Below are positions 1 through 64,000 of a stretch of 64,000 bases of DNA, one piece after another. How positions within the stretch are numbered: the stretch's first letter is position 1; each line of letters starts with the position of its first letter. Origin of the DNA: Gemmatimonadota bacterium (GTDB taxonomy: Bacteria; Gemmatimonadota; Gemmatimonadetes; Gemmatimonadales; Gemmatimonadaceae). Made by a program: the position numbers and the translations under genes. The notes below the pieces were generated by a model that saw nothing but the letters and a program-made list of their open reading frames with translations, was not told the origin of the DNA and made no database searches. The stretch is from positions 124,001 to 188,000 of the forward strand of contig DAHUXM010000004.1 in assembly GCA_027307165.1 (NCBI GenBank), in the 5' to 3' direction.

Positions 1-34
1 ATGGCTCGTCATCTACATATAGAATAGTTGCCAT
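1..34 (-). CDS. Response regulator, N-terminal fragment (runs off window)
   Basis: Reading leftward from an ATG at 34-32, the first eleven codons give MATILYVDDEP and continue past the window edge. A hydrophobic first strand followed by the acidic Asp-Asp-Glu cluster is the opening of a CheY-like receiver domain. The rest, including the phosphorylated Asp and any output domain, is outside the window. No clear Shine-Dalgarno lies upstream. The gene is head-to-head with flgL, so it may be part of the chemotaxis or flagellar regulation set, but that is inference from position. Confidence 0.6.
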   Translation of the reverse strand, partial: MATILYVDDEP

Positions 35-72
35 GGCTGGATGACGTGGTGAAGTATATGGGCGCTCCGTTG

Positions 73-104
73 GGGCAGGCCCCCGTGCCTGCCCGTTTTC
101 TTTT
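73..104 (+). terminator. Intrinsic terminator upstream of flgL promoter
   Basis: An 8-bp perfect GC-rich stem (73-80 with 87-94, 6-base loop) is followed by a T-rich run (96-104). It points rightward, although the nearest left gene appears to be on the minus strand. It may insulate the flgL promoter from rightward transcription entering the spacer. Confidence 0.6.
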
Positions 105-112
105 CGAGACCG

Positions 113-140
113 TAAAGTTGCCAGGCGCCCCGCTCGATAC
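113..140 (+). promoter_or_regulatory. Sigma-28 (FliA)-type promoter for flgL
   Basis: TAAAGTTG at 113-120 is followed after 12 bases by CTCGATAC at 133-140, resembling the FliA consensus TAAAGTTT-N11-GCCGATAA with one extra spacer base. It lies 39 bases before the flgL start, downstream of the hairpin at 73-104. Confidence 0.5.
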
Positions 141-178
141 TCCACAGCATACGCTTTTGCGAGGAGCAAAGCAATACG

Positions 179-1060
179 ATGCGCATCACCAACAGCATGA
201 TCCAGACTAACGCGACTCTGTCGCTACAGTCGAATTTGCAAGCAATGAGCACCGCTCAGAATCAGGTGAGCACCGGTCTCAAGTTCAGCTCATTCGCCGA
301 CGACCCGCAGGCGCAGTCGTCGGTCATGCAGACCTCCACCGCCCTCAATGCGCTCAATCAGTATCAGCGCAATGTCAACGATGCCACAGCCCGCGCAAAC
401 ATGGAAGACACGGTGCTGCAACAGCTCACCGACACGGTGACGCGCGCGACGGCGATCGCAACGCAACAGGGCACCGCGACAGCGAGCGCGTCCGACCGCC
501 TCGCCGCGAAACAGGAAGTCGATAACCTTCTCAGCTCCGCCGTGGCCGCTGGCAATACTCAGTACCAGGGCACGTATCTCTTTGGTGGCGACAACACCAC
601 GACTGCGCCCGTCACGACCACACCACCATTCTTTACCGGAACCGCGCCATCCGGAACGCACACGATAGCGATCGGTACGGGCCAGCTGTTCAAGTCCAAC
701 CACAATGCGAAGGAGCTGCTGCTCGACACCGGCACGCTCCAGTCGCTCAAGGATCTTTCGACCGCGCTGGGCAACAACGACCAGACCGGCATTGGTGCGG
801 CCCTCACGAGCCTCAATAATTCCCAACAGGGAATCCAGTCGCTCGTCGGCGATCTCGGCGCGCGCGAGAACCAGCTTCAGGTCACCAGCTCCAACATCAC
901 CGCGCTGCAGCAGAACCTCACCACGTTCAAGTCGAATCTCTCGAACGTGAACCAGGAACAGGCGATAACCGATCTGGTGACCCGCCAGACGGCGTACCAA
1001 TCCGCGATGCTCGCAACGTCGCGCGTGCTGGGCATGACCCTGACAGACTATCTGAAATGA
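179..1060 (+). CDS. flgL: Flagellar hook-associated protein 3 (HAP3)
   Basis: FlgL joins the hook-filament junction to the filament outside the cell and is exported by the flagellar type III apparatus. The 293-residue product is a normal FlgL length. It has a flagellin-like N-terminal helix beginning MRITNSMIQTNATLSL, a G-T-YLFGG motif near residue 137 typical of HAP3, and a C-terminal coiled coil ending in the usual YQSAMLATSRV helix. No signal peptide is present, as expected. An AGGAG sits about 13 bases before the ATG, and a FliA-type promoter at 113-140 precedes it. The last four bases (ATGA) overlap the fliW start, so the two are probably translationally coupled. flgK, usually next to flgL, is not in the window. 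Confidence 0.92.
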   Translation: MRITNSMIQTNATLSLQSNLQAMSTAQNQVSTGLKFSSFADDPQAQSSVMQTSTALNALNQYQRNVNDATARANMEDTVLQQLTDTVTRATAIATQQGTATASASDRLAAKQEVDNLLSSAVAAGNTQYQGTYLFGGDNTTTAPVTTTPPFFTGTAPSGTHTIAIGTGQLFKSNHNAKELLLDTGTLQSLKDLSTALGNNDQTGIGAALTSLNNSQQGIQSLVGDLGARENQLQVTSSNITALQQNLTTFKSNLSNVNQEQAITDLVTRQTAYQSAMLATSRVLGMTLTDYLK

Positions 1061-1509
1061 CATCCGCCGCCCTGGCTTACTCGATGCCCAGCACCGTCAC
1101 AATCTCCTCCGACATACTAGGCACGATCGCCGTCGAGCCCGGTTCCTTGCTCACCTTCCCGCAGGGATTGCTCGGCTTTCCCGAGTGTCGCTCCTTCGTC
1201 CTTCTTCCGTCCGAACGGCCACACGTGTACTGGCTCCAGTCAGCCGACTACTCGTCGCTCGCCTTTCTCCTCGTCGATCCGTTCATGTTCTTCGAAGGCT
1301 ACACGCTCGACCTGGATGCAACGGAAACCCACGCGGCCTCGCCCGATGAGGTAAGCGTCCTCGCAATCGTAACGCTGCCCGGCGCACCCGGCGAGCTGCC
1401 CACCGCCAATCTTCAGGGGCCCGTGGTGATCAACACCCGCCTCAGCGAAGGCAGCCAGGTGGTGCTCGCCGAGAGCAGTTACGGCATCCGGGAATCGTTC
1501 AAGTTGTAG
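1057..1509 (+). CDS. fliW: Flagellar assembly factor FliW
   Basis: FliW is a cytoplasmic protein that binds flagellin and, in Bacillus, allosterically inhibits the translational repressor CsrA, coupling flagellin synthesis to export. The 150-residue product shows the family hallmarks: an early FPQGLLGFPECRSFVLLP segment around residues 30-48, then a short acidic loop and a C-terminal QGPVVINT strand near residues 125-132. The start ATG overlaps the flgL stop by four bases. The usual partner csrA does not follow; a terminator hairpin and the flagellin promoter come next. The flagellin leader carries a GGA-loop hairpin that is a plausible CsrA target, fitting the FliW-CsrA circuit. Confidence 0.9.
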   Translation: MTSAALAYSMPSTVTISSDILGTIAVEPGSLLTFPQGLLGFPECRSFVLLPSERPHVYWLQSADYSSLAFLLVDPFMFFEGYTLDLDATETHAASPDEVSVLAIVTLPGAPGELPTANLQGPVVINTRLSEGSQVVLAESSYGIRESFKL

Positions 1510-1557
1510 GGCGCGGACGCACTCCCGCCTTGCCCGGGGGCACCTTGTAATAGTTCG

Positions 1558-1595
1558 AACGCGAAAGGCGCGAAAATATTCGCGCCTTTCGCGTT
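1558..1595 (+). terminator. Strong hairpin ending the flgL-fliW operon
   Basis: A perfect 16-bp inverted repeat (1558-1573 with 1580-1595) encloses a 6-base AT loop. The right arm is followed by TAAAGC rather than a long T-run, so termination may be only partial. Its last base is the first base of the FliA-type -35 box of flagellin. From 1510 to 1557 nothing else is recognisable. Confidence 0.6.
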
Positions 1596-1621
1596 AAAGC
1601 TTTACTTGGCACTGCCGATAA
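1595..1621 (+). promoter_or_regulatory. Sigma-28 (FliA) promoter for flagellin
   Basis: TAAAGCTT (1595-1602), exactly 11 bases, then GCCGATAA (1614-1621) matches the FliA consensus TAAAGTTT-N11-GCCGATAA at 15 of 16 positions. Transcription would start near 1628-1632, giving a leader of about 70 bases before the flagellin ATG. Confidence 0.88.
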
Positions 1622-1654
1622 ATAGTCCATACGGCCATACCGGCCGGACCGGGT

Positions 1655-1670
1655 GGAGCAAGGAAGCTCT
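1655..1670 (+). promoter_or_regulatory. Candidate CsrA-binding hairpin in the flagellin leader
   Basis: The bases GAGC-AAGGAA-GCTC (1656-1669, extendable by a G-T pair) fold into a short hairpin with GGA in a six-base loop, the preferred CsrA/RsmA presentation. A second GGA lies in the Shine-Dalgarno AAAGGAG near 1684-1690. Two spaced GGA sites, one covering the ribosome-binding site, is the layout of the Bacillus hag leader. CsrA itself is not encoded in this window. Confidence 0.5.
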
Positions 1671-1700
1671 GCCACAAACCGCTAAAGGAGCCACACCGTA

Positions 1701-2801
1701 ATGTTTATTCAGAACAACATCAACTCGATGAACGCGTTGAACAACCTCAACACGAACGAGACCCAGCTGACCAGCTCGATCCAGAAGCTGTCATCTGGCT
1801 TCCGTCTCAATCGTGCAGGCGACGACGCGGCAGGCATGAGCATCGCGAACTCGCTTCGTAACAACGGTGTTGGCTTGCAGCAGGCCCAGCAGAATGCATC
1901 GCAGGCAGGCTCGCTGCTCCAGATCGCCGACGGTGCGACTCAGACGATTTCCTCGATCCTGGATCGTATGAAGCAGCTCGCCACCGAGTCTGCATCTGCC
2001 AACGTGACCGACAACGATCGCCAGAAGATCAACGCAGAGTTCACGCAGCTCTACGCCGAAATCAACCGCACGGTTGGAAGCACGGTGTACCAGGGTTCTC
2101 AGCTGTTGAACGGTAGCTTCGGCGTGAGCGATTCAGGCACAGGCACCGCGAACGCGGTTGTTGGCTTCTCGGGTCTCTCGGTTGCAGGCGCGAACGTCAA
2201 CTCGACCTATACCTTCACGAAGGTCGATGCCACGCATCTGAAGCTCTCGGACGGCACGTTCAGTCAGACTGTCACGACCGCGGCGACGGGCGTTCAGACC
2301 GTGAACTTCGACAAGATGGGCATTTCGTTCTCGTTCAACGGCGACCCGACAACGCTCGACACCAAGACGATCATCACCGCAAACACCACCAGTGCGGCCT
2401 TCCGCGTTGGCAGCGGTGCAACCAGCGATTCGGATAACCTCGTGAGCGTGAGCCTCGGCGATCTTCGTGCCAGCTCCGCCACCGGCCTGAACCTCGCCGG
2501 CGTTTCCGTTGACACGCTGGCGAACGCGACTTCCGCTCTCGCGAGCATCACGTCGGCCGTATCGGCGGTCAACACCGTCATCGGTTCGCTCGGTGCGGCT
2601 GAGAACCGCCTCAACTACGCGAGCACCAACGTCGCGTCGCTTTTCCAAAACGTGTCGGCGGCGGAGTCGGTCATCCGCGACACCAACATGGCGCAGGAAT
2701 ACACGAACTACAGCAAGCTCTCGATCCTCCAGCAGGCCGGTACGGCCATGCTCGCGCAGGCGAACTCGAGCCAGCAGAGCGTGCTGAAGCTCTTCCAGTA
2801 A
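1701..2801 (+). CDS. fliC: Flagellin
   Basis: Filament subunit, exported by the flagellar type III system. The 366-residue protein has the conserved N-terminal D0/D1 helices (MFIQNNINSMNALNNL, then KLSSGFRLNRAGDDAAG near residues 30-48), a variable serine/threonine-rich centre (about 150-265), and the conserved C-terminal D1/D0 helices ending NSSQQSVLKLFQ. The ENRLNY motif near residue 300 is also typical. An AAAGGAG Shine-Dalgarno precedes the ATG. It is expressed from its own near-perfect FliA promoter and has a likely CsrA hairpin in the leader. Only one flagellin gene is present here. Confidence 0.96.
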   Translation: MFIQNNINSMNALNNLNTNETQLTSSIQKLSSGFRLNRAGDDAAGMSIANSLRNNGVGLQQAQQNASQAGSLLQIADGATQTISSILDRMKQLATESASANVTDNDRQKINAEFTQLYAEINRTVGSTVYQGSQLLNGSFGVSDSGTGTANAVVGFSGLSVAGANVNSTYTFTKVDATHLKLSDGTFSQTVTTAATGVQTVNFDKMGISFSFNGDPTTLDTKTIITANTTSAAFRVGSGATSDSDNLVSVSLGDLRASSATGLNLAGVSVDTLANATSALASITSAVSAVNTVIGSLGAAENRLNYASTNVASLFQNVSAAESVIRDTNMAQEYTNYSKLSILQQAGTAMLAQANSSQQSVLKLFQ

Positions 2802-2868
2802 ATGAACTAACCGGGTGAGGGCAGCGGAGAGGGATCTCCTGTCTCCCCAAGCTCGGCTACGAGACCGT

Positions 2869-2888
2869 AGGGGCCCGAATGGGCTCCT
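2869..2888 (+). terminator. Weak hairpin between flagellin and fliD
   Basis: An 8-bp stem with one G-T pair and a GAAT loop lies in the 117-base gap between flagellin and fliD. No T-run follows, so it could attenuate rather than stop transcription, or stabilise the flagellin mRNA end. No FliA-type promoter is visible before fliD. Confidence 0.3.
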
Positions 2889-2918
2889 GCGGGCTCGTCG
2901 CATAAGGAGGATATAACG

Positions 2919-5900
2919 ATGAGCAGTCCTGTAGGATCATTCCCAGGCCTTGGCAGCAGCTTCGACTACACCGCGCTGGTCGATAGCCTGATCCAGGTTC
3001 AGTCGCAGCCCGGCGTCGCGATGCAGACACGCATCACGACCGCACAGGCGCAACAGAGCGCGTACCAGACCTACAGCGGCCTCCTCTCGAACCTCGAGGC
3101 TACCACAAGCCTCATGCGCGATGGAACGGCGTTTCAGGGTGTCAACGCCAGCGTTTCCAACGCGACTGCTGCGAACGGCCAGACGATCCTCTCCGCCTCG
3201 GCGCTGAGCGGGGCATCACCAGGATCCTACGCGGTCCAGGTGCTCCAGACCGCACAGGCGGAAAAACTCTCCGGTAACACCTTCGCGAGCAGTACCACGG
3301 CCCTCGGTCTTTCGGGCGACTTCGTCATCAATGGCAAGACCGTGACGATAGCCGCTGCCGATACACTGGTCTCGGTTCGCGACAAGATCAACGCAGTCAA
3401 CTCCGGCGCGACAGCCAGCGGTGTCAGCGCAGCGATCGTTACCGATTCGTCGAACGCGCAACGGCTCGTCCTCACGAGTGTGCAGACTGGTTCCCAGGGA
3501 ATCAACCTCGTGGATGGCTCGCAGGGCATCGCCCAGTCGTTGGGCTGGATCGACTCGACCACCGCGATCAAGCACGTTACCAGCGCGGGAGCGCAGAGCG
3601 ATAACTTCGCCTCCGCCACGACGAGCATCGGATCCCAGCTCGGACTCACCGTCGCGCCAGGCGCGCAGACGGTCACGATAGCGGGTCAGGCTGTCTCGGT
3701 CGATCTCAGCACCGACTCTCTCACTTCGCTCGCGGCGAAGTTCTCGGCGGTACCGGGGATCCAGGCGACAGTCCAGAGCACGACGGTCAACGGCACCACG
3801 CAGTATTACCTCGACGTCCGCAACACGACGAGCTTTGTCGATGGCGGAAACACATTGCAACAGCTCGGCATTCTCACTGCCGGCCGGTCGGCAGTGGCGC
3901 AGCAGCTGCAGAGTGGCGCGATGACGGACGGCAACGGCAGCACGCCGGCAACGGCGTCCACGCTTATTACCAATCTTTGGAATGGCGGCTCCGCATCGGG
4001 CGCCAAGGTCGGCGACACGCTGACGATATCCGGAACCCGCGGTGATGGCTCGGCTGTGAACGTGTCGTTCACCGTCGCTGCAGGCAGCACGGTGCAGGAT
4101 CTGCTCAATACGCTCAACAACGCAACCACTGGCTTCGGCGCAGGCGCGCGGCCGGCGACAGCATCCATCGACGCGAGCGGTCATATCGTCGTCAGCGACG
4201 GGACAGTCGGTCAGAGCAGTCTCTCGCTGCAGATGGTGGCCAACAATCAAGGCGGCGGCCGGCTCGATTTCGGCGCCTTCGCAACTACATCCACGGGTCG
4301 CTCGCGTGAGCTCGTGACCGGGACCGATGCAAAGTTCTCGGTCGACGGCGTTGCATTCACGCGCTCGAGCAATACGGTTTCGGACGTAATAGCAAACACG
4401 ACGCTCACGCTCACCGCTGCGGATCCGAATACGATCGCGAACGTGAACGTATCGCTCAGCAGCAGCGCGGCGACATCGGCCGTTCAGAATTACGTCAATG
4501 CGTACAACGCAGTCGTCGATTTCATCAAGACGCAGCAGACGCCTGGAACCGATCCCACCAGCAACCCGACTCTGTACAACGACCCGTTGCTGCGCACCGC
4601 GCGAAGCGCACTTTCCACATCGATGCTCACGCCAGTCACCGGCGCGGCATCGGACATGGCGACGCCGGACACGGTCGGCATATCGCTCACGAAGGACGGT
4701 CATCTATCGTTCGACTCCGCGAAATTTCAGACCGCGTTCACGAGCCGCTATGCAGACGTGACAAAGCTGTTCGAGGAATCCGGAGTCTCGACCAATCCGT
4801 CGCTCGTGTACACAGCATCGACGACCGCAACTCAGCCCGGTAGCTACGCTGTCAACATCACGCAGGTTGCTGCTCAGGCGCAGATGCTCGGTACCGGCTT
4901 CAGCGGCGTCTACAACCAGCCTGGCGCGCCGGATACGATGACCGTCACCGATCTTGCATCGAGCTCCACCGCTCAGATTCAGCTGAGTGGAGGAATGACC
5001 ACCGATCAGATCGTGGCTGCTCTGAACGCATCGTTCGGCACGCCGGAGAATCGCGCACTGTTGGGATCGGTGACACTGAACGACGCAACCGGGACGGCAG
5101 CAGCGACGTCCGCGACACTGCTGACCGATCTTCATCTGTCGAACGGCTCGTCCGCTGGAGTGGTTGCCGGTGATACGATCGGCTACAGCGGCACGCGTTC
5201 CGATGGCTCTGCCTACAGTGGCACATTCACCACGACCTCCACATCGACGGTTGCAGACTTCGTTACGCAGCTGCAGTCATCGGTTGGCACAAGTGCAACG
5301 GTATCGTTCGTCAACGGGCAGATCTCGGTGAAGGCGGGCAACAGCGGGACGTCGCAGCTCGCGATGTCGCTCACAGCGAACAACGAAGGTGGCGGCCAGC
5401 TCAATCTGGGGACGATGAACGTGACTGCAACCGGTCACGGTATTCTGTCGATGACTGCCACCGCAGTAGGCGGCCAGGTTCAGATTCAGCACAATGCGTT
5501 CGGTGCGTCGGCCGGATTCTCGATCGCCTACTCCGGCACGGGGAATCCGGCGACACAGCTGGGGATCGCGGCGGGAAGTGCGCACGGCGCGGATGTACAG
5601 GGCACGATTGGCGGCTACACTGCTACCGGGTCGGGACGCCAGCTCGTTGGTGCGTCCGGAACACCCGTCGATGGCCTGAGCATGGCCTATCTCGGTACGA
5701 CACCTGGTGCGATCGGCAGTCTTACGCTGACGCAGGGGTTCGGCTCCGTGATCGACCGGCTTCTCACCAGCTGGACGCAGACCGGCGGAACGATCGATGC
5801 ACAGAACCAGCAGCTCAACGACACGATTAGCATGCAGCAGTCGCGTCTCACTGATTTCAATGCGAGAATCGCGCTGCAGCGTGCCGCGCTGCTCAAGGAA

Positions 5901-6023
5901 TACTCGACGATGGACAGCACGGTGCAGCAGATCATGGCGCAAGGGAAATCCTTCCTGGCAGCGTTCACGAACCCATCGAACACCAGCACGAATGGAACCA
6001 CCTCAACCGGGCTCGGCCATTGA
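2919..6023 (+). CDS. fliD: Flagellar filament cap protein, unusually large
   Basis: FliD forms the cap that folds flagellin at the filament tip. The product is 1034 residues, about twice the usual 450-650. The N-terminal FliD_N region (residues 1-120) begins with the family opening GLGSSFDYTALVDSL. An INGKTVTI hook-IN motif follows near 130-150. FliD_C-like segments appear near residues 520-625 (AYNAVVDFI, then LTKDGHLSFDSAKF) and the coiled C-terminus is at about 935-1015. Inserted are two related blocks, residues 342-455 and 725-835, sharing GDT-SGTR-DGSA and an EGGG/GGG motif. A second FliD_N-like PGSYAV segment sits at residue 640 (the first is at 102). A strong AAGGAGG (2904-2910) precedes the ATG. 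It overlaps the next gene by four bases. Confidence 0.92.
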   Translation: MSSPVGSFPGLGSSFDYTALVDSLIQVQSQPGVAMQTRITTAQAQQSAYQTYSGLLSNLEATTSLMRDGTAFQGVNASVSNATAANGQTILSASALSGASPGSYAVQVLQTAQAEKLSGNTFASSTTALGLSGDFVINGKTVTIAAADTLVSVRDKINAVNSGATASGVSAAIVTDSSNAQRLVLTSVQTGSQGINLVDGSQGIAQSLGWIDSTTAIKHVTSAGAQSDNFASATTSIGSQLGLTVAPGAQTVTIAGQAVSVDLSTDSLTSLAAKFSAVPGIQATVQSTTVNGTTQYYLDVRNTTSFVDGGNTLQQLGILTAGRSAVAQQLQSGAMTDGNGSTPATASTLITNLWNGGSASGAKVGDTLTISGTRGDGSAVNVSFTVAAGSTVQDLLNTLNNATTGFGAGARPATASIDASGHIVVSDGTVGQSSLSLQMVANNQGGGRLDFGAFATTSTGRSRELVTGTDAKFSVDGVAFTRSSNTVSDVIANTTLTLTAADPNTIANVNVSLSSSAATSAVQNYVNAYNAVVDFIKTQQTPGTDPTSNPTLYNDPLLRTARSALSTSMLTPVTGAASDMATPDTVGISLTKDGHLSFDSAKFQTAFTSRYADVTKLFEESGVSTNPSLVYTASTTATQPGSYAVNITQVAAQAQMLGTGFSGVYNQPGAPDTMTVTDLASSSTAQIQLSGGMTTDQIVAALNASFGTPENRALLGSVTLNDATGTAAATSATLLTDLHLSNGSSAGVVAGDTIGYSGTRSDGSAYSGTFTTTSTSTVADFVTQLQSSVGTSATVSFVNGQISVKAGNSGTSQLAMSLTANNEGGGQLNLGTMNVTATGHGILSMTATAVGGQVQIQHNAFGASAGFSIAYSGTGNPATQLGIAAGSAHGADVQGTIGGYTATGSGRQLVGASGTPVDGLSMAYLGTTPGAIGSLTLTQGFGSVIDRLLTSWTQTGGTIDAQNQQLNDTISMQQSRLTDFNARIALQRAALLKEYSTMDSTVQQIMAQGKSFLAAFTNPSNTSTNGTTSTGLGH

Positions 6024-6487
6024 CGCGGGCACTCATCGCTGACGTACCGGTCGCTGCATATGCCAAGGCGGTGCATGCGCTCGATGAATTCGACGCGCTC
6101 GTGTCGAAGTATGAGATGCTGCTCGACACGCAGCAGGTGCTTGTACGGACAGCGAATTTCGCCGGACTCTTCGAGATGGCATCACGCGGAGACAAGCTTG
6201 CACGCGATGCGGCGCTGTGTGGGAAGCGCTTCGCGCCGCTCGTGAGCGCGATTGCGTCGGGTCAGTTTGCCGGCCCGCGTGCGAATGACATTCAGCGGCG
6301 AAGCTTCCGCTCCCGCTCGCAAGCCGAAACGCTGGATGGCTCCGCGTCGCGTCTCGCTGGCGTGTGTAGCGCACAGCGCGACATCATGGGGCGCGACCTG
6401 CGCGGCGGGGCGTCGGTGAGTCCGGAGGCTGGTCTCCCGCCCGCATATCGTACCGGATCACAGCGCTTCATCGACCGTCGCGGCTGA
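6020..6487 (+). CDS. Flagellar export chaperone-like protein (FlgN/FliT-like)
   Basis: This 155-residue cytoplasmic protein starts at a TTG that overlaps the fliD stop (TTGA). Residues 10-80 are predicted mostly helical with heptad-like leucines (ALDEFDALVSKYEMLLDTQQ and onward), the pattern of FlgN or FliT chaperones that hold FlgK/FlgL or FliD before export. The C-terminal half is rich in Arg, Ser and Gly and looks disordered. Position between fliD and fliS, where FliT-type chaperones usually lie, supports the call, but sequence identity is too weak to choose between FliT and FlgN. No alternative function is evident. Confidence 0.55.
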   Translation: MTRALIADVPVAAYAKAVHALDEFDALVSKYEMLLDTQQVLVRTANFAGLFEMASRGDKLARDAALCGKRFAPLVSAIASGQFAGPRANDIQRRSFRSRSQAETLDGSASRLAGVCSAQRDIMGRDLRGGASVSPEAGLPPAYRTGSQRFIDRRG

Positions 6488-6560
6488 ACGCGGCCTTCAG
6501 CGTCTCCAGGAGGACCGGTGACGTTCAAGTTTTGCACCCGCTCACCCGACACTGGCCAGC

Positions 6561-6992
6561 ATGGGATATAGCGCTTATACCTCCAAGTACCTTGAGAATG
6601 ATGTCGTGAGCCGGTCGAAGGAATGGCTGGTTCCCCTGCTGTACGAGCACCTGCTGGCGCAGCTCCGGCGCGCTCAGGTCCAGATCCAGCAACGCGATTT
6701 CGAGGGCAAGGCAGCGAGCCTGGAGAAGGCTTCAGCGATAGTCATCGAGTTGATGGGATCTCTCGATCGTGAGAAGGGCGGGGAACTCGCCCAGCGCCTC
6801 GCAGCGCTGTATGCGTACTTCGGTACCGAGATCCTGGCCATTGGCCGGACCCTGGATACAGGACGACTCACCAAGATCATGGAGATGGCTTCCAGCCTGC
6901 ATGAATCCTGGGTGATTGCCGCACGGACTCAATGGCCGGCAGGAAGCACGGCTCAGCCCGGCGATTCGCTGTACGATCCCAGAGGGCGGTAG
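6561..6992 (+). CDS. fliS: Flagellar secretion chaperone FliS
   Basis: FliS binds flagellin in the cytoplasm and prevents premature polymerisation. The 143-residue product is a typical four-helix FliS: an N-terminal Y-Y-N motif variant (GYSAYTSKYLENDV), then LLYEHLLAQLRRAQ near residues 27-40, and EKASAIVIELMGSLD around 55-70. The C-terminal tail after residue 120 is unstructured. It follows fliD and the chaperone-like gene in the same direction. No strong Shine-Dalgarno is seen before the ATG. The stop is immediately followed by the GTG of the next gene. Confidence 0.88.
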   Translation: MGYSAYTSKYLENDVVSRSKEWLVPLLYEHLLAQLRRAQVQIQQRDFEGKAASLEKASAIVIELMGSLDREKGGELAQRLAALYAYFGTEILAIGRTLDTGRLTKIMEMASSLHESWVIAARTQWPAGSTAQPGDSLYDPRGR

Positions 6993-6993
6993 C

Positions 6994-7284
6994 GTGCCGA
7001 CGGCGGGATCGCTCCTCGAGGAAAACCTGGACCGCGTGATCGATTCCGTCGTTCGGAACGTCAACGCAGGACTGGGGGCGGTGCCGGACCCCGATTCCAT
7101 GCAGGCGATGGATGCGACCGACAGCGCGTCGCTGGACGAGGCGGAGGCGCGAGAGACAATGGCCGACCTGTGCGGCCACGTCGCGCATGCGCTGAGAGCG
7201 CTCGATACTCAACCACGTGCCACAGCCACGTACAGGGCACCCGAAGCACCCGCGGCCGCCCCTACGCTCAATCTGGTCCGCTAG
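6994..7284 (+). CDS. Small protein of unknown function in the flagellar operon
   Basis: A 96-residue product, starting at a GTG one base after the fliS stop and preceded by GAGGGCGG. It is acidic and helical from about residue 5 to 70 (SLLEENLDRVIDSVVRNVN and onward), with an Ala/Pro-rich tail. There is no signal peptide, membrane segment or cysteine cluster. I do not recognise a family. Helical content, size and position just after fliS suggest another export chaperone or a FlgN-like partner, but this is only context. The longer upstream reading inside fliS is rejected because the GTG has better spacing. Confidence 0.6.
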   Translation: MPTAGSLLEENLDRVIDSVVRNVNAGLGAVPDPDSMQAMDATDSASLDEAEARETMADLCGHVAHALRALDTQPRATATYRAPEAPAAAPTLNLVR

Positions 7285-7307
7285 GCACAGGTACGACCGG
7301 GCGGCGG

Positions 7308-7335
7308 TAAAGTAACGGCCCCCGTAACCCGATAT
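7308..7335 (+). promoter_or_regulatory. Sigma-28-type promoter for flgM
   Basis: TAAAGTAA (7308-7315), 12 bases, then CCCGATAT (7328-7335) resembles the FliA consensus with one extra spacer base. It lies 23 bases before the flgM ATG, so the leader would be short. FliA-driven flgM gives the usual negative feedback. Confidence 0.55.
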
Positions 7336-7358
7336 TCGAAGGGAAGGAGATACTACTC

Positions 7359-7658
7359 ATGCACGTAAACAGAATCGCAGCCGACACACTTCGTACCGAC
7401 GCGCTACAGCGCGTGCAGGGTGCAGCTGCGCCTGAAGTTCCCGTCGATCCCATCTCGCCGACACGCGGCGCTGATGCGGTTCAGATATCGGATGCGGGGC
7501 TCGCTCTTGCAAGTGATGGCGCGAGCGCGCCGGTCTCATCGTCCCTCGACCCGGCACGCGCCGATCAGATCCGTTCGAAGGTTCTCTCGGGCGCCTACAA
7601 TTCGCTTGAAATGGCCGATCAGGTTGCGCGCGCTGTAATTCGCAGCGGCGACCTGTAG
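7359..7658 (+). CDS. flgM: Anti-sigma-28 factor FlgM
   Basis: FlgM binds and inhibits the flagellar sigma factor FliA until it is exported through the completed hook. The 99-residue protein has a disordered N-terminal two thirds and a C-terminal FlgM signature: DPARADQIRSKVLSGAYNSL then MADQVARAVIRS (about residues 64-96), matching the family pattern of R-I-x2-K-V-x-SG-Y-N-x5-VA. An AAGGGAAGGAG precedes the ATG. A FliA-type promoter lies immediately upstream. fliA itself is outside the window. Confidence 0.82.
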   Translation: MHVNRIAADTLRTDALQRVQGAAAPEVPVDPISPTRGADAVQISDAGLALASDGASAPVSSSLDPARADQIRSKVLSGAYNSLEMADQVARAVIRSGDL

Positions 7659-7691
7659 CAGCATTTTCTCAGTATTTCTGGAGCCAAGCAC

Positions 7692-8060
7692 ATGCGCTTC
7701 CTTGTTGTTGACGACTCTGCCACCATGCGCCGCATAGTGGTGAACTCCCTGCAACGCGTCGGTTTCAGCGACGTGGTGGAGGCGAGTGACGGAGCAGAGG
7801 CACTGGAGAAGATCGCTACTGTCGATTTCGTCATTACTGACTGGAACATGCCGAAGGTCAGTGGTGCGGAGCTCACAAGAGCGATTCGCTCCTGCGACGA
7901 GACAAAGTCGATGCCTCTCATCATGGTCACCGCACGCAGTGTTCGTGATGATATTCTCACCGCCATGGAAGCGGGAGTCGACAGCTACGTCGTCAAGCCA
8001 TTCACCCCCCAGGTTCTGCGCGAGAAGATCGACGCGGTACTGGCTACCAGAGCAGCATAG
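7692..8060 (+). CDS. cheY: Chemotaxis response regulator CheY
   Basis: Single-domain receiver of 122 residues that, when phosphorylated by CheA, would bind the flagellar motor switch. Seen are the acidic pair Asp7-Asp8, phospho-acceptor Asp50 in VITDWNMP, the Thr in IMVTARS near residue 80, and Lys in VVKPF near 102. There is no output domain. It sits 33 bases after flgM and 6 bases before the CheZ-like gene, which supports the chemotaxis assignment over a general receiver. cheA is not in the window. Confidence 0.88.
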   Translation: MRFLVVDDSATMRRIVVNSLQRVGFSDVVEASDGAEALEKIATVDFVITDWNMPKVSGAELTRAIRSCDETKSMPLIMVTARSVRDDILTAMEAGVDSYVVKPFTPQVLREKIDAVLATRAA

Positions 8061-8066
8061 ATTCCA

Positions 8067-8744
8067 ATGTCCAACTCACGCATCGCCGAAGTCCTTTACG
8101 ATTCCGAGACGATGCTCCGCCTGGTCGACAGCGAGCTCGAAGAGCTGCGTGACGACGGGCGGGATACCGGCCTTCGCGGAAACAACGTCGGCGTGCTGCT
8201 CGCCATGATGCAACGCGCCACGGGCGAGATCGCACAGGTCCTGTGCACACTGCACACGAGTCGCGAAGCCCTCCAGGGCGTAACACTTCAGGAGATTCAC
8301 GACAGCACGGCCAAGCTTGGCGAGGTGTGTTCCGCCACCGAGCTCGCCGCCACACGCATGATGGACGGCCTGGAGCGCGCACATGCATACGTCGACCGCC
8401 TGGATGAGATCGACGCCTCCGGCTCCTTCGACGACTCGATCGTCGAAGCAGCGGCCGTACGGGCGAAGGTGCGCGATGAGCTGTTCGCCGTCATGGGCTC
8501 GCTGCAATTTCAGGACATCACATCGCAACAGCTGGGGCACGTCGCGCAGATGCTCCGTGACATAGAGCGCCGCCTGCACGCAACGTCGTCGCTGCTGTCC
8601 GGTGGTCGTGCAGAAGCGGCTGTCATTTCCAACGAACAGCTGCCAACCTTCAGCGAGTCCGCCTCCACGAGAAACTCGTTCGAGCGTCAGGCCACGGCCG
8701 ACGCGCTGTTCTGGTGCGATCACTCCGGCAAGACCACGCAGTAG
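8067..8744 (+). CDS. cheZ: CheZ-type CheY-P phosphatase
   Basis: A 225-residue, mostly helical cytoplasmic protein immediately downstream of cheY. The segment [11 protein letters not shown] (residues 146-156) matches the CheZ active-site motif, with Asp150 and Gln154 in the same D-x3-Q spacing as the catalytic Asp and Gln of Escherichia coli CheZ. Residues 40-135 give the long helical hairpin expected of the dimer. The C-terminus (after about 185) is a flexible linker ending in a short hydrophobic-plus-charged stretch (ADALFWCDH), in the position where CheZ carries its CheY-binding peptide. It would dephosphorylate CheY-P to end the motor signal. Confidence 0.8.
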
Positions 8745-8766
8745 CCCACGCAGAGCCAGCTACAAA

Positions 8767-11124
8767 GTGCATGCGTCAGTTCTGATTCTTGGGCTCGGCA
8801 TCTCGATCGAGGCGGTTCTCGTCGTCATGCTCGCTCGACACGTACGACGCCTGAAGCTTGCTGGTGCTGCCGCCGCAGCAACGACCCGCGTAGACGAGGG
8901 CCACGCGCAAAGCATCCGCGGCGCACTCACAGAGCGCGAGACGCTCATGCGCGAGATGCAGCAGATACTCTCGGGGCTGGATCAGAAGGTGCGTGAGCGG
9001 ACGCTCGAGCTCGCAGAGGCGATGGAGAAGGCCGAGCAGGGGAACCAGGCCAAGAGCGAATTTCTTGCGCGCATGTCGCACGAGATCCGTACGCCCATGA
9101 ACGGCATCCTCGGCATGACGGGACTGCTCCTCGATACGGGACTCAATCAGGAACAGCGCGAGTACGTCGATACGGTTCGGTCATCGGGACAGGCGCTCCT
9201 CACGATCATCAATGAGATTCTCGACTTCTCCAAGATCGAAGCGGGCCGACTCGAGATCGAGATCATCGATTGCAATGTTCGCACGACGGTGGAGGAAGTC
9301 GTCGAGCTGCTTGCCGATCAGGCGATGCAGAAGAAGCTGGAGCTCGGCTTCTATGTCGACGAGCGCGTGCCTGCCGTCGTTCGCACGGATCAGGGCCGGC
9401 TGCGCCAGATTCTCCTGAACCTGGTAGGCAACGCGATCAAGTTCACACAGGTCGGTCGCATCTACATCCACGTGACCGTCGAGTCGGAAACCGACGCAGG
9501 CGTGCAGTTGCGATTCGACGTCAACGACACCGGCATCGGTCTCACCGCCGAAGCGCGAACGCGATTGTTCCAGCCGTTTCAGCAGGCAGACAGTTCCACT
9601 ACGCGCAAGTACGGCGGCACCGGTCTGGGGCTCGCGATCTCGAAGCATCTCGTCGGCCTGCTCGGCGGCGCCATGGACGTCGCCAGCGTTCCGGGAGAGG
9701 GAAGTGTATTTCACTTCACCATCGCAGCGCAGCGGGGGCCACGAGTGATGTCGACGCCGAGCGCAAACGTGATGAAGGACTCACGCGTCCTGGTACTCGT
9801 TCGCGGCAAGCTCACACGTGTAGTGCTCCGACGTTACGCCGCAGATTGGGGTGCAATCGTGGATGGTGCACGCACGGTTGCCGATGCACGCGCTTTGCTT
9901 CGCGCCAGCATCGCCGCCGGTCTGCGGTACGACCTGGTGATCGCCGATCTTTCGACGCTGGGCTCCGATCCTCTTCGGTCGATTCGGGATCTGCGCCGCG
10001 AATTTTCCGAGGGTATCGGCGGCGTCGTCGCACTGGCACCAAACCGGCAAAAGCCCAGCGCCGACACGGCGTCCAGAGCGGGCATCGATGTCACCTTCGC
10101 CCTGCCAGTCCGTCCCACGCGACTGCTTGGCGTTCTCGGATCGGTGCTCCATCCGGATCTCGCGCCCAAGGTGCGACGGGTCGCGGAAACGGCAGTTGCC
10201 GGTGCACAGAGCAAGGCGCGCGCGCGCGTACTGGTGGCAGAGGACAATCCGGTAAACCAACGCGTAGCGTCGCACATGCTGAACAAGCTCGGGTATCGCT
10301 GCGACATTGCGTCCAATGGTCTGGAAGCTGTCGCGATGCTTGCCCAGCTCCCGTACGATCTTGTGCTGATGGATTGTCAGATGCCGGAGATGGACGGCTA
10401 CACCGCTACTCGCGCGATCCGGCAGCGCGAGGATGCTCAGGATCGGCATACGCCGATCATCGCAATGACTGCGAACGCAATGCGCGAGGATCGTGCGCGC
10501 TGCCTGGACGCAGGCATGGACGGCTTCATTCCAAAGCCGATTGCGCTGGAAGAGCTCGAAACTGCCATGGAATGCTGGATCCCGAGCGATTCGAAACCGG
10601 GTGCCGAGAGTTCAACGCCGGACGCCAGCGACTATCTGTTTACTGGACCGGCGAGGCAGCGCGAACCCGCCGAATCCGGTCCGGCGACGTCGTTCGCGGC
10701 CGATCCGGCTCTGGTCGCGGCGCTTGCGGCCCAGTTCGATAATTCCGGGGGCTCCATGGATCAATCATCGGTCGACCTGTCCGTGCTGGATAATCTCGCA
10801 GCCATGGCGGAAGGTGGCGATGACTTCGTGTCGCGCCTCATAGGAACGTTCATATCGGACACTTCGTCCCGAATTGTCACCCTTCGCGCTGCGCTGGATA
10901 CCGGGGACCTGCCGCTGATCGAGCGCACGGGTCACGCCCTCAAGGGCAGCAGCGGTAACATGGGTGCGACGACCATGGCCGCGCTGGGTGCTGCGCTGCA
11001 AGGGGCGGGACAGAAGCACGATACGGCTGGCGCGCGGACGCTGATCGACGAGATGGAAGCCGAGTTCATGCGTGTCAGAGGGGTTCTGGACAGCGCTTTT
11101 CCGAGTCACGCGGTAGCAGCCTGA
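8767..11124 (+). CDS. Hybrid sensor histidine kinase with receiver and Hpt domains
   Basis: A 785-residue BarA/ArcB-type multistep phosphorelay kinase, reading from a GTG at 8767 just after cheZ. One N-terminal membrane helix (about 5-28) is followed by a coiled coil. HisKA has His105 in SHEIRTP. HATPase_c has the N-box Asn222 and the G1/G2 boxes DTGIGL and GTGLGLAIS. Residues 339-461 form a receiver-like fold without the phospho-Asp context (a pseudo-receiver). A canonical receiver follows (485-600, Asp536 in [11 protein letters not shown]) and then an Hpt domain with His723 in [12 protein letters not shown]. There is no periplasmic sensor domain, so the signal is probably membrane-borne or cytoplasmic. 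The partner may be the regulator at 11197. Confidence 0.88.
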
Positions 11125-11196
11125 GGCTTGGCAGCACGGGCCTTACGGTGGACGTTCTCCTCTACAGTCCGGCACTGAGACGCCGATAATTGGAGT

Positions 11197-11961
11197 ATGA
11201 TCCAGATCATCGAAGACGACCTCGTCACGTGCCACATCATCTCCGCGTTGCTCAAGCGTATGCGTTACGCGCACTGCGAAGCGCACACCGGCGCCGAGGC
11301 TCTGCAGCAGCTTCGAACGCAGCCGATCGACATGGTGATTGCCGACATGATGCTGCCTGACATGAACGGCCTGGATCTTCTCAAGCAGAAGCACAGCATG
11401 CCTCATCTGCGTGACATTCCAGTGCTCTGCTGCACAGCCCAGGCGGATATCGAAACGGTGGAAGCGGCGCTCGGTTTTGGTGCAATCGATTTCGTGAAGA
11501 AACCGATCGCGATCCAGTCGTTCGCGGGGCGCATCAATCGCGCCATGGAACGCTCGCCGGTGCGCTGGGAATCGTGGCGCGAGATGAGCAAGCGTCTGCG
11601 CTTCTACAGCCGGACGATCCAGCCGATGCTGGCCATCGCGAACCAGGTTCTGCATGAACTGGACGACGCTCTGGCACAGGCGCAGGTCGGACCTGTCGAC
11701 GTTCCGTTGCTCAACTCGGTAGTTACGCGCGCTCGCGGTGCCGCGCTCAACGTTGGCGCGATCCGTACCGTGCAGCAGATCGACAAGTTGTGGAAGGGCG
11801 ACGGCGCGGCGGAGGAAGTCGAGCACCTGCGGGCCGCGATGGTGATCGAGCTCGCGGCATTCGACGACGCCATCAAGAACCGCGCGTCGCAGGGTGAAGT
11901 TCCGTCGCCGATTGGCGGCACCGGGCACGCTCCGACACCGATGGCCGCAAGCGGAATGTAG
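11197..11961 (+). CDS. Response regulator with uncharacterised C-terminal helical domain
   Basis: A 254-residue protein. Residues 1-120 form a receiver domain: acidic EDD at 6-8, phospho-acceptor Asp50 in VIADMMLPDMNG, and Lys in DFVKKPI near 102. Residues 125-235 are predicted helical and match no DNA-binding or enzymatic output domain that I know. Basic WREMSKRLRF and repeated Ala/Val helices are visible. It follows the hybrid kinase by 72 bases and may receive phosphate from its Hpt domain. The C-terminal 20 residues are Gly/Pro-rich. The output could be protein interaction rather than transcription. Confidence 0.8.
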   Translation: MIQIIEDDLVTCHIISALLKRMRYAHCEAHTGAEALQQLRTQPIDMVIADMMLPDMNGLDLLKQKHSMPHLRDIPVLCCTAQADIETVEAALGFGAIDFVKKPIAIQSFAGRINRAMERSPVRWESWREMSKRLRFYSRTIQPMLAIANQVLHELDDALAQAQVGPVDVPLLNSVVTRARGAALNVGAIRTVQQIDKLWKGDGAAEEVEHLRAAMVIELAAFDDAIKNRASQGEVPSPIGGTGHAPTPMAASGM

Positions 11962-12030
11962 CTTCGCCAGATGGTTGCTTGACGCGTTTTCTTGAGATGG
12001 AGCAGAGGCGTACCGCGGTTATATTGCGAT

Positions 12031-12531
12031 ATGCCTCTTGTTGCGTTCACCTCTCTGCCCGACGACGCGCGAGTGTGGGTGTTTGGAAGTGCGGACGTGC
12101 TGTCCACGGAACGTGAGTCCGTTCTGCTTGCCGCAATCGACGACTATCTGAGCGACTGGCGCGCGCACGGATCTCCCTTGACCGTTGCGCGAGAATGGCG
12201 TAACGGGCGATTTCTCGCGATAGCCGTGGATCAGCGTAACGAGAATGCGTCGGGCTGTTCGCTGGACGCGTTGTTTCGCGTGCTTCGCGATCTCGAGCCG
12301 CGCCTGGGCACTTCGCTGTTGGGAAACTCCCGGGTTTACTTCCGGACCCGGAATGGCTCGATTGACGCCACTGATCGCGCCGGTTTTGCGGAGCGTGCAC
12401 AGGCCGGCATGATTACAAGCGATAGCCACGTGTTCGACCTGAGCGTGCACACCGTTGGCGAGTGGCGCGGTCGCTTCGAGGTCGATGCTGCCGAATCCTG
12501 GCACCGAGCCCTCTTGCCGGTAGCGGTCTAG
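12031..12531 (+). CDS. Conserved protein of unknown function (Bacteroidota-type, mislabelled ABC ATPase family)
   Basis: A 166-residue soluble protein. It begins MPLVAFTSLPDDARVWVFG and contains WRAHGSPL near 45-52 and an AVDQ-NASGCSLDALFR motif near residues 70-86. I recognise this layout (start LP-x-R-W, then ASGCS-D) from a small family common in Bacteroidota that databases often mislabel as ABC transporter ATPase. No Walker motifs are present, so that label is wrong. Function is unknown. A TATATT box ends five bases before the ATG and there is no Shine-Dalgarno, so the mRNA may be leaderless. Confidence 0.75.
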   Translation: MPLVAFTSLPDDARVWVFGSADVLSTERESVLLAAIDDYLSDWRAHGSPLTVAREWRNGRFLAIAVDQRNENASGCSLDALFRVLRDLEPRLGTSLLGNSRVYFRTRNGSIDATDRAGFAERAQAGMITSDSHVFDLSVHTVGEWRGRFEVDAAESWHRALLPVAV

Positions 12532-12627
12532 CCTGCCGCAGGTCGGCGCCAGGCGAGCGCCACGGTGGTTCCGATAGTTGGTATGCAGGCGTACATTTTC
12601 GATTCACCTTGGATCGAGGAGACCGCC

Positions 12628-13209
12628 ATGTATCCATCAGCGCGACGCTACTCAAGGTCGTTGTCGTTTGCGGGGGTTGTCTTGCTGGCCAGCTGTGCAT
12701 CGGGTAATGCGCCGCTCAGCGCCGGAGTGTCCAGCGGGCCTTCAATACAGGAAAGCAACACGCAGAGTGGAGACCGCATGGCGAGCGTCCCCCAGTTCAA
12801 GGTGGCCCAGCGGATGACCGTGCAAGTCCCGATCGCGGATGCGTGGACCCGTCTGGCGAAGGCTTACTCCGATCTCGGCATACCACTGACGACGGTTCAG
12901 CCCGATGCGCACGTGCTTGGCAACGAAGGGATGAAGCGGAGTCATACACTGGCGAATCAGCGTCTGTCACAATTTCTGGACTGCGGATCCGGCGGCAGCG
13001 GCAGTGCCAACGCGGACGTCTATTCGATCAACATGAGCGTGGTGTCACGTCTGAGTCCGACGTCCGAGAACGCCACGGAGGTTGCAACTCTGATCCAGGC
13101 GACGGCGACGCCGATGGCCTTTGGGACGGCTCCCGTGGTCTGCTCCACTACAGGTTCGCTCGAAGCGCGCATCGCGTCGATGGTAGGCGGGACCGCACCC
13201 GCGAAGTGA
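12628..13209 (+). CDS. Lipoprotein of unknown function
   Basis: A 193-residue protein with a basic N-terminus and hydrophobic stretch ending in the lipobox LLASC (Cys near residue 24), so it should be lipid-anchored in the envelope. Residues 50-190 alternate beta strands and helices. Two cysteines (in FLDCGS and PVVCST) could form a disulfide. The pattern IADAWTRLAKAYSDLGIP recalls the periplasmic alpha/beta domains of BamC-like lipoproteins, but that is only an impression. The ATG at 12628 is preferred over the upstream in-frame start because the signal peptide follows it and GAGGAGA lies just upstream. Confidence 0.75.
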   Translation: MYPSARRYSRSLSFAGVVLLASCASGNAPLSAGVSSGPSIQESNTQSGDRMASVPQFKVAQRMTVQVPIADAWTRLAKAYSDLGIPLTTVQPDAHVLGNEGMKRSHTLANQRLSQFLDCGSGGSGSANADVYSINMSVVSRLSPTSENATEVATLIQATATPMAFGTAPVVCSTTGSLEARIASMVGGTAPAK

Positions 13210-13295
13210 CGCCCGCAGAGCGTAGCGACGGAGTGCGGCGGGGCAACGGATGCCGCCCTCCGTTCCTCGCGCCGCGTATATTCAGGTAGGACCAC

Positions 13296-13958
13296 ATGGA
13301 TTCCTATACCTTCGCGCTCGCGCTTGGCGGTGCCGGCCTGGTCGCGATGGCCGCGACGGGGCTTGCGCATTCCGGATCGCACGAAGGTGCGGGTGGGGGT
13401 GGCCATGATTCCGGCGGCCACGGGCATCTGCCGCACGGCGACAGCGCGATGCATACCGGCCATGCCGCTGGCGCGCACCTCCCAGCCCACGCGGCGGCGC
13501 ATCATGCGGGCGGCTTGAAGTCCACGCTACTGTCGCTGGCATCTCCCCGGGTTCTGTTCAGCTTGCTGGTGGGCTTTGGACTCACGGGGGTCGCCGCGCG
13601 GCCGCTGTTGAGCGGCGTCGTGCTGCTCTTCGTCGCTTTGCTTGGCGCCGTCGTGTTCGAACGTGCACTGGTCGCGCCGCTGTGGCGCTTTCTCTTTCGA
13701 TTTGCATCCAATCCCGCAACGACGCTCGAAGGCAGCCTGCTGAGCGAGGCTCGTGCAGCGAGCGGTTTCGACGACAACGGACAGGGACTGGTGGCCGTCG
13801 AAGTCGATGGCCAGATCGTACAATGCCTCGGCACGCTGCGCGACGATGATCGCGCGCTCGGCGTGCGGGTTCGCGCTGGTGATGTGTTGCGTGTGGAACA
13901 AGTGGATGCCGCACGCAGTCGTTGCACAGTTTCGTATGTCGGACATGGCGCCAGATAG
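13296..13958 (+). CDS. Membrane protein with His-rich segment and NfeD-like C-terminal domain
   Basis: A 220-residue protein. An N-terminal hydrophobic helix (about 5-24) leads into a striking segment, residues 25-74, with twelve histidines mixed with Gly, Ala and Ser. Two further membrane helices (about 84-104 and 105-125) follow. The last 75 residues form a small beta domain (LVAVEVDGQIVQCLG, then RVRAGDVLRVEQVD) like the OB-fold of NfeD/YqiJ proteins. It stands directly upstream of a flotillin gene, the usual partner of NfeD/YqiJ. The His segment suggests metal binding. A TATATT box ends 13 bases before the ATG. Confidence 0.72.
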   Translation: MDSYTFALALGGAGLVAMAATGLAHSGSHEGAGGGGHDSGGHGHLPHGDSAMHTGHAAGAHLPAHAAAHHAGGLKSTLLSLASPRVLFSLLVGFGLTGVAARPLLSGVVLLFVALLGAVVFERALVAPLWRFLFRFASNPATTLEGSLLSEARAASGFDDNGQGLVAVEVDGQIVQCLGTLRDDDRALGVRVRAGDVLRVEQVDAARSRCTVSYVGHGAR

Positions 13959-14018
13959 ACAGGCAATGCGCGACCGGTACATGCGACAACTCAAACAACT
14001 TACAGGGACCATCTGACC

Positions 14019-15290
14019 ATGGAATCACTGCTTCTGATCGTCGGCGTCGTATTCATCGTCCTGATCCTGATTCCGACGATCGTCGCTTCATTTCTGCGCA
14101 ACGTCGAAGCCGGCACGATACGGTTGGTGAGCTGGACCGGCGGTGGTACGGTGATCTACCGCGGCCCGGGGAAGTCCAAGGAAATCCCGCTGCTGACTAC
14201 GGGCACCACGTTGTCGAGCAAGGTGATCAACGTCGATCTCGACATCACGGACCAGACCGCGGATGTGGATGAGAACGGCCATCCGCAGCCCATCAAGGTT
14301 CGCGTACTGGCGAGTGCCATCGTATCTGTCGGGGAGACGGATGCAATGATCAAGACCGCGGCGAACCGCTTTTTCGCGAAGCCGGAGGCGGATCAGATGA
14401 GCACGATCACCGATCTGCTGTCGAGCTCGGGACGTCGGGCAATCAATCTGCTCACGCACGATCAACTCTTCTCCGCCAAGACCGCTCCGCGCGCGATTGC
14501 GTCGCAGTCGGGAGCCGAGGTGGCCAGCACTGCGATGATGGTTCCATCATCGGCGAATCAGATGTCGGTATCTGCGGCTCAGGCAGCGGACGACGATGAC
14601 GATCCACTGGCCGTCATCATTCGCAAGGCTTGTTCGCGAGAGCTGACGGATCTCGGACTCGGGTTCAATTCGCTCAACATCAAGGTCGTGCAATCCGAGG
14701 TCGCAGATGCACGTCGCAGACAGTCGGCCGCGGAAGCGCAGGCGAACGCCGATATCGTTTCCGCGCAGCAGGCGCGTCGTGCCAAGGAGGCCCAGCTCGA
14801 AGCAGAGCGCGTGATCTCCGACAAACAGCGCGAGCTGGAGCAGACCAAGGCATCCAACGCCGCACTCATCGCGCAGGCCGAAGCACTCAAGCAGGATGCG
14901 CTTGCCGTGCAGCGTACGTCTGAGCTGGAGGCGACGCAGATCGCGCAGGCGCGAGCAGACGCCGAGCGTGTGAAGATCGAGGCGGAGGCAGCGGCTGACG
15001 CTGAAGCAATTCGGATAACTCGCGTCGCCACGGCGAACGCCGAGAGCATCGCCAAGGTGAACGCTGCGATTCAGGCAGGTGGCGAGAGCTACTTCCGTTA
15101 TCGTCAGATCGAGCTGTTGCCGCAGGTGGCACCGGTCATCGCGAGTGCGCTGGCCGAGGCGCGGTTGATCAATATCTCGAGCGACGGCACGAGTGCGGCG
15201 GACGGGGCTACGAACAATATCACGAGCGTGATTCAGACGGTGCTTGCGGCGCAGCTCGTCTCAAAGAGCGGGATTGGTGAGGGGAAATAA
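14019..15290 (+). CDS. Flotillin-like SPFH protein
   Basis: A 423-residue membrane-associated scaffold of the flotillin/YqiK type. An N-terminal membrane helix (about 3-25) is followed by an SPFH domain (about 27-225) and a long Ala/Glu/Gln/Arg-rich coiled coil (about 230-350) ending in a YFRYRQIELLPQVAPVIA segment. It is shorter than Bacillus FloT (about 510). An insertion with a run of five aspartates lies near residue 190. The upstream NfeD-like gene supports the flotillin assignment. Such pairs organise membrane microdomains. SufE follows after two bases, which may be fortuitous co-transcription. Confidence 0.85.
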   Translation: MESLLLIVGVVFIVLILIPTIVASFLRNVEAGTIRLVSWTGGGTVIYRGPGKSKEIPLLTTGTTLSSKVINVDLDITDQTADVDENGHPQPIKVRVLASAIVSVGETDAMIKTAANRFFAKPEADQMSTITDLLSSSGRRAINLLTHDQLFSAKTAPRAIASQSGAEVASTAMMVPSSANQMSVSAAQAADDDDDPLAVIIRKACSRELTDLGLGFNSLNIKVVQSEVADARRRQSAAEAQANADIVSAQQARRAKEAQLEAERVISDKQRELEQTKASNAALIAQAEALKQDALAVQRTSELEATQIAQARADAERVKIEAEAAADAEAIRITRVATANAESIAKVNAAIQAGGESYFRYRQIELLPQVAPVIASALAEARLINISSDGTSAADGATNNITSVIQTVLAAQLVSKSGIGEGK

Positions 15291-15292
15291 CG

Positions 15293-15781
15293 TTGGGTGA
15301 AGCTGACAGACAGACGGGCGAGCATCTTCCAGACGCGATCGGGCGGGTGCTGCGACGGTTCCGTGCGATGGAACGTGCCGACAAGATGCAGGCGCTGGTG
15401 CAGTATTCGCGCAGGCTGGAGCCTGTTCCGGAGCGGTACGCCGATGTAGATCGTGCAGCGTTCATCGTACCGGAATGTCAGACGCGGGTCGACATATTTC
15501 CTGAAGTGCACGATGGGAAGATGCACTTCTACGCAGACGTCAACGTGCGTCAGTCACCGACGGTGGCGGCTGTCCTGGCCATCGTATTCGCGGCGGTGAA
15601 CGATCAACCTCCGTCAGTCACGCTCGCAATTCCGCATGACTTCGTGCCGATCCTCATGGCGGGGATGGGCCTCAATGCGCGCGAGGTCGGTCTGAACGCA
15701 ATGGTGACGCGTCTCAAGCGCGCCGCGGCTGCTGCTTCGGCATCTGCTTCAGCATCGGAGCAGCAGTCACCGGCGATTTGA
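15293..15781 (+). CDS. sufE: SufE-family cysteine desulfuration protein
   Basis: SufE accepts sulfur from a cysteine desulfurase (SufS) for Fe-S cluster assembly. The 162-residue product starts with TTG two bases after the flotillin stop. It has the family opening (IGRVLRRFRAMERADKMQAL), the acceptor cysteine in VPECQTRVDIF (about residue 62), a YADVN strand, and the central helical region to about 145. The C-terminus is an Ala/Ser run, probably disordered. No SufS or other suf gene is nearby. It ends tail-to-tail with mscS with one base between the stops. Confidence 0.85.
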   Translation: MGEADRQTGEHLPDAIGRVLRRFRAMERADKMQALVQYSRRLEPVPERYADVDRAAFIVPECQTRVDIFPEVHDGKMHFYADVNVRQSPTVAAVLAIVFAAVNDQPPSVTLAIPHDFVPILMAGMGLNAREVGLNAMVTRLKRAAAAASASASASEQQSPAI

Positions 15782-15782
15782 A

Positions 15783-16727
15783 TTACGCCGGTGCTCCTGC
15801 GACTTTGAGGCCGGCTGTCTTCTCCTTGACTGCAGCCTCGAGCTGGACGCTGAGCATGATACCTTCAGCCGAGAGACGGCGCATCAGCTCCAGCATTACC
15901 GCTTGCTGTGAGTCCACGTAGACCTGATAGGCGGGGTCCGTGAGATAGTAGACGGACGTGAAGTCGATGGTAGTGTCGCTCAGCGTGGTCATCGCGGCGC
16001 GAACAAAGCGCGTATTGGGAATGCTCTCGATCACTTCCCGCATGATCTTCGGAACGAGCGCGAGCTTGTCAGCGGGTGTGCTACCGGCGACACGGGTCAC
16101 CACGACTGCCTGCCGTTCCTCCATGCGCCCGAAATTGCGAATGCGTCCCTTGAGCAGGTCACTGTTCCCGAAGACAATCTGTTCGCCGGTATCGGAGCGC
16201 ACGCGCGTCGATTTGAGTCCGATATGCTCGACCTTTCCTGAAAACGTATCGACCTGAATCGAATCCCCGATCACGAACGGCTTGTCGGTCACTATGGACA
16301 TCGCGGCGAAGATGTCGCTGAGAACGTTCTGGAGTGCAAATGCGATCGCGATACCACCGACGCCGAGTCCGGCTACCAGCGCAGTGACGTTCTGCCGGAA
16401 TCCCTCTTCGAGGGTTATGATCGCAAGTATGATCCACAGCGTGACCTTGATCAGAACCGAGATCGCCTGGATCGTCGTTGCGTCCGCGCGATTGCCCTCG
16501 TGGCGCTGGACGTACGACCGGGACCAGTAGTTGACCAGAACGTTGATCCATATCCCGATCTGCAGGAACAACGCGATGATTGCAACCGCTTCCAGGGCGC
16601 GGTCGATTCGCGTTTCGTATTTGTGCGGGAAGTCGACGAACTGCGGAACGAGCCACGCCGTGAGGAAGATTATGAAGAGCAGGCGGGTGCGCTGCGCCAG
16701 TTGCTTTACGACGGGCGAGATCTGCAT
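15783..16727 (-). CDS. Small-conductance mechanosensitive channel, MscS family
   Basis: A 314-residue integral membrane protein that would release solutes on hypo-osmotic shock. Membrane helices lie at about 14-32, 46-68 and 87-107. The pore-lining helix has the Gly/Ala-rich MscS pattern (VTALVAGLGVGGIAIAFALQ, about residues 112-131), followed by the NVLSDIFA motif and the beta domain (DKPFVIGDSIQV and FGNSDLLKGRIRNF). The C-terminal alpha/beta domain extends to about 300. The length is slightly above the 286 of Escherichia coli MscS. Its 3' end faces sufE. Confidence 0.92.
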   Translation of the reverse strand: MQISPVVKQLAQRTRLLFIIFLTAWLVPQFVDFPHKYETRIDRALEAVAIIALFLQIGIWINVLVNYWSRSYVQRHEGNRADATTIQAISVLIKVTLWIILAIITLEEGFRQNVTALVAGLGVGGIAIAFALQNVLSDIFAAMSIVTDKPFVIGDSIQVDTFSGKVEHIGLKSTRVRSDTGEQIVFGNSDLLKGRIRNFGRMEERQAVVVTRVAGSTPADKLALVPKIMREVIESIPNTRFVRAAMTTLSDTTIDFTSVYYLTDPAYQVYVDSQQAVMLELMRRLSAEGIMLSVQLEAAVKEKTAGLKVAGAPA

Positions 16728-16766
16728 GGCGATAAAATTACAGCACTTTGGCTCGGAGATACGTCG

Positions 16767-18269
<1,503 letters not shown>

Positions 18270-18365
18270 GCAATCCGCATGCAAGGCAGGATCCATTCCG
18301 CGGGAGTGGCGATCCCGGGATCATTCAGTCAATCCCGAGCCTTCCCGTGTGAATTCGCGGGCATT

Positions 18366-20306
18366 TCAGTTGGGCCGGCGCTCCGGCGAGGCATATGAAA
18401 ACCAGGATCCCCCGGCGTGCTCGATCCGCAAGACGCGATCGCCAAGGCCCGTGGCAAGCTTGCAGCCGTCCGGCGCGTAGACATAGCCGACGTCGGTGCT
18501 GTCCGGCTCGGTCGATCTGACGAAGGTGCACTCGTGATAACGTGCGTCTCTGTACACTGCCCGGAACCCGCCGCGCTGCAACAGGCCGTGAAGCGCGTCG
18601 ATTCGCGCCGAGATCGCAACGCGCCGGTCCTTGCTCGTTATGGGTGTCGCTGCCGTCGGGGTAACGACGTCCGGGACAGGGGCCAGTCGGTAAACTGCAA
18701 CGATGGAGTCCAGGATCGTCTTGTGCGCAGCGAAGGTCGCCGTGGCTGTTGCCAGTGCAGCACCGCCGGCGGGACTGAGCGCAACTTCGGTCGGTTGAAC
18801 GTTGGGCAGTCCGCGAACGATCCAGATCGCTCGTCGTCCAACCGGGATTCCGCGCCAGCTCATTACCGCGCGACCGACCAGTGCTGCACTGTCGGCGCCT
18901 ATTTTTCGCACTATGCGTTCGCCTGCGGGTCCCTCATCCACGGCTATGACCGCGCAATCCGTGTGGCTCGCGACTGAATAAATGCTGGGCCACAGATCGT
19001 ATTGATTGGCTCTACCGCCGAGGTTGAGCGAGAAGACGTGCGGATTGCCCGGCAAGTTGAACGCGAGTTCCGAAGCATCCTGATATCTGTCAGCCGCGAT
19101 CCACGTTGCCGTGCAGCTCCTGTTCGCAGCTTCTGCCTTCTGCACCGCGCGTGCAAGATCGGGCCAGCCAAACGCTTTCGATATGGGATCCCTGCGTGGC
19201 GGGACATCGATCACACGTGCGGCGGCTTGTGCAATCACCACCAGTGTACACGCAGCGCCGAGCACGGAACCAGCGATCAGCCATGCGCGGGCGCCGCGGC
19301 GCAGTCGCATCGTTGCGAGCAAGGGGAGCGCTGCGACGAGGGCTGGAACGGGCCAGTTCGGCTCGACTGGGCGTCGGATGGCACTAACCACAAAGAATGC
19401 AGCGACAGTGGTTGCGATGACCGCGAACATGAAACGCCGATCGTCGGCCATGCGGCGCAGACTGCGCGCAACCGCAAACGCCGCCATCACAGCTATGATT
19501 GGTGAAACGATTCCGAGCTGCCCGGCAACCAGTCCGGCCTCTCGGCTGACGATCGAGCCGCGTGCCTGCGTGAATCCGTGATGCAGCTGGAATACGAAGG
19601 AGATCCAGCCGTTGTGAGAGTTCCAGACCAGCGTGGGTGCCAGCACGGTCAGCGCGAGCAATGTTGCGAGGTACGGGCCTGGTCCGGCCAGTCGCGTGCG
19701 CAGGGCGCGTCGCGACAGCAGTGCGACGAGCACGCCAGCCGGAATCAGTACCGATGTGAATTTGGAGCAGAAGGCAACGCCGAGCATCACGCCCGCTGCG
19801 CACCACCAACCGAGTGACGTAACGGATTTTGGCGGCGATGCAATGGCTCGTTCGAGTGACGCGAGCGTAAGTGCGATTGCAGCAAGCAGAGGAGCGTCCG
19901 GTGTCGCAAGCACGAATCCGACAAGGGCGCCAGGTATCACCAGCATCAGCAATGCAGCGCGCACACCCGGATCATCGAGCGCGCTCGTGGCTGCTCCAGC
20001 GCGTTCGACGTCGCGAGTTGACTCAGCGCTCAGCCGCCACGCCATCACGACGACCGCAATCGAGGCGAGTGCGCCGGCGAGAATGGCGCCGAACCGGACA
20101 CCAAGCGCGGTCTGTCCAAAGATCGCGGCGCCGGAGCGGATGAGAAGGGCGACGGCCGGCGGGTGATCGAAATACCCGGCAGCGATGCGCCGGCTCCAGT
20201 CCCAGTAGTACGTCTCATCGGGAAGCAACGGGATGAATGCGGCGAGCGCGAGACGTACTATCGACGCGACGACGATCAGAGAAATTGCAAGCTTTGCGTT
20301 GCGCAT
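18366..20306 (-). CDS. GT-C family membrane glycosyltransferase (GT39/GT83-like)
   Basis: A 646-residue polytopic protein expected to transfer a sugar from a polyprenyl-phosphate donor outside the inner membrane. An N-terminal helix is followed by the GT-C motif DETYYWDWSRRI (Asp-Glu at 30-31) and GYFDHPP, diagnostic of the ArnT/PMT-like superfamily. At least nine further hydrophobic helices extend to about residue 390. The last 240 residues are soluble and would lie in the periplasm. The ATG at 20306 is two bases after the stop of the MprF-like gene, so the two form an operon. A role in lipid A or glycan modification is an inference. Confidence 0.82.
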   Translation of the reverse strand: MRNAKLAISLIVVASIVRLALAAFIPLLPDETYYWDWSRRIAAGYFDHPPAVALLIRSGAAIFGQTALGVRFGAILAGALASIAVVVMAWRLSAESTRDVERAGAATSALDDPGVRAALLMLVIPGALVGFVLATPDAPLLAAIALTLASLERAIASPPKSVTSLGWWCAAGVMLGVAFCSKFTSVLIPAGVLVALLSRRALRTRLAGPGPYLATLLALTVLAPTLVWNSHNGWISFVFQLHHGFTQARGSIVSREAGLVAGQLGIVSPIIAVMAAFAVARSLRRMADDRRFMFAVIATTVAAFFVVSAIRRPVEPNWPVPALVAALPLLATMRLRRGARAWLIAGSVLGAACTLVVIAQAAARVIDVPPRRDPISKAFGWPDLARAVQKAEAANRSCTATWIAADRYQDASELAFNLPGNPHVFSLNLGGRANQYDLWPSIYSVASHTDCAVIAVDEGPAGERIVRKIGADSAALVGRAVMSWRGIPVGRRAIWIVRGLPNVQPTEVALSPAGGAALATATATFAAHKTILDSIVAVYRLAPVPDVVTPTAATPITSKDRRVAISARIDALHGLLQRGGFRAVYRDARYHECTFVRSTEPDSTDVGYVYAPDGCKLATGLGDRVLRIEHAGGSWFSYASPERRPN

Positions 20307-20308
20307 CG

Positions 20309-22036
20309 TTACTTCTGAATGACTCCCTGCAAGTCGCCCGAGATGAGCGCTGCGATGTTGGCGAGAATGACCGGTCGCGCGGCGCCACCGGCACTTACGA
20401 GGAAGATCGGATCCCACTCGGGATGGAACCACTGCTTGAATTCCCTGATTCCCTGAAAGTTGTAGAATCGCTCTCCGTACCCGCGTATGGCAACCGCAAG
20501 CCGGTTCCAGATCGGTGCGCCGCGGTGAACGCTGAGCCCGCTGAGCGACGCCATGCCGAGGTTGAACCAGCGGAAGCCCTCTCCCTGCGCCCAGAGCATC
20601 ATCTCGATCAGAACGAAGCGCATGATGCCAGGCGGTGCGTCCGTCGTGTAGCGCATGAGATCAGCTTCGATCTCTTCCTTTCCTCCGGAAAGCCATGCGT
20701 TGGAGAAAGCAACGATCCGTCCGTCCTTCCGTGCGATCGCAACCGGGTAGCGCGCTACGTAATCGTCGCTGAACGAACCCAGCGAAAACGACTTCTCCCG
20801 TGTCTGCTTCTGTCTGAGCCATTCGTCGGAGACGGCGCGCAGTTCGGGAAGAAGGGGCGGTACGTCGGCTGGCTGAACGATCTCGAACCTGTATCCGTCG
20901 TCCGTGATCTTGCGCCATACGCGTCGCAGATTCTTTCTGCTGGATCCTTCCAGAGAAAAGTCCGCGAGCGAGACCCGTGCCTCCTCGCCCAGCTTGACGA
21001 CGTTGAGCCCATGATCGAGGTACAGATACAGGAGCGTCGGAGCAACCTTGTAGAATACCGGCCAGCCACCGTTCTGATCTGCAAGCCGTATGAACGAGCG
21101 AATGAGCTCCGTCGCGTCGGAAGGCGTGCAGATCGGATCGCCGAGCGAGACCCAGCTACGCCCATGCACACCGAACATGATGAACCCGGTGCGTTGCTCA
21201 TTGAACAGGAACGACTTGTCACCCAGAAATGCGAGTTGCGCGGCCGCTTGCGGATAGTTCGCAACGATCGCGCGCGCGTCGCGCAGATCTGCCTGGGTCG
21301 GGCGCGGAGCTGGCTTGCGTGCAGTACGCATCAGACGCAGGGCCGCGAATACCATCAGCGTGGCGAGAACACCAGCGCTCGCGCGTAGAAAGCGAGCAGC
21401 CTGTGCATGTCTCGCGAAATGAAAGAAGGTAGCGGTCGATATATGAAGATTCGCGTATGAGACGATGCCAAGCGCAATCGAGCCGAGCGTCACAAGCAGA
21501 ATCGCTGCGATCCACGATGCCGAGAAACGTTCCTCGATCAACGAGCTGCGACGATAGAAATACTTTCGGCTTGGCAGGAACGCGGCCAGCATCAAGGAGA
21601 GAACGAGTGCCTGTTCTATGTCCAGTGCACGGAGCAGCGACAGGACGATGCCCGCGACGAGCATCCCGATGGTGAGGTGGTACGCGACGTCCAGCCGCCG
21701 CTCGACGCCGCGTGCCAGAATGAGCAGCGTCACGCCCGCGAGGTTGTCCATGAAGTGGGACAGCTCGACGACCGGGAGCGGAATCCACATGCTCAACCAT
21801 CGCAACCGTCCAGCGATCGCCGGCGTGGCGCCCGAGAACAGCAGGAGCGCTCCAGCGACGAAGGTGAATATCGCGAGCATGCGCGGAACGATTGCCGCCG
21901 TGCGATCGCCGCCCAGGCGTCGCAACCGCTGAATCGGCGCCGAGTGCCGGAAGAGCGCGATGCCGAGGTAGCCTGCAGCAAGAGCGACCGTAATGCCAAG
22001 TACGTAATGATGGCGGGTGGAAGTTACCGGTGGCAC
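20309..22036 (-). CDS. MprF-like aminoacyl-phosphatidylglycerol synthase (DUF2156)
   Basis: A 575-residue membrane enzyme. The N-terminal 235 residues contain about six to seven hydrophobic helices. The C-terminal 320 residues are the DUF2156 aminoacyl-transferase domain of MprF: GDKSFLFN, then GDPICTPSDATELIRSF, KLGEEARVSLADFSLEGSSRKNLR and RYGER-like IRGYGERFYNFQGIREFKQWFHPEW at the end. Such enzymes add lysine or alanine from aminoacyl-tRNA to phosphatidylglycerol and raise resistance to cationic peptides. The membrane part is shorter than in Staphylococcus MprF (840 residues), so flippase activity is doubtful. It starts at a GTG, divergent from the rlmL-like gene. Confidence 0.85.
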   Translation of the reverse strand: MPPVTSTRHHYVLGITVALAAGYLGIALFRHSAPIQRLRRLGGDRTAAIVPRMLAIFTFVAGALLLFSGATPAIAGRLRWLSMWIPLPVVELSHFMDNLAGVTLLILARGVERRLDVAYHLTIGMLVAGIVLSLLRALDIEQALVLSLMLAAFLPSRKYFYRRSSLIEERFSASWIAAILLVTLGSIALGIVSYANLHISTATFFHFARHAQAARFLRASAGVLATLMVFAALRLMRTARKPAPRPTQADLRDARAIVANYPQAAAQLAFLGDKSFLFNEQRTGFIMFGVHGRSWVSLGDPICTPSDATELIRSFIRLADQNGGWPVFYKVAPTLLYLYLDHGLNVVKLGEEARVSLADFSLEGSSRKNLRRVWRKITDDGYRFEIVQPADVPPLLPELRAVSDEWLRQKQTREKSFSLGSFSDDYVARYPVAIARKDGRIVAFSNAWLSGGKEEIEADLMRYTTDAPPGIMRFVLIEMMLWAQGEGFRWFNLGMASLSGLSVHRGAPIWNRLAVAIRGYGERFYNFQGIREFKQWFHPEWDPIFLVSAGGAARPVILANIAALISGDLQGVIQK

Positions 22037-22081
22037 TGTTACTCGCGGGCGGGGGTGCGTAATGTCACGAAGCGAAAATAT

Positions 22082-23242
22082 ATGGCTGATTCATCTTCCG
22101 ATCTCTATTTGGTCACCGCGCCGGGACTGGAGCACATCACGGCTTCGGAGCTTGCTGCCCTTGGCATGACTTCCGGCAGTGAAATGCACGGCGGTGTTTC
22201 ATGGCGCGGCACGATGCTGGATCTGTACCGTGCCAATCTGTGGCTGCGCACAGCCACCCGGGTGCTGATACGCGTTTCCAGATTTCATGCCGGATCCTTC
22301 GCGGAACTGGAGCGGCGGGCAAAGGCAGTGCCGTGGGGACGCTTCGTTCGCGCGAGAGACCGTGCCCGATTCAGGGTGACCTGTCACAAGTCGGCTCTGT
22401 ATCACAGCGATGCGGTGGCGCAAAGACTGGGCGAGAGCGTCGCTGCGGAAACAGGATGCACGTTCGCCGGAAATGCGGAAACCGATGAACAGGATCCGGC
22501 CTCCCACGAAGCGAGTTCCGGGGAGCAGTTGTTCATCGTGCGGATCGACCATGACACTGTCACGGTGAGCGCCGACAGCTCCGGGACACTGCTGCACAAG
22601 CGCGGCTATCGCCAGGCGACCGCCAAGGCGCCGATGCGGGAGACCCTGGCCGCGGCGATGCTGCTGTCGAGCGGATGGAGTCGCCGGGAGCCACTGGTCG
22701 ATCCGCTGTGCGGGTCGGGGACCATCGCGATCGAGGCCGTCCTGATTGCGCGAAACATGGCTCCCGGCATGAATCGGGAATTCCGATTCGAGCGATGGCC
22801 CGGCTTCGATCGTACGGGCTGGGCGGCCCTCCGCGACGAGGCGCGGGCGGGCGCGGCAGATTCTGCCCCGGCAAGCATAGTCGCTTCAGATCGCGACGCT
22901 GGGGCTGTAGAAGCCGCCATGTCGAACGCAGTGCGTGCCGAAGTCGGTGGCGACGTCCAGATCGTGCAACAGCCACTGTCCGCAACGAGTCCAAGTGACG
23001 AGCGAACAGGATGGCTCATCACCAATCCACCCTACGGAGTACGTGTTGGAACGGATGTTCGAAACCTTTACGCGCGACTTGGATCGATGATGCAGACGTC
23101 GTTCGCAGGCTGGAACCTGGGGATTCTATCGGCTTCTACGGAACTCGACCGGCAGTTGGGGACCCCTCTCGAACAAGTGTTCGAGACAAAGAACGGTGGG
23201 ATCGCAATAAGATTTTTGCGGGGCAGGGCGGCAAATGAGTGA
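22082..23242 (+). CDS. rlmL: THUMP-domain RNA methyltransferase (RlmL-like, 23S rRNA m2G)
   Basis: A 386-residue enzyme resembling the N-terminal half of RlmL or the short YpsC form. It would methylate guanine N2 of 23S rRNA using S-adenosylmethionine. The N-terminal THUMP region (about 1-165) opens with LVTAPGLEHITASEL and has a GVSWRGTMLDLYRANLWLRTA segment. The catalytic domain has motif I DPLCGSGTIAIEA (about 219-231), an acidic ASDRD motif and the NPPYGVR motif IV (about 313-319). It overlaps the MOSC gene by eight bases. The ATG follows an A-rich stretch without a strong Shine-Dalgarno. Confidence 0.85.
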   Translation: MADSSSDLYLVTAPGLEHITASELAALGMTSGSEMHGGVSWRGTMLDLYRANLWLRTATRVLIRVSRFHAGSFAELERRAKAVPWGRFVRARDRARFRVTCHKSALYHSDAVAQRLGESVAAETGCTFAGNAETDEQDPASHEASSGEQLFIVRIDHDTVTVSADSSGTLLHKRGYRQATAKAPMRETLAAAMLLSSGWSRREPLVDPLCGSGTIAIEAVLIARNMAPGMNREFRFERWPGFDRTGWAALRDEARAGAADSAPASIVASDRDAGAVEAAMSNAVRAEVGGDVQIVQQPLSATSPSDERTGWLITNPPYGVRVGTDVRNLYARLGSMMQTSFAGWNLGILSASTELDRQLGTPLEQVFETKNGGIAIRFLRGRAANE

Positions 23243-23702
23243 GGGAACCGTGGTATCGCTGAATATTTCGCGAGGCGGCGTGCCCAAGTTGCCCGTCCGG
23301 AGTGCAGAGCTGGGTGTCCAAGGCTTTGCCGGGGACGGTCACGACGATGTTGATTCTCACGGTGGGCCGGAGCGCGCGGTGTGCATCTATGCGACGGAGC
23401 TCATCGAGGCGCTTCAGCGAGAGGGACACCCGATCTTTCCGGGCTCTGCCGGGGAGAATCTCACGATCACCGGGCTGGACTGGGCCGAGATGATACCCGG
23501 AGCGCGGGTCACGGTTGGGGGCGCGGTGGTCCAGTTGACCGATTATACGTCCCCTTGCAAGACGATCCGGGACTCGTTTGTAAACGGACGTTTCGTGCGA
23601 ATCTCCCAGAAGGCGAACCCTGGTTGGAGCCGAGTGTATGGTAAGGTCTTGATGGGGGGAGTGGTTAGTTTAGGGGACCTGGTTGTGGTTGTCCCATGTT
23701 GA
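23235..23702 (+). CDS. MOSC-domain protein
   Basis: A 155-residue stand-alone MOSC domain, a beta-rich fold found in the C-terminus of molybdenum cofactor sulfurase and in YiiM/YuaD proteins. Residues 1-20 give VVSLNISRGGVPKLPV, then GDGHDDVDSHGGPERAVCIY and GSAGENLTITGLDW. The conserved cysteine is in TSPCKTI near residue 113. These are typical of MOSC proteins that handle sulfur or molybdopterin ligands. The substrate is unknown. It overlaps rlmL by eight bases (ATGAGTGA), so translation is probably coupled. Confidence 0.88.
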   Translation: MSEGTVVSLNISRGGVPKLPVRSAELGVQGFAGDGHDDVDSHGGPERAVCIYATELIEALQREGHPIFPGSAGENLTITGLDWAEMIPGARVTVGGAVVQLTDYTSPCKTIRDSFVNGRFVRISQKANPGWSRVYGKVLMGGVVSLGDLVVVVPC

Positions 23703-23778
23703 ATGGCACAGTCCCTGCCCCTTTGGGGCCGCGTACGGCAATCATGCCGCCGCAAATTGATGCAGGAGTCGGAATCTT

Positions 23779-24243
23779 ATGAAGTCCTTTTCTCGTTTGG
23801 CAATCTTGCCACTGGTCGTCCTCGCCTTTGGGTGCAAGGGCAACGACTCCAAGAAAGTTGACGACGCTCTGAACAGCGACCTGTCGCTTGCCTCGCAGGC
23901 ACACCCAATGACTCCGGCCGATAGCGTTTCGGCACTCGAGCGTTCCCGCACCAATTCTCTGGCTGCTCAGCAGACCGCGACGGCGCCCGTGACGCACAGG
24001 ACCGTGGTTCATCATGTTTACGAGAGCAGCAGCGGCAGTTCGGCCTCTCGGTCGTCTGGCACGCATATCGAGAAGAACACCAACCGCGACGCCGCGATCG
24101 GCGCCGGGGCTGGTGCGATTCTCGGTGCGGTGACGAGCAGGGACAAGGTGAAGGGCGGAGTGATAGGGGCGGCAGCCGGCGGAATACTGGGTGCTGTGAT
24201 CGGGAACAACGTGGACAAGAAAAAGGTACCAAACCGGCCGTAA
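23779..24243 (+). CDS. Glycine-zipper lipoprotein
   Basis: A 154-residue envelope protein. The signal peptide ends in a lipobox near VLAFGC (Cys19). A Ser/Thr-rich linker (about 60-95) leads to a glycine-zipper domain: AAIGAGAGAILGAVTS, then VIGAAAGGILGAVIGNN (about residues 107-148), the YMGG/OmpA-like zipper found in outer-membrane-associated proteins. It ends KKKVPNRP. A CAGGAG precedes the ATG and a strong terminator follows. Function is unknown; zippers often form membrane-inserting oligomers. Confidence 0.8.
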   Translation: MKSFSRLAILPLVVLAFGCKGNDSKKVDDALNSDLSLASQAHPMTPADSVSALERSRTNSLAAQQTATAPVTHRTVVHHVYESSSGSSASRSSGTHIEKNTNRDAAIGAGAGAILGAVTSRDKVKGGVIGAAAGGILGAVIGNNVDKKKVPNRP

Positions 24244-24274
24244 GGTGGGATCGCCTTGCCGGCTTGACCGGTTG

Positions 24275-24306
24275 GAGGGCGGCTCTCAGCCGCCCTCTTC
24301 TTTTTG
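24275..24306 (+). terminator. Intrinsic terminator after the glycine-zipper lipoprotein
   Basis: A perfect 10-bp stem (24275-24284 with 24288-24297, loop CTC) is followed by TTCTTTTTG. It is the clearest intrinsic terminator in the window and separates the gene at 23779 from the receiver-like gene at 24401. Confidence 0.88.
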
Positions 24307-24400
24307 CAGCCAATTCTCGACACTGCCGTTACGCGCCCCCACTTTCGGAGCGGGCGTTCGCGCGGCATCATTCTGTAGAGTGCCTACAGAGGCCGAAATC

Positions 24401-24838
24401 TTGAGTCCATTGTACGTCGTCTGCGTAGCGCGTCACGAATATCTCGCAAGCCACATCGCTCGATTCTTCGAGAGCGACGAAGTCTGCACGGTAGGTGTCG
24501 TGGGAGTGCAGGGCGTGGTGGAATCCACACGTTCATGTGCACCGGACGTGGTGGTATGCGAGTACGAATTGTTGACGACGCAGCCGCTGGACGAGTGGGA
24601 GTGCGACGAGGTGCTGCGCAAGACGCCCATCGTTGCCGTGAGTCTCACGCGCAGATCCAACGAGCTGGTGCCGCTGGACTGCAACGGAATCGCAGGATTC
24701 CTATATCTTCCCACGCTGGATTCGGCGAACGCGCTCAAGCTGGTACGAGCGGCAGCTGCGCGTCCACGCTACACGCCGGGTGCGCCGACCTTCACTGGCA
24801 CCCGTTCCGAATCCCTTTCGGCGGACGCTCCGCGCTGA
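24401..24838 (+). CDS. Receiver-like (pseudo-receiver) protein
   Basis: A 145-residue protein starting at a TTG with GAGG nine bases upstream. The alternating beta/alpha pattern (LYVVCVARHEYL, then PDVVVCEYEL near 55-65, PIVAVSLTRR near 87-96, and GIAGFLYLPT near 108-117) follows a CheY-like receiver. The usual N-terminal acidic pair is absent, Glu replaces the phospho-Asp region, and no KP motif is seen (LP instead). It is thus probably a non-phosphorylated pseudo-receiver. It lies just before the 2-oxoglutarate dehydrogenase gene. I know no assigned function. Confidence 0.6.
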   Translation: MSPLYVVCVARHEYLASHIARFFESDEVCTVGVVGVQGVVESTRSCAPDVVVCEYELLTTQPLDEWECDEVLRKTPIVAVSLTRRSNELVPLDCNGIAGFLYLPTLDSANALKLVRAAAARPRYTPGAPTFTGTRSESLSADAPR

Positions 24839-24885
24839 TTCGGAGTGCGCGAAAAGCGCCGCAAGAAAGGGTTAAATTGAGAGCC

Positions 24886-27630
24886 ATGAGTAGCGAAGCC
24901 ATAACGAGCGTCTTCAACGACGGCTACATAGCCGAAGTTTACGACGCATACAAGCGCGATCCTGCGTCGGTAGATGAGTCCTGGCGCCAATTCTTCCGTT
25001 TCGCCGAGGGGATTGGCGGAACGGGTTCCCTCGGTCAGACGGCGATCGGCTCGGACGCACTTCGTGCGGCAGCCGGTGCTGCGGCGCTGCTCGACGCGAT
25101 TCGTGCATACGGGCATCTCGCGGTCGCGGTAGATCCACTGGGGAGCGCACCCCCTGGATCACCGGAGCTGAGCCCCGAGAGTCACGGTGTGACGGAGGCC
25201 GTGCTCGCATCGATTCCAGGTAGCGTGGTGGGAATGCCGGACGCTACGGCCGCTGCCGCCACCGCGCGCCTGCGCTCGCTGTATTCGTCGACGACCGGCT
25301 TCGAGTTCGAGCATCTGGGTTCCTTCAAGGAGCGTCAGTGGCTGCGTAATGCCGTCGAGGGCGGTACGTATCACCAGGATCTCACAGTCGATGAGAAGAA
25401 GGCAGTTCTCACGCGGCTTACCGAAGTCGACGCGCTCGAGCGTTTCCTGGGACGCGCATACCAGGGCTACAAGCGTTTCTCGATAGAGGGGAGCGACGCG
25501 CTGGTGGTGATGCTGGACGAGATCATCGCGCTTTCCGCACTTGGCGGCGTACGCGAAGTCGCGATGTCGATGGCGCATCGCGGTCGCATCAACGTACTGA
25601 CGCACGTGCTCGGCAAATCATATGCGACCATCTTCGACGAGTTCGAGGACAAGCATCCCAGCGGTGCGGTCGATACGAGCGGTGACGTGAAGTACCATCA
25701 AGGAGCGGATGGCAAGCGCGCGATCGCCGGGCGCGAGATCGCGCTCACGCTGGTCCCGAATCCGAGTCATCTCGAGTTCGTGAACGCGGTGCTCGAGGGT
25801 GTGGCGCGCGCCAAGCAGAGCGCGGCCGATGGAACGCACGACGAATCTGCGGTGATTCCCGTATGCGTACACGGGGATGCCGCATTTACGGGCGAAGGGA
25901 TCGTCGCCGAGACGATGAACCTGTCGATGCTGGATGGATTCCGCACTGGTGGTACGGTCCACATCATCGTCAACAACCAGATCGGATTCACGGTGGATCC
26001 GCGAGATGGACGCTCCACGCGGTACGCGAGCGATCCGGCCAAGGGTTACGACATACCCATCATGCACGTGAACGGCGACGATGCACTCGCCTGCGTACAG
26101 GCTGTGCGTCTGGCGATGGCGTATCGCGCGACGTTCAACAAGGACGTGTTGATCGATCTGGTGAGCTACCGGCGGCATGGACACAACGAGACCGACGAGC
26201 CCGCGTTCACGCAGCCCCTTCTGTATGCGAAGATTCGGGCGCACAAGACTCCGCGCGAGGTATGGGGCGAGCGACTCGTAGCCGAAGGGGTGATAACGGC
26301 CGAGGAGATGCAGTCTGTCGAGCGCGGCATCATGTCGAAGCTGGAAGAGATTCAGCGTAGCGCGCGTCCGTTGCCGGAACACGTGGACACGCGCGAATCG
26401 CCATCGGCTCCGCACGCGATCGACACGGCAGTGAGCGCAGCGGTGCTGCAATCGCTGAACGAGGCGTTGCTTCGCTGGCCGGAGGATTTCAAGCCGAACA
26501 GCCGTGTGGCGCGCACGCTCGCGCGGCGTCGTGATGCGATGGGCGATGCTGGCGGAATCGATTGGGGTCATGCGGAATCGCTCGCGCTCGGCTCGTTGCT
26601 GATCGACGGAACGTCGGTGCGGATGAGTGGCCAGGATGTGGAGCGCGGTACGTTCTCGCACCGGCAGGACGTGTTGCACGATGCATCGTCGGGCGTGACG
26701 TATGTGCCGTTGAAGCACATCGATTCCGCCAGGGGCACGATCGACGTCTACAATTCTCCGTTGTCCGAGACCGCAGTTCTGGGCTTCGAGTACGGTTTCA
26801 GCGTGACTGCCAGCGATACGCTGGTAATCTGGGAAGCGCAATACGGCGACTTCGCCAACGTTGCGCAGATCATGTTCGACCAGTTCATCGCATCGGGGCG
26901 CGCGAAGTGGGGGCAGGATTCATCCATCACGGTTCTGCTGCCGCACGGCTATGAAGGTCAGGGCCCGGAGCATTCGAGCGCGAGACTCGAGCGCTATCTG
27001 CAGTTGTGCGCCGAGGGCAACATGCGTGTGGCGTATCCATCGACGCCGGCGCAGTACTTTCACATCCTGCGACGCCAGGCCCGTGATACCGAGCGGCGGC
27101 CGCTCATTCTGATGCAGCCGAAGAGCCTGCTTCGTTCGCCGGAAGCGGCGTCGAAGTTGACCGATCTCACGTCCGGTACGTTCCAGACCGTGATCGACGA
27201 TGCGTCGACGTCGAACGAGCGCGAGAGCGTGAAACGCATCGTATTCTGCACGGGCAAGATCTATTACGATCTGATCGAGAAGCGGAAGCGCGATGGCGGA
27301 GACGGTGTTGCGCTCGTGCGCGTGGAGGAGTTGTATCCCTGGCCGCACGAGGACGTTGCGCGAATCGTGGATTCGTATCCGGCGATCGAGGATGTGGTCT
27401 GGGCGCAGGAAGAGCCGAAGAACATGGGAGCCTGGACCTTTGTCTGGCCGCGCCTCAGAGTATCGACGGGGAATGCAATAACGGTCCGTTACATCGGGCG
27501 GGCAGAGCGCGCGAGTCCGGCCGAGGGCTATGCCGGGCCACACAAAATTGAACAGGAGCGGATAGTGTCGGAAGTGTTCACGCTTCCCCGGCCTGCGCAG
27601 AGTGGGCGCGCGCGGGCATCAGCCCGTTGA
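24886..27630 (+). CDS. sucA: 2-oxoglutarate dehydrogenase E1 component
   Basis: The thiamine-diphosphate-dependent E1 subunit decarboxylates 2-oxoglutarate in the TCA cycle and hands the succinyl group to E2. The 914-residue length matches SucA. The N-terminal helix has the E1 signature (FNDGYIAEVYDAYKRDP, then VDESWRQFF, about residues 7-37). MAHRGRINVLTHVLGK, the ThDP/Mg region GDAAFTGEGIVAETMNLS with NNQIGFT, and RRHGHNETDEPAFTQP follow. The C-terminal transketolase part has PHGYEGQGPEHSSARLERYL and a final EEPKNMGAWTFV segment. sucB and lpd are not adjacent. A TAAATT box ends seven bases before the ATG. Confidence 0.95.
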   Translation: MSSEAITSVFNDGYIAEVYDAYKRDPASVDESWRQFFRFAEGIGGTGSLGQTAIGSDALRAAAGAAALLDAIRAYGHLAVAVDPLGSAPPGSPELSPESHGVTEAVLASIPGSVVGMPDATAAAATARLRSLYSSTTGFEFEHLGSFKERQWLRNAVEGGTYHQDLTVDEKKAVLTRLTEVDALERFLGRAYQGYKRFSIEGSDALVVMLDEIIALSALGGVREVAMSMAHRGRINVLTHVLGKSYATIFDEFEDKHPSGAVDTSGDVKYHQGADGKRAIAGREIALTLVPNPSHLEFVNAVLEGVARAKQSAADGTHDESAVIPVCVHGDAAFTGEGIVAETMNLSMLDGFRTGGTVHIIVNNQIGFTVDPRDGRSTRYASDPAKGYDIPIMHVNGDDALACVQAVRLAMAYRATFNKDVLIDLVSYRRHGHNETDEPAFTQPLLYAKIRAHKTPREVWGERLVAEGVITAEEMQSVERGIMSKLEEIQRSARPLPEHVDTRESPSAPHAIDTAVSAAVLQSLNEALLRWPEDFKPNSRVARTLARRRDAMGDAGGIDWGHAESLALGSLLIDGTSVRMSGQDVERGTFSHRQDVLHDASSGVTYVPLKHIDSARGTIDVYNSPLSETAVLGFEYGFSVTASDTLVIWEAQYGDFANVAQIMFDQFIASGRAKWGQDSSITVLLPHGYEGQGPEHSSARLERYLQLCAEGNMRVAYPSTPAQYFHILRRQARDTERRPLILMQPKSLLRSPEAASKLTDLTSGTFQTVIDDASTSNERESVKRIVFCTGKIYYDLIEKRKRDGGDGVALVRVEELYPWPHEDVARIVDSYPAIEDVVWAQEEPKNMGAWTFVWPRLRVSTGNAITVRYIGRAERASPAEGYAGPHKIEQERIVSEVFTLPRPAQSGRARASAR

Positions 27631-27659
27631 GCGGGGTGACCATCGCCGAAAGGCACCGG

Positions 27660-29918
27660 ATGAGGTTTTCCGTACGAGCCGTTGCCACACTGGCAACAGC
27701 GCTCGGTTTAATGTTGATGCCGCGTTTCCTGAATGCTCAGGGGCGCGGCATCGTCGCGTTGGCGGAAGCGAAGGCCGCGGCCGGAGTGCATACGCGCGTG
27801 CTCGTGATCGGCGCGCATCCGGATGACGAGGACACGCAGCTGATCGCATGGCTCGCGCGCGGTCATCGCGCCGAGACTGCTTACCTGTCGCTCACTCGGG
27901 GCGATGGGGGACAGAACCTGATCGGCAACGAGCTCGGTGAAGCGCTCGGCGTGATTCGCACGGAGGAGTTGCTCGCTGCGAGACGCATCGACGGTGCGCA
28001 CCAGTACTTCACGCGCGCGTACGATTTCGGCTTCTCCAAGACTGCGGCCGAGAGCTTCTCGCACTGGCCGCGCGACTCCGTACTCGGCGACATGATCAAG
28101 GTGGTGCGGGGTTTCCGGCCGCAGATCATCGTGTCGGTATTCTCCGGAACTCCCCGCGACGGACATGGGCAGCATCAGGTGGCGGGAATTCTGTCACGCG
28201 AGGTGTATGACGCAGCGGCTGATACGGTGCGCTTTCCCGTCAGCAAGTTCGGGAAGCCGTGGACGGTATCCAAGTTCTACCGGGGCGCGCGGTTCTCTCG
28301 CGAGGACGGCACGATCTCGATGAACGTGGGCGAGTACGATCCAATACTTGGGCTCACGTACGCCGAGATTGCGGCTGAAAGCCGCAGTCAGCACAAGTCA
28401 CAGGGTTTTGGCAGCAGTGCGCGCAAGGGCGTCGTCATGGATTACCTCAGGCGCGAAGCGACGCGCGTGAATGCCGCGACGCCTGCGCAATCCGAGCGGT
28501 CGATCTTCGAGGGGCTGGACACCACGCACGACGTGACGCAGGCGGATCGCGATCGGGTCGCGCTTGCCGATGCAGGCGTCGACGTCGAGGCAGTTGCCGA
28601 GCGGCCGCGCGTCGCACTGGGCGACAGCGTCGCGGTGCACATTGCAGTGTACCGGAGCGGTACCGTGGACAGCAGCGCTCTGCGAACGGTGTACATCCAC
28701 GGCGAGCGGCTGACGCAGCCCTACTGGCTCGTTCGCCCGCGTGTCGGAGATCTGTTTGCCTCTGCATCCGATTCCATTTCGGATGATGCGCGTGAGAGAG
28801 ACGGTTGGGTACCCGTGACAGTGAATCTCCCCGGTCAGGCTCCAGTCGTGGTGCGCACGCCGGCGATTTATCGCTACGCCGATCCCGTGCGCGGGGAAAT
28901 CGAGGAACCGCTGGCGACCGCGCCGGGAGTATCTGTCACTTTCGATCGAGATGTGGAGCTTGCACGCGCCGGCGCTCCGCTCGACCGTACGTTTCAGCTG
29001 ACGCTCCGGTCGTCGTGGCCGATCGCGCACAGGTTGCAGGTGCGACTCGAAGTGCCGAACGGGATGCAAGCCGATTCCAGCCAGCGTACCGTGACGCTGG
29101 GCGCCGGCGAAACGAGAATCGTGACATTCCGGGCGACGGGCCGCGTTGCCGCGGGGACTCACGCGGTGCGCGCCGTAGTTGTGGATGGCATGCAGCGCGA
29201 CAGCATTGGATTCATTCCAATCGATTACAGCCACATCACGCCCCAGCGGATGTACCGCAAGGCCGAGGTATCGATCCAGGCCGTGAACGTGATAGTGCCT
29301 GCTCACGCGCTCATCGGATATGTTCAGGGCGTCGGTGACAACGTGGCAGACGCGCTGCGCGATCTCGGACTGAATGTTCAGCGACTGAATCCGGCTGCTC
29401 TGCCGACAGCGGATCTGTCGCGTTTCAGCACGATAGTGGTGGGCCCGCGCGCGTATCAGGCCAACCAGCTGTTGATCGACAACAACTCGTACCTGATGAA
29501 CTACGTACGCCGCGGCGGCAATCTCGTCGTGCAGTATGGTCAGAACGAGATGCAGCAGGCAGGTGTGATGCCGTACCCGATCAAGCTTGCGCGCCCCGCC
29601 GCCCGCGTGACGGATGAGAATGCACCAGTGACGATAATCGAGCCGCGAAGCGCGCTGCTCGATACTCCGAACAGGATCACGAGTGCGGATTTCGCAGGTT
29701 GGGTGCAGGAGCGTGCGACGTACATGCCGAGCACGTTCGATCCACACTATTCGACGGCACTGCGCATGAACGATCCAGATGAAGAGCCCAACAGCGCGGG
29801 ACTTCTGACGGCGCAGGTTGGCAAGGGACGTTATACGTACGTGACGCTCGCGCTGTTTCGCCAGCTTCCGGCCGCCGTACCGGGCGGCGCGCGCATATTC
29901 GCGAATCTGCTGCGGTGA
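27660..29918 (+). CDS. Secreted PIG-L/LmbE-family deacetylase
   Basis: A 752-residue exported zinc-dependent N-deacetylase family member. The signal peptide (about 1-26) ends NAQG. The PIG-L domain carries the metal motif AHPDDED near residues 49-55, then SLTRGDGGQNLIGNELGEAL, RTEEL, and the distal HGQHQVAG (His pair) near 168-175. The remaining 450 residues are beta-rich and end in a class I glutamine amidotransferase-like region (IVVGPRAYQANQLL, then VRRGGNLVVQYGQNEMQ). A possible TTG start overlaps the sucA stop (27627), but the ATG at 27660 with AAAGG upstream is preferred. It is coupled to the ABC transporter genes that follow. Confidence 0.85.
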   Translation: MRFSVRAVATLATALGLMLMPRFLNAQGRGIVALAEAKAAAGVHTRVLVIGAHPDDEDTQLIAWLARGHRAETAYLSLTRGDGGQNLIGNELGEALGVIRTEELLAARRIDGAHQYFTRAYDFGFSKTAAESFSHWPRDSVLGDMIKVVRGFRPQIIVSVFSGTPRDGHGQHQVAGILSREVYDAAADTVRFPVSKFGKPWTVSKFYRGARFSREDGTISMNVGEYDPILGLTYAEIAAESRSQHKSQGFGSSARKGVVMDYLRREATRVNAATPAQSERSIFEGLDTTHDVTQADRDRVALADAGVDVEAVAERPRVALGDSVAVHIAVYRSGTVDSSALRTVYIHGERLTQPYWLVRPRVGDLFASASDSISDDARERDGWVPVTVNLPGQAPVVVRTPAIYRYADPVRGEIEEPLATAPGVSVTFDRDVELARAGAPLDRTFQLTLRSSWPIAHRLQVRLEVPNGMQADSSQRTVTLGAGETRIVTFRATGRVAAGTHAVRAVVVDGMQRDSIGFIPIDYSHITPQRMYRKAEVSIQAVNVIVPAHALIGYVQGVGDNVADALRDLGLNVQRLNPAALPTADLSRFSTIVVGPRAYQANQLLIDNNSYLMNYVRRGGNLVVQYGQNEMQQAGVMPYPIKLARPAARVTDENAPVTIIEPRSALLDTPNRITSADFAGWVQERATYMPSTFDPHYSTALRMNDPDEEPNSAGLLTAQVGKGRYTYVTLALFRQLPAAVPGGARIFANLLR

Positions 29919-30952
29919 GGCTCCGCCGCCTGGCGGGAGGCATCGTCTGCGCGGTGGCCGCGACGATGCTTGGGTCCTGCGTGCACGACAATCGAACCGT
30001 GCTTACGGTGTATTCGCCGCACGGAATCGATCTGCTCAAGTACTACGAGACGGAATTCGAGAAAGCGTATCCCACCATCGACGTGCAGTGGGTGGACATG
30101 GGATCGCAGGAAGTTCTCGATCGAATTCGTGGCGAGGCTGTGAACCCGCAGGCAGATGTCTGGTTTGGCGCACCATCGGAGTCGTTCGAGCGTGCCGCGA
30201 AGGAAAATCTGCTGCAACCCTATCGGCCGACGTGGGCGGCTGATGTTCCGGCGGAGGCGCACGACGCACATGATCTCTGGTACGGCACATACCTGACTCC
30301 GGAAGTGATCGCCTACAACGGCGACGCGATCCCGCGCGACAGTGCACCGCAGGACTGGGACGACGTGCTCGATCCCAAGTGGCGCGGCAAGGTGATCATA
30401 CGCGATCCGATCGCATCGGGTACGATGCGCGCGATATTCGGGGCGATCATAGCCAAGAGCGTTACGGAGACCGGCTCACCGCAGCGCGGTTACGACTGGC
30501 TGCGGCGGCTCGATGCAAATACCAAGGAGTACGTGCTCAACCCCACGATTCTGTACCAGAAGCTGAAGAGTCGTGAAGGTCTGATAACGCTCTGGGACAT
30601 GCCTGACGTGGCGACGATGCGGGATCGCGTGGGGATCCCGATCGACTACGTGATACCGCGTAGCGGGACACCGCTGCTGGTGGATGCTATCGCGATCGTG
30701 CGCGGCACCAAGCATCCTCGCGAAGCGAAGCTGTACTATGAATTCGTGACGAGCCAGCACGCACAGCTCGAGGCTGCCCGACAATTCCTGCGCATTCCCG
30801 CACGCACGGACATTCCGACCGACTCGCTGCCTGCATGGATTCAGACAGCGATGAAGCAGATCAAGCCGATGCCGGTCGACGGCGCCTTGCTGGCGCAGCA
30901 CCTGAACGAGTGGATGAGATATTGGGACGCACACATCAGGAAGCGCGGATGA
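29915..30952 (+). CDS. ABC transporter substrate-binding lipoprotein (Fe3+/AfuA-like)
   Basis: A 345-residue periplasmic-binding protein that would capture the substrate for the following transporter. A GTG start overlaps the previous stop (GTGA). The signal peptide ends in LGSC (lipobox). The fold pattern is that of the FbpA/PotD-like type II binding proteins: LTVYSPHGIDLLKYYETEFEKAYP, then ADVWFGAPSES near residues 75-85 and a WDDVLDPKWRGKV motif near 148-160, which is characteristic of iron or 2-aminoethylphosphonate binders. Substrate cannot be fixed from sequence. Confidence 0.85.
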   Translation: MRLRRLAGGIVCAVAATMLGSCVHDNRTVLTVYSPHGIDLLKYYETEFEKAYPTIDVQWVDMGSQEVLDRIRGEAVNPQADVWFGAPSESFERAAKENLLQPYRPTWAADVPAEAHDAHDLWYGTYLTPEVIAYNGDAIPRDSAPQDWDDVLDPKWRGKVIIRDPIASGTMRAIFGAIIAKSVTETGSPQRGYDWLRRLDANTKEYVLNPTILYQKLKSREGLITLWDMPDVATMRDRVGIPIDYVIPRSGTPLLVDAIAIVRGTKHPREAKLYYEFVTSQHAQLEAARQFLRIPARTDIPTDSLPAWIQTAMKQIKPMPVDGALLAQHLNEWMRYWDAHIRKRG

Positions 30953-32001
30953 GTGGAAGCGGTGCCGGGCTCGTAGTCGACAGCATAGTGCGCGTCTTCA
31001 GCGGTCAGACGGCGGTGGATCACGTGTCGTTCGAGGTGAAGCCGGGAGAGCTCGTAGCGCTGGTAGGCGCGTCAGGCTCGGGCAAGACGACGACGCTCAG
31101 AATCGTCGCCGGTTACGAGCAGGCTGATACCGGGCGAGTCCTGTACGATGGTCAGGACATAACGCGGCTCGGTCCGTCGAAGCGTGACTTCGGCATGGTG
31201 TTCCAGCATTACGCGCTCTTTCCGCATATGTCAGTCGCTGAAAACGTGGCATTCGGCCTCGAGGCGCGTGGAGTGAGCCGTTCGGAGCGAATGCAGCGCG
31301 CCAGTGCGGCGCTCGATCGCGTGGGACTCGGTGGAAAGGGCGCACGTATGGTGCAGCAGCTTTCCGGCGGCGAGCAGCAGCGTGTTGCGCTCGCCCGCGC
31401 GGCGGTCATCGAGCCTCGGCTGTTGCTGCTGGACGAGCCACTGTCCAACCTGGATCCGACGCTGCGACAGAGCACGCGCGACGAGCTGCGTACCACGCTC
31501 AAGGAGTCGAAGGCGCCGGCGCTGTTCGTCACGCACGATCAGGACGACGCATTTGCCATCGCTGACAGGATAGTGCTGCTGTCACGCGGGCGTGTACTGC
31601 AGGATGGTTCGCCGGAAGATCTGTACGACAGGCCGGCGACCCGCGACGTCGCGATGTTCATCGGGCACGCGACGCTGATACCGGCGCGCCGCACCGGTGA
31701 TTTCGCGACCGTGTCGATTGCTGGTGCGATGCATCGCGTGGTTTTGAGCTCGTTCACCGGTATCGCCGATGGTGAAACCGGTGCCGTGGTGCTCCGTCCG
31801 GAAGCGGTCGAGATCGCCCGAGATGATGGTGGCGACCAATGGAGCGCAACCGTGATCGCTCGACGATTCGCCGGCGCACAGTTCGTTTACCGGCTGCGGC
31901 TGGACGCCGACATCGTGTTCGACGTCGCGTCACGCGAACGCATCGAAACCGGTGCCGCGGTTGCGGTGCGTGTGACGCGCCCGGTTCCGATGGTGCCGTG
32001 A
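30949..32001 (+). CDS. ABC transporter ATP-binding protein (FbpC/PotA-like)
   Basis: A 350-residue cytoplasmic ATPase. Walker A GASGSGKTT (about 41-49), Q-loop FQHYALFPHMSVAEN, signature LSGGEQQRVALARA near 138-151, Walker B LLLLDEPLSNLD and the H-loop VTHDQ near 194 are all intact. The C-terminal 100 residues form a TOBE-like domain of the iron/sugar transporter class. It overlaps the binding-protein stop (ATGA) and the permease start (GTGA). Confidence 0.92.
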   Translation: MSGSGAGLVVDSIVRVFSGQTAVDHVSFEVKPGELVALVGASGSGKTTTLRIVAGYEQADTGRVLYDGQDITRLGPSKRDFGMVFQHYALFPHMSVAENVAFGLEARGVSRSERMQRASAALDRVGLGGKGARMVQQLSGGEQQRVALARAAVIEPRLLLLDEPLSNLDPTLRQSTRDELRTTLKESKAPALFVTHDQDDAFAIADRIVLLSRGRVLQDGSPEDLYDRPATRDVAMFIGHATLIPARRTGDFATVSIAGAMHRVVLSSFTGIADGETGAVVLRPEAVEIARDDGGDQWSATVIARRFAGAQFVYRLRLDADIVFDVASRERIETGAAVAVRVTRPVPMVP

Positions 32002-33662
32002 CCGTGCCGGTGTGGTTCGGCGGACGCAGCCGCGCCGAGCGAATGGCGACGCTGGCGGCACTGCCACTGCTGCTCATACTGGTCTGGACGGTTATCTATC
32101 CGAACGTTGCAGTGATCATGGGCAGCGTGGGTCACTGGCGTGAATTTGCGGAATCCCCGTCCGATGTCGAGGCGCTCAAGAACAGCATAATCATCGCCGT
32201 GGCGTCCGTTGCGGCATCGCTTGCGATCGGAGTACCGCTGGCATTCCTTCTCACGCGCTTCGACTTTCCGGGACGAACGGTGCTGCGCGCAGCTGCGCTG
32301 CTTCCGGCGGCGCTGCCGCCGCTGGTTGGCGTCATCTCGTTTCTCTTTCTGTACGGCGACACGGGAGTGATTACGAGAGTGGTGCAGATCGCACTTCGTC
32401 TCAAGGATGTTCCATGGCACCTGAACGGAATCGGCGCGATCATCTTCATACACGCGTACACCATGTACGTGTATGTGTATCTGTTCGTATCCGCGGGTCT
32501 CGAGCGTTACGAGGCGTCGCTGGACGAGGCAGCGATCGGTCTTGGCGCGGGAACGCTCCGCCGCCTGACTCGTGTGACGCTTCCCCTGCTCACTCCTGCC
32601 ATCGCGGGTTCGGCGCTGCTGGTCTTCATGAGCGCGCTCGGCTCGTTCTCCGCTCCATACGTGTTCGGCGGCGGCGTGCGAGTGCTGTCGACGCAAATTC
32701 TCAACTCGAAGCTGAACGACGCGATCGGTCTGGCGTACGTCGAGACGACGGTGCTTGCGATAAGTGCAGTTGCTGGATTGTTGCTGTTCCGGTGGCTCGA
32801 GGGGAAGCGAGCCTACGTTGCTGCGGGAAAGGGCGGTGCAAGTCGCCAGCCCGTTCGGTCGCGATGGGCGCGTATCGGGCTCGCGACTTCGGCCGCCCTC
32901 ATAGTACTCGTGCTGGTGTTGCCGCATCTCATGATCGTGCTCGTGTCCTTCGCCAAGGACGGAGCGTGGACGACGCAGGTATTGCCGCCGGAATACACCA
33001 CGCACAACTACGCTGGATTATTTACCGAGAACCAGCTCTGGACGCCGATTCGCAACAGCATCGTCATGTCGCTGCTGGCGACCGCCGGCAACGTGGTGTT
33101 CTGTGTTGCGGGGGCGTACCTGATCGTGACGCGCAAGTTCAGCGGGCGCCGATTGCTGGAAGCGCTCGTCGCGCTGCCGTGGGCAATTCCTGGAACCGCG
33201 ATCGCGCTTGGCCTCCTTGCCACGTTCAACAAGAACGACCTTTCGACGGGCAAGGTACTGCTGGTCGGCACGTTCTGGATCCTGCCGCTGGCGTATTTCG
33301 TGCGTGACATCCCTCTCGTATCGCAGGCGGTAGAGGGATCGCTCAAGCAGATGGATCCTTCGCTGGAGCCAGCTGCGCGGGGGCTCGGTGCATCGTGGTG
33401 GATGGCAGTGCGGCGCGTGGTGCTACCGGCGGCGCGACCCGGTATCGTCGCAGGCGCGTTACTCGCATGTGTTACCGCAGTCGGTGAGTTCGTCGCGAGC
33501 ATCGTGCTGTACACGCATGGAAACCGACCCATATCGATCGAGATACTCGCTCAACTTCGCTCATACGCTTTTGGGACCGCGTCGGCATACAGCGCATTGT
33601 TGATCGGTCTGGTGCTCATAATGGCACTCGCGGCACGCTTTGCAGAATCACGGATGCAATAA
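31998..33662 (+). CDS. ABC transporter permease, two fused membrane domains (FbpB-like)
   Basis: A 554-residue inner-membrane permease with about twelve hydrophobic helices in two homologous halves, as in iron/thiamine FbpB/ThiP-type permeases. Each half has an EAA-like loop: EASLDEAAIGLGAGTLRRL near residue 172 and DPSLEPAARGLGASWWMAV near 452. Start is a GTG overlapping the ATPase stop; the upstream in-frame reading is a shadow inside the ATPase gene. One fused permease means the transporter needs no second gene. The cassette ends 12 bases before ndh. Confidence 0.9.
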   Translation: MTVPVWFGGRSRAERMATLAALPLLLILVWTVIYPNVAVIMGSVGHWREFAESPSDVEALKNSIIIAVASVAASLAIGVPLAFLLTRFDFPGRTVLRAAALLPAALPPLVGVISFLFLYGDTGVITRVVQIALRLKDVPWHLNGIGAIIFIHAYTMYVYVYLFVSAGLERYEASLDEAAIGLGAGTLRRLTRVTLPLLTPAIAGSALLVFMSALGSFSAPYVFGGGVRVLSTQILNSKLNDAIGLAYVETTVLAISAVAGLLLFRWLEGKRAYVAAGKGGASRQPVRSRWARIGLATSAALIVLVLVLPHLMIVLVSFAKDGAWTTQVLPPEYTTHNYAGLFTENQLWTPIRNSIVMSLLATAGNVVFCVAGAYLIVTRKFSGRRLLEALVALPWAIPGTAIALGLLATFNKNDLSTGKVLLVGTFWILPLAYFVRDIPLVSQAVEGSLKQMDPSLEPAARGLGASWWMAVRRVVLPAARPGIVAGALLACVTAVGEFVASIVLYTHGNRPISIEILAQLRSYAFGTASAYSALLIGLVLIMALAARFAESRMQ

Positions 33663-33674
33663 GGATGTGATTTC

Positions 33675-34973
33675 GTGGATCAGGAAGAGACAGAAAAGCT
33701 ACCGCGTATCGTCATCATAGGCGGTGGCTTTGGCGGATTGCTCGCGGCAAAAAAACTGGGCCGAGTCAAGGCCCGAGTGACGGTGCTCGACAAGACGAAC
33801 CATCATCTCTTTCAGCCCTTGTTGTATCAGGTGGCGACCGCATCGCTCGCGCCGAGCGACATAGCCGCCGCCATCAGGCACGTGCTGCGAAATCAGGCAA
33901 ATACCAGCGTGGAGCTTGCCGAGGTGCGCGAGATCGACGTGAATGCGCGGATCGTGAAGTGCGCCGACCCATCGAGACTCAAGCAGGATTTCGAAGTCCC
34001 GTACGACTATCTCATTGTGGCGTGCGGCACTCGGCACTCGTATTTCGCCCATCCGGAATGGGAGAAGCTCGCGCCGGGATTGAAAGCAGTCGAAGATGCG
34101 CTGGAGATTCGGCGACGCTTTCTGCTCGCGTTCGAGGAAGCGGACCGCGCGGCGACTCCGGACGAACGTGATGCGTGGCTGACCTTCGTGATCGTCGGCG
34201 CCGGTCCAACCGGGTGCGAGCTCGCAGGCGTGATGCAGGAGATCGCGCACGGAATGCGCAGGGATTTCCGGCACGTCGATACCCGTGACACAGCGGTCAT
34301 TCTGCTCGAAGCGGGAAGTCGCATTCTACCGGCGTTTCCAGAGCCGCTTGCCGCGCGCGCGTCGCGTGATCTCACGGAGCTGCGCGTCGATGTGCGGACG
34401 TCGTCGGCCGTAACGCGAATTGAGCCTGATGCTGTTTACGTTGGTGACCACAAGATCAGGACACGTTCCGTATTCTGGGCCGCTGGAAACGTTGCATCAC
34501 CGGTGTCGAAGTCGCTTGGTGTGCCGCTTACAAGAACGGGGCAGGTGATAGTGGAACGAGACCTTTCGATCCCGGGCCATCCCAACGTCTTTGTCATCGG
34601 TGACCTCGCGCACGCACTACAGAAGAACGGTCAGCCTGCGCCAGGCGTCGCGCAGGTCGCAATGCAGGAAGGTCGCGTCGCGGCGAGGAACATAATCGCA
34701 ACCATCGAAAGACGGCCACGCTCCGACTTCAATTATTTCAACAAGGGCGACCTCGCGACGATCGGTCGCGGAAAGGCGATCGCGAACCTGTTCGGAGGAA
34801 AGATTCAGGTTGGTGGACGGCTCGCGTGGTTCCTGTGGCTCGGAATTCACATCACCTATCTTATTGGATTCCGTAACAGACTCAGCGTGTTGCTGCAGTG
34901 GGCGTACGCGTACTTCACATACCAGCGTGGCGCCCGGTTGATTACCGAGACCGCACGCTCGGCGGTAAAGTGA
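33675..34973 (+). CDS. ndh: Type II NADH dehydrogenase
   Basis: A 432-residue membrane-associated flavoprotein that oxidises NADH and reduces quinone without pumping protons. Seen are the FAD dinucleotide motif IIGGGFGGLLAAKKL near residues 12-26, the NDH-2 marker HHLFQPLLYQVATASLAPSDI, the NADH motif IVGAGPTGCELAGVM near 174-188, and a C-terminal hydrophobic segment (FLWLGIHITYLIGF near 389-402) that would contact the membrane. The GTG start lies 12 bases after the permease stop. It may be read with the transport genes. Confidence 0.93.
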   Translation: MDQEETEKLPRIVIIGGGFGGLLAAKKLGRVKARVTVLDKTNHHLFQPLLYQVATASLAPSDIAAAIRHVLRNQANTSVELAEVREIDVNARIVKCADPSRLKQDFEVPYDYLIVACGTRHSYFAHPEWEKLAPGLKAVEDALEIRRRFLLAFEEADRAATPDERDAWLTFVIVGAGPTGCELAGVMQEIAHGMRRDFRHVDTRDTAVILLEAGSRILPAFPEPLAARASRDLTELRVDVRTSSAVTRIEPDAVYVGDHKIRTRSVFWAAGNVASPVSKSLGVPLTRTGQVIVERDLSIPGHPNVFVIGDLAHALQKNGQPAPGVAQVAMQEGRVAARNIIATIERRPRSDFNYFNKGDLATIGRGKAIANLFGGKIQVGGRLAWFLWLGIHITYLIGFRNRLSVLLQWAYAYFTYQRGARLITETARSAVK

Positions 34974-35198
34974 TAGATGCCACGATTTGGTATCGCGCCC
35001 GCGCTATCCACGGCGGTTGACGTTAGTACGGATGTGGGGACTGGTGGAACATCGTAATCTTTACACATTATTTATCATAACGCATCTAACTGTCGTTGAC
35101 GTTCAGTGGCAAGCTTTCGATGCAACGCGATCAAGTGATAGGTGCACTACCAGCAGGCGACGCTTCAGCGTTCGTGAGCACATCATTTGGAGGGTAAA
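34974..35198. other. Lower-GC spacer upstream of orphan lipoprotein
   Basis: A 225-base gap that is visibly richer in A and T than the flanks, including a TTTACACATTATTTATCAT stretch near 35061-35079. The motif GTTGACGTT occurs twice, near 35017 and 35095, and may be part of -35 elements or an operator. No RNA gene or ORF is recognised. Confidence 0.4.
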
Positions 35199-36194
35199 AT
35201 GTTCGGCCGTTTATCGCGGTGGCGAATCAAAGGTCATTACACGCTTGTTGCTGGAGTCTGTGCGCTCGTGTTCGTTGGTTGTACTGATCGACAGCTATCA
35301 GACAGCGCGATCGTCGCACCAAATCCAACGGCACGACTCGCCACGATGCTTACCGGAAGTGCGCGCCTTAACCCCTCCGGAGAAATTGAGGTTATGGGAG
35401 CTGTCCCGACTGAGCAACCGCAGGTCAGTGCGAGCCGAGCGGACAGTCTGGCTCAAGGATGGGCGCGAGTATTTGCCGGAATGGTTCGGCCAAGTCTAGA
35501 GCGGCAACGCGGCGCGCCATTAAACATTCCTGCGTTACGGGTTTGCGGCAAGACGTACTTCGCACGCTCAGCGTTTGATCCGCTTCCACCTGCGTTACCC
35601 GGTTACGCGCGGCGATCCTTTGGTCCGTATTGGATAGTTACAATATGCGACGGACAAACGCCTGCCGTTTCACTCGCTGTCTCCGCATACGCAACGGATT
35701 TAACGCTCGCTGGTGGAAGGGTTGGCTTTCCGAAATCTAGCGGTGAGGAATTCAAATGGATGGGTATCCCGGCCGGGTCAGCTGGTTTACCCTTCCCGCC
35801 GGAGGAGGCCGTTGCTGCAATGTTCGCGCAGACCGGGAGACGTGTTGCCGCAGCTCCAGAGCTTGTTATTCCCGGACATTCGATGCCGCAACTTGCAAGG
35901 TGGCACTTGCGGCTCGACTCAACCGCATTGGTTCGAACGAAAGACGGTACGGTACGACAGCAAGACGTTTATGTCGGAATGCGCCGCGCTGGCGACACCC
36001 TACTTGCTCGCCTTGCGCCGACTCAGCCCGACAGTGTCACGTTTGAATGGCTCTCCCCTCCACCGCAACATTGGACAGGCCCGGGTGCGCCACCTCGCGT
36101 TAGGCACTCTGCGAACGCTATACGATCTAGGGGTATGCCGGTGGTATTCGAACCGGTCGTCGGCGTCTTAGCGCCCTCAGTGGAGAAGCATTGA
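35199..36194 (+). CDS. Orphan lipoprotein of unknown function
   Basis: A 331-residue protein preceded by GGAGGG nine bases before the ATG. The hydrophobic leader ends in VFVGC (possible lipobox, Cys near residue 28). The rest is beta-rich with a PEEAVAAMFAQTGRRV helix near 198-213 and many Pro residues. No family is recognised. Base composition and codon use look more AT-rich than neighbours, suggesting recent acquisition. It is coupled to the next gene by a near overlap (its TGA is three bases before the next ATG). Confidence 0.7.
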   Translation: MFGRLSRWRIKGHYTLVAGVCALVFVGCTDRQLSDSAIVAPNPTARLATMLTGSARLNPSGEIEVMGAVPTEQPQVSASRADSLAQGWARVFAGMVRPSLERQRGAPLNIPALRVCGKTYFARSAFDPLPPALPGYARRSFGPYWIVTICDGQTPAVSLAVSAYATDLTLAGGRVGFPKSSGEEFKWMGIPAGSAGLPFPPEEAVAAMFAQTGRRVAAAPELVIPGHSMPQLARWHLRLDSTALVRTKDGTVRQQDVYVGMRRAGDTLLARLAPTQPDSVTFEWLSPPPQHWTGPGAPPRVRHSANAIRSRGMPVVFEPVVGVLAPSVEKH

Positions 36195-36196
36195 CC

Positions 36197-36919
36197 ATGC
36201 CACTACATCGGTTTCGGATTTACCGAGCTGCGCTCGCAAGTATGCTTATCCTCTCCACGAGTGTATGCACTGATGGTCAGGACCCAACCTCTCGATGTGC
36301 GGTTGATAGCGACGAAATATGGCAAGGCGAGGGATTCGCTATTGCGGTATACGTCCCGAGAACGTGCCCCGTCGGTGTGCCCTCATCCGGCGGGCAGCCG
36401 ACGCCCTACGCCGCCACCGTTACCGCGCCACAGGATGTCGAATCAACGTTTCCCGTGACGTTTTACGATAAGTACGGTGATCCAATAGCTGACGTAACGG
36501 GATATTTCTCTCCGGATGGCGACCAAGCCGTCGCCGACGTGAGTGGCGAATACCTTGCGGGGTCGACAGGAGTCCCGTACGGTGACGATCCCACCAACCA
36601 CGATGACGCGTATAACGACGTCACAGCTGGCGACGGCCTGACTGGAGAGGCACACGTCAGCCTTCCGTTCGTTGCGCAGCAATACGTGATGGGGGGTCAG
36701 GACGCCTACAGCGAGGGTGACCAAATGACGTTCAAGGTGCTCGGCGGCACCCGTGGAACTCAGTACGAGTTCTTCGAAGACGGCCAATCACTCGGAACAA
36801 CCGCGAGTACCGCATGGCAGATGACTGCGCAGTATCCCGGACCTCACACGATTCGAGCAGATGTGTTATCGAATGGCGTATTCCTTGGCCACGCAGATAT
36901 CGATATTACTATACAATAA
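36197..36919 (+). CDS. Orphan secreted protein of unknown function
   Basis: A 240-residue exported protein. The leader (RAALASMLILSTSVCTD) has a cysteine near residue 25 but an imperfect lipobox. The body looks like one or two immunoglobulin-type beta domains: FPVTFYDKYGDPIADVTGYF near 93-112, and a final FFEDGQSLGTT then GPHTIRADVLSNG segment like a PKD or Big domain. A Cys pair (SRC, RTC) may form a disulfide. It shares the lower GC and operon with the gene at 35199. No function is assigned. Confidence 0.68.
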   Translation: MPLHRFRIYRAALASMLILSTSVCTDGQDPTSRCAVDSDEIWQGEGFAIAVYVPRTCPVGVPSSGGQPTPYAATVTAPQDVESTFPVTFYDKYGDPIADVTGYFSPDGDQAVADVSGEYLAGSTGVPYGDDPTNHDDAYNDVTAGDGLTGEAHVSLPFVAQQYVMGGQDAYSEGDQMTFKVLGGTRGTQYEFFEDGQSLGTTASTAWQMTAQYPGPHTIRADVLSNGVFLGHADIDITIQ

Positions 36920-36949
36920 CCCGCATTCGGACGGAGAACCGACGCGGCC

Positions 36950-37645
36950 CTACGTCGCTGCTCTCCCGCACGTCACACAGAACTTCCACGAACTATCCAT
37001 CTCCGAACCACATGCCGGACAGCGGCGCGTGCGAAGATTCTCGCCGCAGTGAGGGCAGTAGTTGGTCTCGCGACCTTCCGGCAATGTGCCGCCGCAGAAA
37101 CGACATCCGGTTGGAACGTCGATCGCCGACAGAGACTCAAGCAAACTGGGGACCGGCGCCGTGGGAACCTCGGGCGCGACGGCTGCGGGCGACATCGCGT
37201 CGAAGGCCGCGACAGCGCTCTGACCCGGTGTCATCTCACGATGCGATTCCTCGCGCTCCGATACCGAAGCCGGAGTATTCATTCCGGAACCCGCTGTCGT
37301 CGGCACCGGTGTCAGCGCCGATTCCGCGGCAGCTGTAAGTGTCAGCGTCGCATTCGCGTAATCCTTGAACACACCAGGATCGCCGGTGGGTGACGCGAGC
37401 TCGCGCTGCAGCGATTCCTGCATCGCGGGATCAGCCGTTACATAATTGCGCTCGCCCGAAAGAAGCCGCGCGACCGCCGTCTCGTAATCGTCGTTGGTCT
37501 CGATCGCCAGCTCGCGGCGATTGTGGCGATATGGAACGATCTGCTCGTACAGCTCACGCACACTGAACGGAATCTTGAGGTATTCCGGACGCGTCGCGCG
37601 GATGTTGTGTACCAGTCTGCGATAGAGGCGATCTAGATCGTCCAT
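36950..37645 (-). CDS. Zinc-ribbon protein
   Basis: A 231-residue cytoplasmic protein. Residues 1-75 are helical and basic (LYRRLVHNIRATRPEYLKIPF, about 6-26). The centre is an Ala/Pro/Thr linker, and residues 178-231 hold a double zinc ribbon with cysteine pairs CRFC, CPHC, CPAC and CVTC. It overlaps the 3' end of the RNase H gene by 13 bases, the last gene of a three-gene operon. Such proteins bind zinc and often nucleic acid or partner proteins; specific function is unknown. The ATG at 37645 is chosen because the longer reading is a shadow of the RNase H gene. Confidence 0.75.
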   Translation of the reverse strand: MDDLDRLYRRLVHNIRATRPEYLKIPFSVRELYEQIVPYRHNRRELAIETNDDYETAVARLLSGERNYVTADPAMQESLQRELASPTGDPGVFKDYANATLTLTAAAESALTPVPTTAGSGMNTPASVSEREESHREMTPGQSAVAAFDAMSPAAVAPEVPTAPVPSLLESLSAIDVPTGCRFCGGTLPEGRETNYCPHCGENLRTRRCPACGSEMDSSWKFCVTCGRAAT

Positions 37646-38253
37646 TCTCGGTGCTTCCCCTTGAACGTTTCGTGGTTCGGAAATGGTGCAATCGTTTGCG
37701 TCGTCACGCCAGTCCCTCCGTGCTCGATGAGCCAGGCGTCGAAGCCGGACTCGACCAGTCCGCCGGAAGAGTTCTGCGCCGCCGCGGCTCTCGTGGCGAG
37801 ATGATTGGCGTATTCGTTCTGCGGCTGTCCATTGTGCCCGCGCACCCAGCGCCACTCACAGTGATGCGGGCCGAGCGCGCGGAGCGCTTCCTTCCATAGC
37901 TCCAGGTTCTCGATCGGACCGCTCTTGCGCTTCCATCCCTGCTTCGCCCAGCCATGCACCCAACTCGTCATCCCGTCGACGATGTATCTGGAGTCCGTGG
38001 TGAATACTACAGCGAATCGCTTCCGCTTCGCCGAGATGCCGCGAAAAGCTTCGATTACCGATCGGAGGGCCATGCGGTTATTGGTTGTCGCCGGCTCGCT
38101 GATCCAGTAATCCCATCGCACGATCTGGCCCGTCGCCGGACTCTTCCACTCGATCAACCCGCCAGCACCGCCGGCGTTGTCGCCTTCGCGGCCGTTTCCG
38201 AGACAGGATTCGTCCGCGAAGACCGCGATTATTTCGTCGGGCGTCTCAGGCAT
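37633..38253 (-). CDS. RNase HI-family protein with altered active site
   Basis: A 206-residue RNase H fold. FADESCLGN gives the first catalytic Asp14, and VVFTTDSRYIVDGM gives Asp87, matching D10 and D70 of Escherichia coli RNase HI. The motif TNNRMAL, normally TNNRMEL, has Ala62 where the catalytic Glu48 should be, and RGHNGQPQNEYANHLA has Asn150 where Asp134 should be; the catalytic-loop His140 is present. Residues 165-206 are a C-terminal extension. Family activity is cleavage of RNA in RNA-DNA hybrids, but here it may be weak or lost. It overlaps both neighbours. Another reading is a Gemmatimonadota subfamily with compensating residues. Confidence 0.85.
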   Translation of the reverse strand: MPETPDEIIAVFADESCLGNGREGDNAGGAGGLIEWKSPATGQIVRWDYWISEPATTNNRMALRSVIEAFRGISAKRKRFAVVFTTDSRYIVDGMTSWVHGWAKQGWKRKSGPIENLELWKEALRALGPHHCEWRWVRGHNGQPQNEYANHLATRAAAAQNSSGGLVESGFDAWLIEHGGTGVTTQTIAPFPNHETFKGKHREWTI

Positions 38254-38464
38254 CGACAATCTCGAAGCCTTCCAGGTCGTCGAGATAGATCGTCATGCGG
38301 TCTCCTGTTGCCGGCTGAATCGTCTCGATGGCCTCACGCCCCGCGCGAAGGCCGAGCGACTCCGGCCGGACAACGAATTCCGATCCGCGGCGGTAAACGA
38401 CGATCCGAAGGCCATCGGCTATGGCGCGCTCCAGCAAGTTGTACTGCCTGGTCGAGAGTTGCAT
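38246..38464 (-). CDS. Small protein of unknown function, first gene of RNase H operon
   Basis: A 72-residue product (MQLSTRQYNLLERAIADGLR start). Its pattern, a helix then beta strands with VVYRRGSEFVV and DRMTIYLDDLEGFEIVD, resembles small SH3-like or WYL-type nucleic acid-associated folds, but I do not recognise a family. Its last bases overlap the RNase H start (ATGCCTGA). A TAGTAT box ends six bases before its ATG and no Shine-Dalgarno is present, so it may be leaderless. Length, compact fold and tight overlaps suggest a real gene. Confidence 0.6.
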   Translation of the reverse strand: MQLSTRQYNLLERAIADGLRIVVYRRGSEFVVRPESLGLRAGREAIETIQPATGDRMTIYLDDLEGFEIVDA

Positions 38465-38521
38465 CTAACGATACTAATCGGACGCTGTCGTTCCGTGTCG
38501 CACGATGCGCGACGAATCCAC

Positions 38522-39670
38522 TCAGCGGCTGCTGTTACACCACGAATCGACGAAACGAGTCAGGACGCGAGTCGCCGCGTCCAGCTCGGCGAGTGGCAGG
38601 TATTCGGTCGCCGAATGGGCGAGCGCGATGTCACCCGGCCCGAAGCAGATCGCCGGAATTCCCGCTTCGTTGAGCAGTGCCGCGTCGGTCCAGGCGCTCA
38701 AGCCCTCGACGCGCAGCGGCAGCCGCTCCTGCCTCAGCGCGTCGAGCATCTCGGTCATTACCGGAGCATCCCGTGATACGTCACTCGCGAGTTGCGAGGT
38801 GGTGATGGTGATGTCCACGTCCAGGTCCGGATGCGTATTCCGCACCATCGCCGTCACCGATACCAGCTCGTCCAGAAATGTGCGCTCTGTCTCGCCCGGC
38901 AGTGTGCGTCGCTCGATCTCGACGGTGCACAGCTCCGGATAGGTGGAGATGCCGCTTCCACCTGATATGAGCGACGCGTGCAGCGAGCCGCGGCCGAGCA
39001 GCGGATGGGTGTGCCGCGACATGCTCCGGCTCTGCATCCGGTCCAGCTCGGCGATGATCAGCGCAGCGTGCGTGATCGCATCGACACCGAGGTCGTAGCG
39101 GCTACCGTGAGCTGCGCGGCCGCGCACGTCGAGTCGTGCCCACACGAAGCCACGATGTGCGGGGCAGAGCGAGAGTCGCGTAGGCTCCGTAATCACCGCG
39201 GCATCAGCCCGCACCCCGGCTGCAATGAGCGCACGTGTGCCGAGGCTTTCATACTCCTCGTCGATCACGGCTGCGATCACGACTTCGCCGTCGATCCCCC
39301 GCTGGACCGCGTCACGGGCCGCGATGCACATCGCAGCGATGCCGCCCTTCATGTCTGCTGAACCGCGGCCGTACATGTTCCCCTCGCTGATGTCCGGCCT
39401 GAATGGGGGGTGGCTCATCCGCTCGACTCCGACCACGTCGAGGTGGCCGTTCAGCATCAGGGAGCGGGCATTCGGGAGCGATCTGCCGGCCCGCGCGACG
39501 AGATTGGATCGGCCGGGCACGACTTCGTGCAGCTCGACCTTGAAACCCCATCCTTCGAGAATTCCGGCCAGAAACAAAGCGACCTGATGCTCACCAGGAG
39601 CATCAGGCGCCAACGACGGATTACGGGAATCGAACTCGATCAGCGCGGCGGCCAACTCGGCCGGCTTCAT
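38522..39670 (-). CDS. M20 family metallopeptidase (ArgE/DapE-like deacylase)
   Basis: A 382-residue di-zinc hydrolase. Zinc ligands are visible in LMLNGHLDVVG (His, near 75-77), GSADMKGGIAAM (Asp near 104), DEEYESLGTRAL (Glu-Glu near 135-136) and ITEPTRLSL (Glu). The lid domain (RGRAAHGSRYDLGVDAI) follows. The family includes acetylornithine deacetylase and succinyl-diaminopimelate desuccinylase; the substrate here is not decided by sequence. It starts with an ATG overlapping the stop of the phasin-like gene (ATGA). Confidence 0.87.
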   Translation of the reverse strand: MKPAELAAALIEFDSRNPSLAPDAPGEHQVALFLAGILEGWGFKVELHEVVPGRSNLVARAGRSLPNARSLMLNGHLDVVGVERMSHPPFRPDISEGNMYGRGSADMKGGIAAMCIAARDAVQRGIDGEVVIAAVIDEEYESLGTRALIAAGVRADAAVITEPTRLSLCPAHRGFVWARLDVRGRAAHGSRYDLGVDAITHAALIIAELDRMQSRSMSRHTHPLLGRGSLHASLISGGSGISTYPELCTVEIERRTLPGETERTFLDELVSVTAMVRNTHPDLDVDITITTSQLASDVSRDAPVMTEMLDALRQERLPLRVEGLSAWTDAALLNEAGIPAICFGPGDIALAHSATEYLPLAELDAATRVLTRFVDSWCNSSR

Positions 39671-40356
39671 TTACGCTTTGGAGTCGCCTTCTTGTGTGCG
39701 GGCTTCGCAGCTTTCTTCGCGACCACGTTATCGGACTTGTGAGCAGTGCGGGCCGCTGACTTCTTGGCTGCCGGCTTGGCGGCGGTCTTCGCGGCCGGCT
39801 TGGGAGCGGGCGCTTTTGCCTTCGCAGGAGCCGGGGCCGGAGCAGCGGGCTTCGCGGCGGCTTTGGGTTCCGGCTTGTGGGCCGGAGCTGGTGCAGCTGC
39901 AGGCGCTGCCGCCTGTGCCGGTGGAGTGGGCGCTGGGGCTGCTGGAGCGGCCACGGGGGCCGCAACCACCTTGTGGGTTGGCTCCGGCTCTGGTGCGCGC
40001 GGTGGAGGAGCCGGGCGACCCACCTGAGCCTCTTCGGCCTGGCGGATGAGCTTGTCGGCTTCTTCCTGGGTCATCTGGCCGCGACGGACCATGTACTGGA
40101 CGAGGTCGCGCGCACTCTCCAGAACGAAACCGGTGAGGCCCGCAGCCGCGTTTACAACATCTTTCATCGCGGCGGCCATCTTGCTGCCCGCCTCGAGACT
40201 AATTTCATGAGCCTTGGCGGTCATCTCCGCTACCGTATCCTTCACGTCTGCGCCGCGGTGACCCGGGCTACGCTTGGGAGGGGGAGGAACCGTTGGAGCC
40301 GCCGGGGTCGCCAGTTCTTCCGGCGTGACCTCAGGCGTCACTGACTTATCTGCCAT
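39667..40356 (-). CDS. Phasin-like protein with lysine/alanine/proline histone-H1-like tail
   Basis: A 229-residue protein. The N-terminal part (about 35-110) is amphipathic and helical, with AGLTGFVLESARDLVQYM and RRGQMTQEEADKLIRQA, the pattern of phasin-family or coiled-coil accessory proteins (PhaF-like). The remaining 115 residues are an Ala/Pro/Lys repeat resembling histone H1 or PhaF C-termini, so the protein likely binds DNA or granule surfaces. Low complexity makes this assignment weak. It is the first gene of an operon with the M20 peptidase and has its own -10/-35 promoter at 40396-40423. Confidence 0.65.
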   Translation of the reverse strand: MADKSVTPEVTPEELATPAAPTVPPPPKRSPGHRGADVKDTVAEMTAKAHEISLEAGSKMAAAMKDVVNAAAGLTGFVLESARDLVQYMVRRGQMTQEEADKLIRQAEEAQVGRPAPPPRAPEPEPTHKVVAAPVAAPAAPAPTPPAQAAAPAAAPAPAHKPEPKAAAKPAAPAPAPAKAKAPAPKPAAKTAAKPAAKKSAARTAHKSDNVVAKKAAKPAHKKATPKRK

Positions 40357-40395
40357 GGGCGGCTAATTGAATGAAGATGGGTGTAAACCGCGCTA

Positions 40396-40423
40396 AGTAT
40401 ATGATTTTTCAACACTTTCGCAA
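40396..40423 (-). promoter_or_regulatory. Candidate housekeeping promoter for the phasin-like gene
   Basis: On the minus strand, TTGCGA (40423-40418), 16 bases, then TATACT (40401-40396) lies about 40 bases before the ATG at 40356. The opposite direction of the 166-base gap, toward the ECF gene at 40523, shows no clear promoter of the same quality. Confidence 0.4.
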
Positions 40424-40522
40424 CCCATTGACGCTTCGGGGTGGCGTAGTATCGCCTATTAGTGGATATTATGGCCGGAATAGGCGTATTTCATGCCAAT
40501 CAGGTAACCGTAGGTAACATCC

Positions 40523-41083
40523 GTGACCTCTGCGACCGGACAGGTCGACCAGGCTGACCTCGACCAGGAGGTCATCAAGCGCGTACTGAATGGGTCACGC
40601 GACTCGTTCGAGCTTCTGATTGTCCGATACAGCGATCCACTGTACCGGCACGCGCTCGGCATGACCGGTAGTCCGGATGTAGCAGAGGACATTCTGCAGC
40701 AGTCGTTCATCAAAGCATACGCACATCTCGGCGAAGTGCGTGGCAGGTTCGATGCGTGGGTGTTCCGCATCGTAGCCAATGCGTGCAAGGATTGGCTCAA
40801 GAACATTCGCCGCTCCCACGTCAGTTACGAAGAGGACGATCAACCGTCCTCATATTCGACGCCCGAAGAGGAGCTGGATCGCAACGAATTGCGGACGGAT
40901 CTCGAAGTGGCGCTCGCTGCTCTTGCGCCTGCCCTTCGTGAAGCTTTTGTAATGAAGCACGTGGAAGGACGGTCGTATGAGGAAATGGCGGAACTGCTGC
41001 GCACAACGGTTGGAGCCCTCAAGATGCGTGTTCACAGGGCGCGCGAGGCACTCCAGCACCTGCTTGAGGGGAAATACGCGTGA
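40523..41083 (+). CDS. ECF-family RNA polymerase sigma factor
   Basis: A 186-residue sigma factor starting with GTG. Region 2 (about 25-90) has FELLIVRYSDPLYRHALGM, DVAEDILQQSFIKAY and RFDAWVFRIVANACKDWL. Region 4 (about 130-178) has LREAFVMKHVEGRSYEEMAE and ALKMRVHRAREAL, the helix-turn-helix that binds the -35. The promoter specificity is unknown. The stop overlaps the start of the anti-sigma-like gene (GTGA), and the pair form an operon, the usual layout of a membrane-signal ECF switch. Confidence 0.93.
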   Translation: MTSATGQVDQADLDQEVIKRVLNGSRDSFELLIVRYSDPLYRHALGMTGSPDVAEDILQQSFIKAYAHLGEVRGRFDAWVFRIVANACKDWLKNIRRSHVSYEEDDQPSSYSTPEEELDRNELRTDLEVALAALAPALREAFVMKHVEGRSYEEMAELLRTTVGALKMRVHRAREALQHLLEGKYA

Positions 41084-41529
41084 CGTACGATGACCTGCAC
41101 ACTCCAGACGAGCAGTCTGACCCGGAACTGGGCTATCAACCGCCCAGGTCGAGGCCGAACGACAACAATGGTGCGCTTACGCACCACACGCCGGATCGCG
41201 AAGTTCCGATCCCGAACAGCGGCGGGACTGCGTTGTTGCATCAATGGCTCGACGGCGATGTGAGCATCTCAATGGTCCGTGCAACGCCGGGCGGCAACGA
41301 CGCTGTGGACCTGTGGACGAAGATCCACGACGAGGCGGAAACGCTGCGTAGCCGCACCACGCCACTGTACGTCCATAAACGAATCATGGACTCCCTGCCG
41401 GACGATACCTATCGCGGTCATCGTCCGTGGTACAAGCGTTCGATAAGTATGAATCCGGCAGTGATGTTCGTCGCGGCTGCTGTACTTCTCACTCTCGGGG
41501 CGATCATCGCCCATGCGGTGCTCAAATAG
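41080..41529 (+). CDS. Putative membrane anti-sigma factor
   Basis: A 149-residue protein. The first 120 residues are acidic, polar and cytoplasmic, and the last 24 residues form one membrane helix (AVMFVAAAVLLTLGAIIAHAVL), giving a type II topology with almost no periplasmic domain. There is no HxxxCxxC zinc anti-sigma motif. The coupled GTG start directly after the ECF gene supports an anti-sigma role. The very short outer part suggests that the signal is sensed in the membrane or cytoplasm. It could also be an unrelated small membrane protein. Confidence 0.65.
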   Translation: MTYDDLHTPDEQSDPELGYQPPRSRPNDNNGALTHHTPDREVPIPNSGGTALLHQWLDGDVSISMVRATPGGNDAVDLWTKIHDEAETLRSRTTPLYVHKRIMDSLPDDTYRGHRPWYKRSISMNPAVMFVAAAVLLTLGAIIAHAVLK

Positions 41530-41604
41530 CCTTTGGGCCCGTCGTTTGCCGGCTGGAGGAAATAGCGCGGTTTAGGCGCATGACCCACTCCTCTGGAGGC
41601 TGAC

Positions 41605-42141
41605 ATGAAGTACAGTTTGCTTGGCGCCTGTGCAGTCGCCGTATGTTGCACCGCTCCGGCGTTTGCGCAGGGTCTCACACGCGTGGAGACGATCGCATTG
41701 CAGCAACAGCTGCGGGACGACGGCTGCGGTGTGACACACGTTACTGGAAGGATGGACCCCACCACGCGCGCGGCGGTCCACAAATGCGCGAGCAAGTACT
41801 CTGGCGCTACCGACGCCAAGTCGATGCTCGCCGCGATGGACATCGGGTTCGGGAATGGAATCCCGGTTCCCACCCTCAGCATGGCTCGTGCGGGCGCCGG
41901 CGGCGGCAGCATGAGTGCCGGCGGAATCAGTGGTTCGAGCACGACCAGGGTGAGGACTGCCGGCAAGGTCGACATGAAGAAGGGCAAGCGGATGATGCCT
42001 GCGAAGCCACCGCTTGACACCTCCGCGAAGCGCGATACGATATCAACAATGCCGATGATGCCGCGTCACGATACGATGCCGAAGAAGGACACCATGCCCA
42101 AGCGAGACACGATGCCGAATTCCAATTCCCCACGCATCTGA
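41605..42141 (+). CDS. Secreted peptidoglycan-binding-like protein with DTMP repeats
   Basis: A 178-residue exported protein. The signal peptide ends APAFAQ (about residue 22). Residues 25-65 resemble a short peptidoglycan-binding 1 domain (IALQQQLRDDGCGVTHVTGRMDPTTRAA), including a Cys pair that could form a disulfide. The C-terminus is repetitive: DTMPKK, DTMPKR, DTMPNS, basic with methionine and proline. A GGAGG sits before the ATG. Function is unknown. A hairpin with T-run lies just after the stop, inside the start of the next gene. Confidence 0.7.
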   Translation: MKYSLLGACAVAVCCTAPAFAQGLTRVETIALQQQLRDDGCGVTHVTGRMDPTTRAAVHKCASKYSGATDAKSMLAAMDIGFGNGIPVPTLSMARAGAGGGSMSAGGISGSSTTRVRTAGKVDMKKGKRMMPAKPPLDTSAKRDTISTMPMMPRHDTMPKKDTMPKRDTMPNSNSPRI

Positions 42142-43715
42142 AATCACTAACTGTACTGGGGGCCGCGGTGATTGCCGCGGCCCTCGTTTTTCTCTCGACC
42201 AGCTCGCCGGGTCCCGGCCTGGACCCGGACTCGATGGCGTACATGGGTGCGGCGACGTCTCTGGTGCGTAGTGGCCGCATGCGCGTTCCGACAGCGGAGT
42301 GGGACCGGACCGATTCCACATCTGCGCTTTCCCTGTGGCCACCCGGCTTCCCAGCGGCGATAGCGGTGCCGGTATTCCTGGGCGCGTCGCCGGTGCAGTC
42401 AGCACGCTGGATCAATGTCGCAGCCGCCGCCGTAACTGCAGCAACGATAGTGCTGCTCATCTCAGGTCCGCTCGGTATTTTCGCCGGCGTGGCAGGAGCT
42501 GTCGTGATCTTCGCGACGCAGGCAGTGTTCGATACGTACCTCTCCGTGTTGAGCGAGCCGCTGTTCATCGCGTTGATGCTGTTGCTGTTGTTCGTGATGG
42601 TCTACGCGCGCGACCGTCTCATTCTTCTGAGCGTGATCGCGACTGCAACCGTAATGGTGCGATACGCCGGAGCATCCGCACCCGCGGCCGCAGTGATCTG
42701 GACACTCTTCGACTCGCAACGCGATTTTCGCGCACGCGTGCGCCGCGCAACCACCGTCGCGTTCCTCCCGTTCATCGCACTCACGCTATGGTTCGCGCGT
42801 ACCGCCATGGTCCCGGATCGCCACGCGACGCCCAAGTTGCGCGTGTATGGCGGCTGGAGCGACACCATCGTTCAGGCCCGCGACACACTCGCGGAATGGC
42901 TTGCCCCGCTGCTCTCTGACGGAACGCTGCAACGGGCGCTCGCGCTGGTTCTGACGGTCGCCCTGGCTGCGTTCGTCATCATGGCGGCGAGCGACACTTC
43001 CGGCAACCGTCTCAGGCAGCTTCGTGTCGGCGGAGTTTCCGCCCTACTCGGCGCCACCTCATTGCTCGGCGCGTGCTACGTCGCGGTCATCGTCGCGTCT
43101 CGCGCGTTCGTCGGCGGCACGATCCCGTTCGACTGGCGCATTCTGGCGCCGTTGATCGTGCTTGTCGAGATAGAGGTCGTCGCCGCGATCGGATACTGGT
43201 GGCGTGCATATCACTTGCCGGTACGCGTCGCAATTGCAGCGGTCGCGCTCGTCTGGCTTGGTGCGACTGCAACAGCGACGGTGAATGACGCGGTGTACGC
43301 GACGACGGAAGGAAGCGACTTCGCCAACACGAGCTGGCGCGATTCACCGCTCACCGCCTGGGTTCGCGCCAATGCAGCCGGCCGGCCGCTCTATTCCAAC
43401 TGGCCGCCGGCGTTGTATTTCCATGCGAACCGGATTGCGCGCGAGCTTCCCGACAGCGCAGATCCGGGCGACATGTCAGGTTTCGCAGAGCGGATACGCG
43501 CCGATCACGGTTACGTCGTCGCATTCAATGAGCGCAGCCCGGACTTCGTCGCACCGGAGACGCTCGCACGCGACATCGGACTTCATCAGGTAGTACGGAC
43601 GTCGGATGGCGCAGTCTGGGCTGCCGATACGACCGCGCGGCCCGATTCCACTGCTGCGCCCGCTGCTACTTCTCCTGCGACCGATCGTCCGGGAGCAGCG
43701 CGACTCCAACATTGA
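42138..43715 (+). CDS. Polytopic membrane protein, glycosyltransferase-like (GT-C)
   Basis: A 525-residue protein if read from a CTG at 42138 that overlaps the preceding stop (CTGA). From there the N-terminus is a proper lysine-led membrane helix (KSLTVLGAAVIAAALVFL). A shorter reading from GTG 42168 would begin mid-helix. The outer loop has GLDPDSMAYMGAA, then about ten more helices to about residue 395. A C-terminal periplasmic domain of about 110 residues follows. The architecture matches GT-C-like membrane proteins of Gemmatimonadota. Donor and acceptor are unknown. The last 50 bases overlap the 3' end of the minus-strand gene at 43666. Confidence 0.7.
   Translation: MKSLTVLGAAVIAAALVFLSTSSPGPGLDPDSMAYMGAATSLVRSGRMRVPTAEWDRTDSTSALSLWPPGFPAAIAVPVFLGASPVQSARWINVAAAAVTAATIVLLISGPLGIFAGVAGAVVIFATQAVFDTYLSVLSEPLFIALMLLLLFVMVYARDRLILLSVIATATVMVRYAGASAPAAAVIWTLFDSQRDFRARVRRATTVAFLPFIALTLWFARTAMVPDRHATPKLRVYGGWSDTIVQARDTLAEWLAPLLSDGTLQRALALVLTVALAAFVIMAASDTSGNRLRQLRVGGVSALLGATSLLGACYVAVIVASRAFVGGTIPFDWRILAPLIVLVEIEVVAAIGYWWRAYHLPVRVAIAAVALVWLGATATATVNDAVYATTEGSDFANTSWRDSPLTAWVRANAAGRPLYSNWPPALYFHANRIARELPDSADPGDMSGFAERIRADHGYVVAFNERSPDFVAPETLARDIGLHQVVRTSDGAVWAADTTARPDSTAAPAATSPATDRPGAARLQH
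42158..42191 (+). terminator. Terminator-like hairpin inside the 5' coding region
   Basis: An 11-bp stem (42158-42168 with 42175-42185, one G-T pair) with a 6-base loop and a following GTTTTT run. It would end transcripts of the gene at 41605, but also lies in codons 7-17 of the downstream gene if that starts at 42138. It may act as an attenuator. Confidence 0.6.
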
Positions 43716-44376
43716 TCGCGCCGTTAGATGAAGGACGCAGGAAGAAGTTTGCGTAGTGTCCGTCGTGCGCGATGCGGATCGTCTGAATGGTCGCGATGCC
43801 TGCGTACATGAGCGATGCGGTGGTCCGGCTCAGCGATGACGTGCTCGCCATGTAGGTGATGTCACTGTTCGGCGCGTTGCGTCCGAAGGTCGCGTAGAAG
43901 TAGGCCGTGGCAATTCCGCCGGCGAGAATACCGCGCTCGAACGCGCCACCGCGCTGGTGCGGAATGTCCAGGATCGCCTCATCCATTATCGCCTGCACGT
44001 CTAGGCCAGCACTGGAGAACAGGAATTGCTTGCGCGGGTCCCGGGTGGCGTCGATTCCCGAATAGACCGTCGGTTTGCCATCCAGGAAGCCGAAGGTGGG
44101 GTGTGCGCCGAGGGCGTAGGACATTCCGACGTGGCCCGCCTCGTGCGCAAGGATGCTGGCTGCAAAGCCCGTGGCGAGATTGCGCCAATAGTGTCTCGAT
44201 GTAGTATGATTCGTCGAATCTGGCGCTAACGGCGGTGACTGGCAGGCGAGGGTGCAGTGCGGCGCGAGCGTGAAGATCGATTCGCGCATCGTCTGCGCTG
44301 AAACCGGAGCGGCGGATACGAGTACCAGCACGACTGAAACGAAGATCCCACTCAAACGTTTGGGGGCAAGGATCAT
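43666..44376 (-). CDS. Exported HEAGH-motif protein, putative membrane-associated peptidase
   Basis: A 236-residue protein. The signal peptide (about 1-28, ending APVSAQ) is followed by a Cys pair (PHCTLAC). Residues 64-83 hold ILAHEAGHVGMSYALG: the HExGH sequence resembles a zinc-binding HEXXH, in a hydrophobic helix, with a second membrane-like segment (GILAGGIATAYFYATF). A third ligand is not obvious. Function may be a site-2-like or housekeeping metalloprotease, but this is uncertain. Its ATG shares a CATG with the plus-strand ATG of the pterin dehydratase. The 3' end overlaps the gene at 42138 tail-to-tail by 50 bases. Confidence 0.65.
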   Translation of the reverse strand: MILAPKRLSGIFVSVVLVLVSAAPVSAQTMRESIFTLAPHCTLACQSPPLAPDSTNHTTSRHYWRNLATGFAASILAHEAGHVGMSYALGAHPTFGFLDGKPTVYSGIDATRDPRKQFLFSSAGLDVQAIMDEAILDIPHQRGGAFERGILAGGIATAYFYATFGRNAPNSDITYMASTSSLSRTTASLMYAGIATIQTIRIAHDGHYANFFLRPSSNGAINVGVALLPDDRSQEK

Positions 44377-44677
44377 GAAAAATATGGAGCGTCCTGAGCG
44401 GTTGTCGGACATCGCGGTTCAGCGGGGGCTTGGGTCGCTCCCAGGCTGGGCCCGGAAGGGTGATGTGCTTTCCAAAACGTTTCAGTTCGAGACCTTTCCG
44501 GATGCGATTGCCTTCGTGACGCGCGTCGCGGAAGCGGCAGAAGCGGCGCAGCACCATCCCGACATCGACATTCGTTACACCAGGATCACCTGCCTGCTGA
44601 CGACCCACGACGCAGGTGGCATCACGCAGAAGGATCTCAATATGGCCAACGAGATAGAGTTCGCGGCAACTCGGTAA
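44375..44677 (+). CDS. phhB: Pterin-4a-carbinolamine dehydratase
   Basis: A 100-residue PCD/DCoH-family enzyme that dehydrates 4a-hydroxytetrahydropterin, recycling the cofactor of aromatic amino acid hydroxylases, and may have a role in folate or molybdopterin pathways. The core motif EAAQHHPDIDIRYTRI (residues 57-72) with THDAGG and TQKD matches the family pattern of two adjacent histidines, an aromatic residue, another His and an Asp. The ATG at 44375 has AAGGA five bases upstream. A further in-frame ATG lies at 44384. No phenylalanine hydroxylase gene is nearby. Confidence 0.88.
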   Translation: MKNMERPERLSDIAVQRGLGSLPGWARKGDVLSKTFQFETFPDAIAFVTRVAEAAEAAQHHPDIDIRYTRITCLLTTHDAGGITQKDLNMANEIEFAATR

Positions 44678-44682
44678 AGATC

Positions 44683-44784
44683 GTCATTCCCGCGAAAGCG
44701 GGAATCCAGGTTATCGATCCTCAAGTGCGACGAGAGCAGAGAGCCGGTCGGCAGCAGGTGGATTCCCGCTTTCGCGGGAATGAC
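44683..44784 (+). repeat. 102-bp palindromic-ended repeat, copy 1
   Basis: Perfect 25-bp inverted termini (44683-44707 with 44760-44784), starting GTCATTCCCGCGAAAGCGGG, enclose a 52-base centre. A decayed right-end piece (GGCGGGAATGAC) follows at 44791-44802. It lies in the tail-to-tail gap between phhB and the Bax-inhibitor gene. Copies 2 and 3 are at 58167 and 63718. Confidence 0.93.
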
Positions 44785-44822
44785 GATAGGGGCGGGAATG
44801 ACGATAGGGAAGGTTACCCGTG

Positions 44823-44856
44823 CAAAAGGCGCGTCCAGCTGGGACGCGCCTTTTTG
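44823..44856. terminator. Bidirectional terminator between phhB and Bax-inhibitor gene
   Basis: A 13-bp stem (44824-44836 with 44842-44854) with a 5-base loop carries AAAA on the left arm and TTTTT on the right arm, so it can terminate both converging genes. Confidence 0.85.
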
Positions 44857-44873
44857 CGTACGGAGTCGCCGGT

Positions 44874-45551
44874 CTAGCTGCGCCGGCCGCCGCCGAGCAG
44901 GCGGAGAACCGCCAGGAACATGTTGAGCAGATCGAGATAGATCTGCAGGGCTGCCATGACGTAATCCTCGGGTCCGTACACGTTGCGCAGGCGCCACGTA
45001 TCGAACACGAGCAAGCCGCTGAAGACCAGCACGGTTCCGCCGGCGAGCCAGAGCTCACTCGTGGCGTTGCCGAAAAACATGCTCAGCAACGACGTCGCGA
45101 TCAGCACCCACAGGCCGACGACGAAGAAGCTGCCCCATGCGGAGAAGTCACGCCGGCTGACGAACGCGTAGAGCGTGAGTATCCCGAATGCCCCCAGTGT
45201 GATCGTCGCGGCTTGCGTTACGAGCTCGGTGCCGCCGCGTGTGCTGAGGACTATCACCGGCCCGATCAGCGCGCCCATCGCGAACGAGAACAGCAGCACC
45301 ATCGCGATGTTCAGGGGAAAGCGATTCCGGGCTCCCTGGGCGACGAGAAGCGGTACGAACACAGCCGCCATCGACAGCCACCGATGCTGGATGATCTGAT
45401 CCAGGATGTACTGGTTCGACATCGCGTAGGTTGCGCCGACAACCGTGACCAGTACGCTGACGAAAACCAGCGAGTACGTACGGCGGACGAGCTGCGCGCG
45501 CTCCTCGCCGGTCCGGACAAGGCCGGAAGTGACGGGAAGTGAGAAACCCAT
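44874..45551 (-). CDS. Bax inhibitor-1/YccA family membrane protein
   Basis: A 225-residue protein with seven hydrophobic helices, the layout of the BI-1/YccA/YetJ family. These proteins are pH-sensitive calcium leak channels or FtsH regulators in known cases. The conserved C-terminal motif GPEDYVMAALQIYLDLLNMF, with the acidic pair in the last helices, is diagnostic. The ATG at 45551 is chosen; a TTG precedes it by one codon. It lies 37 bases after the HAD phosphatase gene and may be in an operon with it. Confidence 0.92.
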   Translation of the reverse strand: MGFSLPVTSGLVRTGEERAQLVRRTYSLVFVSVLVTVVGATYAMSNQYILDQIIQHRWLSMAAVFVPLLVAQGARNRFPLNIAMVLLFSFAMGALIGPVIVLSTRGGTELVTQAATITLGAFGILTLYAFVSRRDFSAWGSFFVVGLWVLIATSLLSMFFGNATSELWLAGGTVLVFSGLLVFDTWRLRNVYGPEDYVMAALQIYLDLLNMFLAVLRLLGGGRRS

Positions 45552-45588
45552 CAAAGGCTCCGATTGAAAGGAAGAGACTGCAACAATA

Positions 45589-46296
45589 TTACACCGCGGA
45601 ACGGTTCTGGATTCGTTCCACGAGCGCTGGGAGGTGGGCTATGTCCGTCAGGAAATGCGTCGGACTCGCGCTCTCGAGCTGGTCGCGGCGAAAAGGGCCC
45701 CAGAGCGCGGCTATCGAAACCACACCTGCTGCATTGCCGGCGTTGACGTCGTGCGGTGAGTCTCCGACGAAAACGGCCTCGCTCGCCTCGTAGCCCAGCT
45801 CGCCCAGGGCCATGCGGACCGGGAATGGATCGGGCTTGTGGGCGGAACAGGAGTCGCAGCCGATTTTCGACTGCATGTACGGTGCGATGCCTGTGAGATC
45901 GAGAGCGCGGTCCATCATCTCATTGGACTTGCTCGTGACGATGCCCATCGGATGGCCTGCCGCAGCGAGGTGTCCGAGGGTTTCCAGCGTTCCCGGGAAG
46001 ACCGTCGTCAGGCGATCGTGCGCGGCGCGCTGAAAGACGCGGTAGCGCGTCGTTACTGCGTCCAGCTGGTCGTCGGTCTCGCAGTATGCTTTGAGCTGGG
46101 TGGCAAGCGGGGTGCCGATTCCGGCGACCCATTCTTCCTCCGTCGGGGATCGTCCGGTAAAGCCCTCGAATGCGTGTTTGACGCTGGCGAGCAACAGGCC
46201 TATGGAATCGATGAGAGTGCCGTCCAGGTCGAAAAGGACTGCGATCGGACGGGTACGATGCTGCACTCCGGGCGCAGCTGTGTTCGGTTGTGCCAT
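45589..46296 (-). CDS. HAD-superfamily phosphatase (Gph/PpaX-like)
   Basis: A 235-residue HAD hydrolase. Motif I is VLFDLDGTLIDS near residues 20-31 with the nucleophile Asp, motif II is IVTSK, motif III Lys is in AHKPDPFPV, and motif IV is FVGDSPHDVNAG. A helical cap lies between motifs I and II, as in phosphoglycolate or pyrophosphate phosphatases. The substrate is unresolved. A TACATT box ends six bases before the ATG at 46296 and no Shine-Dalgarno is seen. Sixty-two bases separate it from the SNF2 gene upstream. Confidence 0.87.
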   Translation of the reverse strand: MAQPNTAAPGVQHRTRPIAVLFDLDGTLIDSIGLLLASVKHAFEGFTGRSPTEEEWVAGIGTPLATQLKAYCETDDQLDAVTTRYRVFQRAAHDRLTTVFPGTLETLGHLAAAGHPMGIVTSKSNEMMDRALDLTGIAPYMQSKIGCDSCSAHKPDPFPVRMALGELGYEASEAVFVGDSPHDVNAGNAAGVVSIAALWGPFRRDQLESASPTHFLTDIAHLPALVERIQNRSAV

Positions 46297-46358
46297 ATGG
46301 CGAATGTAATGGATCGCGACCCTCGATTGGGCGTATCTCGAACGGGCGTTCGAAAGCA

Positions 46359-48635
46359 TTACGGCAGCCTCTCCGGCGACATGAAGATGAGCGCGGCCAG
46401 ACGGATGCCCTTTTCACGTACCTGGTCGGGGAAACGCCGAGCTCTGTCGACAAGCTCGAGGATGGTGTCGACGGCGGCCTCGTCGGGGGAGTCGGAGAGG
46501 GTCTCGAGCGACCACTCCACCGCTAGCGGCAGTGGCTTTGTGGCCGCACTCCTGAGGCGTGTGGCGATAGCGGCGAAATGGGCTCTTCGCGCAAAGTTCG
46601 CGTTGGCGCTGGCGGCATCTGCGACGCGTGCGAGGGCTCGTCTTGCGTCGTGCACTCCGGGAATGGTTGCGCTTCCGTCTGGTGCGCCGAGTGCGTGCCA
46701 GGCGCAGCGCTGTTGATACCAGGAATCGGCAGACTGGAGTACCAACGACAGACGTGTCGCAATCTCATGGCGGAACGCCGCGTCTTCGGTGCCTTCAGCG
46801 GCTTCAGCACGGTCTGCGAGATCGGTCGCGGCTTCGACGGCGTGAGCGTCGTCGGTCAGTCCGGAAACTTCGTCCCATGCGAGCAGGGTGGCGCTGCCGT
46901 CGACGATCCACACGCCGAGCGTGGCAGCGCGGGCCGCGCGCGCCAGGGCGACGACGCGCGAGCTGCTTGCCGGATCTAACACATCGAGATCGGTGCGTCG
47001 CCATTTCTCGATCGTTGCGCGTACACGTTCGCCACGCTGGATCGTCGCTCGGTCGTTCGGTCGCGCAGACAGGTTGGTGATCGTCGAGTGACCGAACATG
47101 TGCGCGGCGAAATCCGACTTGCGCGCGATTATCTCCAGCTCATGGAGAAACATCTCCGCTCGTGGCGAAGGGCTCACAGTGTATGACATCACGCGATGGT
47201 GTCGCGAACCCATGCGTGCCAGGCGGCCGATGCGTTGCTCCACGCGAGCAGCGGTCCACGGAAGGTCGAGGTGAATCACGACGGACGCTTCCTGGAGATT
47301 CACGCCCTCGCTCAACAGATCCGTCGCGACGAGGAAGTTGATGGTTGCGTGGTTATCGAGCCGATCGTGTCGACCCTCTGGTGCGAACTGGGCGAGCACC
47401 TCCGCTCGGCTGACGGGTCCGCTTGCGATCATCGCTCCGCGGGCGGTCAACAAAGCAGCGTGCCCATCGCGTTTGACAAGCCGATAAATCGCTTCAGCGG
47501 TCTCTGCATAGCACGAGAACGCCACGACCTTCTCGGCGGGATGCGTTCGCACGACATGCCGGACGAATCCCGCGAGTACCTGGTCGTCGATCGTCCTGGC
47601 GTGCACCAGCAGCGCGTCGAGTGCCGACACGTGCTCGCGCAGTGCCGAGCCGAGCGCCGCGAGCGGAGCGGTCGCTGGAACCAGCAACTCTGCAAACGCG
47701 AGCTGCACTGCGTCGTCGCTGTACATCCACGCAGACAGCTCGGCGGCGGTAGGATACCGGCCCGTATCGAGAGATGCGAGCAGTCCATGCGAGCGTGCTA
47801 TTCTGCGTTTGAGCGCGCCGACGAGCGCCGCGTTGCTGGACACCCACTGTCGCACCAGTCCGTGCATGACGAGCCGTGTCGCGACGCCGCCGTCGCTCGG
47901 AGGCACCGGCGGCGGAAGGGCGAGAATCATGTCGAGTATGGTAGCATCCGTCGCGATCACCACCGGAGGAGCGTGCTCCACAACGGGTATGTTGCCCGCT
48001 CCGGCGTGCGCTGCTGAGTCGCGCCGCACCATGAGGGGGAGGAATTCCGCTCCGGTCATCGTGTATGCGCGTGACCCGATGAACAGAGCGGCAAGTGCCG
48101 CGACGTCATCGTGCGAATTATGCAGTGGAGTCGCAGAGAGCAGGAGAACACGGCTGAGGATGCAGAGACGTGCGAGTGCCGAGTAGCGACGAGTGCAGGT
48201 ATTCCGAAAGTTGTGAGCCTCGTCGACGATTATCAGATCGCGTCGTCTCACGGGCGGGCCCGTGCGCCCGAGTGATTCGGCCGTGACGAATTCAGCTCTG
48301 ACGTGGGTCGCGGCGAGGGCATGCAGCCACATGTCCGTGAGCGAGGCTGGGGCGATTACGGTCACTGCCTGGTAACGAGCCCCGACCGCGAGTGCGACGT
48401 ACGTCTTGCCGAGCCCGACATCGTCGCAGAGAAGCGCGCCGCCATGCTCCGATATCGTACGCTTTATGCGTGCGACCGCGGACCGCTGGTGGGGGTGAAG
48501 TGTGATGTCCCCAATGCGAAGTTGCTGCGGTTCGTCGCCAAGCATGCACGCAGCGATCGCCGCGCGTGCATCAGCGACAGAGACGACGCGCGGCTCGGCG
48601 TCCTGCTGGGTCGTGTCAATCGTTGTTGCGAGCAT
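46359..48635 (-). CDS. SNF2-family helicase/translocase of a methyltransferase-helicase cassette
   Basis: A 758-residue superfamily 2 ATPase. Q-motif-like LHPHQRSAV near residues 46-54, Walker A DDVGLGKT (71-78), DEAH (138-141), LLLSATPLHN (motif III), FSCYAETAEAIYRLV (start of the second RecA-like lobe), VATDLLSEGVNLQEA (motif V) and DLPWTAARVEQRIGRLARMG (motif VI) are all intact. The last 250 residues are helical and match nothing that I know. No nuclease domain is seen. It overlaps the methyltransferase gene by 20 bases and is the second gene of a two-gene operon. Known relatives are HepA/RapA and the DrmD helicase of DISARM. A defence role is inference. Confidence 0.88.
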   Translation of the reverse strand: MLATTIDTTQQDAEPRVVSVADARAAIAACMLGDEPQQLRIGDITLHPHQRSAVARIKRTISEHGGALLCDDVGLGKTYVALAVGARYQAVTVIAPASLTDMWLHALAATHVRAEFVTAESLGRTGPPVRRRDLIIVDEAHNFRNTCTRRYSALARLCILSRVLLLSATPLHNSHDDVAALAALFIGSRAYTMTGAEFLPLMVRRDSAAHAGAGNIPVVEHAPPVVIATDATILDMILALPPPVPPSDGGVATRLVMHGLVRQWVSSNAALVGALKRRIARSHGLLASLDTGRYPTAAELSAWMYSDDAVQLAFAELLVPATAPLAALGSALREHVSALDALLVHARTIDDQVLAGFVRHVVRTHPAEKVVAFSCYAETAEAIYRLVKRDGHAALLTARGAMIASGPVSRAEVLAQFAPEGRHDRLDNHATINFLVATDLLSEGVNLQEASVVIHLDLPWTAARVEQRIGRLARMGSRHHRVMSYTVSPSPRAEMFLHELEIIARKSDFAAHMFGHSTITNLSARPNDRATIQRGERVRATIEKWRRTDLDVLDPASSSRVVALARAARAATLGVWIVDGSATLLAWDEVSGLTDDAHAVEAATDLADRAEAAEGTEDAAFRHEIATRLSLVLQSADSWYQQRCAWHALGAPDGSATIPGVHDARRALARVADAASANANFARRAHFAAIATRLRSAATKPLPLAVEWSLETLSDSPDEAAVDTILELVDRARRFPDQVREKGIRLAALIFMSPERLP

Positions 48636-51600
48636 GGGTCCACTCGAGAAGCGGCAGGAGGGCAGATTCGTTCAAGCCATACGCGGACAGCACGAGAGCA
48701 TCGAGATCATCGTCGTCTGGCTCTTTCCCGCCACGCGCGGCTTCCGCGACCGGCGCGAGCAGTCTCACGGCGCGCGACCAGTCCGACGGGACGGGCAAGC
48801 GCGCGATCGTCCAGCCGAGATACCGGTGATAGCCGCCGCGTGCCGGCTCCGCAATCGCGCCGAGCCATGCTGCAGCTATCCGCGAGTTGAGGATGGTCGC
48901 GAGCGCGAGAGCGTCTGTCATGCAATTGCACGTCACGGAGTAACAGGTGTTGAGAGGGACTGTCGGATCACCTGCTTCGAGAACGGCTGCTCTGGGCGCG
49001 CGCCCGAAGTCGGCCCAGATCACGCGCGGCGACATGGCGCACGCACTCTCGACGCGGAAGAGGGACCACCAGCGATCCGAGCGGGAGTCGCTCCGTCGCT
49101 CGAGCGCGCGCCGGGAGCGCGCAAGCCAGCGGTGCGCGTTCGGTGGCAGCGCGCGGAACGGTGTGCCGGCGTCATCGTGGGTCCATATGATTCGCTCATC
49201 GTCCGGAGCGAGCCGCCATCGCGTCAGCGTTTCTCCCCGGACCAGCGGCCGAAGCAACTGCGTTTCGATCTCGCTCCGTCTTCCGGCCGCGGTGATGTCC
49301 GTCACCTCACCATGATTGTCGCACGCTCGAACGACAAATGCGTCGTTGCAGCCGGTCTTGACGCCGAGGTGTGGTCGTCCCAGTGCTGTGGTAAATAGTG
49401 GAGCGCCGGCGGCTGTCAGCAGATCGAATGACTCGCGAGCCCGAGGGGCGAGCAACAGCCACGGGCTCCCCGGCGAAGGATCGAGCGAAAGGTTTTCCGC
49501 AGCAACGTTCCAGTGCGAAATGTCGCTGCGATGCTGTACGCTGACTTGTACGGGACAGTTGTGTTCTGCTTCGCCTTCGGAAATGCGCGTTGCAACAAGC
49601 ATCGAAGGGTACACTGCAGCCTCGAATGCGTCGGGAGCATTGGAGTAATCGCCGAGCGCGATGATTCGGGTGCGTTCGAGTACGAGCTGGCGCGCGCCAC
49701 CGCCCGCCAGCGAGCTCCACAGCTTGGATGGTAGAAGCAGTCCCATGACGCCACCGGGCGCGAGCAGGTCCACCGATCGCTCCACGAACAGAGCCGCGAG
49801 GTCAGTCTGTCCGGCGAAGCCCTGACCGGCGCTTGCACCACGCGCTCCCTCCAACCACGCGCCACGACGGAACACGCTGAATTTCTCCCGATAGCGCGCG
49901 CGATCGTCGACGTGCATGTTGTGCACCCGAACCCAGGGCGGATTACCGACGATTACATCGAATCCACCGGACTCGGCGACATCCGCGAAATGGATCGGAT
50001 AGGCGAACGCCGGTGTCGCGCCGCGCGTGATTGCCACACGCTTTCGTCGCAACGCTCGCATGGTTGCGCGCAGTTGGAGCAGTCTGTCGCGCTGTTTCGG
50101 ATCCGGCGCCGTGCGTACGTCGAAGAGGTCGCGCGACCGGACGGCACGAACGATCTCCTTGCGCTCGAATCGGACCGCGGTGATTCGGACGTCGATCGCA
50201 TCAACTGCACGCATACGCTCCACGACGTCGAGCTGCCTGCCGAGGGAAAGCTTTCTCCGACCGCTGGATCGCGCGTATCGATCCCGTAGCGCCGATGGGC
50301 CTCGCGGTGTGGCAGCGCGCGAAGCCTGACCTGCGAATCCGTCGTCCGCAAGCGAGTTCCCGACGCGAATCTGGCGATCCAGATTCGGCAGAGGAATGAC
50401 ACGCATGGGGTCCTGCTCGTCGCTGTCGATCACGGCAGACAGCCACAGCCGCAACTCGCACAGCCATACTGCTGTCGGACTGGAATCCACGCCGAAAATC
50501 GACTGTCGGAGCACCGAGCGCCGCACATTGCTCGGCGAGTCCGTATCACCGAGCGCGATCCGCAGGCGTGCCATGCGTTCGAGTGCATAGACGAGGAATG
50601 CGCCGGAGCCGCAGGCGGGATCGAGAATTCGCAGGCGCTTCACGTCTTCCAGAAGGCGTGGATTCGGGCCCGTTCTCGGTGTCTGGTCATCGAGCAGCAG
50701 CTCGGCCTGTCTGCGTGTCATGCCGGTGCGTTCGAGCGCGCTCCGGAATGCGAGAGTGGTGAGCCTTTCCACGAAGCGCTGTGGAGTGTAGAACACTCCT
50801 CCGCGTTTGCGGTCGCCGGATTCCATCAGCGATTCGAAGACCTTGCCGAGCATCTCGGGATCGATGGCGGCCTGGGACCATGTGGTTGCGTCCTCACGCG
50901 CGGTGAAGCGAAATCGAATGAGGACATCACCGAAGAGAGCGCCGAGTGCGTCGTCGGAGAATCGCGACTGGCGGTGGATGCGCTCGACGGTCGTGCGGGA
51001 GAAGAGTCCGCCGTTGAGGAACGGGACGCGTCCGAACGCCCGGGATCGCGGTGCGCGTTCGGAGACCCGCGTGTTCAGCGTTCCAAAGAAGAGCGGCTCG
51101 AGTACGCGGCGCTGATACGCGCCTCCGCTCGCAATACACTCGGTGAATCCGTTGGCGAGAAAGCCGAAGTCGTTGTTGAGCCAACCCTTGGTTTCGAGAA
51201 ACGAAAGGAAGAGAAGGCGGCTCGTCGTGAGAATCGCAATCTCGCGCGCATCTGCGACTGGCACTTGTGATGGGAGAGAGTCGACGAGTGAGTCGATCGC
51301 ATGCGCGAGAGCATGAAAGAACCGGCGGGTAACCGCATCACGGCCGAGTACGTCGAGCCAGCGCATGTGACGCATCTCATCCCCGTAAGCGGCGCTTGCC
51401 GCTGACAACGCGCACAACGTCTCCGCGTCACTGTCCACGACGTTGCCGCGCTCGGAGATCAATGCGACGATCTGTGGGCTGGAGCGAACGCGGCGCCACG
51501 TTGCGATGCCGAGTGTCGATCCGTCGCGATGACCGACGACGACGAGCCAGAGGAGGTGCGGCGCCTGCATCGTGAGCTGGCGCGCTATCACGGTTATTGC

Positions 51601-51831
51601 TTCCCGCACGTTCGCAGCGTGTTCGATCTCTGCGCTCAGCGCGCGCAACGATCCCTCGCCAGAGCTTATGCGGGCTGAGAGTATTGCGGTGGGAAGTCCG
51701 AGCCGATCGCGCGACGCAGCATCGAGCGGATGTGACTGGTCGGTGAAGCCCAGCGTCGCGAGCAGCGCGTCCATTCCACCCTCGTGAGCGGTGGCGTCGA
51801 TGATCCGCGCGGCATGAGTGAGAGAGTCCAC
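48616..51831 (-). CDS. Eco57I/PglX-like N6-adenine DNA methyltransferase
   Basis: A 1071-residue protein of the type IIG/BREX PglX class. Residues about 180-380 show the family's pre-catalytic region (LLFLSFLETKGWL, VPFLNGGLFS, IDPEMLGKVFESLM, KRGGVFYTPQRFVERL). Motif I DPACGSGAFL lies at about 404-413 and motif IV NPPW at about 630, marking an N6-adenine methylase. A TaqI-like recognition domain follows (LGVKTGCNDAFVV, LLRPLVRGETLTRW). The first 180 residues show no PD-(D/E)xK nuclease motif, unlike true type IIG enzymes. It is first in the operon with the SNF2 gene. This cassette lacks any BREX or DISARM partner within the window. Confidence 0.9.
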   Translation of the reverse strand: MDSLTHAARIIDATAHEGGMDALLATLGFTDQSHPLDAASRDRLGLPTAILSARISSGEGSLRALSAEIEHAANVREAITVIARQLTMQAPHLLWLVVVGHRDGSTLGIATWRRVRSSPQIVALISERGNVVDSDAETLCALSAASAAYGDEMRHMRWLDVLGRDAVTRRFFHALAHAIDSLVDSLPSQVPVADAREIAILTTSRLLFLSFLETKGWLNNDFGFLANGFTECIASGGAYQRRVLEPLFFGTLNTRVSERAPRSRAFGRVPFLNGGLFSRTTVERIHRQSRFSDDALGALFGDVLIRFRFTAREDATTWSQAAIDPEMLGKVFESLMESGDRKRGGVFYTPQRFVERLTTLAFRSALERTGMTRRQAELLLDDQTPRTGPNPRLLEDVKRLRILDPACGSGAFLVYALERMARLRIALGDTDSPSNVRRSVLRQSIFGVDSSPTAVWLCELRLWLSAVIDSDEQDPMRVIPLPNLDRQIRVGNSLADDGFAGQASRAATPRGPSALRDRYARSSGRRKLSLGRQLDVVERMRAVDAIDVRITAVRFERKEIVRAVRSRDLFDVRTAPDPKQRDRLLQLRATMRALRRKRVAITRGATPAFAYPIHFADVAESGGFDVIVGNPPWVRVHNMHVDDRARYREKFSVFRRGAWLEGARGASAGQGFAGQTDLAALFVERSVDLLAPGGVMGLLLPSKLWSSLAGGGARQLVLERTRIIALGDYSNAPDAFEAAVYPSMLVATRISEGEAEHNCPVQVSVQHRSDISHWNVAAENLSLDPSPGSPWLLLAPRARESFDLLTAAGAPLFTTALGRPHLGVKTGCNDAFVVRACDNHGEVTDITAAGRRSEIETQLLRPLVRGETLTRWRLAPDDERIIWTHDDAGTPFRALPPNAHRWLARSRRALERRSDSRSDRWWSLFRVESACAMSPRVIWADFGRAPRAAVLEAGDPTVPLNTCYSVTCNCMTDALALATILNSRIAAAWLGAIAEPARGGYHRYLGWTIARLPVPSDWSRAVRLLAPVAEAARGGKEPDDDDLDALVLSAYGLNESALLPLLEWTHARNND

Positions 51832-52105
51832 TCAGCCACAGTACGTGCCGCCGGTATGGTGGGACCGAGCAGCTCCAGACGGGCGCGATCAAATATCTAC
51901 CGGGTGCCTCGCCTGCCGCTGCTCTGATTGATCGCGTGACGCCAGGCGGCAATTTGCGGGGCGGCCCGGGTTGCGAGAGCGGCCGCGACTCCCGCCGGGA
52001 ACTGGCGGCGGGAGTCATTGCGTCCGACATTTAAATACGAGGTCCGCAAGCTCACGCATGCAAACGGAGAATTCGGCCAATGTCTGACACAATCACGGTG
52101 AGCCA
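51832..52105. other. Spacer upstream of the methyltransferase-helicase operon
   Basis: A 274-base head-to-head gap. It contains a perfect 11-bp hairpin (51987-51997 with 52006-52016, 8-base loop) and an AT-rich TTTAAATA at 52031-52038. A small open frame at 52080-52115 (eleven codons) overlaps the start of the next gene and may be a leader peptide or chance. No other feature is seen. Confidence 0.4.
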
Positions 52106-52513
52106 GTGTTTCTAGCGCTGCTCGTGGTTACGTTCGCCGTAGCGCTGGTGGTGTCGGCCATCGTCGCGTTCATATTCAGCGGATCGATCCGGCGGATACT
52201 CGATCGTGTCGTGGCGCCTGACCTCGCGGGCGCATGGCATCGGTACATGATATTCGCACTTTACGTTGTGGGAATATCGGGCGGAGTGAGGATCTTCTCG
52301 CTCGAGCAATATGTGAATCCGGCAGATCCGAAGGCACCACCCCTGGTACTCACACCCGAGCGCTGGACGCTGGAAGTGTACCGCACCGTGATCGAAACGC
52401 TGCAGAGCACTGCATGGATGTTGCTCGTCGCGTTCGTGTTCCTGCTGATTGCATACGTCATCGCGCGCGGCATGGAGCTGCGGGCGACGAAACATGCCGG
52501 AAGCGGCACGTAA
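52106..52513 (+). CDS. Small membrane protein of unknown function
   Basis: A 135-residue protein starting at a GTG with GGTGAG upstream. Three hydrophobic helices are visible: about 2-25, 44-62 (MIFALYVVGISGGVRIF) and 100-119 (MLLVAFVFLLIAYVIARG). The loop between the second and third is acidic and about 35 residues long. No known family is recognised. It is divergent from the methyltransferase gene and 48 bases upstream of the transglutaminase-like gene. It could be part of an operon with that gene. Confidence 0.65.
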   Translation: MFLALLVVTFAVALVVSAIVAFIFSGSIRRILDRVVAPDLAGAWHRYMIFALYVVGISGGVRIFSLEQYVNPADPKAPPLVLTPERWTLEVYRTVIETLQSTAWMLLVAFVFLLIAYVIARGMELRATKHAGSGT

Positions 52514-52561
52514 TCGACCAAGTTCAGTATCATCATCACTCAATTGTGCGTCGTGAGCGCG

Positions 52562-54580
52562 ATGAGCTACCCACGTGCGCGACGCCCGGAGAACCTCTTG
52601 CGCTCCCGTTTGCTCTTTCGCACGCTGACTGCCGCGATTTCACTCACTCTCGTATCATCGCCTGCACTGGCGCAGGCTCCCCACATCACGCCAGCCGGAG
52701 ACCCGTCGGTCAACGCCGACACGATCTACCGGCTTGCGGTCAAGCCGGAACAATTTCCTGAAGAATCAGGAGTTCTGCTGCTGGACGACGGAGTCCTGCA
52801 CATCGAGGCCGACGGGCGCGAGGAATCGACATATCGGCAGATCATCGAGATATTGCGCCCCGAAGCCGTCGATCGGTATAGAGAGCAGCAGTTTTCCTAT
52901 GCACCCAAGCATCAGCGATTCACGCTGAACTGGATTCGCGTGGTCAAGCCGGACGGCACGGTCGTGAGCGCGGCGCCGTCGCAGGTGCAGGAGTCGGACG
53001 TGCCAGCGCAGTTCGGTGATCCGACCTATTCGGATCAGAAAGTCGTACGGGTATCCCTTACCGGTGTCGCGCCCGGCACGATCGTCGATCTGAGCTACAC
53101 GACGACGGAGTTGAAGCCGTTTCTACCCGGTGACTTCTTCGACTCGTGGAACGTGAGCAGCGGGCCGCAGGTGATGCGCTCGCGTTACGTGGTCGATGTC
53201 CCCGCTGGCTTCACACCGCGCATCCGCGAGGACAATCTCAACTTCGCACGTACGGAGAAGTCGGCGAACGGACGCCACGTCTATACGTGGGCGACCAGCA
53301 ACATCAAGAGCGTCAAGTCCGAAGCATTCGAGTCGGATTCGAACGGCGTGTACATGTCCGTCATGGTATCATCGCCGATCACGTGGGCGGCGATTGGCAA
53401 GTGGTACGCTGGAAATGCGCGCGACCGATACGTGACCTCGCCCGCCGTCGATTCCGCCATCACGCAGGCTGTCAAAGGCGCCCGGACGCTGGATGATTCC
53501 ATCCGTGCGGTGCATCGCTGGGTGGCGCAGGACATTCGGTACGTCAGCATCGCGCTTGGATTGGGCGGCTATCAGCCGAGGTCGCCCGACGAGGTGGTAC
53601 GCACCGGATTCGGGGATTGCAAAGACAAGGCTACGCTCTTCATCGTCGCGCTCAAGCGATTGGGGATCACAGCGTATCCTGTAATTCTGAATTCGAGTGG
53701 AGGTGTGCAGCGAAGCATGCCATCCATCGCGCAGCTCGACCACGTAATCGCGGCTTTCAAACGGCCTGGCGCGACGACATACGAATTTGCCGATCTCACC
53801 GCATCGCTCACGCCGCTCGGTGAGCTGCCGTTCGATTATCAGGGAGCATTCGGAATGATCGTCCATCCGGATGGGAACATCGAGGAGATGACGTTCCCCA
53901 AGGCCCCCATTGCGGATAATTCCGGCTCGCGCCGCATCGTCGGCACGCTTTCAGCCGACGGGCAGTTCACCGGGCGGTATGAAGAGAGCGGACTCGGTGC
54001 GCGTCAGTATTCGTTGCGGAACGCTTTCGAGAACCCGCTGGATTCCGTTCAACGGGCCAAGGCCGCCAACGCCATTGCGGGTAACGTTTTCGAGGGCGCA
54101 CAGGGCGACAGTCTCACCGGATTCGCCGGGAAGGATCTCGCGGCGAAACCGAGGATGTCGGTCGTCGTTCGAAACGGGCGAGCTGCATCGATGGCAGGGA
54201 CCAACGCGATCCTCACCAATCCGTTCGGCACGATGAGCGGGTTTTCCGCCGCGGCGCAGGAAATAGAAACAGCCGGGCCGAGGCTGTTTCCGATTGCAGC
54301 AGACAAGATCTTCGGGTACGGCGTGACGACGATGGAATTCCGCCTCACGATGCCGGAGGGATGGCACGCTCAACTACCGGCCGATGTGGATGCGTCGAGC
54401 GAGTTCGGCAAGTACCACAGCGAGTACGCACAGTCAGGCCGCGAGCTGGTGCTGAAGCGAACGATCACCGGTGCAGGGGGCGACTATGCTCCGGATCAAC
54501 TCAAGGCCATGCTCGAGTGGATGCGCAAGATCGCGACGGACGACGCGAAGCTGATCGTGATCGACAAGGGAGCGCGCTGA
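52562..54580 (+). CDS. Exported DUF3857/transglutaminase-like protein
   Basis: A 672-residue protein with a signal peptide ending PALAQA (about residues 33-38). Residues 50-290 match the DUF3857 beta domain (YRQIIEILRPEAVDRY, then YSDQKVVRVSLTGVAPGTIVD). A transglutaminase-like domain follows with the catalytic triad visible: Cys in TGFGDCKDKATL near 355, His in QLDHVIAAF near 396, and Asp in FADLTAS near 411. The C-terminal 230 residues form a DUF3858-like beta domain. Members are periplasmic or surface proteins common in Bacteroidota and Gemmatimonadota. Substrate is unknown. An upstream TTG (52544) is possible; the ATG at 52562 is preferred. Confidence 0.85.
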   Translation: MSYPRARRPENLLRSRLLFRTLTAAISLTLVSSPALAQAPHITPAGDPSVNADTIYRLAVKPEQFPEESGVLLLDDGVLHIEADGREESTYRQIIEILRPEAVDRYREQQFSYAPKHQRFTLNWIRVVKPDGTVVSAAPSQVQESDVPAQFGDPTYSDQKVVRVSLTGVAPGTIVDLSYTTTELKPFLPGDFFDSWNVSSGPQVMRSRYVVDVPAGFTPRIREDNLNFARTEKSANGRHVYTWATSNIKSVKSEAFESDSNGVYMSVMVSSPITWAAIGKWYAGNARDRYVTSPAVDSAITQAVKGARTLDDSIRAVHRWVAQDIRYVSIALGLGGYQPRSPDEVVRTGFGDCKDKATLFIVALKRLGITAYPVILNSSGGVQRSMPSIAQLDHVIAAFKRPGATTYEFADLTASLTPLGELPFDYQGAFGMIVHPDGNIEEMTFPKAPIADNSGSRRIVGTLSADGQFTGRYEESGLGARQYSLRNAFENPLDSVQRAKAANAIAGNVFEGAQGDSLTGFAGKDLAAKPRMSVVVRNGRAASMAGTNAILTNPFGTMSGFSAAAQEIETAGPRLFPIAADKIFGYGVTTMEFRLTMPEGWHAQLPADVDASSEFGKYHSEYAQSGRELVLKRTITGAGGDYAPDQLKAMLEWMRKIATDDAKLIVIDKGAR

Positions 54581-54601
54581 GCGGCCCGCCGGGCGGGCTG
54601 C
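54581..54601 (+). terminator. Hairpin after the transglutaminase-like gene
   Basis: A 9-bp GC-rich stem (54581-54589 with 54593-54601, one G-T pair, loop CGG) directly follows the stop codon. No T-run is present, so it is a weak terminator or mRNA end stabiliser. Confidence 0.4.
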
Positions 54602-54643
54602 CGAGCGGTCCGCGGAGCGGCCATCGCTGCTTATCTTACATTC

Positions 54644-55024
54644 ATGCAGAAAAAGCGGGCAGCGGCGATCAAACAGGAATGGGGCGACAAACCCTGTAAG
54701 CATCCTGCGCTCGCGAAGGAGTACGATCTGGGAAAGCGCACGGGAAGCTACGTGTGCACCCAGTGTGGCACGACGTTTACGTTTCGGGAGAAGGCGGAGA
54801 TGTTCGGCGTCCGGTCGCCGGAAGCCGAGCCATCACACTCTGGGGGCTATATGAAAAAGAAATCGACACGCGAGATTCCTGATTTCTCACGCAAGCCATC
54901 GCGCCCAAAGGCGGGAGGGATTCCCAACGCAGTTCCGCAGGCCAAATCCCGGACGGTCAACGTTTCGGCTCCTCGCCCCAAGCCGCAGGCCACCTCGGCC
55001 AAGTCGGGTCAGCGCGGCAAGTAG
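54644..55024 (+). CDS. Small basic protein with zinc-ribbon-like core
   Basis: A 126-residue protein. Residues 15-45 contain CKHPALAKEYD and YVCTQCGTTF, giving Cys18 and a CxxC pair near 38-41 plus a His, a possible zinc site. The rest is very basic, with Pro, Ser and Lys, and no predicted fold. It starts at 54644, seven bases after a TTATCT -10-like box, without a Shine-Dalgarno, so it may be leaderless. It ends tail-to-tail ten bases from the GT2 gene. Function is unknown. Confidence 0.6.
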   Translation: MQKKRAAAIKQEWGDKPCKHPALAKEYDLGKRTGSYVCTQCGTTFTFREKAEMFGVRSPEAEPSHSGGYMKKKSTREIPDFSRKPSRPKAGGIPNAVPQAKSRTVNVSAPRPKPQATSAKSGQRGK

Positions 55025-55034
55025 GCAGCATGCA

Positions 55035-56219
55035 TCAGGGGTTCGCTGGATGTACGCTCTGGTACTCGCGTCCCTTCCACTCGACGCGACTGCCGCGTAA
55101 TACCGCAGAAAGCGTGATGTAGAGAGTCACTCCTGCGCCCAGCGGAAAGAGCAGCGCGTACAGCATCGGTACGCGGGCCAGGCGGTAGTAGGCGAGCCAT
55201 GTGAGCAGCGTGACAGCTGTCGCAATGGCGCCCCACAGCTCGAGTGCCGGAATTCGGAACACGACGGCGACGACAAGCAGGAGAGGGGGCGCCAGCTGCA
55301 TGAGGAATGGGAGCGGTAGCAACAGTGGCGCGAGCCAGGCAGCGCGGCCCCCGAACGGCATGGAATGACGGCCGCCGGCGAAGAGATTCTTGCGCCAACC
55401 GCCCATCAGCTCCGCGAGCGAAGTGTACATGCGCGTCGACAGCTGATCGATACCCTCGACCAGCACCGTCTTTTTCCCCAGCTCGAAGTAGCGCTGGGCG
55501 AGCATCAGGTCTTCTGCGACGTATCCGCGCACGAGTCCATGTCCGCCAAATTCGTCGTAGGTTGCGCGGCGCACCATGAGATACTGGCCGTTAGCGATCT
55601 TAGCGTATGCGTTCCGGGAACGGTTGACGATCTCGGTCCCGCCGAACCGGGTTACCAGAACAGTGAAGACCTGCATCTGAAGCAGACGCTCCCAGAAGGT
55701 GACCATTTCCTGGCGCCCCAGCACGGAATAGAAATCTGCGTGGGTTCGGAGCATGCCGTTCACGGATCGTACGATCAGGTCGGGCGCGGCACGCGCGTCC
55801 GCGTCCATGAACACGAGTATCTCGCCTGATGCCGCGTCGGCGCCGGTCTGGCAGGCCCATTGCTTGCCGAACCAGTCCGCCGGCAGATCGGGATTATTCA
55901 GAACTGTGAGGCGCGGATCGGCCGACGCGATGGCGCGCGCGATCACCGCAGTGTCGTCGGTCGAGTGATCGTTGACTGCAATTACTTCCAGCCGAGGGTA
56001 TGACGAGGCGAGGATCGACTGGAGGCAAGCCGCGATGTTTCGAGACTCGTTGCGCGCGGGAACTATCACGGTAACGCGCGGCGGATCGGCTGGTGGCTGC
56101 GCCGATTCAGCATCGAGAGATTTGGAGCGCGCCATGCGCAGAGAGGCGATTATCGGCGTGAGGATCCACGGGATCGTCGCGGCGATGCTGGCCGCGAGGG
56201 AATGGTTCATTGCCGGCAT
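55035..56219 (-). CDS. Family 2 membrane glycosyltransferase
   Basis: A 394-residue GT2 enzyme. An N-terminal helix (about 9-28) leads to the catalytic domain: VTVIVPARNESRNIAACLQS near 49-68, VNDHSTDDTA near 80-89, and DADARAAPDL near 138-147 with the DxD-like metal site. GYVAEDLMLAQRYFELGKK (ED motif) and the QxxRW-like YTSLAELMGGWRKN (about 265-280) follow. Three to four helices close the protein. This form is close to CrtQ-like glycosyltransferases and hopanoid or carotenoid enzymes, but acceptor and donor are unknown. Confidence 0.85.
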   Translation of the reverse strand: MPAMNHSLAASIAATIPWILTPIIASLRMARSKSLDAESAQPPADPPRVTVIVPARNESRNIAACLQSILASSYPRLEVIAVNDHSTDDTAVIARAIASADPRLTVLNNPDLPADWFGKQWACQTGADAASGEILVFMDADARAAPDLIVRSVNGMLRTHADFYSVLGRQEMVTFWERLLQMQVFTVLVTRFGGTEIVNRSRNAYAKIANGQYLMVRRATYDEFGGHGLVRGYVAEDLMLAQRYFELGKKTVLVEGIDQLSTRMYTSLAELMGGWRKNLFAGGRHSMPFGGRAAWLAPLLLPLPFLMQLAPPLLLVVAVVFRIPALELWGAIATAVTLLTWLAYYRLARVPMLYALLFPLGAGVTLYITLSAVLRGSRVEWKGREYQSVHPANP

Positions 56220-56252
56220 GGGCGAAAGGTATTCGCATTCCGCCCCTGAACG

Positions 56253-56288
56253 CACGAGAGGCGCGCCGGTGTCGGCGCGCCTCTCGTG
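56253..56288 (-). terminator. Long perfect hairpin between the low-complexity gene and GT2
   Basis: A perfect 15-bp stem (56253-56267 with 56274-56288, 6-base loop) is the most stable hairpin in this part of the window. On the minus strand no T-run follows, so termination may need a factor. It sits 20 bases beyond the stop of the gene ending at 56308. Confidence 0.55.
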
Positions 56289-56307
56289 GATTTCGACAGC
56301 TGGATAA

Positions 56308-56760
56308 TCAGGTCCGGCCGCTGCCAGAGCCGCCCGTGCTGCGATGTGACGCGTCATTTTCGGACTCGCGCGTGCCTGAAGAACTGCTGTCACTCGGCGA
56401 CCGCGTGGCGGATGCATCGCGTGGAGCACCGCTGGAGGTACCACTCGCCCGACGGGCGTTCTCGTCGTTCGGTCCCTGCCTGCCGGAGCTTCGTGATGAT
56501 GCGTCGCTGTACCCTGAATCGGCGCCGTATCCGCCCTCGTCGCGCGAGCTGCTGGAGGATGCGCCTCTCCGCGCCTGGTCGCGGTCCCGCTCGCGAGCTT
56601 CGTCCATGGTTCCCTGCGAACCGCCCATGCTTGACTGTCTGTCCTGCGTCGAACCAGTCGAGGCGTTCATCCCGCCGTTCGAGCTGATCTTTGGTTTTGA
56701 CTTGCGAGAACTGTTGTTCGAGTCGTTCGGATTGTTATCATGCTTATCTCTGCCGGCCAT
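56308..56760 (-). CDS. Low-complexity Ser/Gly/Arg/Asp-rich protein
   Basis: A 150-residue hydrophilic protein with no hydrophobic segment. It begins MAGRDKHDNNPNDSNNSSRK and continues with Ser, Gly, Arg, Asp and Asn repeats, including GSQGTMDEARERDRDQARR. Its composition resembles bacterial hydrophilins or stress-response KGG/GsiB-like proteins, expected to be disordered. A CGGAGG lies 7-12 bases before the ATG at 56760, so the start is well supported. Function is unknown; desiccation tolerance is a guess from composition. Confidence 0.6.
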   Translation of the reverse strand: MAGRDKHDNNPNDSNNSSRKSKPKISSNGGMNASTGSTQDRQSSMGGSQGTMDEARERDRDQARRGASSSSSRDEGGYGADSGYSDASSRSSGRQGPNDENARRASGTSSGAPRDASATRSPSDSSSSGTRESENDASHRSTGGSGSGRT

Positions 56761-56878
56761 AAAAGATTCCTCCGTGATACCGAGAAGTTGTTTTCCCTTT
56801 GCGGTGAAGACCGGCAACGCATGTGCCAGATTAGTCTTGTAACGTCGGGTGTTCGCCAACTCGCACTCAAATATTCAC

Positions 56879-57805
56879 ATGCCAATTCGCGGCTTTGCAC
56901 ACGTTCAAACGACAGGCGCGGGCGCCAGGGTAGCGTTCGTTGCACCATCCGGTCCATTGAAGGATCGTTGCGATGTGGAGACAGCTCTCGAGACTGCTCG
57001 CTCCTTCGGCTGGGAAACGACAGTTGGTGAGCACGTTCTTGCGCGCTACAGCTATTTTGCCGCGAAGGACGCAGACCGCATCGCGGACATGAACGCTGCA
57101 TTGCGCGATGATTCCGTCGACGCAATCTGGTGTCTGCGGGGTGGTTACGGTGTGATGCGGATTCTGGAGCATCTCGACTATGACGCGGCGCGCAGACATC
57201 CCAAACCGGTCATGGGATACTCCGATATCTCCGGGTTGCACGCAGCGATGGGTCGTGCGTGCGAGATCGTCACTTATCATTCACCCAATGCGCGCACGCC
57301 GCTCACGCCGTTTGCGCGCACGTCATTCGAGCGTGCACTGATTCAGGGTGAAGATCCGTGCGGCGCCGCGTCTGGCGCCCGGGTGATTCGCGCGGGCCGC
57401 GCACGCGGAAGACTTGCGGGGGGAAATCTTTCTCTGGTATCTTCGCTCGCCGGTACGCCATATTTCCCGGATCTCGATGGTGCGATTCTGGTAATCGAAG
57501 ACACCAACGAAGGGTTGTACCGCATCGATCGCATGCTCACGCAGCTTTCGCTCGCGGGCGAGCTGTCCGGGCTTGCTGGAATCGCATTTGGATACTGCAC
57601 GTCCTGTGATGCGGACGAATCACCCGGTGACACGCGTGAATCACGTACGCTCGATGACGTGCTCGCGGAATTTGCAGGCACTTTGAACATTCCGTGCATC
57701 GCTGGAATACCGATGGGCCACGTCGACGATCAGTGGACGATCCCGCTCGGTGCAATCGCGACGCTCGACACGGATTCACTAACCCTCCACGTGGAGCAGT
57801 CATGA
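56879..57805 (+). CDS. ldcA: LD-carboxypeptidase (S66 family)
   Basis: A 308-residue murein LD-carboxypeptidase (MccF/LdcA fold) that trims the tetrapeptide in peptidoglycan recycling. The nucleophile Ser lies in PVMGYSDISGLHAAM near residue 105, Glu in VIEDTNEGLYRIDRML near 205-220, and His in GIPMGHVDDQWTIPLG near 280-290. The preceding RGGYGVMRIL motif is also typical. Substrate may include microcin C7-like peptides. There is no signal peptide. The ATG overlaps nothing upstream and has a weak AT-rich box a few bases before it. It overlaps the rhodanese gene (ATGA). Confidence 0.92.
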   Translation: MPIRGFAHVQTTGAGARVAFVAPSGPLKDRCDVETALETARSFGWETTVGEHVLARYSYFAAKDADRIADMNAALRDDSVDAIWCLRGGYGVMRILEHLDYDAARRHPKPVMGYSDISGLHAAMGRACEIVTYHSPNARTPLTPFARTSFERALIQGEDPCGAASGARVIRAGRARGRLAGGNLSLVSSLAGTPYFPDLDGAILVIEDTNEGLYRIDRMLTQLSLAGELSGLAGIAFGYCTSCDADESPGDTRESRTLDDVLAEFAGTLNIPCIAGIPMGHVDDQWTIPLGAIATLDTDSLTLHVEQS

Positions 57806-58158
57806 CGAAAAGCGGAAATGATCTCGTTGCAGAAGCAAAGGCGCGAATAAAGGAAATCGATGCGGCGAACGCGATCATGGAGAGGCAGAAACCGGGCACT
57901 TTCTTCCTGGACGTGCGCGAGGCGAACGAGTGGAATCTCGGACACGTACCCGGCGCGATTCATGTTCCGCGCGGTCAGCTCGAAGGGAAGATCGAAGGCG
58001 TTCTCGATCGCGACAAGAACATCGTCGTGTACTGTGCCGGCGGATCACGTTCCGCGCTCGCCGCCGATACGCTGCAGCAAATGGGATATCAGCATGTTAC
58101 GTCGCTCAAGGGCGGCTTCCGCGGATGGGCCGAGGGCGGCGGCGAGATAGAGGACTGA
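57802..58158 (+). CDS. Rhodanese-domain protein
   Basis: A 118-residue single-domain sulfurtransferase. The active-site loop CAGGSRSALAADTL (Cys near 79) with the preceding IVVYC strand is the rhodanese pattern. The N-terminal 25 residues are a helical extension. The early motif FLDVREANEWNLGHVPGAIHV is typical of the PspE/GlpE-like class. It would transfer sulfane sulfur to cyanide or a protein acceptor; the physiological partner is unknown. It is coupled to ldcA by a four-base overlap and followed by a 102-bp repeat. Confidence 0.92.
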   Translation: MTKSGNDLVAEAKARIKEIDAANAIMERQKPGTFFLDVREANEWNLGHVPGAIHVPRGQLEGKIEGVLDRDKNIVVYCAGGSRSALAADTLQQMGYQHVTSLKGGFRGWAEGGGEIED

Positions 58159-58166
58159 CAGCGATT

Positions 58167-58268
58167 GTCATTCCCGCGAAAGCGGGGATCCATGTTATCG
58201 ATCTCCGGATGCGATGACAGCAGAAAGCGGATCGGCAACAAATGGATTCCCGCTTTCGCGGGAATGAC
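58167..58268 (+). repeat. 102-bp palindromic-ended repeat, copy 2
   Basis: The same 25-bp inverted termini as copy 1 (58167-58191 with 58244-58268, one mismatch in the left arm), the same 102-base length and orientation, and a shared centre with TTATCGATCT. A decayed right-end copy, CGGCTTTCGCGGGAATGAC, follows at 58278-58296. It lies in the tail-to-tail gap between the rhodanese and the glycine-zipper gene. Confidence 0.93.
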
Positions 58269-58325
58269 GGGTGGGGGCGGCTTTCGCGGGAATGACGAGT
58301 GTTCCTCGTCTTCGTATGCTCCGCT

Positions 58326-58907
58326 CTAGAAGATGTTCATGTCGCCTGATTCTTCCAGGCGCCTGTCGGCTTCGTTTGCTGCGTTGTTTGCTTCGTCGCG
58401 AAGACGCTGCTGTTCGCTCGCGCTCGCGCTACGATCGTACGCGTCCCTGACATAGCCGCGTACGGTATTCCATTCGCCGTACGTCTGGCTCGCACCACCG
58501 TCCCAGCCGCGGCGCAGCTCGCCCTCGATGTCGTCGAACGGACGGCCACGATAGTCCGGATTGCGCGCCGCGAGATGGCCCAACCGGTAGGCGGGACTTA
58601 CGGATTCGTAATCCCGATCTGCGAGCCGGTCCGGCGAGTTGTCGTAGTGGTTGCGATAAACTGCATCGTCGCCCGGTGTGTATTCCTGGGCAGCTTCGGC
58701 CACTGCATGCCCCGCCCACCATCCGCCGACCGCGCCTGCAATTCCGCCAATGAGCGTACCAACCGGGCCACCGACCGACCCGATTGCCGCGCCAACCACG
58801 ACGCCGGAGATGCCGCCAGCAGCTTCGCCAATTTCGTCGCCTGCGATTCGGGACGGGCTTTTCGGAACGGAGCTGTGCTTATCCGGGTTGTCCTTTCTGG
58901 TATCCAT
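58326..58907 (-). CDS. Glycine-zipper protein
   Basis: A 193-residue protein with no signal peptide at the preferred ATG (58907), preceded by GGAGGC. The glycine zipper (AAGGISGVVVGAAIGSVGGP, then GTLIGGIAGAVGGWWAGHAV, about 28-68) could insert into a membrane. The C-terminal part (about 75-193) is hydrophilic, with YRLGHLAARNPDYRGRPFDDIE and a charged helix at the end. Gly-zipper stress proteins of the YMGG or SLT class are possible. Function is unknown. Confidence 0.7.
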   Translation of the reverse strand: MDTRKDNPDKHSSVPKSPSRIAGDEIGEAAGGISGVVVGAAIGSVGGPVGTLIGGIAGAVGGWWAGHAVAEAAQEYTPGDDAVYRNHYDNSPDRLADRDYESVSPAYRLGHLAARNPDYRGRPFDDIEGELRRGWDGGASQTYGEWNTVRGYVRDAYDRSASASEQQRLRDEANNAANEADRRLEESGDMNIF

Positions 58908-59040
58908 ACTGCCTCCAATGGGAATGGCGTCCGATCGTCTGCTACGCGGGACACCGATATGCAGACATGAGGGGCAAGGTGGATGCCACACGACGTGTGT
59001 TCATCTTGACAGCGATTCGATTACTCTACCGATTCAATGT

Positions 59041-59850
59041 ATGGCGACAACGATCCGCATCGGAACACAGGGATGGAACTACTCTGCGTGGGCCGGTGTG
59101 TTCTATCCGGACGGAACGCGGGCCGCGGATGTTCTTCCGACCTACGCTCGTGCGTTCGCCACCGTCGAAGTCGATTCGACATTCTACGCCGTACCGCCAT
59201 CGACAACGGTCCGCGGCTGGTACGATCGCACGCCAGCGAATTTCATCTTCGCGCTCAAGTTTCCGCAAACGGTAACGCACGAGGCGCGGCTGCGCGACGT
59301 CGATGGCACCATCGACATCTTCTTCGATCGAGCGCGCGAATTGCGCGAGAAACTCGGCCCTGTACTGGTGCAGCTCGGCCCTGACTTCGGACCGGAAGAG
59401 CTTCCCGCGCTGGTCGAATTCGTTCCACGTGTGCCGCGCGACATTCGCGTCGCGATCGAATTCCGTGCGCGTGGCTGGATGACGCCCGGCGTGCTCGCAT
59501 TCCTGCGCGACTACGGGATTGCGGTCGCGCTCGTGGATGGGTCGTGGATCCCACGCCGCTGGATGATCGAGCTGCTGGCGCGACCGACGGCCGCTTTCCA
59601 CTATATCAGATGGATGGGGCCCAACAGATTTCTCGTCGATCACTCACGCATTCAGGTGGACCGCACGCCCGAATTGCGAAAGTGGGCCGGCGCGATCGAA
59701 TTCGTTCCCGACAGCGTTACCGACATTTACGGATACATGAGCAATTATTTCGCCGGTCACGCCCCTCGCTCCGCGCGCGATCTTCAGGAGATGCTGGGCC
59801 AGGAATCCATAGACCCGGACATGCTGGGCGAGCAGATGCGCCTCCTGTGA
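59041..59850 (+). CDS. DUF72 family protein
   Basis: A 269-residue TIM-barrel-like protein. It starts MATTIRIGTQGWNYSAWAGV with the DUF72 signature GTQGW and continues with EVDSTFYAVPPSTTVRGWYDRTP near 43-65, FALKFPQTVTHEARL near 70-84, FDRARELREKLGPVLVQLGP, and VAIEFRARGWM near 140-150. Members (YecE-like) are widespread but their activity is unknown. The ATG at 59041 has no close Shine-Dalgarno; the upstream in-frame reading is a shadow of the divergent glycine-zipper gene. Confidence 0.88.
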   Translation: MATTIRIGTQGWNYSAWAGVFYPDGTRAADVLPTYARAFATVEVDSTFYAVPPSTTVRGWYDRTPANFIFALKFPQTVTHEARLRDVDGTIDIFFDRARELREKLGPVLVQLGPDFGPEELPALVEFVPRVPRDIRVAIEFRARGWMTPGVLAFLRDYGIAVALVDGSWIPRRWMIELLARPTAAFHYIRWMGPNRFLVDHSRIQVDRTPELRKWAGAIEFVPDSVTDIYGYMSNYFAGHAPRSARDLQEMLGQESIDPDMLGEQMRLL

Positions 59851-59893
59851 ACGTCGTTCACGCCCGTCCAATTCAACCCACCGTGCGGGCGTC

Positions 59894-60646
59894 GTGCCGC
59901 GCTACTACCTTCGAAAGATGATGCATCGCCCAGTTCGCGATTATGTCCTGTCGGTGCTTGCCGTCGCGTTTGTGATCCTCACCACATCGCTCGGCTTCTG
60001 GCAGCTTCGGCGACTGGCGCAACGGCGCGCCCAGAACGCCGAGGTAATTGCGCGCCTGGCCGAGCCGCCGATCCCTGTTCGGCAACTGACGCACGATTCG
60101 GCAGCGCTGCATTACCGTCGCGTAACACTGCACGGTGCGTACGACTACGCGCACGAGATCAAGATCGCGGATCGAACGCGGCTCGGGTCTCCCGGTATCA
60201 ACATCGTCACGCCGCTCCACATTGCCGGAACCGACACTGCTGTACTCGTGAACAGAGGTTGGGTCTATGCACCCGACGGTCTGACTGCAGATCTGTCGCG
60301 CTGGCGGGAGGGCGATTCGGTGAATTTCACGGGTTACGCGCGTCCGCTCTTCAGGGCGCTTCCAGGATCTCCGGTGTTGCCTGGACGACCCGACTCGTTC
60401 CGCTGGCTGGACCTGAGCGCGCTCAAATCGCGCGTGCCATATCCCCTTTATCCGTTTGTCATCGTGCTGGAGGGAAGCACCGCAGCGAACGGGAACATAC
60501 CACCGCGCGTTCCGCCGCCACCGCTGGATGAGGGCCCGCACAGGAGCTACGCGATTCAGTGGTTCTCGTTCGCGATAATCGCGGTGGTGGGGATGTACTT
60601 CTTCCTGCGTGTTCCGCCGTCGGAGCGGTTTCCGAACGAACGCTAG
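59894..60646 (+). CDS. SURF1 family protein
   Basis: A 250-residue membrane protein involved in heme delivery to cytochrome c oxidase. A first membrane helix (about 19-37; YVLSVLAVAFVILTTSLGFWQLRR) with the SURF1 motif LGFWQLRRLAQR, then YRRVTLHGAYD, VNRGWVYAPDG near 116-126 and a second helix near the C-terminus (WFSFAIIAVVGMYFF). The GTG at 59894 is chosen; ATGs at 59918 and 59921 are alternatives. No cytochrome oxidase genes are adjacent. It overlaps the 3' end of the HMA gene by four bases. Confidence 0.9.
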   Translation: MPRYYLRKMMHRPVRDYVLSVLAVAFVILTTSLGFWQLRRLAQRRAQNAEVIARLAEPPIPVRQLTHDSAALHYRRVTLHGAYDYAHEIKIADRTRLGSPGINIVTPLHIAGTDTAVLVNRGWVYAPDGLTADLSRWREGDSVNFTGYARPLFRALPGSPVLPGRPDSFRWLDLSALKSRVPYPLYPFVIVLEGSTAANGNIPPRVPPPPLDEGPHRSYAIQWFSFAIIAVVGMYFFLRVPPSERFPNER

Positions 60647-60900
60647 ATTCCGTGCGCTTCCAGTGACGGATCCATTACCGGCAGCACGCGACGCTCTTCG
60701 ACAACGTCGGCGATGACATAGCCGGTGACTGAGATGGCGTCGCGCAATTCCTGCTCGGTCACCGTCCCGTCATGTTCGACAGTGATGCGGCCCAACGCAA
60801 CCTCGGCAGATCGAATTCCCGCGATCGGTGTCAGTGCGGTGAAGAGCGCGCGCTTGCAGTGGTCTCCGCGCATCCCAGCGATGGTTACAACCGTTCTCAT
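60643..60900 (-). CDS. Degenerate heavy-metal-associated (HMA) domain protein
   Basis: An 85-residue protein with the HMA ferredoxin-like fold pattern, MRTVVTIAGMRGDHCKRAL. In the metal site the usual CxxC is reduced: GMRGDHC has Gly where the first Cys should be, leaving a single Cys15. Thus ordinary two-cysteine copper(I) binding is unlikely. The rest (GIRSAEVALGRITVEHDG, then DAISVTGYVIADVV) is typical of CopZ-like proteins. The last 15 residues are an extension. No copper ATPase is nearby. Confidence 0.78.
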   Translation of the reverse strand: MRTVVTIAGMRGDHCKRALFTALTPIAGIRSAEVALGRITVEHDGTVTEQELRDAISVTGYVIADVVEERRVLPVMDPSLEAHGI

Positions 60901-60912
60901 GCTGAACGCAAC

Positions 60913-62148
60913 TTAGTCAAGCGGCGTGTGCGGTGGGAGTGGCAGTGGCGGTGACTTTTTGTGCGACTCGAACTTCTTCGCGAGCGCGGGAAGGAAATCG
61001 TCGTACTTGGATCCCGGATTCCACAGCACCCATCCGTCGTAGCCCGCATCGTACACAGCCTGCTTCTCCGCCTCGAGCTCCGCCGGTCCGTAAGGTGGCG
61101 CACCAAGCGTGAAGGCCTGTAGCCACGGGCGTACATGTTCCGGAGTGGTGATGCCGAGCCTGGCGTCGCGCGTTCGCGCACTCGTGATAGCTATGAAGAT
61201 TGTCCTGTGCGGCTCGGCGTTCGGGATGCGGATTCCGAACGAACCGCGCGGGTAGAGTGACGGATATACCATCGGTAGTACGATGTCCACTACAGGAGAG
61301 ATCTTCTCCCAGTCCTGGCCCACTTCGAGCGGACCCTGCACCGTGGTGACGAGCCCGAATATGTCGGCCGTCATACGCACGCCCAGCTTCCTGTACCGTG
61401 CTTGCGCGGTCTTGAGAAGATCGTTCAGCGCATCGGCCTTGCTGCGACCCGCAGCCTCGGGAAAGACCTGGGGTGGCAGTGATTTGTACGGCTCCGGGAA
61501 GCGTACGTAATCGAACTGTATCTCGCCGAAACCCATCTTCACCGCTTCATCGGCCACGCGGAAATTGTAATCCCATATTGCGCGCGAGTACGGATTCACC
61601 CATGTGACTCGCTTCTTGTCGCGCCATGGAGTGCCGTCGGCCTTCCGAATCACATGCTCCGGATTGTTGCGAGCAGCAACCGAATCCTTGAAGACCACCA
61701 TGCGCGCGATCGGAAGAATGCCGTGCGCACGGAGCGTATCTACGAGCGCCGGCAGATTCGCGACCTTGTTCGCAGTCCCTTCGTTGCGTTGCAGCAACGG
61801 ATCGGATGAGTGCCAGCTGAGCCCGAACTCGTCCTTGATGTCGATGACGAATGCATTGATCTCCGTCGAATCCGCGATGGCGATCAGGTGCTGCATCTTC
61901 GCACTGCTCTGCGCCGCGAACCGGTTGATGTACAACGCGCGAATCGGACGCGGTTCTTTTTGCAGCGACATCGCTTCCGCGTATCCCGTCAGAGCGCGAG
62001 GCGCCGTGTCGGCCTCCGCTCCTGCGACCCTCGCAGCCGTCGCAGCCGTCGTCGCGGTCGTCGCGGCATGGCGCGAAGGGGCCGGCGTTCCCGACGCAGC
62101 CTGCTCGCAGGCAAGCGTCGGAATAAGAAGAAGAGCGAGAAGGCGCAT
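60913..62148 (-). CDS. Lipoprotein with DUF4015-type glycoside hydrolase-like domain
   Basis: A 411-residue lipoprotein (lipobox IPTLAC, Cys14) with an Ala/Thr-rich linker to about residue 60. The remainder matches the TIM-barrel family annotated DUF4015/putative glycoside hydrolase: IRALYINRFAAQSS near 70-83, NAFVIDIKDEFGLSW near 98-112, and FGEIQFDYVRFPEP near 206-219 with the FDYVRFP motif, then DIFGLVTT and VVDIVLPMVYPSLY. Catalytic acids may be the Asp of DYVRFP and Asp of DIFG, by analogy. Substrate is unknown. It is 12 bases from the HMA gene. Confidence 0.85.
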   Translation of the reverse strand: MRLLALLLIPTLACEQAASGTPAPSRHAATTATTAATAARVAGAEADTAPRALTGYAEAMSLQKEPRPIRALYINRFAAQSSAKMQHLIAIADSTEINAFVIDIKDEFGLSWHSSDPLLQRNEGTANKVANLPALVDTLRAHGILPIARMVVFKDSVAARNNPEHVIRKADGTPWRDKKRVTWVNPYSRAIWDYNFRVADEAVKMGFGEIQFDYVRFPEPYKSLPPQVFPEAAGRSKADALNDLLKTAQARYRKLGVRMTADIFGLVTTVQGPLEVGQDWEKISPVVDIVLPMVYPSLYPRGSFGIRIPNAEPHRTIFIAITSARTRDARLGITTPEHVRPWLQAFTLGAPPYGPAELEAEKQAVYDAGYDGWVLWNPGSKYDDFLPALAKKFESHKKSPPLPLPPHTPLD

Positions 62149-62242
62149 GCGGTAGAGTGTGGCGCGAGACAGGCGCGAGACGGGAGGGGGAGCGGCTCGG
62201 GAAATCTACGGCGCGGACGGCGCTCAGAGTATATTCAGCGCG

Positions 62243-63172
62243 ATGTTACGGCACGCACGCATTCGCTCCCTCCGGCCCGGATCGGCCGTATTTCCCATTC
62301 TCGCGCTGGCGCTGGCGGCGGGACTCATGGGCTGCGAAGCGCACGCGCCGGATCCGCCTGATGCCGAATTTCTGGTTGCAACAGCGGATTCGACTTTCTG
62401 GGTACACAGCGGCGCGACGGGAATCCACGTCAAGGCCGTGCCCATGACCCTCGCGCACTTTGGCGGGCGCTTCCACGAGGTGTTCATAACCGATGTCGAC
62501 CGATCGTTCGACGACGCTGTCTTCACCGGCGAGCGCGTCTACGTGCGCGACCTCCAGTCGAACGACTCGACACTGGTGTACGACGATACGGCCATCGTGA
62601 CGATGGCGGCCCATCACGCTCGCGTATATCCCGATGCTACTCCGCTCGGGCCTCAGGACGACACGCCGCAGGACCCCTCCATCTCCGCTTCAGGCGAAAC
62701 GGACGTGCTGGAAGTGCGCGGCCCGTATGCGCTCCTGGAGCACCGCACGTTCTACGAGATGCCCGCGGGTGATATGCATGACACCGTACATACCGCAGTC
62801 GATCTCCGGACCGGTGCCGCAGCAACTCCCGCTGACATGCAGCGCGATTCAGCGGCCGAAGATTCCAACGTCGTTCGTTCGGTGCCGCACAGCTGGATTC
62901 GCAAGGACTACGCGCTTTACGCTCGTGGCGTCGCCGATGGATCGGTATCGATCTCCCTGCGCGACAGGTCACAACGCTCCTGGCCGCTATTTACAGTCAG
63001 TGCGCATCCGCGCATCTACTGGCTGGACAATCCGCCGATCGACGCCGCCACGCGTCGCGCTCTCGTTCGCGCGTTCAACTCGGCAGCGGCTTACGACGAG
63101 ACAGTGAAATACGTGCGATATGTGCACCCCGCGCGTCCTGCGTCGCGAGCCAGGACTCTCCGTCATGTCTGA
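62243..63172 (+). CDS. Lipoprotein of unknown function
   Basis: A 309-residue lipoprotein. The signal peptide ends in GLMGC (Cys31). The rest is beta-rich with repeated VYVRDLQSNDSTLVYDDTAI and LLEHRTFYEMPAGDMHDTVH segments. No known domain is recognised. It starts with an ATG that is seven bases after a TATATT box and has no Shine-Dalgarno, so it may be leaderless. Its end overlaps the thioesterase gene by eight bases. An upstream in-frame start (62159) is rejected because the signal peptide follows the chosen ATG. Confidence 0.7.
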   Translation: MLRHARIRSLRPGSAVFPILALALAAGLMGCEAHAPDPPDAEFLVATADSTFWVHSGATGIHVKAVPMTLAHFGGRFHEVFITDVDRSFDDAVFTGERVYVRDLQSNDSTLVYDDTAIVTMAAHHARVYPDATPLGPQDDTPQDPSISASGETDVLEVRGPYALLEHRTFYEMPAGDMHDTVHTAVDLRTGAAATPADMQRDSAAEDSNVVRSVPHSWIRKDYALYARGVADGSVSISLRDRSQRSWPLFTVSAHPRIYWLDNPPIDAATRRALVRAFNSAAAYDETVKYVRYVHPARPASRARTLRHV

Positions 63173-63692
63173 TGGCTCGGGCGTCGCGATTCAGGCTGCA
63201 CCATCAACAAACGGAAGACAGATGAAGGGGAAGACCCCGCGCGAATCCGAAGCGATCATCGCGGACCTGATGATGCCGAGCCAGGCAAACGGTCTGCGCA
63301 CGCCATCGATCTTTGGAGGAGTGGTGATGAGCATGGTCGACAAGTGTGCTGCGCTGTCGGCGATGAAACACTCCGGCGGGCAGGCGACGACGCTGTCGGT
63401 CGAGCGGATTCTGTTCAAGGAGCCGATTCTGGTCGGCGATCTGGTCGAGATCCGGTCCCACGTCGCTCACGTCGGCCGAACGTCGATGTCAGTCGTGGCA
63501 GATGTGTACGCCGAGGATTTGAGAACCGGCGGCCGCCGCCACACCAACGAATGCTGGCTGACCTTCGTCCATCTGGGCGATGACGGCAAACCGGCCCCGG
63601 TTCCGCCCCTGATTCTGGAGACCGAGGCCGATCATCACCTGCACGGCATCGCGGCAAGGCGCCGGGAGCAGATGCTGGCGGAACGGAACTAG
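63165..63692 (+). CDS. Acyl-CoA thioesterase (YciA/BACH-type hot dog)
   Basis: A 175-residue hot-dog thioesterase. The motif NGLRTPSIFGGVVMSMVDKCAA near residues 43-64 includes the catalytic Asp in MVDKC, followed by TTLSVERILFKEPILVGDLVE near 75-95, the acyl-CoA hydrolase pattern. The C-terminal part (HTNECWLTFVHLG) is also typical. It would hydrolyse acyl-CoA to CoA and fatty acid. It overlaps the lipoprotein gene by eight bases. A second possible start is at 63222. Confidence 0.88.
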   Translation: MSDGSGVAIQAAPSTNGRQMKGKTPRESEAIIADLMMPSQANGLRTPSIFGGVVMSMVDKCAALSAMKHSGGQATTLSVERILFKEPILVGDLVEIRSHVAHVGRTSMSVVADVYAEDLRTGGRRHTNECWLTFVHLGDDGKPAPVPPLILETEADHHLHGIAARRREQMLAERN

Positions 63693-63717
63693 GGAGAGCC
63701 GGGCCGTTTTGGAAGTG

Positions 63718-63819
63718 GTCATTCCCGCGAAAGCGGGAACCCATGCTATCGATCTTCAGCTGCGATGATAGCCGCCGGCACCTCCGCAGCAGGTGGATCG
63801 CCGCTTTCGCGGGGATGAC
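63718..63819 (+). repeat. 102-bp palindromic-ended repeat, copy 3
   Basis: Same length, orientation and terminal arms as copies 1 and 2 (left arm GTCATTCCCGCGAAAGCGGG; right arm with three differences, GGATCGCCGCTTTCGCGGGG). It also contains CTATCGATCT in the centre and is followed by a decayed right end, GCTTTTGCGGGATCACGAC, at 63820-63838. It lies between the thioesterase and a minus-strand gene end, again a tail-to-tail gap. Confidence 0.92.
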
Positions 63820-63880
63820 GGCTTTTGCGGGATCACGACGAGAGCCAGGGTCAGACATTTCTCCAACCATATTTGTGACT

Positions 63881-63908
63881 TTGCCGTAGGCCTCACCGGT
63901 TATATAAT
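63881..63908 (+). promoter_or_regulatory. Housekeeping-type promoter of unknown target
   Basis: TTGCCG (63881-63886), 16 bases, then a perfect TATAAT (63903-63908). It faces right, toward the 3' end of the minus-strand gene at 63939. It might drive an antisense or small RNA, or a gene beyond the window. Confidence 0.5.
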
Positions 63909-63938
63909 ACCGAGAGAATTGTTCGGGTAAGTTTTCTC

Positions 63939-64000
63939 TCAGTCGAGGTCGATGATCCAGAGTTGGTCGCCGGAGTCCAGCCCAGCATTTGCCGCAGCAG
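63939..64000 (-). CDS. C-terminal fragment of an unknown protein (runs off window)
   Basis: The minus strand has an open frame entering from the right edge and ending in a TGA at 63941-63939. The visible tail reads about 20 residues, ending SGDQLWIIDLD. The ending is protein-like, and the tail-to-tail arrangement with copy 3 of the repeat fits the pattern seen twice elsewhere. A short plus-strand open frame (ATG at 63952) also exists in this stretch, so the strand is not certain. The SGD-LWIID string recalls the toxin-activating acyltransferase motif but is too short to use. Confidence 0.4.
   Translation of the reverse strand, partial: AAANAGLDSGDQLWIIDLD

Follow-up and report, generated by a model that had tools for sequence, protein, structure and literature searches.

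Restriction-modification genes are usually patchy in their distribution and fast-changing. Among the described systems closest to the locus studied here, those that combine a PLD-SNF2 helicase with an Eco57I/type IIG-like methylase (PADLOC C3a139 'HKD+Snf2', REase_MTase_IIG-class) have the same homologous, adjacent methylase and SNF2 motor and likewise no further recurrent partner. However, their helicase is 1050-1100 aa long, carries an HKD nuclease and is usually encoded first, whereas our pair has a 758-aa helicase without nuclease, and the methylase comes first. They are also scattered over phyla and viral contigs with a variable recognition domain, as opposed to the order-wide and fixed pair. 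Type ISP enzymes (LlaGI, LlaBIII; structural matches with Z of 23.6 and 22.9) also join a methylase and recognition domain with a helicase, but do so in one polypeptide that includes the nuclease instead of two proteins and no nuclease. Class 1 DISARM (DrmD-DrmMI) likewise combines a SNF2 helicase with an adenine methylase. PglX-like methylases occur in BREX and in BREX-related/Hma systems, and the BREX-related systems have a SNF2 helicase too (PMC12839542). In a NAR 2026 survey of BREX-related systems, HKD-SNF2 helicases are reported alongside methylases and DUF499 ATPases; its main text makes no mention of Gemmatimonadota (PMC12839542). Finally, CamA is an orphan methylase present in every Clostridioides difficile genome without a restriction enzyme (PMC8187626). 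CamA has no helicase partner and is species-wide only, whereas the pair described here spans an order, the Gemmatimonadales. These are bacteria of soil and freshwater. No description of the methylase-helicase pair was found among the papers covered by full-text searches.

Architecture of the locus

The window (the whole stretch of 64,000 nucleotides that was analysed) lies well inside a 311,691-base contig, around its middle, from a 3.7-Mb genome that belongs, judging by named relatives, to the Gemmatimonadota, family Gemmatimonadaceae. An earlier note, made from the sequence, had described a PglX/Eco57I-like adenine methylase overlapping a SNF2 helicase, and both open reading frames were recovered as it had placed them (Table 1). 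The 20-base overlap is probably a sign of translational coupling; methylase/helicase overlaps, mostly short, were seen again in most homologous loci. Since the pair was found again, intact, in more than a hundred genomes, it is far beyond chance. Both genes are under purifying selection (dN/dS 0.13-0.18). The note had argued for a working unit; its other option, a degraded remnant, is made improbable for the two genes together by this selection and by their intactness in so many genomes.

Table 1. Features of the methylase-helicase locus, in window positions
Feature	Position	Strand	Basis
Eco57I-type (gamma-class) adenine-N6 DNA methyltransferase with own target-recognition domain, 1071 aa, GTG start	48616..51831	-	Pfam, AlphaFold2
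Methylase N-terminal domain, residues 1-165, least conserved part	51337..51831	-	no conserved nuclease-type residues
SAM-binding motif DPACGSGAF, residues 404-412	50596..50622	-	invariant or nearly so in A1
Methylase catalytic motif NPPW, residues 630-633	49933..49944	-	invariant in A1
Target-recognition domain, residues 761-1045	48697..49551	-	conserved as much as core in family
Gene overlap, 20 bases	48616..48635	-	ORF coordinates
SNF2-family helicase/translocase without nuclease domain, 758 aa, ATG start	46359..48635	-	Pfam, motifs, AlphaFold2
Helicase motif I GLGKT, residues 74-78	48402..48416	-	homologue alignment
Helicase motif II DEAH, residues 138-141	48213..48224	-	homologue alignment
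Helicase motifs V and VI, residues 438-474	47214..47324	-	homologue alignment
Helicase C-terminal region, residues 507-758, variable	46362..47117	-	fold matches stop near residue 536
HAD phosphatase (PpaX/Gph-like), syntenic neighbour, probably outside unit	45589..46359	-	stays where pair lost

The methylase matched the Pfam families Eco57I (9.7e-21), N6_Mtase (6e-10) and also MmeI_Mtase; the label PglX/Eco57I-like is a fair one, although the NCBIfam PglX model scored far under its cut-off. Its AlphaFold2 model (pLDDT 91.3) came closest in structure to CamA, with Z 28.6 across 497 residues, and the structural kin of residues 165-1058 also included M.BseCI, BrxX/PglX, MmeI and the type ISP enzyme LlaGI. 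The helicase matched Helicase_C (1.2e-14) and SNF2-rel_dom (1.2e-10), and the motor of its model (pLDDT 84.7) resembled the SNF2 remodellers INO80 and ISWI as well as ZorD. Its motifs are intact, as had been proposed: GLGKT, DEAH, motif III, TD..EG and QR.GR were invariant or nearly so across 32 homologues.

The methylase N-terminal domain and the variable C-terminal region of the helicase were searched for a hidden nuclease. Residues 1-165 of the methylase have no D, E, H or K conserved at more than 70%, and residues 507-758 of the helicase have one alone, E707 (81%), whereas catalytic positions were invariant. As to a nuclease in the methylase chain, the type IIG feature, residues 1-165 thus have no conserved catalytic-type residue; the fold comparison spanned 165-1058. 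The helicase itself showed no Pfam PLD match and no HxK...GSxN motif, and only 73 residues precede its motif I.

Defence context

The earlier note had pointed out that the partners of DISARM and BREX are missing from the window, and this proved correct. PADLOC analysis of 50 neighbour proteins, taken from 16-64 kb of the window and from 20 kb beyond it, had as its only hits a RecQ helicase, to DpdF-like models, and a single mad3-like protein, with no match to DrmA/B/C or to HmaC (the DUF499 ATPase of BREX-related/Hma systems). The MZB domain PF09369 (DrmB-type) was absent from the whole genome. The genome also lacks a BREX PglZ, its sole PF08665 match being a receiver-PglZ protein of the PorX type on another contig. 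Model scores were far under the cut-offs as well (101.8 bits versus 610 for DrmD; 64.1 bits at best versus 400 for PglX), and both DISARM and BREX were rejected as identities for the pair. No defence-island context was found among the same 50 proteins. A PorX-type response regulator with a PglZ domain lies at G000:C26:85500-88200; PglZ-domain proteins of similar size occur in nearly all genomes of the family and can be mistaken for BREX PglZ. At the other end of the window (1-11200), the genes have the appearance of flagellar and chemotaxis-like ones (flagellin, FliD, CheY-like).

Distribution and inheritance

Across 298 genomes of the phylum, and with a match threshold of E <= 1e-20, the methylase was present in 91 of 103 genomes of the same family, in 64/69 other genomes of the order and in 11 of the 126 remaining ones. 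The helicase profile matched 96 of 109 family genomes and 71/77 of those of good quality; one of these matches, in G228, is weak and to another helicase. As a yardstick, type I HsdR was found in 32/109 and 24/77, respectively. Like an orphan core methylase, the enzyme is near-universal in its lineage, vertically inherited and without a cognate nuclease at its locus. Methylase-negative genomes of the family were smaller than the others (median 2.6 versus 3.8 Mb, p = 8e-5). One apparent negative, G235, has a piece of the methylase at a contig end. None of 17 methylase-negative genomes showed the pair helicase, and no case of the helicase alone was seen. The methylase alone occurs in a single genome, G079, from which the helicase has been lost cleanly. 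This asymmetry (n=1 for the methylase) is what one would predict of a motor that still damages DNA lacking the mark. A second helicase of 1067 aa, distantly like that of the pair and without HKD motif, was observed in a congener (G022:C5:49304-51154), and similar extra copies exist in other genomes of the family.

A survey of homologous pairs, each locus being read at up to about 20 kb, showed the helicase directly after the methylase in 39 of 40 loci, which bears out the conserved adjacency that had been proposed for checking. In G024 (G024:C3:25500-45000), about 12 kb, probably an insertion, lie between a methylase without its C-terminal end and the pair helicase. Apparent methylase-helicase fusions in G158 and G023 were rejected: the two matches are in different frames, and the long ORFs reflect open frames that overlap in high-GC DNA.

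Genes for a HAD phosphatase, a sigma factor, a glycosyltransferase and others flank the pair in several families. Five genomes (G172, G263, G188, G248 and G210) retain these flanks and have lost both genes together, and at three of these empty sites the HAD gene and the conserved gene after it are no more than about 130-250 bases apart. In three families of the class, the gene after the helicase is that of the HAD phosphatase, which was considered as a third component; since it remains where the pair has been lost, it is probably not part of the unit. The pair is vertically inherited, its gene tree following taxonomy. Specifically, in an unrooted tree of 116 methylases, families f1, f2/f3, f4 and f9 each formed one clade with support of 100, and the window sequence stood beside its two congeners. 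Vertical inheritance is judged from this tree, as pair distances correlated only moderately (0.33-0.76) with those of neighbour genes.

Relatives with a PLD nuclease

More distant relatives of the pair are two-gene units with a helicase of 1050-1100 aa, usually before the methylase, in Chloroflexota, Cyanobacteria, Bacteroidota, Verrucomicrobiota, archaea, candidate phyla and viral contigs. An N-terminal Pfam PLDc_2 domain was present in 5/5 PLD-type helicases scanned and in none of the methylase-first group. The HKD motif (HxK...GSxN) was likewise found in 40 of 43 PLD-type helicases (two of the other three are cut by a contig end) versus 0 of about 56 in the methylase-first group. This group comprises Gemmatimonadota and a few Myxococcota, Acidobacteriota and Pseudomonadota. 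Outside Gemmatimonadota, the methylase-first, nuclease-less arrangement was seen at loci L105, L109, L108, L111, L117, L119, L123 and L154 (Myxococcota, Acidobacteriota, Pseudomonadota and one viral contig). In the related two-gene systems the helicase bears a PLD nuclease, so that the pair follows a known plan with the nuclease left out.

The helicase of the sister family f9 has about 225 residues before motif I, without HKD motif. A profile of this region aligned with PLD-type proteins (95.5% probability); the aligned part is mainly the linker, together with the end of the domain, and does not include the catalytic core. The region is a probable PLD remnant devoid of the catalytic motif. Because f9 keeps this region, the PLD nuclease was likely lost within the Gemmatimonadota lineage, a reading that draws on the remnant in one sister family and on the unrooted tree.

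Target recognition and candidate mark

Identity in the recognition domain relative to the methylase core was 0.96 within the family of the window (sd 0.07, minimum 0.81; 203 pairs at 38-62% core identity), versus 0.69 in the PLD-type relatives at equal core identity (sd 0.18, minimum 0.20; 508 pairs). As the ratio was 0.80 in families f2/f3, the constancy of the domain is greatest within the window's family and lower over the order as a whole. Swaps of the recognition domain had been suspected because many methylase matches ended near residue 750, but were rejected, as the domain was present at all such loci where the contig extends further.

The genome with the methylase alone, G079 (7.5 Mb, four contigs), fits Gemmatirosa kalamazoonensis KBS708. 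In the methylome of that strain, three m6A marks are active: RGATCY, ATGCAC and CCAGN7TCA. When four methylase families were searched in G079, only the pair methylase and one HsdM were present. CamA and MmeI-type enzymes have non-palindromic targets. Since the HsdM would explain the bipartite CCAGN7TCA, and ATGCAC is non-palindromic like the targets of those enzymes, ATGCAC is the better candidate for the mark of the pair methylase, by elimination only, RGATCY also being without an identified enzyme. Given that this strain has lost the helicase, the ATGCAC mark, if it is that of the pair methylase, is made without the motor.

ATGCAC showed no avoidance of the kind that would point to restriction (observed/expected 0.96), which is weak evidence either way. 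In about 447 kb of family DNA that includes the window, AGATCT was strongly under-represented (observed/expected 0.54) and ranked among the most avoided 6-mers, possibly through old restriction pressure; GGATCC was nearly as frequent as expected. RGATCY is methylated in Gemmatirosa.

Possible roles of the pair

The reading as a defence cassette stood only in part: the pair is a self-contained two-gene unit under purifying selection, with conserved adjacency and none of the known partners. Because no defence island surrounds the pair, its prevalence is that of a core gene, its inheritance follows taxonomy and its recognition domain is constant, the claim of a candidate minimal defence system is unsupported as it stands.

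We lean towards regarding the pair as a nuclease-less, vertically inherited and domesticated descendant of a two-gene, ATP-dependent PLD-helicase restriction-modification system. In the relatives from other phyla, self DNA would receive its mark at a short motif from an Eco57I-type methylase, and DNA without the mark would be attacked by a SNF2 translocase that bears an N-terminal PLD (HKD) nuclease. Along the Gemmatimonadota lineage, the nuclease domain would have lost its catalytic motif (sister family) or gone altogether (Gemmatimonadales), and methylase and motor would have stayed as a co-inherited core pair. The methylase would then write one lineage-typical, non-palindromic m6A mark, with ATGCAC as the candidate, and the motor would act on DNA solely as a translocase, its likeliest task being to remodel or clear proteins at sites that are unmarked or have just been replicated. 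Retention throughout the order suggests a standing role in the handling of the cell's own DNA, as opposed to a swappable anti-virus weapon, and a housekeeping or regulatory role seems likelier than phage defence.

Against such a role, defence by translocation without a nuclease is conceivable. The motor would recognise unmarked incoming DNA and block its replication or transcription, and the methylase would protect self; since the lineage shares one mark, only DNA from outside the lineage would be barred. This would agree with the relatives being probable restriction systems, some of them on viral contigs, with the invariant helicase motifs and with the lack of the pair helicase in the methylase-negative genomes. 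Nevertheless, we find it unlikely: the core distribution, the fixed locus, the absence of a defence island and the conserved recognition domain all speak against it, and phages would easily escape a constant motif. It is considerably less probable that the pair is a split PLD-type restriction-modification system. A nuclease encoded elsewhere in the genome could indeed be recruited and act in trans, and sister systems do carry a nuclease on the helicase, but near the pair no third gene recurs except the housekeeping neighbours. Equally doubtful is that the methylase alone matters, as an orphan core methylase like CamA, with the helicase a passenger kept by translational coupling. On the one hand, G079 does without the helicase, and the methylase is the better conserved of the two proteins (mean column identity 43% versus 29%). 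On the other hand, the helicase has a dN/dS of 0.16-0.18, its ATPase motifs are invariant across families of the class, and it is kept in 96/109 family genomes.

Under the favoured reading of a domesticated restriction-modification system, it is possible, if tentative, that the whole order has turned such a system into a core 'writer plus motor'. A constant m6A mark over the genome would then work with a SNF2 remodeller in regulation, in maintenance linked to replication or in labelling DNA identity across the order. Some Gemmatimonadaceae are in culture, and a candidate motif is available from one published methylome. The pair makes the role of a SNF2 motor beside a bacterial DNA mark testable, and would be a natural experiment in which a defence system turns into a core function of the cell.

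Follow-up and report, generated by a model that had tools for sequence, protein, structure and literature searches.

A DNA methyltransferase without a recognizable nuclease motif and its SNF2-type helicase/translocase partner are encoded side by side in the window (the whole 64,000-nucleotide stretch of DNA that was analyzed), and the comparisons presented here suggest that the two may well form a cleavage-free system of methyltransferase and translocase, by which the chromosome is marked and unmarked DNA may be excluded. We place moderate confidence in this reading, the mechanism of which we infer. Across the Gemmatimonadales the pair behaves, as far as sequence comparisons indicate, as a vertically inherited core locus. 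The literature searches listed no paper recognized as treating this methyltransferase-helicase pair.

The methyltransferase-helicase locus

The open reading frame of the gamma-class (Eco57I/MmeI-like) N6-adenine DNA methyltransferase (48616..51831, minus strand; 1071 aa) is real: its GTG start at 51831 comes immediately after an in-frame TGA, the frame ends at 48616, and genome G143 carries a full-length copy that is 95% identical. Four parts follow one another on the minus strand. An alpha/beta domain (residues 1-150; 51382..51831) in the position of the Type IIG nuclease is followed by a helical spacer as in MmeI (residues 151-325; 50857..51381), the methyltransferase domain (residues 326-757; 49561..50856) with DPACGSGAF at 404 and NPPW at 630, and a TaqI_C-like target-recognition region (TRD; residues 770-1065; 48637..49524). 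Pfam matches to Eco57I (9.7e-21) and N6_Mtase (6e-10) were both over cut-off. NPPW was found in 51/51 family sequences, and NPPx in 37 of the 40 Gemmatimonadota copies of a second set, the 3 misses being contig-end fragments by reading. The methyltransferase therefore looks intact at the level of its motifs. The TRD gave a weak TaqI_C match (E 0.0069) and a match to BseCI over residues 789-1040. Mean identity among 21 own-family genomes was 52% over residues 770-1000 and 47% over 1001-1065, compared to 54% in both methyltransferase parts; on these figures the TRD falls little short of the catalytic core in conservation. Identity in the MmeI-like enzyme used as a control falls from 77% to 47-48% in two C-terminal windows.

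The end of the methyltransferase gene overlaps by 20 bases the gene for the SNF2-type helicase/translocase (46359..48635, minus strand; 758 aa). The helicase has its own motifs (Walker A at 71, DEAH at 138 and motif VI at 467), the last two of which were present in all 32 other helicase copies. The first-pass annotation had reasoned that, if neither protein cleaved DNA, an unlinked nuclease or a noncleaving mechanism would be needed, and its premise holds at the level of recognizable domains: the methyltransferase lacks the motif, and no PLD or other Pfam nuclease family was recognized in the helicase. PLDc_2 was found in 0/26 Gemmatimonadota helicases, the window copy included. It is carried by 16 of 24 helicase relatives outside the phylum, the farther ones, and by 5/5 in another set. 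The absence is not peculiar to the order by this domain search, since the 8 nearer outside relatives likewise lack PLDc_2. In the 26 aligned helicases, the last column with at least 90% conservation is K506, and a C terminus of ∼250 residues lies beyond it.

A HAD-family phosphatase gene (45589..46359, minus strand; HAD_2, 6e-39) lies downstream and has one base in common with the helicase gene. Homologues were found at 13/20 own-family, 4/5 f10, 3/9 f2 and 1/2 f3 loci; the phosphatase is recurring chromosomal context and no working part of the pair. Ten chosen neighbouring proteins, those of the adjacent genes included, gave no PADLOC match, and no nuclease was noticed when the recurring neighbour clusters, which include shadow ORFs, were read by eye.

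The N-terminal domain of the methyltransferase

The cutter of Type IIG enzymes, a PD-(D/E)xK nuclease, is usually placed N-terminally. From the letters of the sequence, the first-pass annotation had described the first 180 residues of the methyltransferase (51292-51831) as an alpha/beta domain, quoting the peptide of residues 93-112, and had seen no D-x(n)-E-x-K pattern there. Both descriptions were borne out. Residues 1-150 form a separate alpha/beta domain in the AlphaFold model (pLDDT, 91-98 per block of ten), and the nuclease pattern D-x(5-35)-[DEQ]-x-K, with a small or hydrophobic residue as the last x, was found in 0/51 family sequences over residues 30-160, the window copy included, and in 0/40 sequences of the second, overlapping Gemmatimonadota set (census without the incomplete copies L089, L098, and L115). 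The same pattern was present in 11/11 MmeI-like enzymes of the L003 type, the positive control, whose genomes belong to the same order. It fell within the first 250 residues in 10 of these, and further in in the window genome's own copy, which has a longer N terminus. Among 38 distant relatives the pattern matched 19 times, mostly off the aligned position as read by eye. A profile search of residues 1-180, which the same annotation had proposed, found nothing in NCBIfam or PADLOC up to E 1 and, in Pfam, a single family at chance level (Phage_CP76; E, 0.078). Because the motif is absent from the whole family, its absence is, on this census, systematic rather than the decay of a single copy.

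It is very improbable that the domain is instead a nuclease with a noncanonical active site and that the enzyme still cuts. Such a nuclease would be in the expected place, the Type IIG cutter position, and within the methyltransferase's own family (31 sequences) R63, D135, H155, and R157 are conserved, together with D or E at positions 137 and 160 (E137 and D160). However, over all 51 sequences no position within residues 1-160 holds one and the same D, E, K, or H at 85%, and these positions are no exception; at position 157, K and R together make up 86%. D135 and E137 sit at the start of a helix (133-148) in the AlphaFold model, and the domain is the least conserved region of the protein (35% mean identity, 21 own-family genomes). 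Positions 37, 77, 133, and 151 are conserved at ∼87-90% in the own family.

The N-domain is probably a degenerate REase-like domain, with a weak fold fit. VIA matched it to DrdV 1-142 at Z 5.0 (rmsd, 4.3; 118 residues) and to BpuSI at Z 5.1 with an rmsd of 8.6, both below the guide value of 8, and the unrelated CamS scored Z 6.0, above DrdV. The spacer was matched more firmly (model 131-324 on MmeI 157-290; Z 10.9; rmsd, 2.8; 129 residues). A nuclease fold with an intact catalytic triad, the outcome for which the earlier annotation had left room, was not found: the structural matches are weak, and no triad of the PD-(D/E)xK kind is conserved. BREX PglX was not among the best 50 VIA rows for the window model, which indicates nothing either way. 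At E 0.001, Foldseek gave no match for the window model in the PDB or the viral library and none in the PDB for the model of the control L130, a relative whose aligned position reads EVK. The best VIA row for L130 was DrdV (Z 5.7), followed by CamS (5.3), a Cas4-like protein (5.0), and family II pyrophosphatases (4.0-4.7), which may weakly back the REase-like reading.

A sequence search of solved structures with the whole protein gave 7 matches, none of them a nuclease, BseCI (8.6e-11), MmeI (0.16), and BsaXI (0.32) being among them. Profile A2 returned the MmeI spacer (0.074), one chance match and no nuclease, and the wider profile A3 returned one chance match. Profile comparison linked neighbouring groups stepwise: the Gemmatimonadota own-family group to the f2-like group (97.8) and to an intermediate group of Anaerolineae, a cyanobacterium, and two others (94.2), the intermediate group to the cyanobacterial group (99.1), and the latter to the wide group (46.1; E, 2e-4), whereas shuffled controls reached at most 0.62. 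Direct links failed for the own family versus the cyanobacterial group (1.6), for the f2-like group versus the wide (0.11) and cyanobacterial (19.4) groups, and for the intermediate versus the wide group (8.1). The direct comparison of the own family with the wide group, which holds the ExK-bearing relative, also failed (0.12), and this counts against the reading favoured here.

Distribution and descent in Gemmatimonadales

A search with an alignment query yielded 80 loci, and a single-protein search of the genome contigs yielded no relative. The methyltransferase was found in 247/288 Gemmatimonadales genomes (143 of the 159 good ones and 75/79 genera), the helicase in 235/288, and both genes in 232. 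Since 16/159 good genomes had no methyltransferase match, the gene is not essential. A patchy distribution and mobility are what one expects of restriction-like methyltransferases. That pattern holds for the window genome's own MmeI-like enzyme, found in 19/288 genomes at E 1e-100 (218 for the methyltransferase at the same E, as a row count), unlike the methyltransferase, which is kept by descent. Distances correlated with those of rpoB at rho 0.87 for the methyltransferase (26 genomes, with G192, in which rpoB was not found, and G076, G276, and G322, in which it is split, left out), 0.76 for the helicase (19 genomes; of 23, G070, G052, and G076 fell out because a BLAST span of >300 residues was required), and 0.06 for the MmeI-like control (10 genomes). 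Removal of the odd G081 gave 0.88, 0.76, and 0.15 (n = 9 for the control), respectively. Within the own family the correlations of the methyltransferase and helicase dropped to 0.71 and 0.54, and that of the control rose to 0.47 (8 genomes).

Loss looks one-sided, with the helicase lost and the methyltransferase kept, in the few genomes concerned (6 of the 15 methyltransferase-only cases were looked at). The helicase was cut by the contig start in all 3 helicase-only genomes, and residues 18-1026 of the window protein, NPPW included, are matched by the methyltransferase of G174, which has no helicase match.

Mechanism, alternatives, and target motif

In the cleavage-free system proposed here, the N-domain would be a dead restriction-nuclease fold retained as a structural part, and the methyltransferase would set m6A on one lineage-fixed motif, for which the best guess is ATGCAC. 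As its partner, the SNF2 protein would track along DNA as a motor, reading the mark and stalling, stripping or excluding unmarked DNA. Marking of the chromosome would then be the constant function and exclusion of unmarked DNA the helicase's use. Similar motor-type exclusion has been proposed for BREX. Motor action on unmarked DNA is proposed likewise for DISARM (PMC9142583). The fixed specificity is deduced from TRD conservation only, and the distribution and descent also fit a CcrM-like core methyltransferase. More tentatively, and with more doubt than belief, it can be proposed that the Gemmatimonadales domesticated a restriction-like pair in which neither cutter was left, neither the methyltransferase's N-terminal nuclease nor the helicase's PLD nuclease, as is also the case in some relatives beyond the phylum, and that this pair became a core machine for genome marking and DNA surveillance. 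Most of the order would then share a single m6A signature, possibly ATGCAC, which a nuclease-free SNF2 motor would read. Descent across most of an order without a recognizable nuclease offers a testable example of a defence system that has become a core function, and the pair provides a natural test of the way in which systems like BREX and DISARM work when they do not cut.

Comparison with known systems places the pair near several of them. Type IIG/IIL enzymes (MmeI, DrdV, and BpuSI) have the same order of N-domain, helical spacer, gamma-methyltransferase, and TRD, and the window protein likewise joins a gamma-class methyltransferase (Eco57I and N6_Mtase) and a TRD (weak TaqI_C and BseCI) in one chain. 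The pair differs in its N-domain, which lacks the PD-(D/E)xK motif (0/51 versus 11/11 controls), in its separate SNF2 partner gene, and in its occurrence across most of the order's genomes, tracking rpoB. DISARM class 1 (DrmMI and DrmD) also combines a methyltransferase with an SNF2-like helicase; the helicase scored 102 bits with the DrmD model (curated cut-off, 610 bits) and the methyltransferase 90 bits with the DrmMI model, and neither DrmA nor DrmB was found by PADLOC among the ten chosen neighbours. Of the NCBIfam models, DpdE of the Dpd system scored highest on the helicase (105 bits; cut-off, 500), with no Dpd family match by PADLOC in the same ten proteins. BREX PglX matched weakly over the methyltransferase (BREX_2, 64 bits; cut-off, 400), and BrxC and PglZ were likewise without a PADLOC match there. 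The N-terminal domain of BrxX is described as like the dimerization domain of M.EcoKI (PMC12839542). Pairs from cyanobacteria, Chloroflexota, archaea, and others combine a relative of the methyltransferase with a nearby relative of the SNF2 helicase; their helicase has an N-terminal PLDc_2 (5/5 and 16/24), which the 26 Gemmatimonadota and 8 nearer outside helicases lack.

Two other accounts of the pair were weighed against the cleavage-free system. One is a restriction system with an unlinked nuclease, in which unmethylated sites activate the helicase and a host PLD or other nuclease is recruited, as proposed for DISARM without DrmC. The helicases of farther relatives carry PLDc_2, and therefore the ancestral system may have cut; moreover, DISARM is reported to be independent of DrmC, with recruitment of other PLD nucleases proposed (PMC9142583). 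We nevertheless consider this account unlikely: the ten chosen neighbouring proteins gave no PADLOC match, no nuclease was noticed in the neighbour clusters read by eye, and the conserved TRD and rpoB-like descent are unlike what is seen in the window genome's MmeI-like restriction enzyme.

The other account takes CcrM, a regulatory methyltransferase, as its comparison: methylation would govern expression or replication, and the SNF2 protein would merely clear or load DNA. Most genomes carry the methyltransferase, which descends with rpoB and has a TRD nearly as conserved as its core, and G174 retains it without the helicase. However, a helicase match stands beside the methyltransferase in 232/247 genomes, more than an accessory factor seems to need, the best-scoring helicase models come from defence systems, and the methyltransferase diverges fast (∼45-51% identity where rpoB has 77-83%), so that a purely regulatory role is improbable.

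Some gamma-class enzymes read palindromes. The methylome of Gemmatirosa kalamazoonensis KBS708 has three m6A motifs, each >99% methylated (PMC3974934). If G174 is this strain, the motif of the methyltransferase may be guessed to be ATGCAC, by an incomplete elimination: five family scans of G174 gave two N6-methyltransferase loci versus three motifs, no D12, N6_N4, or Dam family member that could account for RGATCY was found, and six ORFs from the HsdM-like gene onward gave no HsdS family match. With its published methylome and, under the same identity, a natural loss of the helicase, G. kalamazoonensis offers a ready comparison. In G174, 87 bases separate the methyltransferase gene from the first ATG of a sigma-factor gene.

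The methyltransferase N-terminus

The methyltransferase gene (48616-51831, minus strand; 1071 amino acids) has a GTG start immediately past an in-frame stop, and a 95% identical copy in genome G143 has the matching start position. Pfam matches were to Eco57I (residues 444 to 735), N6_Mtase, and, weakly, TaqI_C, and residues 1 to 180 alone gave no convincing family match in Pfam, NCBIfam, and PADLOC searches. Type IIG enzymes, as described in PMC3874165, combine a gamma-methyltransferase with an N-terminal cleavage domain. The window protein has the same plan, but without the cleavage motif and with a separate motor.

The first-pass annotation described the N-terminus as an alpha/beta domain without a visible PD-(D/E)xK nuclease pattern, and both observations were borne out. 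In an AlphaFold model of residues 1 to 340 (45 sequences; mean pLDDT, 94.6), the secondary-structure elements of the N-domain (residues 1 to 150) ran H H H E E H E E E H, with pLDDT of 91 to 98 per block. The pattern D-x(5-35)-[DEQ]-x-K was found in 0/51 family sequences versus 11/11 MmeI-like control enzymes, which served as the positive control. Across the 51 sequences, none of the positions in residues 1 to 160 carried one and the same D, E, K, or H in as many as 85%; position 157 was K or R, pooled, in 86%. Within the window's own family (n = 31), D135 (31/31), R63 and R157 (30/31 each), and E137 and H155 (28/31 each) were conserved, and D135 and E137 begin modeled helix 133-148. Conservation along the protein was lowest in the N-domain, where mean identity over 21 genomes of the window's family was 35%, versus 54% for both methyltransferase parts, 52% for residues 770 to 1000, and 47% for residues 1001 to 1065; towards families f2 and f3, the corresponding values were 20%, 42 and 38%, 37%, and 29%.

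Structure comparison (VIA) matched the helical spacer to MmeI (Z, 10.9; rmsd, 2.8; 129 aligned). Rows for the N-domain included residues 1 to 142 of DrdV (Z, 5.0; rmsd, 4.3; 118 aligned), BpuSI (Z, 5.1; rmsd, 8.6), a Cas4-like protein and the cap-snatching endonuclease of Hantaan virus (4.5 each), and SPARDA (4.1), but CamS proteins (≤6.0) and mitoribosomal proteins (≤5.6) were listed as well. Matches at this level may reflect no more than a common arrangement. The fold control was L130, a relative that carries EVK at the corresponding alignment position. Its N-domain model (elements H H E E E H E E E E E H H; pLDDT, 89.2) had the DrdV nuclease domain as its top row (Z, 5.7; rmsd, 4.1; 117 aligned). 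Profile comparison connected the window group to the L130 group only via intermediates (97.8, 94.2, 99.1, then 46.1 [E, 2e-4]); direct comparison of the two groups failed (0.12). On these grounds, the N-domain is probably a degenerate restriction-nuclease domain, although this falls short of proof. In an alignment of 23 relatives outside Gemmatimonadota, E-x-K at the aligned column was read in L130 only, and loss of the motif is thus probably older than the phylum.

The helicase partner

The SNF2 helicase gene (46359-48635; 758 amino acids) overlaps the methyltransferase gene by 20 bases. The helicase resembles DpdE (105 bits) and DISARM DrmD (102 bits), its best named models, yet scores far under the cut-off of either, and no PADLOC matches were found in ten chosen neighboring proteins, adjacent genes included. 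A same-strand helicase ORF was present at 40/40 Gemmatimonadota loci, overlapping the methyltransferase or at most ∼0.5 kb away, as measured on stop-to-stop ORFs. DEAH and motif VI were present in 32/32 other helicase copies and GKT in 25/32, the seven misses probably reflecting choice of start; K506 was the last column conserved at ≥90% in 26 aligned copies. Recurring neighbors of the pair included a HAD phosphatase at 13/20 own-family loci. A DUF3857/transglutaminase-like protein (52544-54580) lies upstream of the pair and is transcribed divergently.

PLDc_2 was found in 0/26 Gemmatimonadota helicases and was absent from three helicases of family f10 and one of f5 tested singly (L054, L057, L058, and L073). 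Outside the phylum it was present in 5/5 helicases of one set and 16/24 of another. The eight without it, from Myxococcota, Acidobacteriota, proteobacteria, and one viral contig, are nearer relatives, so the PLD-less form extends beyond the order. Short helicases without PLDc_2 occur in related pairs of Proteobacteria (two of ruminant-gut origin), Myxococcales, and one acidobacterium (L117, L119, L105, L109, L108, and L111; contig ends truncate L105 and L109). The f10 helicase ORFs (L054 to L058) are mostly ∼1030 to 1110 amino acids long, with an N-terminal extension of ∼200 residues. Pfam detected no PLD family in the three tested singly or in L055. It is possible that the extension is a remnant of a lost nuclease.

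Distribution, descent, and loss

The methyltransferase was found in 247/288 genomes of the order Gemmatimonadales (143/159 good genomes; 75/79 genera) and the helicase in 235/288 (138/159 good genomes). Methyltransferase matches occurred in 106/246 genomes of a class sample, 14 of them outside the order (∼145 outside genomes by row count), and in 137/249 of a phylum sample, mostly order members. At E 1e-100, the methyltransferase was detected in 218/288 genomes (row count) and the MmeI-like control enzyme in 19/288. Distances correlated with those of rpoB for the methyltransferase (rho, 0.87; 26 genomes) and helicase (0.76; 19 genomes); for the control, rho was 0.06 in 10 genomes, versus 0.92 for the methyltransferase in the same 10. 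The rpoB of G081 (L207) is odd for its order, with 51 to 52% identity to nine other genomes in the comparison, and omitting G081 for this reason gave 0.88 for the methyltransferase, 0.76 for the helicase, and 0.15 for the control (9 genomes for the control). Within the window's own family, the values were 0.71, 0.54, and 0.47, respectively (8 genomes for the control). Across families, vertical descent is therefore clear; inside one family the signal is less pronounced. The control enzyme of the window genome (L003; G000:C4:74914-78384) has MmeI_N, spacer, methyltransferase, target-recognition region (TRD), and ExK (FAIEAK); it is patchy and did not track rpoB across families.

Both genes were matched in 232 of the 288 genomes, the methyltransferase only in 15, and the helicase only in three. 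Loss appears one-sided, because all three helicase-only genes are cut by a contig start, leaving no clear helicase without methyltransferase in the 288 genomes, while a methyltransferase without helicase exists at least once. Six of the 15 methyltransferase-only genomes were inspected. A divergent helicase is present in G050, the locus stops at a contig edge in G136 and G222, and in G135 and G091 the methyltransferase is truncated and the helicase search found nothing. In G174 (L253), the methyltransferase (47% identical over residues 18 to 1026 of the window protein, NPPW kept) has no helicase gene beside it, and a sigma-factor gene starts 87 bases past its end; at L044, which shares these neighbors, the homologous sigma-factor gene (75% identical) comes after the helicase.

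Possible mechanism and target motif

Intact motifs and the methylome of a relative support a model in which the methyltransferase would mark the chromosome. The helicase would act on DNA; the loss pattern, with few genomes behind it, is in line with a motor doing harm in the absence of the methyl mark. PMC9142583 reports DISARM to be independent of DrmC and proposes that a loaded motor blocks replication.

G174 matches Gemmatirosa kalamazoonensis KBS708, in which three N6-adenine motifs, RGATCY, ATGCAC, and CCAGN7TCA, are each >99% methylated (PMC3974934). If the two are the same, G174 is a natural helicase-deletion strain with a published methylome. Scans of G174 with five methyltransferase families found only the methyltransferase homologue and an HsdM-like protein, and therefore at least one methyltransferase escaped detection. 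CCAGN7TCA resembles a Type I site. We lean towards ATGCAC as the motif made by the homologue, because single-TRD gamma enzymes often read short asymmetric sites; RGATCY is the alternative.
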